NCBI GenBank assembly: GCA_015063895.1
Contig: SVTG01000019.1
Span: 1 to 36,346 of the forward strand
DNA from: Oscillospiraceae bacterium
GTDB lineage: Bacteria > Bacillota > Clostridia > Oscillospirales > CAG-272
Length of the DNA: 36,346 bases
Direction of reading: 5' to 3'
Shown here: positions 1-36,346 of the stretch, piece after piece
Layout of the letters: every line of letters starts with the position of its first letter
Position numbering within the stretch: the stretch's first letter is position 1
The notes under the pieces: model-generated
Seen by the model: only the letters and a program-made list of their open reading frames with translations
Told to the model about the DNA's origin: nothing
The model's database searches: none
Program-made: the position numbers and the translations under genes

Positions 1-176
1 CATGCTCCACAAAGAACGCTATGCGTTCTTTAGAAAGAAACCAAAGGTTTCTTTCGCTCCCTGGAGGGAGCCTTTCACAAAACACATCCTGCCTCTACCC
101 CTTGTTTGCTTCTCCTCACCGGCAATAGCCTCTTTTGAACCACGCGAAGCGTGAGGCGACATATCGCGTGGTTTTC
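1..176. repeat. Hairpin-rich dispersed repeat, copy A (cut by window edge)
   Basis: The segment matches 7743-7920 almost base for base at both ends and has a diverged centre (roughly 80-140). It is a chain of short hairpins: AAAGAACGC/GCGTTCTTT, GAAAGAAACC/GGTTTCTTTC, GCTCCC/GGGAGC, a small GGC/GCC stem, and an outer ACCACGCG/CGCGTGGT stem at the right end. It lies directly beyond the terminator of the gene to its right, as copy B does. No protein is supported; the short open frames crossing it are by-products of the repeat. The left boundary is outside the window. Confidence 0.85.
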
Positions 177-182
177 TGTTAC

Positions 183-219
183 AAAAAAATCCGTGTGCAT
201 TTTCGCACACGGATTTTTT
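183..219 (-). terminator. Rho-independent terminator of the TIM-barrel gene
   Basis: A stem of ATCCGTGTGC paired with GCACACGGAT around a 6-nt loop is flanked by A and T tracts on both sides, so it reads as an intrinsic terminator on the minus strand just past the stop codon at 236. The symmetric tracts would let it work in both directions. Confidence 0.85.
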
Positions 220-235
220 ATCTCACGCGACGGTA

Positions 236-1069
236 TCAGTCGGGCACCTCAATATGCTTGATCTCCTCAAGCCAGCGGCGCAGCCATTTTTCGGAGGGGA
301 GCCCCACACCCATGACGGAGTTTGCCTCAATCATAATGCCGTCAATGCGCCCCTGCTTTAAGAGCGAGAGTGCATAATTACACTGAAACTCCATCATCTC
401 GTCACTCACGGGACGGCGGTTATAAAAATCGTACATATAAATGCCGAGCAGCACCTTTTTATCCCGATAGGTATTTTCAATTTTTTCAAAGCGCTCGGGG
501 AGCTTGGGAAGATCGTCGGAATTCCACGTCCAGAAGGAAAATCCGTCCACGTAGTCAAGGAGCCCCGGATACGGCTCCTCGTGCCAGTACCACGTGATAT
601 AGGTACCCAAGGGCTTTTTTGCGGCCGACAGCGTATTTTTCACGCCCTTGAGCATCTCCACGACCTCGGCCATTGCCTCGGCCTTATCCTCCCGCTGGCG
701 CACGGGCAAGGAAATATCGTCAAGGAAAACACCCGTGACGTTCGGGTATTGCTCTGCTAACTGCAAAACAAATTTTTCCTCGTTGCCTGCGCGGTAGCCG
801 CTGGAGCCGGCACACCCCCACAGCACGCGATCCATACGGTAAAAGCTTTCCATATAACCCAGTGCTTCCTTGGTGAAGGGGGCGGGCTCACCGTCACAGC
901 TGATCAAGAGCACGTTGGGGATATCCAGCATAAAAGCGCCCTCGGCAGGTGTGATGCGCGAGCGGAACCAGTACTGCGGATTTGTGCCGTGTGCACCGGG
1001 CTTGAGCCAAATGTCGTCCTGGTGGGGCTTGACGCCAAACATCCAAAGCTTATCTCTTACACTTGCCAT
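236..1069 (-). CDS. Conserved hypothetical protein, TIM-barrel/glycosidase-like
   Basis: The 277-residue product has no signal peptide or membrane segment, so it should be cytoplasmic. I do not recognise a named family. Alternating hydrophobic strands end in acidic or aromatic patches (VFLDDISLP, YITWYWHEEP, GFSFWTWNSDDLP, LLGIYMYDFYNRRP, GIMIEANSVMGVG). This is the pattern of a TIM-barrel hydrolase-like fold with W, D and E residues at strand ends. The ATG at 1069 is preferred over the in-frame ATG at 1084 because GGGGGAG lies 5 nt before it. The gene has its own promoter and direct repeats upstream and a terminator downstream, so it is probably monocistronic and regulated. A role in carbohydrate metabolism is only an inference. 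Confidence 0.75.
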   Translation of the reverse strand: MASVRDKLWMFGVKPHQDDIWLKPGAHGTNPQYWFRSRITPAEGAFMLDIPNVLLISCDGEPAPFTKEALGYMESFYRMDRVLWGCAGSSGYRAGNEEKFVLQLAEQYPNVTGVFLDDISLPVRQREDKAEAMAEVVEMLKGVKNTLSAAKKPLGTYITWYWHEEPYPGLLDYVDGFSFWTWNSDDLPKLPERFEKIENTYRDKKVLLGIYMYDFYNRRPVSDEMMEFQCNYALSLLKQGRIDGIMIEANSVMGVGLPSEKWLRRWLEEIKHIEVPD

Positions 1070-1097
1070 AAAAACTCCCCCCATAACGGTGTTTTTT

Positions 1098-1120
1098 GGC
1101 GCCGCGCGACGCGCGGCGCC
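1098..1120 (-). promoter_or_regulatory. GC-rich hairpin in the 5' UTR of the TIM-barrel gene
   Basis: GGCGCCGCGC pairs with GCGCGGCGCC around a 3-nt loop. It lies between the predicted transcription start (about 1131) and the ribosome binding site. On the minus strand it is followed by A residues rather than T residues, so it is not a terminator. It could stabilise the transcript or affect its translation. Confidence 0.6.
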
Positions 1121-1137
1121 TTACGTGAACTGCCTAC

Positions 1138-1167
1138 ATTATAGCATACGGCGCCGCGCATTGACAA
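1138..1167 (-). promoter_or_regulatory. Sigma-A promoter of the TIM-barrel gene
   Basis: On the minus strand TTGTCA (1162-1167) is followed by an 18-nt spacer and TATAAT (1138-1143). The perfect -10 with a slightly long spacer fits a promoter that benefits from an activator. Confidence 0.7.
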
Positions 1168-1201
1168 TATGATATCTTTCAAAAACAGTATGATATCTTT
1201 C
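1165..1201 (-). promoter_or_regulatory. Two direct repeats abutting the -35 box (putative activator site)
   Basis: CA(A/G)TATGATATCTTTC occurs at 1165-1180 and 1186-1201 (plus-strand reading), exactly 21 bp apart, which is two helical turns. The nearer copy touches the -35 hexamer. Tandem direct sites at this place are typical of AraC-family activators, but no regulator gene is present in the window, so the binding protein is unknown. Confidence 0.6.
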
Positions 1202-1217
1202 GCCGCCAAATCGGCTG

Positions 1218-1661
1218 TCAGTCAACCACAACGACACCGTTTTCCTTGACGGTCACCGTCATGCCCTCCTTGACGTAGGCCAGAAACTCCTCGCCAAGGC
1301 TGTCGACCACGGGCATTTTCACGCCCGTGAGCCACACGTCGGCTAAGATCACGCCTGCGGCAGCAAGCGAATCGATGGGGCCCGAAAACAGCATACAAGC
1401 GGGCTGGCGCTGCATGGCGCACGCGCAGTAAAGCACGAGTCCACCCGTGGTGGAGCCGATGGTCTGCGGCAGGCAAAGTGCCTTGCCCACCATCTGCTTG
1501 CCGTAAAGATCGGGGTTGTTCTGATCACCGCACGTGGCGTTCTTGTCGCCAAACTGCAGTGCCTTCTGGAAGGATGCGAGGGTATTCAGACCGCCGTGGG
1601 ATACCAATGCCGATGCCACGACCTCGCCGGGGGCCACTACTCTACCTTGAAACTCTTTCAT
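1218..1661 (-). CDS. Aconitase X small (swivel) subunit
   Basis: The 147-residue product matches the aconitase X swivel domain (DUF126/AcnX_swivel). Visible family features are the N-terminal VVAPGEVVASALVS strand region, the QTIGSTTGG segment and the central PIDSLAAAGVILADVW stretch. In two-subunit AcnX enzymes it completes the active site of the large subunit. Its ATG shares one base with the large-subunit stop codon (TGATG) and is preceded by GGGAGGG, so the two are translationally coupled in 1:1 fashion. The in-frame GTG three bases upstream is a poorer start. Bacterial AcnX proteins include cis-3-hydroxy-L-proline dehydratases and archaeal ones include mevalonate 5-phosphate dehydratase; the substrate here is not settled by sequence alone. 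Confidence 0.88.
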   Translation of the reverse strand: MKEFQGRVVAPGEVVASALVSHGGLNTLASFQKALQFGDKNATCGDQNNPDLYGKQMVGKALCLPQTIGSTTGGLVLYCACAMQRQPACMLFSGPIDSLAAAGVILADVWLTGVKMPVVDSLGEEFLAYVKEGMTVTVKENGVVVVD

Positions 1662-2938
1662 CACTGTTTCCCTCCCTTGGTGATCTGCACTAAGATCTCA
1701 TCGTCGGTGTAATAGCGCGCGGTGGTGTAGGTGCGCAGCTTGTTTGACGAGGTGATAACGGGCATCTTGCCGCAAAGCGGATTGTTCATATACATGAGCG
1801 GGCAAATATACGACAAAATAACACCTGTTTTCGCGAGGCGTGCGGCATAGGGCGTTTTTTCAAACGCGGCAATGACAGCAGGCGCCGAGGTGAAGACCGT
1901 GGGGATCACGACCTTCTTGTTCCCTGCCTCGGCCAGCGCCTTTTCCACGCGCTCGGTCCATGAAACGAGCTGCGCGAGGCTCATGTGCGGACAACCCATA
2001 AAGCAGAGCTTCGGGGTGGCATCGGGGTTCTTCCAAATGACGGGGTAGCTGTCGTACACGCGCTGCAGCTCGGCGTCGTCAATGACGTAGACCGTCGCAC
2101 CCTCGGCGATCAGCCCCTCACCCTCGGCCTTGGCCTCGGGCGTCAGATTTTCCACGTGGTAAAGACCTACGGCACCGTTTGATGCGGTCGCGGCGCCAAA
2201 ATCCTTTAAGTAAGCGCAGGCGTCATCGTCAAGTGTGTCACCAAGCCATTGGTCAAGCCCCTTGATATAGGGCACCGCCTCCATCACGCGCATACCGATT
2301 GCAGACCCCAAAAGCTGCGCCTCGGGCTTTTTGGTGGTCTTGATCTCCACCACGAAGGTGGCCTTGCGCCCCTCGTCCGTCAGGAGCCCGAACTCGGGCA
2401 CAAATCCCGCGATCGACCCCATGATATCAATAATGCCCGAATTGCGGTTGCAGCGCGCACCCAGCACAGAGTTGGCATATACCACGGCCGAGGATTCGGC
2501 AAAGGAAAGCACCTCGCCCATCTTGGGCTTGTTGCCGACCTCGTCAAGATAGCAGGCGCAGGTAAAGGCGTTGTCATTCATCAGCCCCAGGGCCTTCAGC
2601 TGCCCCTCGTAAAAATCCTGCTTGCTGTACATAAACTTGTTAAAGATCAGCTTTTGCAAAAAATTGGCGGGCACGTTTTTGTCAAGCGGGCGCGGATCTA
2701 CCGAGAACTGCTGCCCCGAGGTGATGCCCGCGTCGACCAGCTTTTGCATCAGGTCGAACACAGGCGTCATCATTTTCAGACCAAAGGACGTGACAAGATG
2801 GTTATATCGGCTCGTGACGGGCACCAAGCGCGTGGCACCAAAGAGCTCACCGTAGCGAATGACGGTCTCAAGCACCTTGGCCATCACCTCGCCGCGGCTG
2901 CCGTTTAATATTTGCTGCTGCTCATCAGTCAAAAACAT
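1661..2938 (-). CDS. Aconitase X catalytic (large) subunit
   Basis: The 425-residue product is a full-length AcnX large subunit (DUF521), a hydro-lyase with an iron-sulfur centre. Recognisable segments are the N-terminal TRLVPVTSRYNH region, GARCNRNSG (161-168), FMGCPHMSL (313-321) and SYICPLMYMNNP (376-387). Cysteines 163, 316 and 379 are candidate cluster ligands, and the C-terminal SNKLRTYTTARYY segment resembles the family's SAK..HY element. It is the middle gene of the operon, 15 bp after the flavoprotein gene and overlapping the small subunit. The enzyme should be cytosolic and sensitive to oxygen. A cis-3-hydroxyproline-type dehydratase is the closest bacterial precedent, but the pairing with an Old Yellow Enzyme may mean a different substrate. 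Confidence 0.88.
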   Translation of the reverse strand: MFLTDEQQQILNGSRGEVMAKVLETVIRYGELFGATRLVPVTSRYNHLVTSFGLKMMTPVFDLMQKLVDAGITSGQQFSVDPRPLDKNVPANFLQKLIFNKFMYSKQDFYEGQLKALGLMNDNAFTCACYLDEVGNKPKMGEVLSFAESSAVVYANSVLGARCNRNSGIIDIMGSIAGFVPEFGLLTDEGRKATFVVEIKTTKKPEAQLLGSAIGMRVMEAVPYIKGLDQWLGDTLDDDACAYLKDFGAATASNGAVGLYHVENLTPEAKAEGEGLIAEGATVYVIDDAELQRVYDSYPVIWKNPDATPKLCFMGCPHMSLAQLVSWTERVEKALAEAGNKKVVIPTVFTSAPAVIAAFEKTPYAARLAKTGVILSYICPLMYMNNPLCGKMPVITSSNKLRTYTTARYYTDDEILVQITKGGKQ

Positions 2939-2953
2939 AACAAATTCCCCCTT

Positions 2954-5026
2954 TTAAAGCTTCATGGCGACGTCCCAAGCGCCCCAGATCACGGTGCGCA
3001 GGTTGCCAACGGCACTTGCATCGCCAATGACGTGCACGTGCTTTTTCTTTTGTGCCACAGGTGCCGGCACGTAGCCGACCGAGAAGATCACGCTATCGGC
3101 CGCCAGCTTTTCCTCGCTGCCGTCCTTATGCTGGATCACAACGCCCTCAGCATCGATCGACGAAACGCCGCTTTCAAGATAAACAGGCACCTTGTTGGCG
3201 CTGAAGAAATCACGCAGGTAGCTGGAGTTGGCAAGGCACACGCCCTTTGCCACCACCAGGTCGTTTTGCATCTCAACGATCGTGGGGTTTTTGCCCTGCA
3301 GATACAGGTCGTATGCGATCTCACAGCCGGTAAGACCGCCGCCAACGACCACCACGCGCTCGCCCACGGGCTTCTCACCCAGCAAATACTCGGTGGCCTC
3401 AATGCCGCGCTCGGCGCCGGGCAGGCGGAGCTTGCGCGCCTTCGCGCCCGTTGCCACGATCACCTCGTCGGCGCCAAGGGCAGACACGTCGGTAATTTCG
3501 GTATTCAGGTGTACGGTAATGCCCTGCTGCTTTGCGATCTCGCGGCAGTACCACGCGATAAGCGCCTTATCCTTTTCCTTAAACGAGGGGGCGGCAGCTG
3601 CGACAAACACGCCGCCAAGCGCACCCGTTTTTTCATAAAGGTCAACGGTGTGACCGCGCTTGGCAAGCACCAGGGCGGCCTCCATACCGCCGATGCCGCC
3701 GCCGACAACGGCGATCTTCTTTTTCACCTTGGCGGGCACGATGGCATATTTATCGGACTGCATCACGCGCGGGTCAAGTGCGCAGCGTGCAATATGGCTG
3801 GCGTCGTAGATCGACTGCGCGTTTGCCACACCCTTGTAATGCGACATATTAAAGCAGGCGTTATGACAGCAGATGCAGGGGCGGATATCCTCCACGCGCC
3901 CCTCGATCAGCTTTGTGATCCATTGCTCGTCAGCGAGGAACTGGCGCGCAACGCCCATCGCGTCGATCTTGCCCTCTGCCACAGCCTTGGCCGCGACGTC
4001 AGGCTCCATACGCCCCGCGCAGACTACGGGAATATCTACAAACTGCTTGATATGCGCCACGTCCTCAAGATTGCAGTTTTGCGGCATATACATGGGCGGG
4101 TGCGACCAGTACCACGAATCGTACGTGCCGTTATCGGCATTGAGCATATCGTAGCCTGCGTCCTGCAAATACTTAGCGGCGCGCTCGCTCTCGGCCATAT
4201 CGCGGCCGACCTCAACAAACTCCTCACCCGGCACCGCACCCGAGCAGAAGCCCTTCATATACGAGCGCACGGAATAGCGCAGCGACACGGGATAGTCGGT
4301 GCCGCACCTGGCCTTGATGGCCTTGACGATATCGGTCGCAAAGCGGTAACGGTTTTCAAAGCTGCCACCGTAAGCGTCGGTACGCTTGTTGGTATAGGCA
4401 AAGGTAAACTGATCCAGCAGATACCCCTCGTGCACGGCGTGCACCTCAACGCCGTCAACGTCGGCCCATTTGAGGAGCTCGGCGGTTTTCGCAAAGGCAT
4501 CGACGATCGCCTCGATCTCCTTGACGGTCATTTCACGGCACGTGACCTTATCCGACCAGCGAGAGGGCAACAGGGAGGGGCTTGCCGACTGATAAGGAAT
4601 GTTGATGATGGGCTTGATCAGATCGCGCACCACGGGCATATTATGCAGCATGACCAGCGGCGTCGGGATCGCCCAGGAGCGCCCCATACCTGCCGTCAGC
4701 TGCACGAAAAGCTTGGCACCGTAGCTGTGGATCTCCTTCATAAATTCCTTTAGCTCTGCGAACATTTTTTTGTTTTTGTAGAGCCATTGACCCATAAACG
4801 TGCTCTTGATGGGGGCAATGCCGGGAATGATCAGACCGACGTTGTTTTTGGCCTTTTCAATAAAGAACTTGGCGGCCTCACGGTCAAAATGGTTGCCCGT
4901 GTGCTCCATCCAGCCAAACAGCGACGTACCGCCCATCGGGCACATCACGATGCGGTTTTTGATCTCCACGTTGCCGATCCTCCACGGGGTAAACAGCGCC
5001 CCGTATTGCTCGTTTGCTTGCATCAT
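2954..5026 (-). CDS. Old Yellow Enzyme-family FMN/4Fe-4S/FAD oxidoreductase (2,4-dienoyl-CoA reductase-like)
   Basis: The 690-residue product has the layout of 2,4-dienoyl-CoA reductase, BaiCD and trimethylamine dehydrogenase relatives. An FMN-binding TIM barrel spans about 8-370, with HAVHEGYLLDQF (196-207) and YGGSFENRYRF (219-229). A 4Fe-4S cysteine set follows at C384, C387, C391 and C415, then an FAD/NAD(P) unit with VVGGGIGGMEA (440-450) and a second dinucleotide fold VVVGGGLTGCE (559-569). The gap before the last cysteine (23 residues) is longer than in the E. coli enzyme. It should reduce an activated C=C or related bond with NAD(P)H. It is the first gene of the AcnX operon, with AAAGGAG 6 nt before its ATG. 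The substrate is unknown. Confidence 0.85.
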   Translation of the reverse strand: MMQANEQYGALFTPWRIGNVEIKNRIVMCPMGGTSLFGWMEHTGNHFDREAAKFFIEKAKNNVGLIIPGIAPIKSTFMGQWLYKNKKMFAELKEFMKEIHSYGAKLFVQLTAGMGRSWAIPTPLVMLHNMPVVRDLIKPIINIPYQSASPSLLPSRWSDKVTCREMTVKEIEAIVDAFAKTAELLKWADVDGVEVHAVHEGYLLDQFTFAYTNKRTDAYGGSFENRYRFATDIVKAIKARCGTDYPVSLRYSVRSYMKGFCSGAVPGEEFVEVGRDMAESERAAKYLQDAGYDMLNADNGTYDSWYWSHPPMYMPQNCNLEDVAHIKQFVDIPVVCAGRMEPDVAAKAVAEGKIDAMGVARQFLADEQWITKLIEGRVEDIRPCICCHNACFNMSHYKGVANAQSIYDASHIARCALDPRVMQSDKYAIVPAKVKKKIAVVGGGIGGMEAALVLAKRGHTVDLYEKTGALGGVFVAAAAPSFKEKDKALIAWYCREIAKQQGITVHLNTEITDVSALGADEVIVATGAKARKLRLPGAERGIEATEYLLGEKPVGERVVVVGGGLTGCEIAYDLYLQGKNPTIVEMQNDLVVAKGVCLANSSYLRDFFSANKVPVYLESGVSSIDAEGVVIQHKDGSEEKLAADSVIFSVGYVPAPVAQKKKHVHVIGDASAVGNLRTVIWGAWDVAMKL

Positions 5027-5043
5027 ATAAATCTCCTTTATAT

Positions 5044-5055
5044 GTAATATATTAC
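5044..5055. promoter_or_regulatory. 12-bp palindrome near the transcription start of the AcnX operon
   Basis: GTAATATATTAC is a perfect palindrome lying about 5-16 nt downstream of the predicted start of transcription, a common place for a repressor operator. The regulator is not in this window. Confidence 0.4.
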
Positions 5056-5066
5056 TTTACAATTCT

Positions 5067-5095
5067 ATTGTAGCACACCTTGCCCACACTTGCAA
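5067..5095 (-). promoter_or_regulatory. Sigma-A promoter of the OYE-AcnX operon
   Basis: TTGCAA (5090-5095) and TACAAT (5067-5072) on the minus strand are separated by exactly 17 nt. It sits 40-70 bp before the start codon of the flavoprotein gene. Confidence 0.75.
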
Positions 5096-5127
5096 GAGCG
5101 ATTTGTGCTTGTTTTGTATTTTTTGCA

Positions 5128-5161
5128 CAAAAAAGGGCGCGTGAGCCTGGCTCACGCGCCC
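5128..5161 (-). terminator. Rho-independent terminator of hppA
   Basis: GGGCGCGTGAGC (5135-5146) pairs perfectly with GCTCACGCGCCC (5150-5161) around a 3-nt loop and is followed on the minus strand by a run of T residues (5129-5134). It starts 6 nt beyond the hppA stop codon. Confidence 0.93.
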
Positions 5162-5167
5162 TTTTTA

Positions 5168-7141
5168 TTACATGAACAGGGGGGCAAATACAACTGCCAC
5201 AATGCTCATCAGCTTGATCAGGATATTGAGCGAAGGACCTGCGGTATCCTTCAAGGGGTCGCCAACGGTATCACCGATGACGCACGCCTTGTGTGCTTCG
5301 CTGCCCTTGCCGCCGTGGTGACCTTCCTCCACGTACTTCTTGGCGTTATCCCAGGCACCGCCCGAGTTTGCCATGCTGATGGCCTGCAAAATGCCCGTGA
5401 GCGTTGCACCCACCAAAAGACCTGCCAGCGCCTCCTTGCCGAGCAACAGCCCCACGGCAATGGGAGCGGCAATGGCGATCACACCGGGCAGGATCATTTC
5501 GCGAATGGCTGCCTTGGTGCTGATATCCACGCACTTGGCGTAATCGGGCTGCTCGGTGCCCGCCATAATGCCGGGGCGATTTCTGAACTGACCGCGCACC
5601 TCCTCGATCATATCGTTTGCGGCGCGCGACACCGAATTGATGGTGAGCGCCGAGAACAGATACGACAGCATACCGCCGATCAGCAGACCGCCCATTACGT
5701 AAGGGCTGGTAAGCGAGATCAGGCCGTTGATGCCGACGGCAGAGGTGTAAGAAGCAATGAGTGCGAGGGCCGTGAGGGCTGCGGAGCCGATCGAAAAGCC
5801 CTTGCCGATGGCGGCGGTGGTGTTACCGACGCTGTCAAGGTTATCGGTGATCTCACGCACCGACTCATCAAGGTCGCTCATCTGCGCGATGCCGCCTGCG
5901 TTATCCGCGATCGGGCCGTAGGCATCTACCGAAATGACCATACCGACCGTTGAGAGCATACCGAGGGCGGCAAGCACCACACCGGTTTCCCCTGCTACGA
6001 TATAAGAAACAATAATAGCTGCCACAATAACCAGAAGCGGCAGAGCCGTGCTGCGCAGGCCCGCTGCGTAGCCCGACAAAATGTTGGTGGCGCTGCCCGT
6101 GTTGCCTGCCTTGGCGATCTCCTTGACGGTCCTGTAGCCGGCAGAGGTATAGATCTCGGTCAGCTTACCGATCACAACGCCCGCGAGGATACCGCAAAGG
6201 ACACCTCCGAACACCTTCATATCCTTGATAAAGAGCAAGAGCGCCAGCACGATATTCAGCCCCGATGCCACGTACGTGCCGATATTCAGGGCAAGGGCGG
6301 CGTTCTTCGCGCGCATCAGACGCACGATCACGATACCGACAAGAGAAGCAAACAGGCCACCTGCCACCAAGAGCATCACGTGTGCCTGGCTGACTGCCCC
6401 GGGGGTCACCGCCACCAAGAGCATAGCGGCCACGATACAGCCAACGTAGCTTTCAAAGAGGTCAGCGCCCATGCCTGCCACGTCGCCTACGTTATCACCG
6501 ACGTTATCGGCAATGACGGCGGGGTTTTTGGGGTCGTCCTCGGGGATACCTGCCTCCACCTTGCCGACAAGGTCTGCGCCCACGTCAGCGGCCTTGGTAT
6601 AAATACCGCCGCCTACACGGCAGAACAGCGCGATCGAGCTGGCACCGAGCGAGAAGCCCGTGAGTACGTTGGTATTTTTCGTCAGAAGCGAGAGAAGCGC
6701 CACACCGAACGCACCGAGCGACACCACGAAGATGCCCATAACGGCGCCGCCCGAAAAGGCCACCTTAAAGGCGGCACCAAGACCCTTTTCGGCCTCGGTG
6801 GCGGTACGCACGTTGGAGATCACAGCGGTACGCATGCCAAGATACCCTGCCACGACCGAGAGCACGGCGCCCATGAGGAACGCGGCGGCAAGATCAAATC
6901 CAAGCCCCGGTACAAAGCCGAGCACTAAGAACATGACCAAGAGGAAGATGCCCAGCATTTCATATTGACGGTAAAGGTATGCCATGGCACCCTTTTTAAT
7001 ATAAGAAGAAATTTCACCCATACGGGCATTGGTGACGTTGACCTTTTTGATGCCAAGGATCAGCAGCACCGCCAACAAAACACCCAGAGCGCAAAGCCCC
7101 AGCACGCCGTAGTTGGCGTTCTTAATCAGGAAATCAAGCAT
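5168..7141 (-). CDS. hppA: Membrane-bound ion-pumping pyrophosphatase, K+-dependent type
   Basis: The 657-residue polytopic protein hydrolyses pyrophosphate and pumps H+ or Na+ out across the membrane. The diagnostic substrate-site motif [11 protein letters not shown] is at 186-196, followed by [20 protein letters not shown]; the C-terminal [17 protein letters not shown] is also intact. Position 443 is A and 446 is G within [10 protein letters not shown] (439-448). In this family these residues mark the K+-dependent class, in contrast to K and T in K+-independent pumps. Many K+-dependent members export Na+, but the pumped ion cannot be fixed from what I can see. The gene is monocistronic, with a consensus promoter, an AGAGAGG ribosome site and a strong terminator. 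It likely recovers energy from biosynthetic pyrophosphate in an anaerobe. Confidence 0.95.
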
Positions 7142-7202
7142 TTTGAACCTCTCTTTTGCGTTTTTTCACAGTTTTGAGATTGTTTATTTTTTAACATACC
7201 CT

Positions 7203-7231
7203 ATTATAACGCATAACGCAAAATATGTCAA
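7203..7231 (-). promoter_or_regulatory. Consensus sigma-A promoter of hppA
   Basis: TTGACA (7226-7231), a 17-nt spacer and TATAAT (7203-7208) on the minus strand give a perfect vegetative promoter, implying high constitutive expression. The leader before the start codon is about 55 nt. Confidence 0.9.
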
Positions 7232-7585
7232 CACGTTTTCAGGGTTTTTGCAAGAATTTTCGGTCAAAATTTCAACTTTTTTCAAAAAATCACAAAAATG
7301 AAAAGAAAATCACCGGTAAATTGCGACCATATTCATAACAAACGCGCACATAATTATAAAAAAAGAAATATTTTTTAAATTTTGGCGTGCCAAAAGCGCG
7401 CAGGTGATGCAAGAAAAAGCAAAAAAACTTGCATTTTGCCCCCCCGTTTGGCTTTTGTCGCGCCAAAAAAGCGAGCGCTTAGCCGCACGGGAGCCGAACA
7501 CATAAGGTCCGACAGGATATATTTTCCGCAATACTTCATTGAGTTTTTCTTAAATATCTGTGTATTTCTCAAAAAACTCAACTTG
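7232..7585. other. Gene-free intergenic segment with inverted repeats
   Basis: I see no credible gene here. The segment holds a TTTGGC/GCCAAA palindrome at 7381-7394, a GCAAG/CTTGC pair near 7413-7436, a C run at 7440-7446, and TTGAGTTTTT (about 7540-7549) facing AAAAACTCAA (about 7571-7580). The short open frames across it lack ribosome sites and family features. It may be decayed or repeat-derived DNA. Confidence 0.5.
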
Positions 7586-7588
7586 GCT

Positions 7589-7920
7589 ACCCGTAAACGG
7601 GTTGCGTAAAAAGCCTTCCTCCGGGAGGAAGGGGGACCGCTTGCGGTGGAAGGAGCCCGCGAAAACTATAGTTCTCCCTCTCGCCTCATTTCAACTGCAT
7701 GATTGAGCGTGCGCGTGCTCCCTCAGTCTCGCGTTCGCTCGCCATGCTCCACAAAGAACGCTATGCGTTCTTTAGAAAGAAACCAAAGGTTTCTTTCGCT
7801 CCCTGGAGGGAGCCTTTGACACAAGGACATTCTGCCCTGACTTTTTATTTGTTTTCTGCTTATCGGCAATAGCCTTTATTGAACCACGCGAAGCGTGAGG
7901 CGACATATCGCGTGGTTTTC
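7589..7920. repeat. Hairpin-rich dispersed repeat, copy B (probably full length)
   Basis: Positions 7743-7920 match copy A at 1-176. Left of that the element continues with further small hairpins: ACCCGT/ACGGGT (7589-7602), CCTTCCTCC/GGAGGAAGG (7614-7632) and ACCGC/GCGGT (7636-7647). A CTCCCTCAG segment and a TCGCGTTCGC segment come next. The whole is a string of seven or so short stems without coding capacity. The right end, at ACCACGCG/CGCGTGGT, lies 10 nt from the terminator of the polysaccharide operon, mirroring copy A. The left limit is my estimate from the first hairpin. Confidence 0.75.
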
Positions 7921-7930
7921 GTTATATAAG

Positions 7931-7969
7931 AAAAAACGAGCGCATTTCGGCTTTGACCGATCTGCGCTC
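7931..7969 (-). terminator. Terminator of the polysaccharide operon
   Basis: GAGCGCA/TGCGCTC with an inner CGG/CCG stem forms a hairpin (7938-7969) followed on the minus strand by G and then six T residues. It is 41 bp beyond the stop codon of the last gene of the 17-gene operon. Confidence 0.85.
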
Positions 7970-8010
7970 TTCTTTTATGAATGACAGGATAAAAGGCCGT
8001 GGCTTTTTTC

Positions 8011-8823
8011 TTACTGCACGCCGCGAGGGGCGAACACGGCTTTGCCTGCGGGGATCTCAATGATCTCGGTCTTATCGCGCTCTACGTACAGCGTGAGGGC
8101 CGTGGGGTTATAAAAGCGTGTTTCGTCCGCAGAGATCTGCAGCATACGCTGCGCGGTCATATAATTGTAGATCTCAATATTGGTGGCGTACCAGATCTTA
8201 CCGTTCCCTGCCACGGTCGCCACCAGCGTTTCCATGGCTTGCCAGTCCTCCTCGGTCTTGAACTCGTGGCTGTGCCCCCAGATATACAGCAGGGGGTGCG
8301 TCCATTGCGAATCCAGCTGGCCCATAAACCGCTCGGCAGGCGCCTGCGCCTTTTTGTGGTGCGCGGTCGGGTGCCATTCCATAAAGACCGAGGGCAAGGG
8401 GAAATTCAGCGTATCCTTGGTGGTGCGACTGTACAGCACGCCGCAAGCCTGCATCGCGGCGATGCTTGCCGCGTCAAAGGAGCCGCTGGGATACGACATA
8501 CCCACCACGGGATAGCCGAACACGTCCTCTAAAATTTTTCTGTCCTCGTAGGTCTCCCCTACCACCGACTGCACGGGCATACGCGCGGGCCAGCCGTGCG
8601 TGACGGTATGACAAGCCACCTCGTGACCCTCGTAGCGCGCACGCAGCGCTTGCTTTTCTTCATCGGTGATGCCGATCAGCTTTTTGCCGTTCAGATGAAA
8701 GGTGCCCTTGACGCCGTAGCGGTTAAACAGCTCAACAAGACGCCCGTCCTTTTCGTGCCCGTCATCATAGCTGAAGGTCACGATACGCTTGGTGGCACCC
8801 GGAAAAACGTGAAACTGGATCAT
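8011..8823 (-). CDS. NodB-type polysaccharide deacetylase
   Basis: The 270-residue product has the NodB carbohydrate esterase 4 signature: TFSYDDG (16-22) supplies the catalytic and metal aspartates D20 and D21. HEVACHTVTHG (67-77) supplies metal histidines H72 and H76, and YPSGSFD follows. It should remove acetyl groups from N-acetylated sugars. No signal peptide or membrane anchor is visible, so it probably acts in the cytoplasm on a precursor or lipid-linked sugar rather than on finished wall polymer. It is the last gene of the polysaccharide operon, 16 bp after the previous gene, with AAAGGAG 7 nt before its ATG. It may tailor an amino sugar of the glycan. Confidence 0.85.
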   Translation of the reverse strand: MIQFHVFPGATKRIVTFSYDDGHEKDGRLVELFNRYGVKGTFHLNGKKLIGITDEEKQALRARYEGHEVACHTVTHGWPARMPVQSVVGETYEDRKILEDVFGYPVVGMSYPSGSFDAASIAAMQACGVLYSRTTKDTLNFPLPSVFMEWHPTAHHKKAQAPAERFMGQLDSQWTHPLLYIWGHSHEFKTEEDWQAMETLVATVAGNGKIWYATNIEIYNYMTAQRMLQISADETRFYNPTALTLYVERDKTEIIEIPAGKAVFAPRGVQ

Positions 8824-8839
8824 ATACTATCTCCTTTAC

Positions 8840-9973
8840 TTATAAGCCGACCTCGCGCAGGAAGGCGCGGTCATCTGCCAGCTCCTCCTTGCCTGCACGC
8901 ACAGTGCGGCGCAGCAAGCGGCGCGCACTTTTGCTAAAGAGCAGCGAGAACCAGCGCCGCACCTCAAAAAAGGGCGTGAGCCAACGGTGGCGCTGCAAAA
9001 CGGGATACATATATTTGATGGTGCTGTAAGGCAAAAAAATGCGTGAAAGCAAAAAGCTGAGCTTGCCCTTGCGATGAACGGCCCTGCGCATTTTCACGCT
9101 GTTTTGGCGCGTGCCGTAGCTGCCGCCCGACAAAATAAAGCGTTCGACCTCAAGGCAAAGGGGTGTTTGCGCCCCGTTGGCAAACCAGTAGGCGGCAACG
9201 GCACGCATGCTTTGGGCAAAACGCAAAAGTCCGCCCTCCGTCAGCAGCGCGTCGCGCCTTTGTTCCGCCTCGCTCCCCGCACGATCGAGCAACGAAAGAT
9301 CCAGGAAGGGGCGCACGCCGCACCCACCGTGCACAAAGTGCTTGGCCATATGTGCAATATGATAAAAATACAGCATCTCATCGGCAAGCACGTGACGGTA
9401 AGCACCCTGCCCTGCGGGTGTGGCAAATTCCCACACGCGCGACAGCAGCGCGTCTGCGGCCGTGTCGCACGTGGCGCTCAGCGCGAAATGCACCTCCACG
9501 TGTACGCCACCCGGTGCATACAGGGAAAGATCGTAGGGGCCGCCCTTGCCCTCGGTGTAGCCAAGGGTGCGCGCCAGATGCGTCTTGACCGCCGTCACGT
9601 CGCTCTCGTGCACCAGCACGTCGATATCACAGCTTGAGCGCAGCCAGGGCTCGGGATACCGGGCCCTTAAAACCGACCCCTTCAGGGGAATAAACGGGAT
9701 CTCCGCCTCCTCCAGTGCATCGGTAAGAGCCGCCAGCTCACTCTGAAGCTGCTCGGTGCGGAAGATGGCGGTCATATATTGGCGGTGAAGCGACGCGCCC
9801 ACGTCACCCTGCAGCAGCTTGCCCTGCAGGGCTGCGGCCAGCAAATGGGCCATATCGTGCCGCTTGGCAAGCTTATAAAGCGCGGCCATCTCTTCCTCGG
9901 TGGCGGGGGGCTCTACCGTTGCGCCCGTCATGGCCGCCTGTATGGCGCGAAACAGCAGCTGCTCGCTTGGCAT
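8840..9973 (-). CDS. PF14907-type nucleotidyltransferase family protein
   Basis: The 377-residue product resembles the uncharacterised nucleotidyltransferase family found in many capsule and O-antigen loci. The minimal polymerase-beta-fold signature is visible: LKGSVLRARYPEPWLRS followed by the acidic pair in CDIDVLV, and a third acidic residue in VEVHF. A helical N-terminal part precedes it and a basic C-terminal tail follows (SKSARRLLRRTVRAGK). The true substrate of the family is not known. The ATG at 9973 is preferred over the GTG at 9982 because AAAGGAG sits 8 nt before it. It lies 37 bp after gmhA and may modify a sugar or a carrier in this pathway. Confidence 0.75.
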   Translation of the reverse strand: MPSEQLLFRAIQAAMTGATVEPPATEEEMAALYKLAKRHDMAHLLAAALQGKLLQGDVGASLHRQYMTAIFRTEQLQSELAALTDALEEAEIPFIPLKGSVLRARYPEPWLRSSCDIDVLVHESDVTAVKTHLARTLGYTEGKGGPYDLSLYAPGGVHVEVHFALSATCDTAADALLSRVWEFATPAGQGAYRHVLADEMLYFYHIAHMAKHFVHGGCGVRPFLDLSLLDRAGSEAEQRRDALLTEGGLLRFAQSMRAVAAYWFANGAQTPLCLEVERFILSGGSYGTRQNSVKMRRAVHRKGKLSFLLSRIFLPYSTIKYMYPVLQRHRWLTPFFEVRRWFSLLFSKSARRLLRRTVRAGKEELADDRAFLREVGL

Positions 9974-10010
9974 GTCACTCACTCCTTTCCCTTAATGACT
10001 TATCGTGTAT

Positions 10011-10664
10011 TTAGCCGAAAAAGCTCTCCTCGATCATCAGGCACCAGCAATGGTAAATGGGCAGATGAAGCTCCTGCACCATATAGGTCTCGCGCTCGGG
10101 CACGCGCACACAGGCGTCTGCCATCTTGGAGAGTGCGCTCTCACGCTCACCCGTGAGCCCCACCACCTGCATGCCTCTTGCCTTGGCAACGGTGGCGGCA
10201 TACAGCACGTTTTTGCTGTTGCCCGAGGTGGAGATGCCAAGCAGCACGTCGCCTGCATTGCCGTAGCCGTTTACCTGCTGGGCAAAGGCGAGCTGAGGCT
10301 CGCAGTCGTTACAAAAGGCGGTGGAAAGCGCAAAATGACCGTCAAGCGCGATCGCGGGGAGCGCGCATTGCAGCTGCTTTGCCAGCACAGCGCCCATTTC
10401 GGCGTCCACGGCCGTGAGTGCCGCCGCATAGTCAGCGGGTACGGGACGGGGGTTGCAAAAGCCCTTCATCAGCTCGCCGACAATATGCTCGGCATCGGCG
10501 GCGGAGCCGCCGTTGCCGGCGATCAGCACCTTGCCGCCGCGGCGGTAACAGGCCTCCATGATCTCATATCCCTTGACGATCCCGTCACGCACGCACGCCA
10601 GCTGAGGGTAGCGCGACAGCAAGAGATCGATATGCTTTTCAAGTCTTTCATTTAACACGCTCAT
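10011..10664 (-). CDS. gmhA: Sedoheptulose 7-phosphate isomerase
   Basis: The 217-residue SIS-domain protein is full length for GmhA, which converts sedoheptulose 7-phosphate to D-glycero-D-manno-heptose 7-phosphate, the first step of nucleotide-heptose synthesis. The phosphosugar site GKVLIAGNGGSAADAEH (44-60) with the following GELMKGF is intact, as is the second SIS loop, GISTSGNSKNV. It overlaps the stop of the hddC-gmhB fusion gene (ATGA) and has AAAGGAG 8 nt upstream. Together with the two preceding genes it gives every activity needed for GDP-D-glycero-alpha-D-manno-heptose. Confidence 0.93.
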   Translation of the reverse strand: MSVLNERLEKHIDLLLSRYPQLACVRDGIVKGYEIMEACYRRGGKVLIAGNGGSAADAEHIVGELMKGFCNPRPVPADYAAALTAVDAEMGAVLAKQLQCALPAIALDGHFALSTAFCNDCEPQLAFAQQVNGYGNAGDVLLGISTSGNSKNVLYAATVAKARGMQVVGLTGERESALSKMADACVRVPERETYMVQELHLPIYHCWCLMIEESFFG

Positions 10665-11950
10665 ACTGTAAGCTCCTTTACAAAATCAAGCAATGAGGCA
10701 CAGGTCTTATCCTGCGAAAAATCCCCTTCCCCAAGCAACACCGTTTTGCAGCCTGCGGCCTTACCCGCGAGGATATCGGCTTCGCTGTCACCCACCATAA
10801 ACGAGGCTGCGAGATCAATATTGAAATCACGCGCGGCACGCAGCAGGAGCCCGGGCTTCGGCTTGCGGCAATCACACTCGATCTTCAGGGCCGCCACCTC
10901 ACCGGCATATCCCTTGTGGGGGTGATGCGGACAGTAATATACGGCATCGAGATACGCGCCCGCGGCGCCAAGTAAGGTTTCCATCTTGCAATGGATCATG
11001 TCAAGCTCCTGCGCGCTGACCTCGCCGCGTGCCACAACGGGTTGATTGGTCACCACGATCGCGAGATACCCCAATGCATTGATGCGGCGCACCGCCTCGG
11101 CCACGCCGTCAAGGAGCGAAAAATCCTTAATATCGCGCAAAAAGCCAACGTAACGGTTCAGCGTCCCGTCGCGATCCAGAAAGACCGCACGCTGCGGCGC
11201 CTGCAGATTTTTTTGCTGCACCGTGCCGCGCAAAAAATCGGCCTCAACGGCGGCATAGCGCTCGGGCGTGCCCATATCCTTCACGTATTCGGGGCTTTGA
11301 TAGGCAAACATTTGCCCCGTGCCCGCCAGCGGCTTTAAAATGCCACGGTCAAGATCGACCTTGCCAAGAGGCATCGGGCCCTCCAAAAGACGGGGGGAGA
11401 GCACGTGAAGACCGGCGTTCACGCAGTTATGATAAAAGGCAGGGCGCGGCTCCTCCCTCGTCAGCCACCTCTCCACGCACCCGTCGCCGTCGGTCACGAT
11501 CAGGGCGCTGTCGTAAGGGTGGCTGTTGGGGTGCACAAAAAGCGTAGCAAGTCCACCCTTTTCGCGGTGATATGCCACGAAACGGGTAAGATCCACGTCA
11601 AAAAGCGCATCGGCATTGAGCAGCAAAAAGTCCTCTGTCAGCTGCTCGCGCAGGCGGAAAAGTGCACCCGCGTTGCCCAAGGGCTCGTCTTCCTTAAAAT
11701 ACGTAATATGTACGCCAAAGGGCTTGCCCGTGACGGGCGAAATGCCGCTGCCGTCGCCAAAATACTCCATAATGACGTCGGCAAGATGCGACACGGTGAT
11801 GATCACGTCGGTAAAGCCCTGTCGGGCAAGGCAGGCAAGCTGATGCTCCAGCACGGGCATGCCTGCAATTTTGATCATAGGCTTTGGGATATCGGCGGCC
11901 ACCGAGGAAATGCGCGTGCCTCTGCCGCCCGCCATCAGTACCGCCTTCAT
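10661..11950 (-). CDS. Fused heptose-1-phosphate guanylyltransferase (HddC-like) and heptose-bisphosphate phosphatase (GmhB-like)
   Basis: The 429-residue protein joins two enzymes that are usually separate. Residues 1-240 are a sugar nucleotidyltransferase with the LMAGGRGTRI loop (5-14), KPM (23-25) and the metal site LNADALFD (111-118). Residues 253-429 are a HAD phosphatase of the GmhB type: FLDRDGTLN (257-265) with nucleophile D259, and the zinc-binding set C340, H342, C359 and C361 in CPHHP...CDCRKPKPG. The expected reactions are removal of the 7-phosphate from heptose 1,7-bisphosphate and then nucleotide transfer to give GDP-heptose. Given hddA beside it, GDP is more likely than ADP, but nucleotide choice is inferred. 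It overlaps both neighbours by four bases. Confidence 0.88.
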   Translation of the reverse strand: MKAVLMAGGRGTRISSVAADIPKPMIKIAGMPVLEHQLACLARQGFTDVIITVSHLADVIMEYFGDGSGISPVTGKPFGVHITYFKEDEPLGNAGALFRLREQLTEDFLLLNADALFDVDLTRFVAYHREKGGLATLFVHPNSHPYDSALIVTDGDGCVERWLTREEPRPAFYHNCVNAGLHVLSPRLLEGPMPLGKVDLDRGILKPLAGTGQMFAYQSPEYVKDMGTPERYAAVEADFLRGTVQQKNLQAPQRAVFLDRDGTLNRYVGFLRDIKDFSLLDGVAEAVRRINALGYLAIVVTNQPVVARGEVSAQELDMIHCKMETLLGAAGAYLDAVYYCPHHPHKGYAGEVAALKIECDCRKPKPGLLLRAARDFNIDLAASFMVGDSEADILAGKAAGCKTVLLGEGDFSQDKTCASLLDFVKELTV

Positions 11951-12945
11951 CGCGGTGTGTAGGCCTCGGGCGTGTAATGGATCACGCGCGTGCCGCCGTT
12001 TTCAAATTCAAAGGGCACGTACAAAAGGTCTGCCAGCGCCGCGCGCACGGCCGCCTGCTTTTCCTTTTCAACGTAAAAGAGCAAAAATCCGCCCCCACCC
12101 GCACCCAGCAGCTTGCCGCCGAGCGCGCCTGCCGCCAGGGCCTTTTCGTAAAGGGCATCGATCCCCTCGGTGGAGATGGCGCTGCCCGTGCCGCGCTTGA
12201 GGCGCCAGGTGGTATCCAGCAGACGCCCGAACTCAGCAAGGGGCGCCGTGCTGTCAACCAGCACGCGCTCCGCCTCGTCAACCAAAGCGTGCATTTGCTT
12301 CAGCTGCGATACCTTTTGTGCGGCGGTGAGATTGTTTTGCTGTTGAATGTGTGCCGAAAAACGCGTAAAGCCCGTGAAAAACAACATCAGATTGTCGCTC
12401 AGCGCCTGCTTGCGTGCGGGCGAAAGAATAACGGGGCGCACCTCGTATCCGTCGGCGGTAAAATCAATGCGGTTAAAGCCACCGAAGGCCGCCGCGATCT
12501 GATCCTGCCAGCCGCCCGCCTCCGCACACAGCACGCGCTCAAGATAGATCGCCTCATCGGCGAGTCGGCGCTTATCCGCAAACTTTCCCTTCAAAGCATA
12601 GAAAGCATTCAGCATACCAACAGCAAACGAGCTACTGGTACCAAGCCCTGAGCGCGCCGGCAGATCCGCTTCATAAGTCAAGCGCAGCTCGTGCATATCA
12701 AGCATCTTCATCGCATTACGAATGGCGGGATGCTGGATATCCTCCACGTCAGTCACGCGTTCGATTTTAGAATACGACAGCTCAGTCGTATAATCAAAAA
12801 AGCGGGGTAAATGGCGCACGGTTACATAGCAATATTTATCAAACGTAGTGGAGAGCACGGCACCGCCGTATTCCTTAAAATAGCTTTCCATATCGGTCCC
12901 GCCGCCAAAAAACGACATGCGGAACGGTGTTTTCGTGATGATCAT
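11947..12945 (-). CDS. hddA: D-glycero-alpha-D-manno-heptose 7-phosphate kinase
   Basis: The 332-residue GHMP-family kinase phosphorylates heptose 7-phosphate at C1. The first motif is RMSFFGGGTDM (9-19), the ATP loop is PARSGLGTSSSFAVG (96-110), and the C-terminal glycine motif is GGKLLGAGGGGF. The FGGGTD form and the neighbouring gmhA and gmhB/hddC functions point to HddA rather than galactokinase or mevalonate kinase. It begins with a strong AAAAGGAGG site located within the end of the flippase gene and overlaps the next gene by ATGA. Confidence 0.9.
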   Translation of the reverse strand: MIITKTPFRMSFFGGGTDMESYFKEYGGAVLSTTFDKYCYVTVRHLPRFFDYTTELSYSKIERVTDVEDIQHPAIRNAMKMLDMHELRLTYEADLPARSGLGTSSSFAVGMLNAFYALKGKFADKRRLADEAIYLERVLCAEAGGWQDQIAAAFGGFNRIDFTADGYEVRPVILSPARKQALSDNLMLFFTGFTRFSAHIQQQNNLTAAQKVSQLKQMHALVDEAERVLVDSTAPLAEFGRLLDTTWRLKRGTGSAISTEGIDALYEKALAAGALGGKLLGAGGGGFLLFYVEKEKQAAVRAALADLLYVPFEFENGGTRVIHYTPEAYTPR

Positions 12946-14408
12946 ACGCTACCTCCTTTTCTTTTTGCCATCACACCTTTGACAATGGCAAGGGACGATC
13001 TTATCAAATTGACGATATCACGGTAGTAAATAAGCAGAATCAGTACCGCCGAGGCCAAAAATGCCACGGTGGAAAATGGCACGTCGAACGTGATCAAAAA
13101 CGAGGAGAGAAAAAGCAACAAATAGGTGGGAACAGCACGCCACACATCCACCCTGATCCTCACCAGCGACTGCACCGATACGGCGCGCACCGTAAAGATC
13201 ACAGCGAAGCTGATAGCCGTTGCCGTTGCGGCGCCGATGATGCCAAAACGCGGGATCAAAAGCAGGTTTAACACGATATTGACGAGTGCACCGATCGCAA
13301 CGGAGCTGAAAAGATTTTTCGGCTTCATATGCGCACGGAAGGCGGCTGCCAAAAAACCGCTCGTGGTTGAAAAAAAGGCCGAGATCGTCAGCAGTGGGAT
13401 CGCCTGCCATGCCGTGTAGTAGGCGCTGTCAAAAAGAATGACGGAAAAAACCTTCGACAAGGGTATGATCACAAAGCACCCGCAAAGACCGACAACGTGC
13501 AGCGCGCGGTAAACGTTGGTATAATACGCCTCCTCGTCCTTGGCCTCGCTGTTATGGATCGCTGACAGCTGCCAGGCCTGTAAAAAGATACCCGTAACTG
13601 TACTGAGCAGCGTCGGGACCCTATGTGCTGCGCTGTAGATGCCGTTGGCGCCCATACCGACAAAGGCGATGATCATATACTTATCAATACTGGTATTGAT
13701 CGACCAGGCAAGAATCGCAGGGATCATCGGCGTGCTGTACAGCAGCATTTCACGCAAAAGTTTCCAATCGGGTAGCAGCGGCCACATATAGCGCCACATT
13801 TTGGCACACAGGAACATCAACACCAAGGCCGCTGAATAGGCGATTATAATGCTGATCAAATACCCCTGCAGCCCCCACCTGAGCCAAAGCAACAGGATCA
13901 GATTAGAGCAGACCAGCGCTACTGTATGCACGATGCTGGCCACCGCAAAAAGCTTTGTCATGCCAAGGCCCTTGATAAAGTTGGTAAAGCACAAATAAAG
14001 GTTAAACAGCCCAAACGTGACGACAAACACCAGCCAATGCGTGCGCAAGGACGGAGCGATAAGCCCGAACAGCGGCTGAAAGCACAGCAGCACGAGCGTA
14101 GCCAGCGTCACCAGCAGCACGGAATTATTGAATACCGCTCGCGGTGAAGCATCCTTTTTCATCGCGTAGCGGAGCGTTGCCTCCATGATCGCGAGTGTGA
14201 AGATCGGGTATATAAATTGGACAGTTGTGTTGATCAGATCCGCCACGCCGAACTCCTCTATCGTGAGGAGCGCGGTATAAAGCGGGGTAAGAAAAAAGAT
14301 CAGTATTTTTGAGCCGAAATTGCTCAAGCCGAACAAAAGCGTGTCAGTCAGTAGCGTCTTTACTCTGCCGCCCGATTGCCCTTGCCCGTGCAGCTCTGTA
14401 TTTTTCAT
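12942..14408 (-). CDS. Wzx-type polysaccharide flippase
   Basis: The 488-residue protein is almost entirely hydrophobic, with about 12-14 predicted membrane helices. It has the N-terminal LLFGLSNFGSKILIFFLTPLYTALLT pattern, broken here as LLFGLSNFG and then KILIFFLTPLYTALL, that is typical of the oligosaccharide flippase (RfbX/MVF) family. It should move undecaprenyl-pyrophosphate-linked repeat units across the membrane for Wzy polymerisation. It overlaps hddA by four bases and follows the pyruvyl transferase gene by 3 bp. The ribosome site is modest (AGAAGG). Confidence 0.88.
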   Translation of the reverse strand: MKNTELHGQGQSGGRVKTLLTDTLLFGLSNFGSKILIFFLTPLYTALLTIEEFGVADLINTTVQFIYPIFTLAIMEATLRYAMKKDASPRAVFNNSVLLVTLATLVLLCFQPLFGLIAPSLRTHWLVFVVTFGLFNLYLCFTNFIKGLGMTKLFAVASIVHTVALVCSNLILLLWLRWGLQGYLISIIIAYSAALVLMFLCAKMWRYMWPLLPDWKLLREMLLYSTPMIPAILAWSINTSIDKYMIIAFVGMGANGIYSAAHRVPTLLSTVTGIFLQAWQLSAIHNSEAKDEEAYYTNVYRALHVVGLCGCFVIIPLSKVFSVILFDSAYYTAWQAIPLLTISAFFSTTSGFLAAAFRAHMKPKNLFSSVAIGALVNIVLNLLLIPRFGIIGAATATAISFAVIFTVRAVSVQSLVRIRVDVWRAVPTYLLLFLSSFLITFDVPFSTVAFLASAVLILLIYYRDIVNLIRSSLAIVKGVMAKRKGGSV

Positions 14409-14411
14409 TTT

Positions 14412-15524
14412 TTATGCCTTCTGTGTTTCTAATATCGAGCGAAGATATGCCTTAGAATGCTGCAGCTGCGTCCGCACGCGCTCCTGCACTGCCACGTAGT
14501 CGATCTCCTCAAGCGGACAGGTGAGTGCGGTGGGGTCAATGACTCTATCCGCCAGCTGCGTCAGCTCCAGCACCGTATGCAAGCGCGAATTGGTGTTATC
14601 CTTGGCGAGATTGAGTGCAACGCATATTCTTTTTTTCAGCAAAATCGACAGCGACGTGCCGTGAAAAGAATCGGTCACAACGTATGCGGCGTTTTGAATG
14701 TAACCAAGGAATTCCTCAGGTGAGCAGCAGGAGCAGCGCTTCGCGAAGCGATAAGCAAAATCACCCATCACGGTGCGATTGACTGCCAGCACGTCAAGTC
14801 CCGTTTGCTTTTGCAGCTTTTTTACGTATTGACGCATATAGGGATAATCCATTAAATTATACACGAAAATATAAGGCTTACGCGACTTATGCACGGCAAT
14901 GCTCTCCCACTCTTGCCCCGAAAGCAGCCACACGGGATCAAGCACAGTTGTGCATTCCCTACCAAGCTTTTGCGACATATATGCCGTGGCATCTGATTCG
15001 CGGAAGGACAGCGCTGCAAAATCCGAAAGCAGCGCGGTGGTATCAAGTGTGGCACTTTCAAACTGCGCCACCGATCCAAGGCTTGCAGCATATGCCACCT
15101 TCTTTGCTCCTTTTACAAAATCAAGATAATAGCCGGGATCGTTGCGATGGCAGATCGGATTAAAAACCTGATCGCTACCTGTGATCACCACATCGTAATT
15201 GGCCGCGACCTCGGCTGCATTTTCGCGTGTGCAAGAAGTAGAACGGGGAATGCGCGTTAAAAATTCTTTAAAATTGCGCTTTTTCTTGCGCTGCACCAGG
15301 CAGGTGAGATTATGCGCGCCAAAATTCTTCCACGAACTGCATGCACGGCGCGAGCGCAGTGCGTATTGTGTATTGATGGCAGGGCTTTGATAATCGATCG
15401 TTTCACAGACATACCCCATACCGTTAACGGTCCTGTTCAAGGCATAAGCCTGCAGAACAGCACCGTAGTTGACGGCTGTATGATACGTGACGATACCCAC
15501 GCGCGCGATTGCTTGTTCCTTCAT
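14412..15524 (-). CDS. Polysaccharide pyruvyl transferase-family protein
   Basis: The 370-residue product matches the polysaccharide pyruvyl transferase family (PF04230, WcaK/CsaB-like). It has an N-terminal VGIVTYHTAVNYGAVLQAYAL segment (read here as VGIVTYHTAVNYGA then VLQAYAL), ITGSDQVFNP and the C-terminal VTDSFHGTSLSI. It probably adds a ketal pyruvate from phosphoenolpyruvate to a sugar of the repeat unit, making the glycan acidic. Some members of this family have other transferase roles. The ATG at 15524 is chosen over an upstream in-frame TTG because GAGG lies 6 nt before it and this start clears the preceding stop codon. Confidence 0.85.
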   Translation of the reverse strand: MKEQAIARVGIVTYHTAVNYGAVLQAYALNRTVNGMGYVCETIDYQSPAINTQYALRSRRACSSWKNFGAHNLTCLVQRKKKRNFKEFLTRIPRSTSCTRENAAEVAANYDVVITGSDQVFNPICHRNDPGYYLDFVKGAKKVAYAASLGSVAQFESATLDTTALLSDFAALSFRESDATAYMSQKLGRECTTVLDPVWLLSGQEWESIAVHKSRKPYIFVYNLMDYPYMRQYVKKLQKQTGLDVLAVNRTVMGDFAYRFAKRCSCCSPEEFLGYIQNAAYVVTDSFHGTSLSILLKKRICVALNLAKDNTNSRLHTVLELTQLADRVIDPTALTCPLEEIDYVAVQERVRTQLQHSKAYLRSILETQKA

Positions 15525-15526
15525 AA

Positions 15527-16777
15527 TCAACCTCGTTGTTCAATGCTTTTTTGTAAAATACACTGTCGCCCTATGGCATAGGGCATAGCGGCAAAAAATA
15601 CGTAGAGCAGGAAGATAAAGATATCGTTGATGGGGTTACCAAAAAATCCGTAGACAAGGAAGAGCAGCTGCACGAAAAACGACAAAAACAGCACTGCCCT
15701 TTGTGCATCATCAGCAGGCACACGGCGCAAAGCGCGCAGCACGTTCTTAAGATTGATCACAAACCACGTAAGATAGATAAAAACTCCTACGGCACCGTGA
15801 TCAAAAAAAACCTGCAGATAAATATTGTGCGTACCCATATGAATGAGCTCCTGTGAAGCACCGGTGCCCTTACCAAATATAAAGCTGTTGCCGATCTCGT
15901 TGAAGACCATCTGCATGATCTCAAAGCGGCCGTTTGATACGTCGTCGCTTTCCGAGAAGCGGCGCAAAAACTGCACACCGCTCTCACTGTTCAGCAAGAG
16001 CAGATACACGCCAAGCCCAAAGATCAAGAGACCTGCCCCGATCGAGAAAAAACGCTTGAGATTGTTTTTCTGATTAAACATCACAAAAAGTGATACAAGC
16101 ACGGCAACCGCACACGCCACAAACACACCGCGCTTTTGCGCAATAACCGTAGCGAAGAAGGCCACCAATACCAGGAGCGCATATACAACGCGCCTGCCGG
16201 TGTGGCGTGTAGGGGTGTTAAACCACCTGTACAGATAAATACCGAGCAGGATCGCCGAGAAAAAGGCCGTCATAAAGTTAAAGCCGGAAAAACCGGTATA
16301 ATAGCGGTAGCTTTCAAGCTGCTGATACGAGAAAAAGGCATCAGGTGTCAGCAGCACACTATTGATACGAAAGACAAGAGCGGGTGCCACCAGCTGCAAA
16401 AAGACGCCCCCCGTATAAAACAGCGAGAGCAACGCAAAGGCCACCAGCACCACCCTTGAAGAAAGCTGAAAGCCGTGAAAGGCAAGAAATGCCACGCAGC
16501 ATACCAGCATTTGCAGGATCAGACGCACAGCATACTCTTGGCTTTGACCTATAGCGCCCATTGCCGTGATAAACACAATGACCAAATACACACAGGCAGA
16601 CGAAGAAAAAATGAACGATCTACGTATAGCCAACACCAGCACCGCCAGCACCAGGATAGCAGCAAATACATAACGGCTGTTTACAAGCCTTGCATCCCAG
16701 AAAAAGACATATATCAGCAATATTCCAAAAAGTAAGGCATAAGCGAATTTATTGATTTTCAGCGCACGGATATTCAT
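15527..16777 (-). CDS. Wzy-like O-antigen polymerase/ligase family membrane protein
   Basis: The 416-residue protein has about 10-12 membrane helices and a large extracytoplasmic loop before the C-terminal helices that contains GTHNIYLQVFFDHGAVGVF. This is the H-containing Wzy_C signature shared by Wzy polymerases and WaaL ligases. In a Gram-positive locus with Wzx it most likely polymerises repeat units on the outer face of the membrane. It overlaps the upstream glycosyltransferase by four bases (ATGA). Confidence 0.85.
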   Translation of the reverse strand: MNIRALKINKFAYALLFGILLIYVFFWDARLVNSRYVFAAILVLAVLVLAIRRSFIFSSSACVYLVIVFITAMGAIGQSQEYAVRLILQMLVCCVAFLAFHGFQLSSRVVLVAFALLSLFYTGGVFLQLVAPALVFRINSVLLTPDAFFSYQQLESYRYYTGFSGFNFMTAFFSAILLGIYLYRWFNTPTRHTGRRVVYALLVLVAFFATVIAQKRGVFVACAVAVLVSLFVMFNQKNNLKRFFSIGAGLLIFGLGVYLLLLNSESGVQFLRRFSESDDVSNGRFEIMQMVFNEIGNSFIFGKGTGASQELIHMGTHNIYLQVFFDHGAVGVFIYLTWFVINLKNVLRALRRVPADDAQRAVLFLSFFVQLLFLVYGFFGNPINDIFIFLLYVFFAAMPYAIGRQCILQKSIEQRG

Positions 16778-17913
16778 TCACACACTCCACAAAAAATTTG
16801 CCAATGGCGTTTAGCGCTGCTCTGCCAGCTGTTGTCGTTGGCGGCGCGCTCAAGGCCCTCAAAATAGTACTCAGGGTCCTCACGAAGCCTTTGCTGCATC
16901 ACACACAGCTTTTCCGAAAGGTCGGTCGCATCACACGGACGCGCCAGCTCACCCATACGGTATGTCGACAAATATTCACCGAAGGCGGCAACATCAGTGA
17001 TGACAACGGGCTTACGGTATTGAATGGCCTGCATGAACACACCGCTTTGTGAATAAAAGTAGCGGTATGGCAGGCAAACAACGTCACAGGCCGTATACAG
17101 GGCATCGGTCCACTCGTTGGGGATATAGTGAACCATTTTGATGCAATTGATATCTTGCTCTGCAAGCATTTTCTCATAGACTTGAAAACTCTCTCCATAG
17201 GGCATGGCCCCTGCTATGACCAACTGTGCGTGAGGCACATCCTTCATCGCAACGATCAAATCGGCCAAGCCCTTTTGCTCACGGATCAAACCGTAAAACA
17301 AAAACACCGTTTTATCGGAATCAATACCGAACTGTGCCCGACACGCGGCACGGTCAAGCCTCGGATACGCAACGTCGGTGCCGTGAAAGACCACCGAGAT
17401 CTTTTCGGCAGAAATTCCAAACATCTCCTGCAGCTGTGCTTTATTTTGCTCTGAATGCACAATAAGATGGTCGACCGTGCGGTAAAGCTTACGCAAGGAA
17501 CGCTCTGAATAATAAAACGATTTGATGGGCGGCACCACATCGTGCACGGTATAAACAATTCTCGCATGCCTTTGGGCGCATCCTATAAAAAATCTGTCAA
17601 ACACGGGAATGGTAGCCTGCAAGGAAACCACGTCGTAGTGTCCTTTTTTTATTTCTTTATTTCTTTTGCGCAGATTTTTGATGCTGACCAACACACGGTT
17701 AAAAAACCATTTCAGAGAATTTTTGCCCGAATTATCATAGCACTCAAGCACCGCTTTTAAATGCACGGCCTCATGCAAAGAGAGGATCTCACTGTTATTT
17801 TGCTGCGTCATATACGTGATATCAGCCTCGTGATATTCCTCCTGCAGGGCACAGCATAACTTATGCGTATAGCTTGAAAAGCCCGCACTATTTTCATAAA
17901 TCAACACCCTCAT
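16774..17913 (-). CDS. GT4-family glycosyltransferase
   Basis: The 379-residue cytoplasmic enzyme has the GT-B fold of the GT4 family. The C-terminal half carries TVFLFYGLIREQKGL, QLVIAGAMPYGES and DVVCLPYRYFYSQSGVFMQA, where the usual EGxP-type donor loop is replaced by a YSQSG segment. It should transfer a sugar from a nucleotide donor to the lipid-linked repeat unit. The start codon overlaps the stop of the preceding GT gene (TAATG), with GGGAGG 11 nt away inside that gene. Donor and acceptor are not predictable. Confidence 0.85.
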   Translation of the reverse strand: MRVLIYENSAGFSSYTHKLCCALQEEYHEADITYMTQQNNSEILSLHEAVHLKAVLECYDNSGKNSLKWFFNRVLVSIKNLRKRNKEIKKGHYDVVSLQATIPVFDRFFIGCAQRHARIVYTVHDVVPPIKSFYYSERSLRKLYRTVDHLIVHSEQNKAQLQEMFGISAEKISVVFHGTDVAYPRLDRAACRAQFGIDSDKTVFLFYGLIREQKGLADLIVAMKDVPHAQLVIAGAMPYGESFQVYEKMLAEQDINCIKMVHYIPNEWTDALYTACDVVCLPYRYFYSQSGVFMQAIQYRKPVVITDVAAFGEYLSTYRMGELARPCDATDLSEKLCVMQQRLREDPEYYFEGLERAANDNSWQSSAKRHWQIFCGVCE

Positions 17914-19037
17914 TATTTTACCAACCTCCCAAGTTCTGCGCTGAGCACGTCCCAGCCGAGCGTTGCGATAAAATTCCTTGCTTTTTCAATCATACCCGTG
18001 TTATCGGAAGCGGCCAGCTGAAGCATACACCGTGCCAAATCCTTGGCATCGCCAGGGGCACAAAGCAAACCCGTGACCTCGTGATCCACCTGTTCGGACA
18101 AGCCACCTGTATTACTGGCAATGACAGGCACCCCACAGCTCATGGCAATAGGTATTACACCGGATTGCGTAGCATCAACATAAGGAAGCACTAAAATCAG
18201 CTTCGCTTCGCTTTTGAAAAAGCCCGCTACATCCTCATCGGGAATCCATTCATTCACAACAGTCACATCACAAAGATCACGATAATAAGGCGCATAAAAC
18301 GAAAAATCACCGCTCCCCACAATCGTCAACGCAACATCGGGGCGTTCCTGCTTCACACAGCGAAAAGCCTCGGCCAACACATCAAGCCCCTTATACGCAC
18401 AAATTCTGCCAAAAAACACAAAATTGACCTTGTCCGTAGCATAAGTAAAGGTTTTACCGCCTTCAAGTTTTTGATAAAAGTCAAAAACCCCATGAGGAAG
18501 CACATGCACATGCTCCTCGCTCATCTGATATTTTTGGCAAACGTACTCCTTGAAGGTTTTTGAGAGAATAATAATATCATCGGGCTTTTTTTCTTTGATG
18601 CCCATCTTCATTATTTTTTCACCCATCTTCATCAAGCTGCGATAAATCGGACGGTTAGTGCTGTGATCAATAGGATCGTGTATAGTGTATATCAACTGTG
18701 CGTCCTTAAAGATATTCCAAATGTATGCCGACCACGTATGCCCCATTGGGACATAGCATGCATCTACGTGTACATCCTTATACTTTTTCCTCAACTTCCT
18801 AAGTCGGTGCATACGAAAAGCAATTGAATTAAAAACAAAACTTGCCTCACTGTGATACGTAGAGATCTCTTCCGTAGCCACGGTGCGCAATGCACGCCAT
18901 TGCTCTATATTTTCAACGCCATCCGATACAAACGCATATACATGATACCCGTTCTCAATCAAGCCTTTTGTCATTTCATAGGCATATACAGGCCCCCCGC
19001 CTCTTCTGCCAAGATAAATTACCGCGACTGTTTTCAT
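17913..19037 (-). CDS. GT4-family glycosyltransferase
   Basis: The 374-residue protein has an N-terminal glycine-rich acceptor-side loop (YLGRRGGGPVYAYEM) and a GT4 donor domain with VFFGRICAYKGLDVL, LTIVGSGDF and the ATQSGVIPIAMSCGVPVIAS donor loop. The ATG at 19037 with GAGG 8 nt upstream is preferred to a GTG eight codons earlier. Base composition here (about 17900-19100) is visibly lower in GC than the surrounding genes, which may mean that this glycosyltransferase was exchanged between capsule loci. Substrates are unknown. Confidence 0.87.
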   Translation of the reverse strand: MKTVAVIYLGRRGGGPVYAYEMTKGLIENGYHVYAFVSDGVENIEQWRALRTVATEEISTYHSEASFVFNSIAFRMHRLRKLRKKYKDVHVDACYVPMGHTWSAYIWNIFKDAQLIYTIHDPIDHSTNRPIYRSLMKMGEKIMKMGIKEKKPDDIIILSKTFKEYVCQKYQMSEEHVHVLPHGVFDFYQKLEGGKTFTYATDKVNFVFFGRICAYKGLDVLAEAFRCVKQERPDVALTIVGSGDFSFYAPYYRDLCDVTVVNEWIPDEDVAGFFKSEAKLILVLPYVDATQSGVIPIAMSCGVPVIASNTGGLSEQVDHEVTGLLCAPGDAKDLARCMLQLAASDNTGMIEKARNFIATLGWDVLSAELGRLVK

Positions 19038-19074
19038 TTCACTTTCCTCACGTACAATCACAAAATCGTTATTT

Positions 19075-20172
19075 TCAAGCTCTGTACAATTCGCGCATCA
19101 TCTCAATAACGTTCCAAATATCAAAGGCTTTAATCTTTTCGCGATTATAAGCTCCGCGCTCGGCAGTATTACCGCTTATCACAGTAGCAATCGCCTCGCG
19201 GCAGGCATCGACGCTGTGGGGATCGAACAGTGCGCCGCCCTGCTCGTCGATCAGATCAACGTTACCGCGGATCGCGCTGCACGCTACGGGCAGGCCCGTA
19301 GCCATTGCCTCCATCAGAGATACCGACAGCCCCTCTCGGTACGAGGGAAACACGAACGCATCGGCTGCGGCGTAAAGCTCCGCCACGTCCGTGCGGTAGC
19401 CAAGCAGATGCACACGATCGCCAACGCCCTCGGCGGGGGCAAGCGCCAAAAGCTCCCCTTCAAGGTGCCCTTTGCCCGCGATCACGTAATGCACGTTTTT
19501 AAAATCCTTTAACGTGCGGATCACGGTGCTGTGGTTTTTGTTTTCATTCAGCTCACCGACCGACAGCAGCAGCGTTGCTCCCTCGGGTACACCGAGCGAG
19601 GTGCGCTTTTCGGTCACGTTGATCTCGGCCTTGCCGAATTTTGAAAGGTCGATACCAACGCCCGGCACGTACGCTACCCTTTTGGCACGCAGCTTTTTCT
19701 GCGCCAAGGCATAGTCCTCACGGTTGATGGTGATCAGCACGTCGGTATAGCGTGCCACAAGCTTTTCGGCCGTATAGAAGATCAACCAATTCTTTTTAGG
19801 TGCGCCCTCGTAAAAATGGAAGCCGTGGGCGGTGTAAAACACCTTGGTGCCCAGCTTTTTTCTCGCCTTGCGGCAAGCAAGGCGTGTGCAGAACGCGGCG
19901 ATGGGCGTATGGCAATGCACCAGATCGTATTTTTCGGTCATCACAAGACGCTTGATCTGTCCAACAGCCTTGACGTTACCCATACTGAGGGGAGAGCGCG
20001 AGGTGCTGATGGGGAACACACGGCACCCCCACTCGCGATAACAGTCCGCGACCGGAGAGCCCGTTTCGTTCGTGGCGATATCCACGGTGTGACCTACGGC
20101 GATCAGACGCTTGATAAACTCTTTAAAGAACACCATGGTGCCACCGATGGTCGTTACATATAAAATCTTCAT
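19075..20172 (-). CDS. GT4-family glycosyltransferase, EpsD/EpsF-like
   Basis: The 365-residue product resembles exopolysaccharide glycosyltransferases such as Bacillus EpsD: KILYVTTIGGTMVFFKEFI at the N-terminus, LVHCHTPIAAFCTRLA, the YTAHGFHFYEGAPKKNWL acceptor-side block, and the donor-site region PSYREGLSVSLMEAMATGLP with the EGL..SLMEA signature. It is a cytoplasmic enzyme that extends the lipid-linked unit. The ATG at 20172, with AGGGA 6-7 nt upstream, is preferred over the ATG five codons earlier that overlaps the preceding stop. Confidence 0.9.
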   Translation of the reverse strand: MKILYVTTIGGTMVFFKEFIKRLIAVGHTVDIATNETGSPVADCYREWGCRVFPISTSRSPLSMGNVKAVGQIKRLVMTEKYDLVHCHTPIAAFCTRLACRKARKKLGTKVFYTAHGFHFYEGAPKKNWLIFYTAEKLVARYTDVLITINREDYALAQKKLRAKRVAYVPGVGIDLSKFGKAEINVTEKRTSLGVPEGATLLLSVGELNENKNHSTVIRTLKDFKNVHYVIAGKGHLEGELLALAPAEGVGDRVHLLGYRTDVAELYAAADAFVFPSYREGLSVSLMEAMATGLPVACSAIRGNVDLIDEQGGALFDPHSVDACREAIATVISGNTAERGAYNREKIKAFDIWNVIEMMRELYRA

Positions 20173-20183
20173 ATCATTTCCCT

Positions 20184-21224
20184 TCATTTCGCACGGTATT
20201 GTGGGAAAAAGTTGCTTTGGGGCAAATCCTTACGCATTTGTGTGAGGACTTGGTAACGCGCCTCGTCAAAAACACGCTTCCCGATATAAAAACGCGGCAG
20301 ATTCTCACCACGGTAAAAAGAACGCTTAAACTTAAACAAGCTATCCTCACCGCTACCAACACCACCACCGAGATACAGCGTTTTGCACCCCTGCGTTCCC
20401 CCCCAGCATGCCGCCTCGTAAAGCAGCAGATTGGTGGGAGCCAAATGTGCGTATTCGCGCAAGGAGCCCGACAGGTGATAATTCATTCTTCCATTTGCGA
20501 TCAGCATGATCGAGGCGGCGATCACACGCCCCTCATACAGTGCATAAAACATCTCGGCATTTTCGGCAAGATCGCAGCGAACACTCTCGTAAAATGCAGA
20601 AGAAAAATAATAATACTTATCTGCATGATCCTTATCCATCGTGCCGTTGTATATCTCACGGAAGGTCTCGTAGACCCACGCCTGTGACGTGTGCAGAACG
20701 GTAACTCCGTTTTTTTGTGCTTTTCTGACCATGTTGCGATTTTTACTGGTCATATTTGCCCATATCTCTTCAGGCGAGGCGAGATCCATTGCCACAGTAG
20801 ATCCAAGCGCCACAACGTCGTATACGTCACTGACAGCCACGTGGTTTTCAATCATAGGATGAAAGCGCACAAATTCGGACACGATACCGTGCTCACAGCA
20901 GTATGCGGTGTACGCCTGCTGCAATGCGCCCGTATCCTCACCCTCGATCAACCAGCCCCCGTACCCATAGGGCGTGGCAAGGTCAAAATACGTATTCGGA
21001 GGCAAGCAACCCCGGAAACAGGACGCATCTGCAATATCCCGTTTCATCACCACGTTCATACCGCGCGTGTGCTCGTCTTCATAATAAAAGAGCTGTGGCT
21101 CACCGTCGCCATGGATATAGAATGCCCTCACATAGCCGCTCAACCAATAGGTGTCATACGCCTTAAAGGAGCGCACGATCTCATCCCATTGCTTATTCTC
21201 TTCTAATCCATAGACCATCAACAT
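20184..21224 (-). CDS. FemAB/GNAT-like transferase
   Basis: The 346-residue product looks like the FemAB-related GNAT superfamily (PF13480-like). It has an N-terminal degenerate GNAT domain, the MTSKNRNMVRKAQKNGVTV helix-strand typical of these proteins, and a C-terminal GNAT domain with VIAASIMLIANGRMNYHLSG and SLFKFKRSFYRG. Relatives add amino acids from aminoacyl-tRNA to peptidoglycan precursors, or acyl groups to sugars. Here the capsule context suggests acylation or aminoacylation of the repeat unit. The ATG at 21224 is used because AGAGG lies 10 nt upstream and the upstream TTG would overlap the previous gene. Confidence 0.78.
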   Translation of the reverse strand: MLMVYGLEENKQWDEIVRSFKAYDTYWLSGYVRAFYIHGDGEPQLFYYEDEHTRGMNVVMKRDIADASCFRGCLPPNTYFDLATPYGYGGWLIEGEDTGALQQAYTAYCCEHGIVSEFVRFHPMIENHVAVSDVYDVVALGSTVAMDLASPEEIWANMTSKNRNMVRKAQKNGVTVLHTSQAWVYETFREIYNGTMDKDHADKYYYFSSAFYESVRCDLAENAEMFYALYEGRVIAASIMLIANGRMNYHLSGSLREYAHLAPTNLLLYEAACWGGTQGCKTLYLGGGVGSGEDSLFKFKRSFYRGENLPRFYIGKRVFDEARYQVLTQMRKDLPQSNFFPQYRAK

Positions 21225-21231
21225 ACCCAAA

Positions 21232-22206
21232 CTACCTCTTTTCAAAAAACTCCTGTACCGTCCTCACAATGCGCATCATATCGGCCTCACCATAACGCTG
21301 ATCGCATACGAGGCTGAGCTCCTGTTCATAGATGCGGCGCGTTCCTTCGGTCGGACAAAGCTCAGCGGCGAGGGGCCAATGCACGGGGCAGTAGATCTCA
21401 TTTTCAATCAAATGACGGCGCAGCGCATCGCGATAAGGTGTCAAAATCGGATAACACAAAGGACAGGTGTCCTCGCTTGGCTCAAACAATGCGAATTCAT
21501 ACAAATACCGATGCAACAGCATTGCATTCTCCGTGCGTGCTGTGTGCAATGCGCCCACGTCAAGGTGCTGTGCGTGATACACATCATTTTCATTTGCTGC
21601 ATACAGGCCGCCACGGTCAAGCAAGCTCTCGGCTTGCGCAAAAAGCTGCAAATGAGCCTTGTCCTGCCTCTCACCACGAAGATACGACAATTTAGCCGCC
21701 ATCGCATCGCGCCGCAAATATTCAAATTCCCGAAGGTGGGGCAGCTCGGACATCGGGTGACGCAGACCAAAGGCATATCCACCGGTCAAAAAGCCCGCCC
21801 ACTTGCGCAGACTGCCGAAGCTATAAGCAGCATCCGTATACTGCTTTGTAAACAGCGAGTGCGTGGTATCACGTATCACAATTCCCTCAAAGCCAATCGG
21901 CACGGGGGTTTGATCGTAACCGAAATAATCCACCACCAGCAGAATATCCGCCTGCAACGGGGACGGTGGCTCAAGCGCCGCATAAAACGCGACCTTGATA
22001 CCCTTCTCCAAAAACGGCTGAACCATGCTTTCGCAGCACCAATCCGGCAATGCCGCCGTCTTTACGACCTTGGAAGCGCAGAGTTCTTCAATGATCGCCA
22101 AAAGCGCAGAACGCCCCGACATAAACCAAGCGGCACCGTCAAACAAGCGATTCTTCGCTTCACACACGGGGATTCCGAAGAACTCGCTTCCGATCTCGCG
22201 ATGCAT
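21232..22206 (-). CDS. Short DegT-like PLP-fold protein
   Basis: The 324-residue protein has the fold-type I aminotransferase pattern in reduced form: SGRSALLAIIEEL near the N-terminus, DILLVVDYFGYDQ, VIRDTTHSLF and the presumed PLP-lysine motif SFGSLRKWAGFLTGG (K135 in this numbering). It lacks part of the domain present in 370-400-residue DegT/DnrJ/EryC1 enzymes. It may act on a nucleotide sugar or another amino donor; a non-catalytic role is also possible. It is joined to the FemAB-like gene, whose ribosome site lies inside this gene's end. The ribosome site here is weak and the gene follows the carrier gene by 3 bp. Confidence 0.7.
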   Translation of the reverse strand: MHREIGSEFFGIPVCEAKNRLFDGAAWFMSGRSALLAIIEELCASKVVKTAALPDWCCESMVQPFLEKGIKVAFYAALEPPSPLQADILLVVDYFGYDQTPVPIGFEGIVIRDTTHSLFTKQYTDAAYSFGSLRKWAGFLTGGYAFGLRHPMSELPHLREFEYLRRDAMAAKLSYLRGERQDKAHLQLFAQAESLLDRGGLYAANENDVYHAQHLDVGALHTARTENAMLLHRYLYEFALFEPSEDTCPLCYPILTPYRDALRRHLIENEIYCPVHWPLAAELCPTEGTRRIYEQELSLVCDQRYGEADMMRIVRTVQEFFEKR

Positions 22207-22209
22207 CAC

Positions 22210-23604
22210 TTACTCTTGCAAGGAGCCGGCGTTCATTTTTTCCGCCTCACCCTCTCGCAGGTCTGCACCGGATCCCCCGCGCCAGCCAAACAGCAGGCGG
22301 CAGGCCACCAAAAAAGCAAGTCCGATCACGGTGACAATGATACCTACCGGCAGACAACCGAATTTCACAGTCAGCAACGGAATTATCGCTACTAAAAATA
22401 CTTCTATCACAGATTGCACGGTATAGGCATACCCAAAATCATCCAGCGTTTCCGATTTTGCATCGGGGTCACAGCAACGCAGCAGCGTCATGCCGACAGC
22501 CACAATGCCCGTCAAATAGCCAAAAATAAAGATGGAGCGCTCAAACCAAAAGTTTTTGAACAGGTGCTTGCCGACAAAAAATACAATCAAAAGCGGCCAA
22601 ACAATGCCGATTACCGCCATAATAAGAATCGGCACCAAGAACTCTGTGAATACGGAAAGCTTGATGGTCGCCACACCGAATGCTACCAAAAAGTCGGTCA
22701 TAAAACCGCTGCATCTATCTACCGTTTTCTTGTCGATATAGGTGTCGTGCTTGATCAGCTTCATCAAGAACTGCAGCAGCAGGCCGGCCAACATCGTCAG
22801 ACACATCAACGGGAAGGCAAGGTCGGGAAAAAGCTTATCAAGCCCTTGCTTGGCAGCATAACCGATACCAAAAGCCACCAGGATCAGCGCCAAATGCCAG
22901 CTCAGCGTATCCACAGACATGGTGTGGGTGGTATTTTCACCGATGCTTTCGCGCTTTTCGGAGGGAACAAAGCCGCGTCTTACCTCCTCGGGAAGCTGTA
23001 CCGCACGGCTGACAAAGCGCGTATAGCCCTTTTTAGCAGCAACGTTGATACAAACGATTCCTCCAAGGAGCCCGACAAGCAGGCCAAGCGTAGCAAATAC
23101 CTGACCGATGTATACGGCGTCTTCGCGTCCGAGCAGATCGTTCAAAGCGCCGCCGATGGCTGCGGCATAACCGTGGCCACCCGCAAAGCCCGAGGGGAGC
23201 AGAAGCGAAAACTCGGGAAAGACCTTGGGGAAAAAGAGCAGCAGAATACCGCCTCCGAGCAACAAGGCAAAGCCAAAGCAAAGGATCTCCGAGCCGGTGT
23301 TAATAAAGAAGGTATCCCCCACCTTATGAAGCAGATGGCCGCGCTTGCCGCCACCCATCTTTTTACCAAGGAAAATGGCACCGAAGATCACGCAGATCAG
23401 AAGATACGGATACGAAGAAGCCTCCGCACTCCAATGAATCACCTTGAGCACCTGCGGACCCAAGATCAAACCGATGGTGCCTGCGATCAGGGAAGCGGGA
23501 ATATAATGGTTTTGAAGCCACTTGATCTTACTTCTCAAAAACTGCGCCACAAGCAGCAATCCCGACATCCAAGCGAAATCGACAAAAAAATCATAAACTG
23601 TCAT
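22210..23604 (-). CDS. GltS-family sodium/glutamate-type symporter
   Basis: The 464-residue integral membrane protein resembles the Na+/glutamate symporter family (GltS, PF03616). It has two pseudo-repeats of about five helices, a conserved loop FAGGHGYAAAIGGAL close to the family's GGHGT region, and NHYIPASLIAGTIGLILGP near the N-terminus. A carrier of this kind is not a usual capsule gene. It lies between the ATP-grasp gene (15 bp) and the PLP-fold gene (2 bp) without its own promoter. It could bring in glutamate or a similar anion used by neighbouring enzymes, but the substrate is not proven. Confidence 0.82.
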   Translation of the reverse strand: MTVYDFFVDFAWMSGLLLVAQFLRSKIKWLQNHYIPASLIAGTIGLILGPQVLKVIHWSAEASSYPYLLICVIFGAIFLGKKMGGGKRGHLLHKVGDTFFINTGSEILCFGFALLLGGGILLLFFPKVFPEFSLLLPSGFAGGHGYAAAIGGALNDLLGREDAVYIGQVFATLGLLVGLLGGIVCINVAAKKGYTRFVSRAVQLPEEVRRGFVPSEKRESIGENTTHTMSVDTLSWHLALILVAFGIGYAAKQGLDKLFPDLAFPLMCLTMLAGLLLQFLMKLIKHDTYIDKKTVDRCSGFMTDFLVAFGVATIKLSVFTEFLVPILIMAVIGIVWPLLIVFFVGKHLFKNFWFERSIFIFGYLTGIVAVGMTLLRCCDPDAKSETLDDFGYAYTVQSVIEVFLVAIIPLLTVKFGCLPVGIIVTVIGLAFLVACRLLFGWRGGSGADLREGEAEKMNAGSLQE

Positions 23605-23619
23605 TTGTGTATCCCTTCC

Positions 23620-24894
23620 TTAATCCCACCACGTAGCAAGCACAGAGGTGTCAATTTTATCATAAACCATATCTTGTCCCTTTTCATCGCGCACGTCAAG
23701 CATGCTATAGGCACGCTCAGCGCAAGCCTGCAGGACAGCGGCATCGTCGCCAATAAAATGCGCCATGCCCAATTTGGCGAGGATCGCCTTGTCGTCGTGG
23801 CATTCCTGCCCGATATGTGCATTCTGCAGCGTAAACCGACACTGCGGTATCTCGCGGCGCATCTCCTGTAACCCCCGAATCGAGGTCACCACACCTTTTT
23901 TGGCATAGAAATTAAGCGTCACGCACTTTGCCGCACTCGGCGCAGCTATTTTGGTTTTAATCTCCCCACAAGAGCCGGTCAGTGCGTGATAGATAAACAG
24001 ATCCAGATTGCTGGGATAACCGAGTTCTGTATAATAATCATACAAATGACCGCCGCAAAGACGGAAGCCGGTCTCAAAAAACGACACGTTTTCGGACTCA
24101 TCCGCAAAGCCGGAAAAGAAAATATATCCGTTCTGAATACCCATGTTGCGGATCATACGACGTAGGGCAGCATCGGATTTTTTCACGATCACATCGTGCG
24201 CGCGTGAAGGAAGCAGCCAGCAGCTTTGCACCACTTTATCAAAGCCATTTTCTTTTGCATGGATAGTATCATCGGTAGAAAGAAGAATGATATCGCCGTC
24301 AATGATCGCGTAGTACGAGTCGATCTTCGTCGCATCCGAGATGTAGTCCTCGATGATGACGTTTTTCACCACCGACATCTCCATAGCATAATCGTATGCC
24401 CTTTGCAGCTCCTCACGGTTGGTCGCTACGCTGATCCCGATAGACCCACCGCGATCAACAGGCTTTACAATGACGGGGAATTTATCCACTTCCTCAGGCG
24501 AGAAATACTCGTGTATCACGGGCACGCCGTTTGCAATACAGGTATCCTTGAATTTCCGCTTGTCGCGCGTGATGTCCAATTGCTCCATCGTACAGTAGCA
24601 GGGCAAACCAAGCCGCTCGCACAGCTTGATTTGATTTTCCACGCGGAATTCGCTATAGCCTGCCACCACACCGTCAATACCGCTCTGACGGCATTTCTGT
24701 TCAAGCTCGTCAAGAGCACTCCAGCTGATGTTCCAAACCTCGTCAGCGATCTTTTTTGCGGGACTGATCTCATAGTTCTCATAATAATCGGTAACAATGG
24801 TATAAACACCCAGCTCCTTGGCGCGGCTCACCAATGAAATTTCATTTTCAGAGCCACCTAAGATCAAAAGCCTCTTACCCTTTAAGTTGTTCAT
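23620..24894 (-). CDS. ATP-grasp ligase
   Basis: The 424-residue protein has a pre-ATP-grasp Rossmann-like N-terminus (KRLLILGGSENEISLVSRA), followed by an ATP-grasp domain with FPVIVKPVDRGGSIGISVA as the glycine-rich nucleotide loop. VIIEDYISD and the metal-binding FFETGFRLCGG come next. Such enzymes join a carboxylate to an amine or thiol through an acyl-phosphate. Placed directly behind a sugar aminotransferase and the initiating transferase, it may attach an amino acid to an amino sugar. The ATG at 24894 (GGGAGGAG just upstream) overlaps the previous gene by 20 bp. An earlier ATG at 24945 would overlap by 71 bp and is less likely. Confidence 0.8.
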   Translation of the reverse strand: MNNLKGKRLLILGGSENEISLVSRAKELGVYTIVTDYYENYEISPAKKIADEVWNISWSALDELEQKCRQSGIDGVVAGYSEFRVENQIKLCERLGLPCYCTMEQLDITRDKRKFKDTCIANGVPVIHEYFSPEEVDKFPVIVKPVDRGGSIGISVATNREELQRAYDYAMEMSVVKNVIIEDYISDATKIDSYYAIIDGDIILLSTDDTIHAKENGFDKVVQSCWLLPSRAHDVIVKKSDAALRRMIRNMGIQNGYIFFSGFADESENVSFFETGFRLCGGHLYDYYTELGYPSNLDLFIYHALTGSCGEIKTKIAAPSAAKCVTLNFYAKKGVVTSIRGLQEMRREIPQCRFTLQNAHIGQECHDDKAILAKLGMAHFIGDDAAVLQACAERAYSMLDVRDEKGQDMVYDKIDTSVLATWWD

Positions 24895-25540
24895 GCTCCT
24901 CCCTACCTTTCTCCAATTGTTTTTTGCGATAATCGCTGAAATCACCCTGCTCCTCTGCTGCCACTACGTCAGCACGGGCAAAGACCTTCAGCACGGTCTT
25001 AAAGATAATTTTTATATCGAGCCACAGCGACACGCGCTGTACGTACTCCACGTCGTACGCAAGGCGCTTACCCCAATTGAGTGCCGTTCGGCCATTGACC
25101 TGTGCAAGACCTGTGAGGCCGGGACGGACCAAATGACGTTGCCGTTCCGTTTCGTTATAAAACTCAAGATATCCAACCGTCAGCGGGCGGGGGCCGACGA
25201 TGGACATATGCCCCACGAGGATATTGAAGAGCTCGGGGAGCTCGTCAAGCGAGGTGCTGCGCAGGAGCTTGCCGTATGTATTCAGGCGCTTGGCGTCGGG
25301 CAGGAGGTTGCCCTCCTTATCCCGCGCGTTTGACATCGTACGGAATTTTACGAGCTTGAAGATCTTCTCCTTGCCCGTCTTTTTGCTGATCTTACCCGGG
25401 CGCAGCTGGGTAAAGAAGGGGTTGCCGCGCATGGCAATGGCGCCGATCACCGTTAAAATGAGCAAAACGGGCGACAGGCACAACAGGGCCGTGAGAGAGA
25501 GCCAAAAGTCAAAAAAGCGTTTAAAAAACTTAGCGTACAT
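24875..25540 (-). CDS. PglC-like initiating sugar-phosphate transferase
   Basis: The 221-residue protein is a monotopic phosphoglycosyl transferase (bacterial sugar transferase, PF02397). It has an N-terminal re-entrant hydrophobic helix (KRFFDFWLSLTALLCLSPVL) and FKLVKFRTM, then the catalytic Asp-Glu pair in TSLDELPELFNIL, then MSIVGPRPL and RPGLTGLAQVNGR. It loads the first sugar phosphate onto undecaprenyl phosphate at the membrane. The short form without extra helices resembles PglC more than WbaP. The ATG at 25540, with GAGGGG 6 nt upstream and 10 bp after the previous stop, is preferred over a start 14 codons earlier. Confidence 0.9.
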   Translation of the reverse strand: MYAKFFKRFFDFWLSLTALLCLSPVLLILTVIGAIAMRGNPFFTQLRPGKISKKTGKEKIFKLVKFRTMSNARDKEGNLLPDAKRLNTYGKLLRSTSLDELPELFNILVGHMSIVGPRPLTVGYLEFYNETERQRHLVRPGLTGLAQVNGRTALNWGKRLAYDVEYVQRVSLWLDIKIIFKTVLKVFARADVVAAEEQGDFSDYRKKQLEKGREEHEQLKG

Positions 25541-25550
25541 AGCACACCCC

Positions 25551-26741
25551 TCACTTGCCAAAGCAGGCACGGATCGTTTCAATAATGATATCCTGCTCCT
25601 CGGGCGTCATCTTATTGTCGCTGGGCAGACACAGACCGCGTGCAAAGATATCGGCACCGACGTCAGCACCGTCGGTAGCGGCCACAAAATCATTGGCGGC
25701 ATACAAGGGCTGCAGGTGCATCGGCTTCCAGATCGGTCTGCCCTCGGCGCCGAGCGCCGCCAGGCTTTCTAAGATCTCGGTCGGGCAGGTCTTGCCCTTC
25801 TCGTGCGTATAAGTGGCGGTATGGTCGTCACGTGTCTGCGGGCACATAGCCGCCCCGTCAATGAGCATACACGAGAGCCAGTAGTTCGGTACCATCTTAT
25901 CCGCCTCAAAGGGGTTCATGGAAACGGGCAGATCGGCAAAGCCTTGGCGATAGCGCTCAAAGATCGCCTTCTTCTGTGCGATATGCTCGGCAAGGTAGGG
26001 GAACTGACCGCGCACCACGCCTGCCACCACGTTGCTCATACGGTAGTTATAGCCGACCTCGGTATGCTGATACCACGGGGCGTTATCGCGGCTCTGTGTT
26101 GACCATTTCCGCGCGCGGTCTGCGGCGTCCTTATCGTCGGTCAGCAGCATGCCGCCCGATGAGCCCGTGATGATCTTATTGCCGTTGAAGGAAATGGCGT
26201 TATAATGCCCAAAGCTGCCCGTCTGCACACCGCGGTACGTGGCGCCAAGCGACTCGGCCGCGTCCTCCACCACCACAGCGCCGTGACGGCGGCACACGTC
26301 CATCAGCTCATCCAGGCGTGCCGGGGTGCCGTAAAGATGCGCAAAGACCACCACGCGCACGTCGGGATAGCGCGCGAAGGCGCGCTCCAGTGCCTCGGGG
26401 CTCATATTCCACGTGGCGTATTCGGTATCGATAAAGATCGGCACACCGCCCTCGTAGACCACAGGATTGAGGGTCGCCGCAAAGGTCATATCCGAGCAGA
26501 ACACGAGCTCACCCTTTTTCACGCCCGCCAGCTTGACGGCAAGGTGCAGGGCTGCCGTGCCGCTTGACAGCGCCACAGCATAACGACACCCCACCTGCGC
26601 AGCAGCCATTCGCTCTACCTCATTGATATTGGCACCGACCGTTGACATCCAGTTGGTCTCAAAGGCCTCGGTCATATAGGTAAGCTCCTCGCCATGCATA
26701 GTGGGGCTGGAAAGATAGATCTTCTTTGCAAGGGTTTTCAT
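25551..26741 (-). CDS. DegT/DnrJ/EryC1-family nucleotide-sugar aminotransferase, PglE-like
   Basis: The 396-residue PLP enzyme transfers an amino group to a keto-sugar nucleotide. The PLP lysine is K189 in SFNGNKIITGSSGGML, a sequence form typical of UDP-4-amino-sugar aminotransferases such as PglE. The aspartate that contacts the pyridine nitrogen is in VVVEDAAESLG (157-167), and SSGTAALHLAVK (59-70) binds phosphate. It is the first gene of the 17-gene operon and sits beside the PglC-like transferase, so the first sugar is probably a 4-amino sugar of the bacillosamine kind. No PglF-type dehydratase or PglD-type acetyltransferase is in the window; the dehydratase must be elsewhere. Confidence 0.9.
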   Translation of the reverse strand: MKTLAKKIYLSSPTMHGEELTYMTEAFETNWMSTVGANINEVERMAAAQVGCRYAVALSSGTAALHLAVKLAGVKKGELVFCSDMTFAATLNPVVYEGGVPIFIDTEYATWNMSPEALERAFARYPDVRVVVFAHLYGTPARLDELMDVCRRHGAVVVEDAAESLGATYRGVQTGSFGHYNAISFNGNKIITGSSGGMLLTDDKDAADRARKWSTQSRDNAPWYQHTEVGYNYRMSNVVAGVVRGQFPYLAEHIAQKKAIFERYRQGFADLPVSMNPFEADKMVPNYWLSCMLIDGAAMCPQTRDDHTATYTHEKGKTCPTEILESLAALGAEGRPIWKPMHLQPLYAANDFVAATDGADVGADIFARGLCLPSDNKMTPEEQDIIIETIRACFGK

Positions 26742-26804
26742 ACGTAGTCACCGTCCAATCGTAAAATGTGCGTTCCTTGCTGTAAATGATAATTTGTTTT
26801 ACCT

Positions 26805-26833
26805 ATTATATCATATAAAATTATAAATAGCAA
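26805..26833 (-). promoter_or_regulatory. Sigma-A promoter of the 17-gene polysaccharide operon
   Basis: TTGCTA (26828-26833), 17 nt and TATAAT (26805-26810) on the minus strand, in very AT-rich DNA. Transcription should start near 26798, leaving a leader of about 57 nt. No other convincing promoter was seen inside the operon. Confidence 0.82.
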
Positions 26834-26880
26834 TAGAATTTACGAAATTGACGAAAAAAGGCAGATTTTTGCACATAAAC

Positions 26881-26915
26881 ACGAAAAGCCCCCGTCCGTG
26901 ACGGGGGCTTTTCGT
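26881..26915 (-). terminator. Perfect-stem terminator of the RyR/AAA+/YbjN operon
   Basis: ACGAAAAGCCCCCGT and ACGGGGGCTTTTCGT form an uninterrupted 15-bp stem with a 5-nt loop, 22 bp beyond the stop codon of the last gene. The T tract is inside the stem on the descending arm (CTTTTCG) rather than after it. Confidence 0.88.
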
Positions 26916-26937
26916 CATATTGGTGCCGCGACGGTCC

Positions 26938-29121
26938 TCAGCGGCGTACGATCTTGAAGCCTGCGGCATCCAGCAGCCAGTGAGCATCGTCAAGAAGCTG
27001 ATAGTCGTATTTGATCACGTCGCGGGCCTGCTCCTCACACCTATCGCGTGCGGCAACCATCTGGCGAAACGCAATTAAGCCCTCAAACGTGGTGAGATTT
27101 CCGTGGCGGCGCACGGTATAATTCTTGCCGTTTGTAAAGCGCGTGCCGCCCTTGCCGTCAGGTACGGTCTCCTCCTTGATCTGACGCAGGCTGGCCGGCA
27201 CCATGCCCTGACTGATCATAAACGAGTTCCAGCGCTGGTGCTCGTGTATGGCCATCGTGCGGCGCCTTGACTGCGGGAAGCGCAGCGTATAACGGCGCAC
27301 GGGCTTGCCTGCGACCGTCAGCTTTCCTTCCTGCTGCGGCAGGTCGTCGCCCGCATAGATCGCCATATATTCCTCAGCGGAAAGTCCCTCCCCTGCGGCG
27401 CTCTTTTCACAGTAATCAAGACCCATCAGGTTCAATTTGGTGCGCAGGCTGAGGCACGCATACAGGTTAGATTCACGCTCAAGCTGCGACTTTTTCACAT
27501 ACCAGTCGCGGTGTGCCTTCTCGTATGCCGCGGCCACAGTGGCCTCGTCAACCGTCAGCGACGTATTGGTCGTGAGATCATACTCAATATCGTAAACGGC
27601 ATTACGCATACGGGCCATGCTGAAAATATCGTCGTCAAGCAATTTGTCAATGTGATAGACGGCATCGCGCTCATTGGCAATGAAATAGCACCCCTCGTCC
27701 TCAAGCAGCGTCTGCTCCTTATGCCAGGTACGCGCCTTCACGAAGATCACCAGGTCGGATAGCCCCCATTCGCGGCGCTTTTCCACCAGCTTTTGTGCCA
27801 TATCGATATTTTCAAGATCGCTGCCAAAGGCGATCACGATAAAATTGGCGTCGTTTTTCCCCTTGGTCACCGCCTCGCGGACCTGCGTATAAAAGCGCAC
27901 GTCGTTGACGTCAAGACGGTAATAGTGCTCCTCGGCGGGCAGGGCCGGCAGGGGCAGATACTCCCCTTCACTGAGATTGGCGCACTCGTTTTTATAACGG
28001 TAGTAGCTATGATTGAAATTTTTGTTGTTGCCCGCATCGGCGCGGTCAAAAATATGGTAGTGCACGGGCTTGAGAACGGGATCCCCCGCACCCTGTGTTA
28101 AAAACTGATTGTTTGCCACGGACGTAAGGAAGATCTGCTGATTGGTCTTGCCAAAGCCGATCATCAGCACGTTGATATCCACCCCGGGGCGCACCAGCGA
28201 GGTGTCAAAATCGATCTGCTTTGCCCCCATAAAGCGCGAAAGCGGGTACCTGTCGATAAAGTCCATGGCGATCTTGCGGTATTTATTGCAATATTGCAGG
28301 CACCCAAGACCGTCACCAACGATATCCTCGTAGACGGTCTCGTAGCGCGGATCACCGAACACAAAGACCTTCAAGCCCTCAAAAAGCGCGGCCTGCGCCT
28401 CGGCAGGCACCTCGCGCATACGGTCAACGAACCGACGGCAAAGGAGCATGTTTTTCTCGTCGCTGTCCGTTTGTATCACGGCCACGCACCTTCGCCCGCG
28501 GCGCAGGACCATAGTAAAGAGCACCTTGATCATATCCTCGCTAACGGGTGTGGAAATATAGGATATTTTGTTAAAGTACAGGTGCTCGCAGTCCTTCGGC
28601 GAAAGGTCGTCCACGATCACTCTGCATCTGTTTTTTTCACTTTTATACAAATCGACCGACGCCTTGCTGTAACCGAAAATAAACAGCTTATCGCCGCGCC
28701 CCCAAAGCACCTTCATACGCTCAAAGAACTCAAACAGGTGCTGGCTGAGCAACGAAAGCGTCAGCAAAACGGCATTGAGCCCTACCATCAAAAAGCAAAG
28801 TGCGATGGTGAAGGTAAACAGGCGGCTATCCTCCATGATCGCCGTGAGGCCCTTGAAGTTATACTTCAGCACAACAAGGCTGAAGCATTCGCTAATGGCG
28901 GAAAACAGACCCGACAGCAGATCCTGCCCGCCGTAAACGTAGCCGACCCAGTACAGCGGCACGGCGGTGATATATACGATAACGCACTTGCCCTTTTTGA
29001 AGCTGCGGATAAAGGCAATGCGCTGCGGACGCTTTTGCAGCACGTACAGCAGCACCACCGCGGCACATTCCACCAGCAGCGCCACCAGGCACAAAAGCGT
29101 GACTAAATTGGTTAAAAACAT
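26938..29121 (-). CDS. Membrane protein with tandem Rossmann-like domains and a degenerate RyR-like C-terminus
   Basis: The 727-residue product begins with membrane segments at about 4-27, 45-63 and 103-128. Two Rossmann-like (TrkA-N/RCK-like) units follow. The first starts at KLFIFGYSKAS (145-155) and the second at INVLMIGFGKTNQQ (316-329), where the last glycine of GxGxxG is lost. At the C-terminus, IHEHQRWNSFMISQGMVP (625-642) and RRHGNLTTFEGL (671-682) match the EHxRW and HxxLxxFexL parts of a RyR domain, with an insert between. It is a distant paralogue of the first protein of the same operon. The last gene of the operon, it follows a 32-nt palindrome and has GAGGTGA 6 nt before its ATG. 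It may be a ligand-gated membrane sensor or effector. No K+ filter is seen. Confidence 0.72.
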   Translation of the reverse strand: MFLTNLVTLLCLVALLVECAAVVLLYVLQKRPQRIAFIRSFKKGKCVIVYITAVPLYWVGYVYGGQDLLSGLFSAISECFSLVVLKYNFKGLTAIMEDSRLFTFTIALCFLMVGLNAVLLTLSLLSQHLFEFFERMKVLWGRGDKLFIFGYSKASVDLYKSEKNRCRVIVDDLSPKDCEHLYFNKISYISTPVSEDMIKVLFTMVLRRGRRCVAVIQTDSDEKNMLLCRRFVDRMREVPAEAQAALFEGLKVFVFGDPRYETVYEDIVGDGLGCLQYCNKYRKIAMDFIDRYPLSRFMGAKQIDFDTSLVRPGVDINVLMIGFGKTNQQIFLTSVANNQFLTQGAGDPVLKPVHYHIFDRADAGNNKNFNHSYYRYKNECANLSEGEYLPLPALPAEEHYYRLDVNDVRFYTQVREAVTKGKNDANFIVIAFGSDLENIDMAQKLVEKRREWGLSDLVIFVKARTWHKEQTLLEDEGCYFIANERDAVYHIDKLLDDDIFSMARMRNAVYDIEYDLTTNTSLTVDEATVAAAYEKAHRDWYVKKSQLERESNLYACLSLRTKLNLMGLDYCEKSAAGEGLSAEEYMAIYAGDDLPQQEGKLTVAGKPVRRYTLRFPQSRRRTMAIHEHQRWNSFMISQGMVPASLRQIKEETVPDGKGGTRFTNGKNYTVRRHGNLTTFEGLIAFRQMVAARDRCEEQARDVIKYDYQLLDDAHWLLDAAGFKIVRR

Positions 29122-29230
29122 AAAAACTCACCTCGTTTATGGGGTAAATGATAGCAGAAGACTAAGAACCCACCCTAAAGCCTTGCTTTTTGGCGCTTGG
29201 TGCACTTGCCACTCTTGCAAAGCCTACCGT

Positions 29231-29262
29231 CACGGCGTGCCCCACGCGTGGGGCACGCCGTG
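29231..29262. promoter_or_regulatory. 32-nt perfect palindrome inside the operon
   Basis: CACGGCGTGCCCCACG is followed directly by its reverse complement, giving a 32-nt palindrome 6 bp past the stop of the second YbjN-like gene. No T tract follows on the minus strand, so it is not a standard terminator. Candidates are an RNA-stabilising or processing element that sets different levels for the last gene, or a protein-binding site. Confidence 0.65.
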
Positions 29263-29268
29263 AAAGGA

Positions 29269-29748
29269 TCACTCGTTGATCTTATTCATATACTCCTGCA
29301 AGGAGATCATCCCCTTGCCGAGCATAAAGAACAGATCGTTATAGTTATCCACCGTAGAGGCGGAAACGTTTACCATATACTCAAAAAGCTCATAGCCGAC
29401 CAGACTGTCGCGGAAGCTGTTGACCAGGCGGAATACCACCATGCCGTCGCTGAGGTCGTAATCAAAGGCACCGTGTGCCAGCTTATAGTTGGCCTCGCAG
29501 GTCGCCACGGCACCCTCGGCGCGCTTATCCTCGGGGAATTTGTAGGGCAACACGGAGATCAGACGCACGAGCTGACGCTCCGCGTCGCAGCTGATGGCGA
29601 ATTCCATAGGCAGATCGTCACCGTTCACACCGTAGGTCACCCGCATCTTCTCTTCTTCAACCTTGTATTTCCAATTCATTTTGTCTAACGCGCCGCAAAG
29701 GCTGTCAAACACGCTTTTTGCTTTTCTTAATTCCTTATCAGTTGCCAT
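29269..29748 (-). CDS. YbjN-like protein, second tandem copy
   Basis: The 159-residue soluble protein looks like the YbjN/secretion-chaperone-like fold: a helical start, a strand-rich centre with GDDLPMEF (43-50), PEDKRAE (72-78) and a C-terminal block RDSLVGYELFEYMVNV (113-128) and VDNYNDLFFMLGKGM (133-147). It aligns with the next gene without a gap over all 159 residues, about half identical by hand count, so the pair arose by tandem duplication. YbjN-type proteins are thought to be regulators or chaperones that bind partner proteins. The ATG at 29748 with AAGGAGGG 7 nt upstream is chosen; the spacing to the preceding gene is 13 bp. Confidence 0.75.
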   Translation of the reverse strand: MATDKELRKAKSVFDSLCGALDKMNWKYKVEEEKMRVTYGVNGDDLPMEFAISCDAERQLVRLISVLPYKFPEDKRAEGAVATCEANYKLAHGAFDYDLSDGMVVFRLVNSFRDSLVGYELFEYMVNVSASTVDNYNDLFFMLGKGMISLQEYMNKINE

Positions 29749-29761
29749 AACCGTACCCTCC

Positions 29762-30241
29762 TTAGCCGTTTTCCTGCTTGATGAAATCCTCAATCGACAG
29801 CATGCCCTTGCAGATCATAAAGAACTTGTCGTTATAGCGGTCGACCGTGCCGCAGACGATATTGACCATATAGTCAAGCATCTCGGTGCCGATGAGGCTG
29901 TCACGGTAGCTAGACGCCACGCGGAAAAACGTGGTGCCGCTTGACAGGGTGTAGTCAAAAGAGCCGTCGACCATGCCCCAGTTTGCCACGGATACGGCAA
30001 CTGCCATATCCACGCGCTTATCCTCGGGCACCTCAAAGCCGAGCTTGGAATAAACGCTCACCAGCATACGCTCGGCGTCTACCGTTGCGAAGATATCCAT
30101 CGGCAGATCGTCGCCGCGAATGGTGAGGGTGACACTCAGCTCGTCGTCATCACGCTTGTAGTGCCAGTTGTTACCGTCAAGCGCCGCACACAGGGACCCG
30201 TAGACGGTGCGTGCCTGCTCTTGTTGCTTTTGTGTTGCCAT
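29762..30241 (-). CDS. YbjN-like protein, first tandem copy
   Basis: This 159-residue protein is the paralogue of the neighbouring gene: GDDLPMDIFATVDAER (43-58), VPEDKRVD (71-78), YRDSLIGTEMLDYMVNI (112-128) and YNDKFFMICKGMLS (136-149). No signal peptide or membrane helix is present. It follows the AAA+ ATPase gene by 20 bp and has AAAGGAG 7 nt before the ATG. A chaperone, adaptor or substrate-presenting role for the AAA+ ATPase is suggested by the context. A homo- or heterodimer of the two copies is plausible because the fold usually dimerises. Confidence 0.75.
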   Translation of the reverse strand: MATQKQQEQARTVYGSLCAALDGNNWHYKRDDDELSVTLTIRGDDLPMDIFATVDAERMLVSVYSKLGFEVPEDKRVDMAVAVSVANWGMVDGSFDYTLSSGTTFFRVASSYRDSLIGTEMLDYMVNIVCGTVDRYNDKFFMICKGMLSIEDFIKQENG

Positions 30242-30261
30242 AGTAATTCTCCTTTTCTCTA

Positions 30262-32337
30262 TTACATAAATCCGATATGACGCTTGTGGGCAGACCTGAA
30301 AGCAAACTCCTTGTCGCCGAGTGAGCGCTCAAAATCGTCTTTAGTCAAAATAACGCTTCCCTTGCCCGCCAGCTGGCAGCGCATAGAAGCCTTGGCCCAG
30401 GTGCGCTCAAACAAATTGCGCACAAAGCGCGCGTTGCTGAACTCCTTGGCCGTGATCATTTCCTCAGGCAGGCTTTCGAAATAAGCCTTGGCACGGGGAA
30501 AGAGGTCTTGATCATGCTTGAAGTGACGCTCGACCATGGAAACGAAGATCGCATACAGCTCCTCACGTGTAAAATTCGGAAATTCAATGACGTAAGGCAT
30601 TCTGCTGGCAAGCCCCGCGTTGCCCAGCATCAGACGCTCCATATCGTCGGTATAGCCCGCCATGATGACGACCAGATCCGCGCGATGGTTCTCCATTTCG
30701 GCGATCAGCGTATCCAGCGCCTCACGCCCGAAATCGCGGTCGTTGCCGTCGCCGCGATACAAGGAATAGGCCTCGTCGATAAAGAGCACCGATCCGTAGG
30801 CGTCGCGGCACATGCCCGCCGTCTTGGGGGCAGTTTCACCGATATAGCGTCCGCAGAAATCGCGGCCGCTGTACTCAAAAAATCCACCCACGCGCAGCAC
30901 GCCGCGCTCCTTGAGGATCTTACCGACGATCCTGGCCACGGTCGTCTTGCCCGTACCGGGGTTGCCGACAAAGCGCATATGGATACAGGGCGCACCGAGG
31001 CTTTTATCGGCACGTGCCAGCTCAATTTGTGCGATGATCTCGTCAATGCGTGCGGCAATGCGCTCACCGCCCACCAGCTCGCGAAGCTGCGCGGCACCCG
31101 ACTGCGCCGTAGCAGGGGTCGCACAGAGTGCAGCGGTATCGCGGCGGGTCACGGTGCGCTCGTTTTTGCCGCGGCGGGCATTGTCAAGCTGCTTTTGGTA
31201 AAGGAGCTCCCGCACGACCTTTTTGGTCGTTTTCAGACCGTAAAAGCGCCCATCGCTTTTCTCCTCGGCGATGCGATCGTAAAAGCCCTCCATGGCGCCG
31301 CTCGAAAAACGGAAGCCGTAGGCAGAAAGCTCGCGCTCGGCACAGCGTGCGATCTCCTCGCGGGTGAGGGGCGGAAAGCTCAGCACCTTCAGGGAAAGCA
31401 CGTCGGCAATGGCGGCGCGCACGCCCGAAAGCACCTCTTTGTCAACAAAGGGCATACGGAATACGACGATCAGATCGCGCATATTGCGCTCGATCTCAAG
31501 CAAAAGCGTGCGGAACAGGCGCGTGTTCACGTGCGAGATCCACTCGCTGATATCCAAAGAGAGCACCGGCGCCTTTCCCGAGGTGCTCACACGGTGCAAT
31601 ATGCGGAAAATATCCGAAAAGACCTCGGTGTCCTCACCCTTGGGTGGCGGCAGGACCTCCTCCCGGATCTTGGCACGCCGATCGACCTGACGCAGTCCGA
31701 GGTCGCCGAGCTTGGCGGCAAGCAACGAGAGATAGGTGGTATAGCCGTATCCCTCACCGATCGCAAACAAGTAGGCCTGATAGCACACGGTATCAAAGGT
31801 CTTATTCTCCGTGATAACGGGGGCAATGAGCGAAAGCTCCTCAAACAGGCTCTTCAGCTCGCCGCAACCAACCAGATCGTCAATATCGGGCAGGTCGGCG
31901 CCAAGCGGTGCCTCCTCGGCCTCGTCCTTACTGCCGAAAAACGCCGCAAAGGGGTCGCTTTCCTGTCGGGCGGCGTCCCTTTCGCGCTCGGTTTCCTCCT
32001 TTGCGGAGGCCTTTTCGGGCGTTTGCTCGGGTGGCTGCTCCTGCTCCGTTTTCGGGGTATCTGCCACCTCCTCCAGGGTGACCGTCAAGGCCGCCCCGAC
32101 CTCCGAGGAGGGGTATTTTTTGGCAAGCAGAGCCCTGATCTCCTTTTCAAGGACGCCCCTTTCGGGGGCAGCGTCGGTCAAAGTGAACGAGGCCGAGGTA
32201 AAGGCGGTATCCCTTTGCTGCAGGACACCCGCAAATTTTTCGGCCAGTGCGCCGCACACGAACGCGATCGGCAGCACGTCGTCGTCGCGGTGCGCCAGCA
32301 CAAAGGCATCGGAAAGTTCAATTACAAGCTGCTTCAT
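30262..32337 (-). CDS. Double-AAA+ ATPase, CbbX/SpoVK-like, with an inactive first module
   Basis: The 691-residue cytoplasmic protein has an N-terminal domain (1-95), then an acidic, Q/E/P-rich linker (about 95-150). A first AAA+ module (about 155-395) carries GEGYGYTT (194-201) in place of GxGKTT, with the P-loop lysine changed to tyrosine. The second, active AAA+ module (about 415-691) has Walker A GNPGTGKT (458-465), Walker B VLFIDEAYSL (517-526), sensor region VVIMAGYTDD (556-565) and the arginine-finger segment NAGLASRMPY. The second module resembles CbbX, SpoVK and EccA, which remodel protein complexes. The ATG at 32337, with AAGGA 6 nt upstream, is preferred over the ATG overlapping the previous stop. 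Its partners are probably the RyR-like membrane proteins and YbjN-like proteins of the operon. Confidence 0.82.
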   Translation of the reverse strand: MKQLVIELSDAFVLAHRDDDVLPIAFVCGALAEKFAGVLQQRDTAFTSASFTLTDAAPERGVLEKEIRALLAKKYPSSEVGAALTVTLEEVADTPKTEQEQPPEQTPEKASAKEETERERDAARQESDPFAAFFGSKDEAEEAPLGADLPDIDDLVGCGELKSLFEELSLIAPVITENKTFDTVCYQAYLFAIGEGYGYTTYLSLLAAKLGDLGLRQVDRRAKIREEVLPPPKGEDTEVFSDIFRILHRVSTSGKAPVLSLDISEWISHVNTRLFRTLLLEIERNMRDLIVVFRMPFVDKEVLSGVRAAIADVLSLKVLSFPPLTREEIARCAERELSAYGFRFSSGAMEGFYDRIAEEKSDGRFYGLKTTKKVVRELLYQKQLDNARRGKNERTVTRRDTAALCATPATAQSGAAQLRELVGGERIAARIDEIIAQIELARADKSLGAPCIHMRFVGNPGTGKTTVARIVGKILKERGVLRVGGFFEYSGRDFCGRYIGETAPKTAGMCRDAYGSVLFIDEAYSLYRGDGNDRDFGREALDTLIAEMENHRADLVVIMAGYTDDMERLMLGNAGLASRMPYVIEFPNFTREELYAIFVSMVERHFKHDQDLFPRAKAYFESLPEEMITAKEFSNARFVRNLFERTWAKASMRCQLAGKGSVILTKDDFERSLGDKEFAFRSAHKRHIGFM

Positions 32338-32348
32338 GGTGCTTCCTT

Positions 32349-34241
32349 TCATTCCCCACGCTTGGCGGATACGTCGTCCTTGGCCTTTTCCCGATCGCTT
32401 AGGCCTTCAAAGGGCTTCAGATCGGGGTGGGTCTTGGCAATATGGCTGCGCACGTTGGCATCAAACACGTATCCCTCCGAGCGCATAAAGGCGCTCCAGC
32501 GATTGTGCTCCAGGATCGCCTGCTCGGTGCCCGAGGGCAGATGAAGCCCCAGCTTCTTCAGCACCTCCACGTGCACGGCGGTGGCGATCGATGCGCGGCG
32601 GTAATACTCAAATTTTTCATAGGCCTCACGGCTCTCGGTGATCTGCTTGTCGATCTCGTCGGCGGTGCCGCCTGCGGCCACGATCTTTTGCTTTTCGTGC
32701 GAGAGCCACGCGAGGTGGATCTCAAGTCCCTTCTCCTCAAGCGCGCGCTGCTCGATGACTGCCAGCGAATAGCGCGTGCGCATGTCACCGATAAAGGTGA
32801 TGCCATAGCTCTCCTTGCCAAGGCTCTTGAGGCCCCCGCACTGTGCGAAGGTATCGGTCTTGACGGTGTTATACACGACCGAGAAGATATGCGGCACGTC
32901 GTAGCCGCGACTCTGCTGCAGGCGACCGAGCTCACCGCGCAAGCGCATGGCGGTCTCAATGTTCAGTTCATCGTTACCGAGGGTGACAAAGGCGGCGGTC
33001 AGGGGCCCGAGGTCAGCGAGCGTTTTGGCAAACGCATCGGTCTTGACGTCAATGTTCGGATAAAAATGAAGCTCGTAATGGGGCTCGCCCGCGATCTGCT
33101 TGCCGCTGCCCGCGATCAGCTCGGGGGCGGCTGCGGCCAGCCGCTCCCGAGGATCGGCAATACGGTCGATGACGTGCAGGGACACGCGATAGCCCGGGAG
33201 CTGCGCGCACCAGCAGATCGATTTCAAAAACTCATCACCGTAGCTGCCGCTGCCGACGATGAGAACGTTCAGGCAGCGGTAGCCGTCACGTATCAGGGAG
33301 GTGTCAAAAATGGGGTAATCCAGCAATGCGCCCATCACCAGATTGCGCTTCTCGTTGACGCGGCGCACACGCATACGGCCGTTATCAACGGCATCCAGCA
33401 ATGCCTCGCTCTCCACACTCGTGGCGAATACGTAAAACGCCGTATCGGGCGTGTTCAGAGCCTCCACCGCACGGGCGCGACCGATAAGAGTGAGGGCTTG
33501 TCTTACGTTGTCATCATCGGATCCGGCGATAAAATACAGCTTTCGTGTGACACGGCGGCGGCCAAGACCGATCTCGGTGATATCCTTACGGAAAAGCACC
33601 GCACCCATATCGCGTGCCTGGTCAATGAGATCTGCTCTGGCAGTGTCCTCGCTGTCAAACACGTTAAAGAAGACGATCAGCGGCCGTTTGCCCTCGTGCT
33701 TATCGAGAATATCGTTTGCCAGCGCCACAGAGGTCTCGTTGAGGTCGGATATGTAATACACACACCGCGCACGGCTGAGGGTGTAGCGCATAAACGCGGA
33801 GAAGTTTTTGAAAAAGGAAAGCACAAACCCCGCACTGAGAACGGGTGCCACAGCTGTCAGGGCCGTAGCATACAGCAAATACAAACGCCCGACGGGGGCA
33901 AAGCCCGCAGCGAGGCTCGCGATCCCCAGCTCCACCGCCTCAAGATCGCCCTCTGCCAAAAACAGGCGTATCGTGCTGTACAGCGCCGAGAAGACCGCAC
34001 GCAGCACCACAGCCAGCCAAAGCCCCTCGCCGCCCGCCAGATAGGCCGAGAAAAAGATCAGAAATCCGCCGATAAAAAAGCAGGCCAAAAAGCACTGAAA
34101 GGGCGTCAGGGGCAAACGGCGCGCGATCGCCCTTTTTGCGCTCCCCGTGGCGCGCACGCGCCACAAGCTCCCTATAGCGCCGCCGACGACCAACCCGAGG
34201 GAAAGCACCAGCGTCACGGTAAATAAGATTCCAAAATGCAT
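32349..34241 (-). CDS. Membrane protein with tandem Rossmann-like domains and a C-terminal RyR domain
   Basis: The 630-residue product has membrane segments at about 4-26, 47-69, 73-95 and 117-145. Two Rossmann-like domains follow. The first starts near 160 and has lost its glycine motif; the second has an intact LNVLIVGSGSYGDE (324-337). The C-terminal part (about 573-622) is a good RyR domain: ILEHNRWSAFMRSEGY (576-591), then KTHPDLKPFEGLSDREKAKDD (603-623), read as KTHPDLKPFEGL and SDREKAKDD. In eukaryotes RyR domains occur in ryanodine receptors. Bacterial RyR domains are known from comparative genomics and have been proposed to sense nucleotide-derived ligands. It is the first gene of the operon, behind a consensus promoter, with GGAGG 4 nt before the ATG. 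A gated channel-like or signalling role is an inference. Confidence 0.75.
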   Translation of the reverse strand: MHFGILFTVTLVLSLGLVVGGAIGSLWRVRATGSAKRAIARRLPLTPFQCFLACFFIGGFLIFFSAYLAGGEGLWLAVVLRAVFSALYSTIRLFLAEGDLEAVELGIASLAAGFAPVGRLYLLYATALTAVAPVLSAGFVLSFFKNFSAFMRYTLSRARCVYYISDLNETSVALANDILDKHEGKRPLIVFFNVFDSEDTARADLIDQARDMGAVLFRKDITEIGLGRRRVTRKLYFIAGSDDDNVRQALTLIGRARAVEALNTPDTAFYVFATSVESEALLDAVDNGRMRVRRVNEKRNLVMGALLDYPIFDTSLIRDGYRCLNVLIVGSGSYGDEFLKSICWCAQLPGYRVSLHVIDRIADPRERLAAAAPELIAGSGKQIAGEPHYELHFYPNIDVKTDAFAKTLADLGPLTAAFVTLGNDELNIETAMRLRGELGRLQQSRGYDVPHIFSVVYNTVKTDTFAQCGGLKSLGKESYGITFIGDMRTRYSLAVIEQRALEEKGLEIHLAWLSHEKQKIVAAGGTADEIDKQITESREAYEKFEYYRRASIATAVHVEVLKKLGLHLPSGTEQAILEHNRWSAFMRSEGYVFDANVRSHIAKTHPDLKPFEGLSDREKAKDDVSAKRGE

Positions 34242-34295
34242 AGTTCCTCCACGCGTGCAAGCTATGCGCGCAGATAAAATAGTATATTTAATTTT

Positions 34296-34324
34296 ATTTT
34301 ACAACTTTTATACCGACTTGTCAA
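34296..34324 (-). promoter_or_regulatory. Near-consensus sigma-A promoter of the RyR/AAA+/YbjN operon
   Basis: TTGACA (34319-34324), a 17-nt spacer and TAAAAT (34296-34301) on the minus strand. Transcription should begin near 34289, giving a leader of about 48 nt. Confidence 0.88.
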
Positions 34325-34380
34325 GGAATATACAAACCAAACCGCAGCCGCCTTTTTTGGCGATAATGCCGACTTTTTTC

Positions 34381-34419
34381 AAAAAAGGACAAAAGCAGGC
34401 GCGCTTGCACCTGCTTTTG
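34381..34419 (-). terminator. Terminator of the ZIP transporter gene
   Basis: CAAAAGCAGG (34390-34399) pairs with CCTGCTTTTG (34410-34419) around a 10-nt loop and is followed on the minus strand by TCC and six T residues. It separates the transporter from the promoter at 34296-34324. Confidence 0.88.
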
Positions 34420-34433
34420 CGAAAAAGCGTCCA

Positions 34434-35177
34434 CTATAACAGCTCGTTGATCACCAGCATCAGGCAAAGGCCGCACAAAAACGCCAGCACGGGTGCGCTT
34501 TTCCCCTCCCCTGCTTGCATTTCGGGCACTACCTCGCGACAAATGACGAAAAGCATGCACCCCCCTGCAAACGACAAAGACAGCGGCAACAGCACGCCGA
34601 TCGACAGGGCCGCCGCATAGCCGATGAGCGCCCCCACCACCTCCACCGCACCCGTCAGGCACGCCAGCAGCAGGGTCTTTTTGCGTGAGACCCCTGCCGC
34701 CAGCATCGGGGCGATGATCACCATGCCCTCGGGCAGATTTTGCAGGGCTATGCCCCCCGCGATAAACAGCGCCTCACCCATATTGTCGGTGGCAAACCCG
34801 ACGCCTGCGGCGAGCCCCTCGGGCAGATTGTGCAAGGCAATGGCGGGTACCAGCAGCAAAGCGCGCCCACCCTTAGCCCGAAAAGCCCCCGTTTCACGCG
34901 CCTCACAGGGCAAGGCGGGCAGGCGGCGCTCTAAAAGCATCAAGGTGACAGCGCCCGTAAATACCCCCAAAACGGTCACGAAAAGAGCGTATTTTCCGCC
35001 GTAAAAAACGGCGGGCTCGATCAGCCCCCACACCGTGGACCCAAGCATCACGCCGCCACCGAATCCAAGCACCGCAGCATCATAACGCCGCACCAGCGGC
35101 AGCAACCAAAATCCCAGCACCGCGCCCAGCATCGTGGCGCCCCCGACGCCCAGCGCGGTCAATACTACAAATCGCAT
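34434..35177 (-). CDS. ZIP-family divalent metal transporter
   Basis: The 247-residue membrane protein has eight predicted helices and the two metal-site signatures of ZIP carriers: HNLPEGLAAG in the fourth helix and QNLPEGM in the fifth, with REVVPE near the C-terminus. It should import zinc or a similar divalent cation. It resembles bacterial ZupT/ZIP proteins in length, but the histidine of the second motif is replaced by glutamine, as in many clostridial homologues. It is monocistronic with its own terminator. GAGG lies 5 nt before the ATG, and a mini-ORF with a stronger ribosome site overlaps the start. A weak promoter (ATGACA, 17 nt, TAACAT at 35214-35242) is possible. Confidence 0.88.
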   Translation of the reverse strand: MRFVVLTALGVGGATMLGAVLGFWLLPLVRRYDAAVLGFGGGVMLGSTVWGLIEPAVFYGGKYALFVTVLGVFTGAVTLMLLERRLPALPCEARETGAFRAKGGRALLLVPAIALHNLPEGLAAGVGFATDNMGEALFIAGGIALQNLPEGMVIIAPMLAAGVSRKKTLLLACLTGAVEVVGALIGYAAALSIGVLLPLSLSFAGGCMLFVICREVVPEMQAGEGKSAPVLAFLCGLCLMLVINELL

Positions 35178-35191
35178 AACAACCTCAACAT
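35165..35191 (-). CDS. Possible 8-residue leader ORF overlapping the ZIP start
   Basis: A frame reading MLRLLCDL starts 14 bp before the ZIP start and ends 13 bp inside the ZIP gene in another frame. GGGGAGG lies 8-9 nt before its ATG and is the best ribosome site in the region. It could couple translation to the transporter gene, or it may be chance. Confidence 0.3.
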   Translation of the reverse strand: MLRLLCDL

Positions 35192-35930
35192 GAAATGGTT
35201 CCTCCCCATTCTTATGTTATGCGCGTGCGCGGATCTTGTCATATTGTGGGGCGTTTGTTTGTGGCACGTGCGAAAACGACCGATGCATGCCTTGTCGCAA
35301 ACGGACGACCGATGGTCGCCCCTACAAGCGTAGGTTTTCTTTTGTCGTGTATGCCATGTAAAAGGTTTACATTCATAGGGGCGTGCATTGCACGTCCGCG
35401 AATGAACGATAAACGGACGACCGATAAACGGACGACCGATGGTCGCCCCTACAAGCGTAGGTTTTCTTTTGTCGTGTATGCCATGTAAAAGGTTTACATT
35501 CGTAGGGGCGTGCATTGCACGTCCGAAAAAGACCGATGCGGACGCCCAATCAACGGACGACCGATGGTCGCCCCTACAAGCGTAGGTTTTCTTTTGTCGT
35601 GTATGCCATGTAAAAGATTTACATTCGTAAGGGCGTGCATTGCACGTCCGAAAACGACCGATGCGGACGCCCAATCAACGGACGACCGATGGTCGCCCCT
35701 ACAAGCGTAGGTTTTCTTTTGTCGTGTATGCCATGTAAAAGGTTTACATTCGTAGGGGCGTGCATTGCACGTCCGAAAACGACCGATGCATGCCTTGTCG
35801 CAAACGGACGACCGATGGTCGCCCCTACAAGCGTAGGTTTTCTTTTGTCGCGTATGCCATGTAAAAGGTTTACATTCGTAGGGGCGTGCATTGCACGTCC
35901 GCGAATAGACGATAGACGACGACCGATAAA

Positions 35931-36020
35931 CGGACGACCGATGGTCGCCCCTACAAGGGATAACGGTGCCCGCACGAACGGCGTAAAAAATTGACCGTAG
36001 GGGCGTGCATTGCACGTCCG
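35931..36020. repeat. Variant REP doublet with a different core
   Basis: The two arms match those of the main array (CGGACGACC...CGCCCCTAC and GTAGGGGCG...CGTCCG). The 42-nt core is unrelated, with ATAACGGTGCCCGCACG followed by GTAAAAAATTGACC. This shows that the arms, not the core, define the mobile unit. Confidence 0.8.
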
Positions 36021-36045
36021 CGAAATGTTTGCACCACGCAAAAAC

Positions 36046-36067
36046 GGGAGGGGTGACCCCTCCCCTA
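36046..36067 (-). repeat. Solitary REP of a second palindrome class
   Basis: On the minus strand GTAG is followed by GGGAGGGGTCACCCCTCCC, a GTAG-foot palindrome with a stem unlike that of the main array. Direct repeats of GCACCACGCAAAAA flank it at 36031-36044 and about 36071-36084, which may mark a duplication. Confidence 0.6.
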
Positions 36068-36145
36068 CGTGCACCACGCAAAAAGGGGCCCGAATAGGGT
36101 GTTACTCTATAGGACAGTTTTACCTACCGCCAGAAAAAACAGAAA

Positions 36146-36181
36146 CCGCAGATTGATTTTCTGCGGCTTTTGTGCTATAAT
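36146..36181 (+). promoter_or_regulatory. Extended -10 promoter overlapping a terminator-like hairpin
   Basis: TTGATT (36153-36158), 17 nt and TGC-TATAAT (-10 at 36176-36181) form a strong plus-strand promoter. The -35 box lies in the loop of a hairpin CCGCAGA (36146-36152)/TCTGCGG (36160-36166) that is followed by CTTTT, so the same bases also look like a plus-strand terminator for transcripts arriving from the REP array. Confidence 0.75.
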
Positions 36182-36201
36182 AAGTATGTAGGTGTAATAC
36201 T

Positions 36202-36237
36202 ATGAGTTTTATCAAAAAGAGAAGAAACTTGCGATAA
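36202..36237 (+). CDS. Possible 11-residue leader peptide
   Basis: ATG to TAA encodes MSFIKKRRNLR, with AGGTG 7 nt upstream, about 14 nt after the predicted transcription start and 37 nt before the next start codon. It could be a leader peptide or the remnant of a broken gene; nothing beyond the ribosome site supports it. Confidence 0.3.
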   Translation: MSFIKKRRNLR

Positions 36238-36274
36238 GCTTGAACGATAGGAATTTACGGTGAGGTCTATATTA

Positions 36275-36346
36275 ATGTTAGATGACAAAACAAAAAATTG
36301 TATAATTGAAAATTTTGAAATAGCCGCCAAAGAATTTAATTTTAAT
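36275..36346 (+). CDS. Start of an unidentified plus-strand gene (runs off the window)
   Basis: Only 24 codons are present (MLDDKTKNCIIENFEIAAKEF and on). GTGAGG lies 9 nt before the ATG, and the strong promoter at 36153-36181 is upstream. The sequence is AT-rich, unlike the rest of the window, and runs opposite to all other genes, which suggests accessory or transferred DNA. The family cannot be recognised from this fragment. Confidence 0.5.
   Translation, partial: MLDDKTKNCIIENFEIAAKEFNFN

Follow-up and report, generated by a model that had tools for sequence, protein, structure and literature searches.

The stretch of DNA analysed here (hereafter the window) comprises 36,346 nt of contig SVTG01000019.1 from an Oscillospiraceae bacterium of the gut Clostridia (assembly GCA_015063895.1). 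Its minus strand carries, at 26881..34324, the five genes that an earlier note on this sequence had located there. Gene 1 (P0001, 630 aa, 32349..34241) encodes a predicted RCK-type channel subunit with a C-terminal RyR domain, and gene 2 (P0002, 691 aa, 30262..32337) a CbbX/EccA-like AAA+ ATPase whose N-terminal AAA-like module is degenerate. Two YbjN-like proteins of 159 aa each follow, encoded by gene 3 (P0003, 29762..30241) and gene 4 (P0004, 29269..29748), and then gene 5 (P0005, 727 aa, 26938..29121), which is distantly paralogous to gene 1 over its full length. Upstream of the operon, both in the window and in the related locus L051, there is a gene for a ZIP-type metal transporter.

According to their coordinates, genes 1 to 4 are separated by gaps of 11, 20 and 13 nt. 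The gap between genes 4 and 5 measures 147 nt and holds a perfect 34-nt palindrome, read from the sequence (29230..29263), whose 26-nt core occurs at a single place in the genome when up to two mismatches are allowed. Consensus scans returned a promoter-like site (TTGACA-17-TAAAAT, 34296..34324, 11/12 consensus bases) and a terminator-like hairpin of 16 pairs (26881..26915), both on the minus strand and at the positions proposed previously. These calls are no proof, since shuffled sequence is expected to yield 5.1 promoter-like sites, where the scans found 11, and 12.8 terminator-like hairpins, where they found 30. The idea that one promoter and one terminator delimit a single unit found no support, as the 147 nt with the palindrome precede gene 5.

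The channel-like gene 1 and its paralogue

In its AlphaFold model, gene 1 is folded like a subunit of an RCK-gated ion channel, which the earlier note had missed. The membrane segments that it had reported are present, by hydropathy and in the model. The membrane part of gene 1 (33942..34235, minus strand; model, hydropathy and column composition) contains helices at residues 3-31 and 47-70, and the model continues with pore-helix-like residues 75-94, a filter-like LAEGDL at 95-100 and a helix at 112-155. Two tandem Rossmann-type RCK gating domains, the hallmark of RCK-gated ion channels, are predicted downstream on the same strand: the first at residues 160-300 (33342..33764; model and fold comparison) and the second at residues 321-485 (32787..33281), with an invariant GxGxxG at 330-335. 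The fold matches come from a second look with VIA-align at Foldseek candidates and cover the folds that Foldseek ranked higher. Alignments with GsuK, MthK and Slo1, some starting at residues 13-50, scored the membrane part (model helices 47-70, 75-94 and 112-155) only jointly with the rest, and one GsuK structural alignment extends into it (residues 26-499).

Gene 1 shares RCK gating domains with the bacterial and archaeal proteins GsuK, MthK and TrkA/KtrA, but it has lost the K+ filter and gained a C-terminal RyR domain and AAA+/YbjN partners. The TVGYG selectivity filter of RCK-gated K+ channels is absent from gene 1, which has LAEGDL in its place. Across the family, residues 97-99 are mostly D/G/N, G/A/C and D/E, and by column composition the filter-like region matches no known selectivity filter. 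The best fold match of the model is the CASTOR/POLLUX/DMI1 group of plant Ca2+ channels, with 12 % identity in the structural alignment. These channels likewise have tandem RCK domains after the pore and no TVGYG filter, according to the available portion of PMC6697748. They are nuclear channels with four predicted membrane segments, and that portion mentions no RyR domain in them, whereas gene 1 has three segments plus a pore-like helix and does carry an RyR domain.

This RyR domain spans residues 572-630 (32352..32528, minus strand), with pocket residues H579, W582, H605 and D622. RyR domains are part of animal calcium-release channels, where the role of cyclic ADP-ribose has long been disputed. 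That question is touched on in the accessible text of PMC13232231. The EHxRW...HPDLKPFEGL motif was found in the gene 1 sequence, and the RyR domain deduced from it is real. Gene 1 alone scores 20.7 bits against Pfam RyR (PF02026), under the cut-off of 27.4; membership nevertheless follows from the family, because a profile of 70 family sequences matches solved RyR domains at about 5e-6 (3.7e-13 with two copies) and Pfam RyR is matched by 25 of the 70 members at E 0.01.

All four pocket residues of RyDEP (H75, W78, H100 and D117) have equivalents in gene 1. Conservation of EHxRW in our alignment A4, composed of P0001 and 69 of the 76 listed relatives (loci L051-L130, 560-760 aa, from 100 cluster members), is partly by construction, since the pattern used to retrieve them contains EHxRW. 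Two control sets of relatives found independently of the pattern retain the first His in 12/14 and 9/9 sequences, the Trp in 12/14 and 9/9, the second His in 14/14 and 9/9, and the Asp in 10/14 and 6/9. Both H579 and W582 are lost in the divergent relatives L043 and L046.

Gene 1 has the RyR fold and the pocket residues in common with RyDEP and with bacterial RyR proteins, PDB 3nrt among them. RyDEP, a phage protein, inhibits Thoeris and acts as glycosidase or sponge, whereas the RyR domain of gene 1 is fused to a channel-like host protein. In the part of PMC13232231 available, six of the eight RyDEP homologues tested bound 2'/3'cADPR, so that the pocket residues do not guarantee this ligand. 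One could read the RyR domains here as sinks that, like phage RyDEP, bind or hydrolyse TIR-made signals and dampen signalling, with the membrane and RCK parts serving only for localization. The residues shared with RyDEP, including counterparts of its catalytic residues H75 and D117, and the solo RyR genes that adjoin the channel gene in 8 of 89 mapped loci are consistent with such a function. We nonetheless regard it as improbable: the accessible text reports no cleavage by the homologues tested other than the founding one, and coupling of an RyR domain to a gating ring within a single polypeptide would be typical of ligand gating rather than of a sponge.

The paralogy of genes 1 and 5 was upheld by profile comparison (99.3 % over 510 columns). 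Homology to gene 1 gives gene 5 a membrane part, two Rossmann-like regions and an RyR-like end, in which H628, W631 and H673 are invariant in the five aligned sequences and the position of the Asp is ambiguous. Gene 5 has no Pfam match, and its family has none among PDB sequences at E 1. A structure model built from only four sequences (pLDDT 43) was set aside.

The ATPase, the YbjN-like proteins and known systems

Gene 2 had been described as a double AAA+ ATPase with Walker motifs. This holds for the C-terminal module, where P-loop (GNPGTGKTT), Walker B and lid are intact and the Pfam models AAA (64.6 bits) and AAA_lid_6 (32.4 bits) both score above cut-off, but the first module is degenerate (GEGYGYTT). 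Comparison of the two modules with hhalign (score 29.9, probability 14 %; maximum of 18.7 in 20 column shuffles) suggests that the N-terminal half weakly resembles the C-terminal one. The C-terminal AAA+ domain and lid are as in CbbX, SpoVK and EccA, but gene 2 falls below all three NCBIfam equivalog cut-offs (SpoVK, 223.1 versus 422.95; CbbX, 205.6 versus 459.25; EccA of type VII secretion, 183.5 versus 466.65), has the extra degenerate module and keeps other partners. On these cut-offs we rejected the operon as a CbbX/SpoVK or an EccA/type VII secretion system.

Both small proteins are indeed YbjN-like, with PF10722 scores of 24.1 bits (gene 3) and 27.8 bits (gene 4), slightly above the cut-off of 22. 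The available portion of PMC9503650 likens YbjN proteins to the chaperones of type III secretion, and its authors link YbjN/TY-chaperones to ADP-ribose-related conflict systems. The YbjN family is common to those systems and to the operon, but they centre on an ADP-ribosylglycohydrolase (same source), which we saw beside a single gene 1 relative (L074). A secretion-type module, in which an EccA-like ATPase and chaperone-like YbjN proteins handle exported substrates and the membrane proteins are coincidental neighbours, could be argued from this resemblance, from the PDB matches of the AAA+ profile, where EccA1 ranks last (1.8e-50) among the three sequences that pass E 1e-10, and from a VirD4-like gene adjoining the AAA+-YbjN group of locus L159. 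With the EccA score far under its cut-off and no secretion-channel match among 16 window proteins scanned, we consider it highly improbable.

Neither PADLOC nor PHROGs places any of the five proteins in a defence system. In PADLOC-DB 2.0.0, genes 1, 3, 4 and 5 have no match up to E 1 and gene 2 has six weak matches to ATPase-type models (E 1.8e-5 to 0.048); a PADLOC system was rejected for lack of a qualifying profile match. In PHROGs, two phage families without a known function are hit by the RyR part of gene 1 (best 2e-5). Gene 2 hits eleven families, led by one that likewise has no known function (3.7e-27), and none of all these is labelled as defence. Thoeris is defined by a TIR gene together with a SIR2-SLOG or Macro-type effector. 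TIR genes do adjoin gene 1 relatives, and several of them give ThsB-like profile matches, but the operon itself contains no TIR gene, the two TIR genes of the genome, one of them a TIR-LRR gene, lying on other contigs, and none of its five proteins matches a SIR2-SLOG or Macro-TM effector. With the defining genes absent, Thoeris was rejected.

Gene neighbourhoods of the relatives

A neighbourhood search with local profiles bore out that parts of the operon co-occur beyond its own genome. The fixed order claimed for the five genes is retained in L051, where all are syntenic (dN/dS 0.077-0.166), but this close relative is the only one with the whole set (1 of 80 gene 1 loci; no P0001 ORF was called in five of the 80, and many lie on short contigs). 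The exact five-gene order is rare. Among 89 mapped loci, a TIR gene shares the gene run of the channel gene in 21. The run contains no TIR, AAA+, YbjN, solo RyR or CARF-nuclease gene in 50, and it consists of the channel gene alone in 11. Genes were called by a simple longest-ORF method, which missed the second YbjN of L051 (masked by an antisense ORF and recovered by tblastn) and a solo RyR gene that neighbours the L105 channel gene (detected when that contig was analysed as L202). Together with the five uncalled loci, these misses make the partner counts low rather than high.

TIR, AAA+, YbjN and CARF genes are enriched near gene 1 relatives, by p-values that treat genes as independent. The link to nucleotide signalling proposed earlier is supported in so far as TIR and CARF-nuclease genes adjoin some relatives, and the ADP-ribosylglycohydrolase gene one, but the ten further window proteins scanned belong to transport, redox, pyrophosphatase and polysaccharide genes, with none for defence. 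Several relatives sit among housekeeping genes, and CitMHS/ArsB-like transporters are enriched as neighbours (8 genes inside runs, 0 outside).

Gene 1 relatives occur in 15 of 245 genomes of an evenly drawn order sample and in 1 of 398 of a phylum sample, own genome included in both, and in none of three other genomes of the same genus searched. In six of 15 other places from the order sample, the channel gene has TIR, AAA+, solo RyR or CARF genes as neighbours; judged by length, seven of these 15 contigs were already among the 80 loci, and four of the eight new ones carry partners. P0001 relatives were found in 1 of 50,697 phage records (unannotated) and 0 of 72,556 plasmid records, and 16 pattern matches in viral contigs yielded none confirmed; on these counts a mobile-element origin was rejected.

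These distributions bear on another reading, in which genes 1 and 5 form an ion-homeostasis RCK channel gated by NAD or ADP/ATP as in GsuK/TrkA, the RyR domain senses energy charge, AAA+ and YbjN are assembly factors and there is no role in conflict. Judging by their entry titles, structures of TrkA/KtrA/GsuK, whose fold gene 1 shares, contain ADP, ATP analogues or NAD, and the upstream ZIP-type gene, the CitMHS/ArsB-like neighbours and the runs with the channel gene alone point the same way. Patchy occurrence and the enrichment of TIR and CARF-nuclease genes argue against it, and we rate this reading as unlikely, although a serious contender.

Reciprocal searches covered the 146 genomes of the family. 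From YbjN, they returned eight genomes. Of the seven besides the own one, five have a system gene nearby, either in the stretch retrieved or no more than 10 kb away (L032, L048, L159, L161 with L044, and L163), with an AAA+ gene directly adjacent in three, and none is found at L160 and L162. From P0005, they returned five genomes, own included: L032 has TIR, AAA+ and YbjN neighbours, L034 has one large NTPase-like and one MORN-like gene beside it (by eye), and L031 and L033 have neighbours without TIR, AAA+ or YbjN. Ten of 13 other P0002-like loci are without a partner gene by local profiles. L159 has AAA+-YbjN-YbjN in the order of the window and L163 an AAA+/YbjN adjacency, both without a channel gene. 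This, and the gene content of the operon, would suit the original proposal, in which an AAA+ machine and its YbjN adaptors assemble or reset a pair of membrane sensors during a stress or phage response, with no channel function. Since the modelled fold of gene 1 is that of an ion-channel subunit, we give this proposal little credence.

A candidate nucleotide-gated channel

We favour tentatively, and at somewhat under an even chance, the reading of the operon as a module built around a nucleotide-gated ion channel, in which gene 1 is a CASTOR/GsuK-type channel with a messenger-binding RyR domain. Gene 1 would present a membrane pore, then two RCK domains, which form the gating ring in known channels, and then the RyR domain; gene 5, by homology, would be its paralogous partner subunit. 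The RyR domain would bind an adenine-dinucleotide-like messenger, for example ADP-ribose or a cyclic ADP-ribose, made from NAD+ by TIR-domain enzymes. Binding would alter the gating ring so that the pore opens (or closes), and the resulting ion flux would lead to a growth halt or to a stress or anti-phage response. The CbbX/EccA-like ATPase and the two YbjN-type chaperones may assemble, reset or dismantle the channel complex.

Several observations count against the channel-module reading: the 50 loci without partner families and the 11 with the channel gene alone, the relatives among housekeeping genes, the operon without TIR, the 10 P0002-like loci without partners, the filter-like region unlike known filters, the pocket losses of L043 and L046, the sub-cut-off RyR score of gene 1, gene 5 without Pfam or PDB match, and the binding of 2'/3'cADPR by no more than six of the eight RyDEP homologues tested. 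The set may be a nucleotide-gated channel system not previously described, a possibility raised by the relatives that adjoin immune-type TIR genes. We found no description of an RyR-RCK channel or of this five-gene set in the open-licence literature searched.

A bolder version, which we consider doubtful, is a bacterial RCK and RyR channel gated by cyclic ADP-ribose and switched by TIR enzymes, with two subunits and an AAA+/YbjN machine of its own, forming an effector branch of TIR immunity. If true, it would be a bacterial counterpart of the proposed axis between cADPR and the ryanodine receptor. With a channel-type fold and an RyR domain in one bacterial chain, and TIR genes in 21 of 89 runs, the gating of a pore through RyR by a TIR-made nucleotide becomes testable in a small system. 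Should RyR gate the pore, TIR signalling would gain a new output, the flow of ions through an RCK channel, and the AAA+/YbjN pair would offer a starting point for asking how channels of this kind are reset.

Layout and constraint of the operon

All five genes are read from the minus strand. A promoter-like site (34324-34296) stands before them and a terminator-like hairpin (26915-26881) after them. Gaps of 11, 20 and 13 nt separate genes 1 to 4, which likely form one transcript. The gap between genes 4 and 5 spans 147 nt and contains a perfect 34-nt palindrome (29230-29263) without a T-run; the 26-nt core of this palindrome has a single location in the genome. All five genes are present in identical order in an Oscillospiraceae MAG (locus L051), with protein identities of 83-91% and dN/dS values of 0.077-0.166. 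The five genes are real and under constraint.

Gene 1 (32349-34241, 630 aa) is predicted with high confidence to have an RCK fold. Gene 5 (727 aa) has no match in Pfam or among PDB sequences; its proposed paralogy with gene 1 was borne out by profile-profile comparison, which aligns 510 columns with the gene 1 family (99.3%). H628, R630, W631 and H673 of gene 5 are invariant in five aligned sequences. Its relatives in L055 and L056 (433 and 457 aa) lack the membrane part and the first Rossmann region, and stand after a gene 1 relative, with an AAA+ gene in between in L056. Behind the gene 5 relative of L032 (57% identity) come a TIR gene, a TIR-like gene that narrowly misses the cut-off, an AAA+/FtsH gene and a YbjN gene. 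A distant relative in L034 (12153-17285) adjoins a large protein, by eye a DUF4062/STAND-type NTPase, and then a MORN-repeat-like gene.

The earlier note had described gene 2 as a double AAA+ ATPase. Its C-terminus holds a single intact CbbX/EccA-like module with lid, and the AAA-like region before it is degenerate. As CbbX, SpoVK or EccA, gene 2 scores far under all three cut-offs. Genes 3 and 4 are YbjN-like as proposed, both exceeding the Pfam cut-off narrowly. When gene 2 relatives were taken as the starting point, 10 of 13 other loci had no partner gene by local profiles.

Defence genes, which the earlier note had suggested looking for beside the operon, were absent among the ten further window proteins scanned. 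Genes for polysaccharide synthesis (deacetylase, nucleotidyltransferases, polysaccharide-synthesis membrane protein, O-antigen ligase-like, FemAB-like and ATP-grasp) occupy positions 8011-26741, together with a glutamate symporter-like gene. The window also hosts a membrane H+-pumping pyrophosphatase gene (5168-7141) and, upstream of a ZIP transporter gene, tandem repeats of about 125 bp (35264-36024; five copies of a 152-nt reference, 73-100%).

The RyR pocket and its candidate ligand

According to the report on RyDEP, a phage inhibitor of Thoeris, its RyR domain binds 3'cADPR via H75, W78, H100 and D117 (structure 35TM; PMC13232231). The gene 1 equivalents are H579, W582, H605 and D622, with spacings of 3, 23 and 17 (3, 22 and 17 in RyDEP), and are kept in 69, 70, 70 and 69 of 70 aligned sequences, respectively. 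The conservation of H579 and W582 is partly fixed by retrieval, because the genome scan pattern EHxRW[NS][AM][YF]M, present in 67 of the 70 rows, covers them. As controls, we considered 14 relatives from a whole-protein search (H579 in 12, W582 in 12, H605 in 14 and D622 in 10) and nine further proteins from an evenly drawn sample of the order (nine, nine, nine and six). The gene 1 family profile matches 35tm weakly (E = 0.033). In the same report, six of eight tested RyDEP homologues bound 2'/3'cADPR, and none tested other than the founding member cleaved cADPR (PMC13232231). Judged from residues, this pocket supports a putative adenine-dinucleotide-like ligand, whose exact identity the residues do not fix; we slightly favour binding of an ADP-ribose-type nucleotide.

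Both H579 and W582 are absent from the divergent gene 1 relatives of L043 (5505-7430) and L046 (16064-17968), which possibly form a branch with a different ligand; the former adjoins a gene that is MORN-like by eye. The RyR part of gene 1 (32352-32528) also matches phrog_5154 (2e-5) and phrog_11782 (0.014), two phage protein families to which no function is assigned.

Gene neighbourhoods of gene 1 relatives

One scan of the species-genome collection provided the best 80 of 242 gene 1 relatives, titled as Clostridia or Bacillota and mostly from MAGs. The full set, for which the earlier note had described a fixed order, occurs in one of these 80 loci (L051), and L056 carries genes 1, 2 and 5. 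Together with loci from 146 family genomes, window included, and leaving out three duplicate contigs and 5 of the 80 loci with no called ORF, we mapped 89 loci. We defined runs as genes on the same strand with gaps of at most 250 nt. Within the runs that hold the gene 1 relatives, TIR genes occur in 21 of 89 loci and AAA+ genes (CbbX-like, or a two-AAA enzyme with an M41 protease domain) in 16. Solo RyR genes and second gene 1-like paralogues are present in 8 loci each, YbjN genes and CARF-PD-(D/E)XK nucleases in 7 each.

Runs account for 31.3% of bases and host 22 TIR genes versus 7 outside (p = 1e-6), 16 AAA+ genes versus 1 and 11 YbjN genes versus 3; the control ABC and MATE transporters each count 1 in runs versus 5 outside. 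TIR, AAA+ and YbjN genes are enriched in the runs. Counting against a shared system, 50 of 89 runs contain no TIR, AAA+, YbjN, solo RyR or CARF nuclease gene. The channel gene is the sole member of its run in 11 of 89 loci, and several relatives sit amid housekeeping genes. Among richer loci, L069 reads YbjN-YbjN-CARF nuclease-channel-AAA+/FtsH-channel-RyR-TerB-like and L128 channel-AAA+/FtsH-channel-RyR-TIR; L074 has an ADP-ribosylglycohydrolase gene about 90 nt upstream.

Ten of 33 TIR-like calls were checked against Pfam: all match TIR_2 at E ≤ 0.01, nine above cut-off. Several neighbour TIR proteins also carry LRR, TPR, Sel1 or beta-propeller repeats in the same chain, and one Glu, presumably catalytic, is common to all 32 rows reaching its column (31 proteins, duplicates included). 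The window operon contains no TIR gene. Because two TIR genes elsewhere in the genome share 66% and 64% identity with the TIR pair adjoining a gene 1 relative in L052, a signal for the operon could come from them in trans. One of the two adjoins a CitMHS-like gene. The TIR protein of own-genome locus L176 (341 aa; contig C18, 7899-8924) has weak, sub-cut-off V4R and XylR_N matches in its C-terminal half.

Other proteins recur near channel or partner genes. A pair of about 740 aa and then 1300-1970 aa lies upstream in L085 (1-9685), L200 (1339-9334) and L201 (11857-19000); its large member, with no clear Pfam family, is found in 13 loci, and its run enrichment is not significant. A membrane protein of about 700 aa (L085, 14497-16614; L200, 11252-13348), in which one hydrophobic stretch looks pore-like by eye and which has no Pfam family, is in the channel run of 4 of 89 loci and is perhaps a further channel. 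A VirD4/TraG-like coupling ATPase adjoins an AAA+-YbjN-YbjN group in L159 (6419-8107), and a relative lies upstream in L101 (986-4890) with a ClpP gene. Proteins of 270-350 aa (cluster c8; L113, 8728-9666, and relatives) occur in seven loci, with no Pfam family and sigma-factor-like by eye; in L101 one is followed by a small protein resembling an anti-sigma factor by eye.

Distribution and interpretation

Gene 1 relatives are patchy. Counting the own genome, they are present in 15 of the family's 146 genomes (E 1e-5), in 15 of 245 genomes sampled across the order and in 1 of 398 across the phylum; searches of three further members of the genus gave none. Plasmid records returned 0 of 72,556 and phage records 1 of 50,697, an unannotated 'Bacteriophage sp.' (MT835673.1, 16788-18452; gene 1 residues 48-623, 32.6%).

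The data establish the genes, their homologies and the enrichment of neighbour genes. We give even chances to the module being part of a nucleotide-signal conflict or stress system. Action of AAA+ and YbjN proteins on the channel is a guess, and a rather doubtful one. The core reading, a nucleotide-gated channel within such a system, is tentative and falls a little short of even. The nearest known kind is the RCK-gated channel. Each component is already known singly; searches of the open-licence literature found no description of an RCK channel-type protein with an RyR domain, its paired subunit and their AAA+/YbjN/TIR/CARF context.
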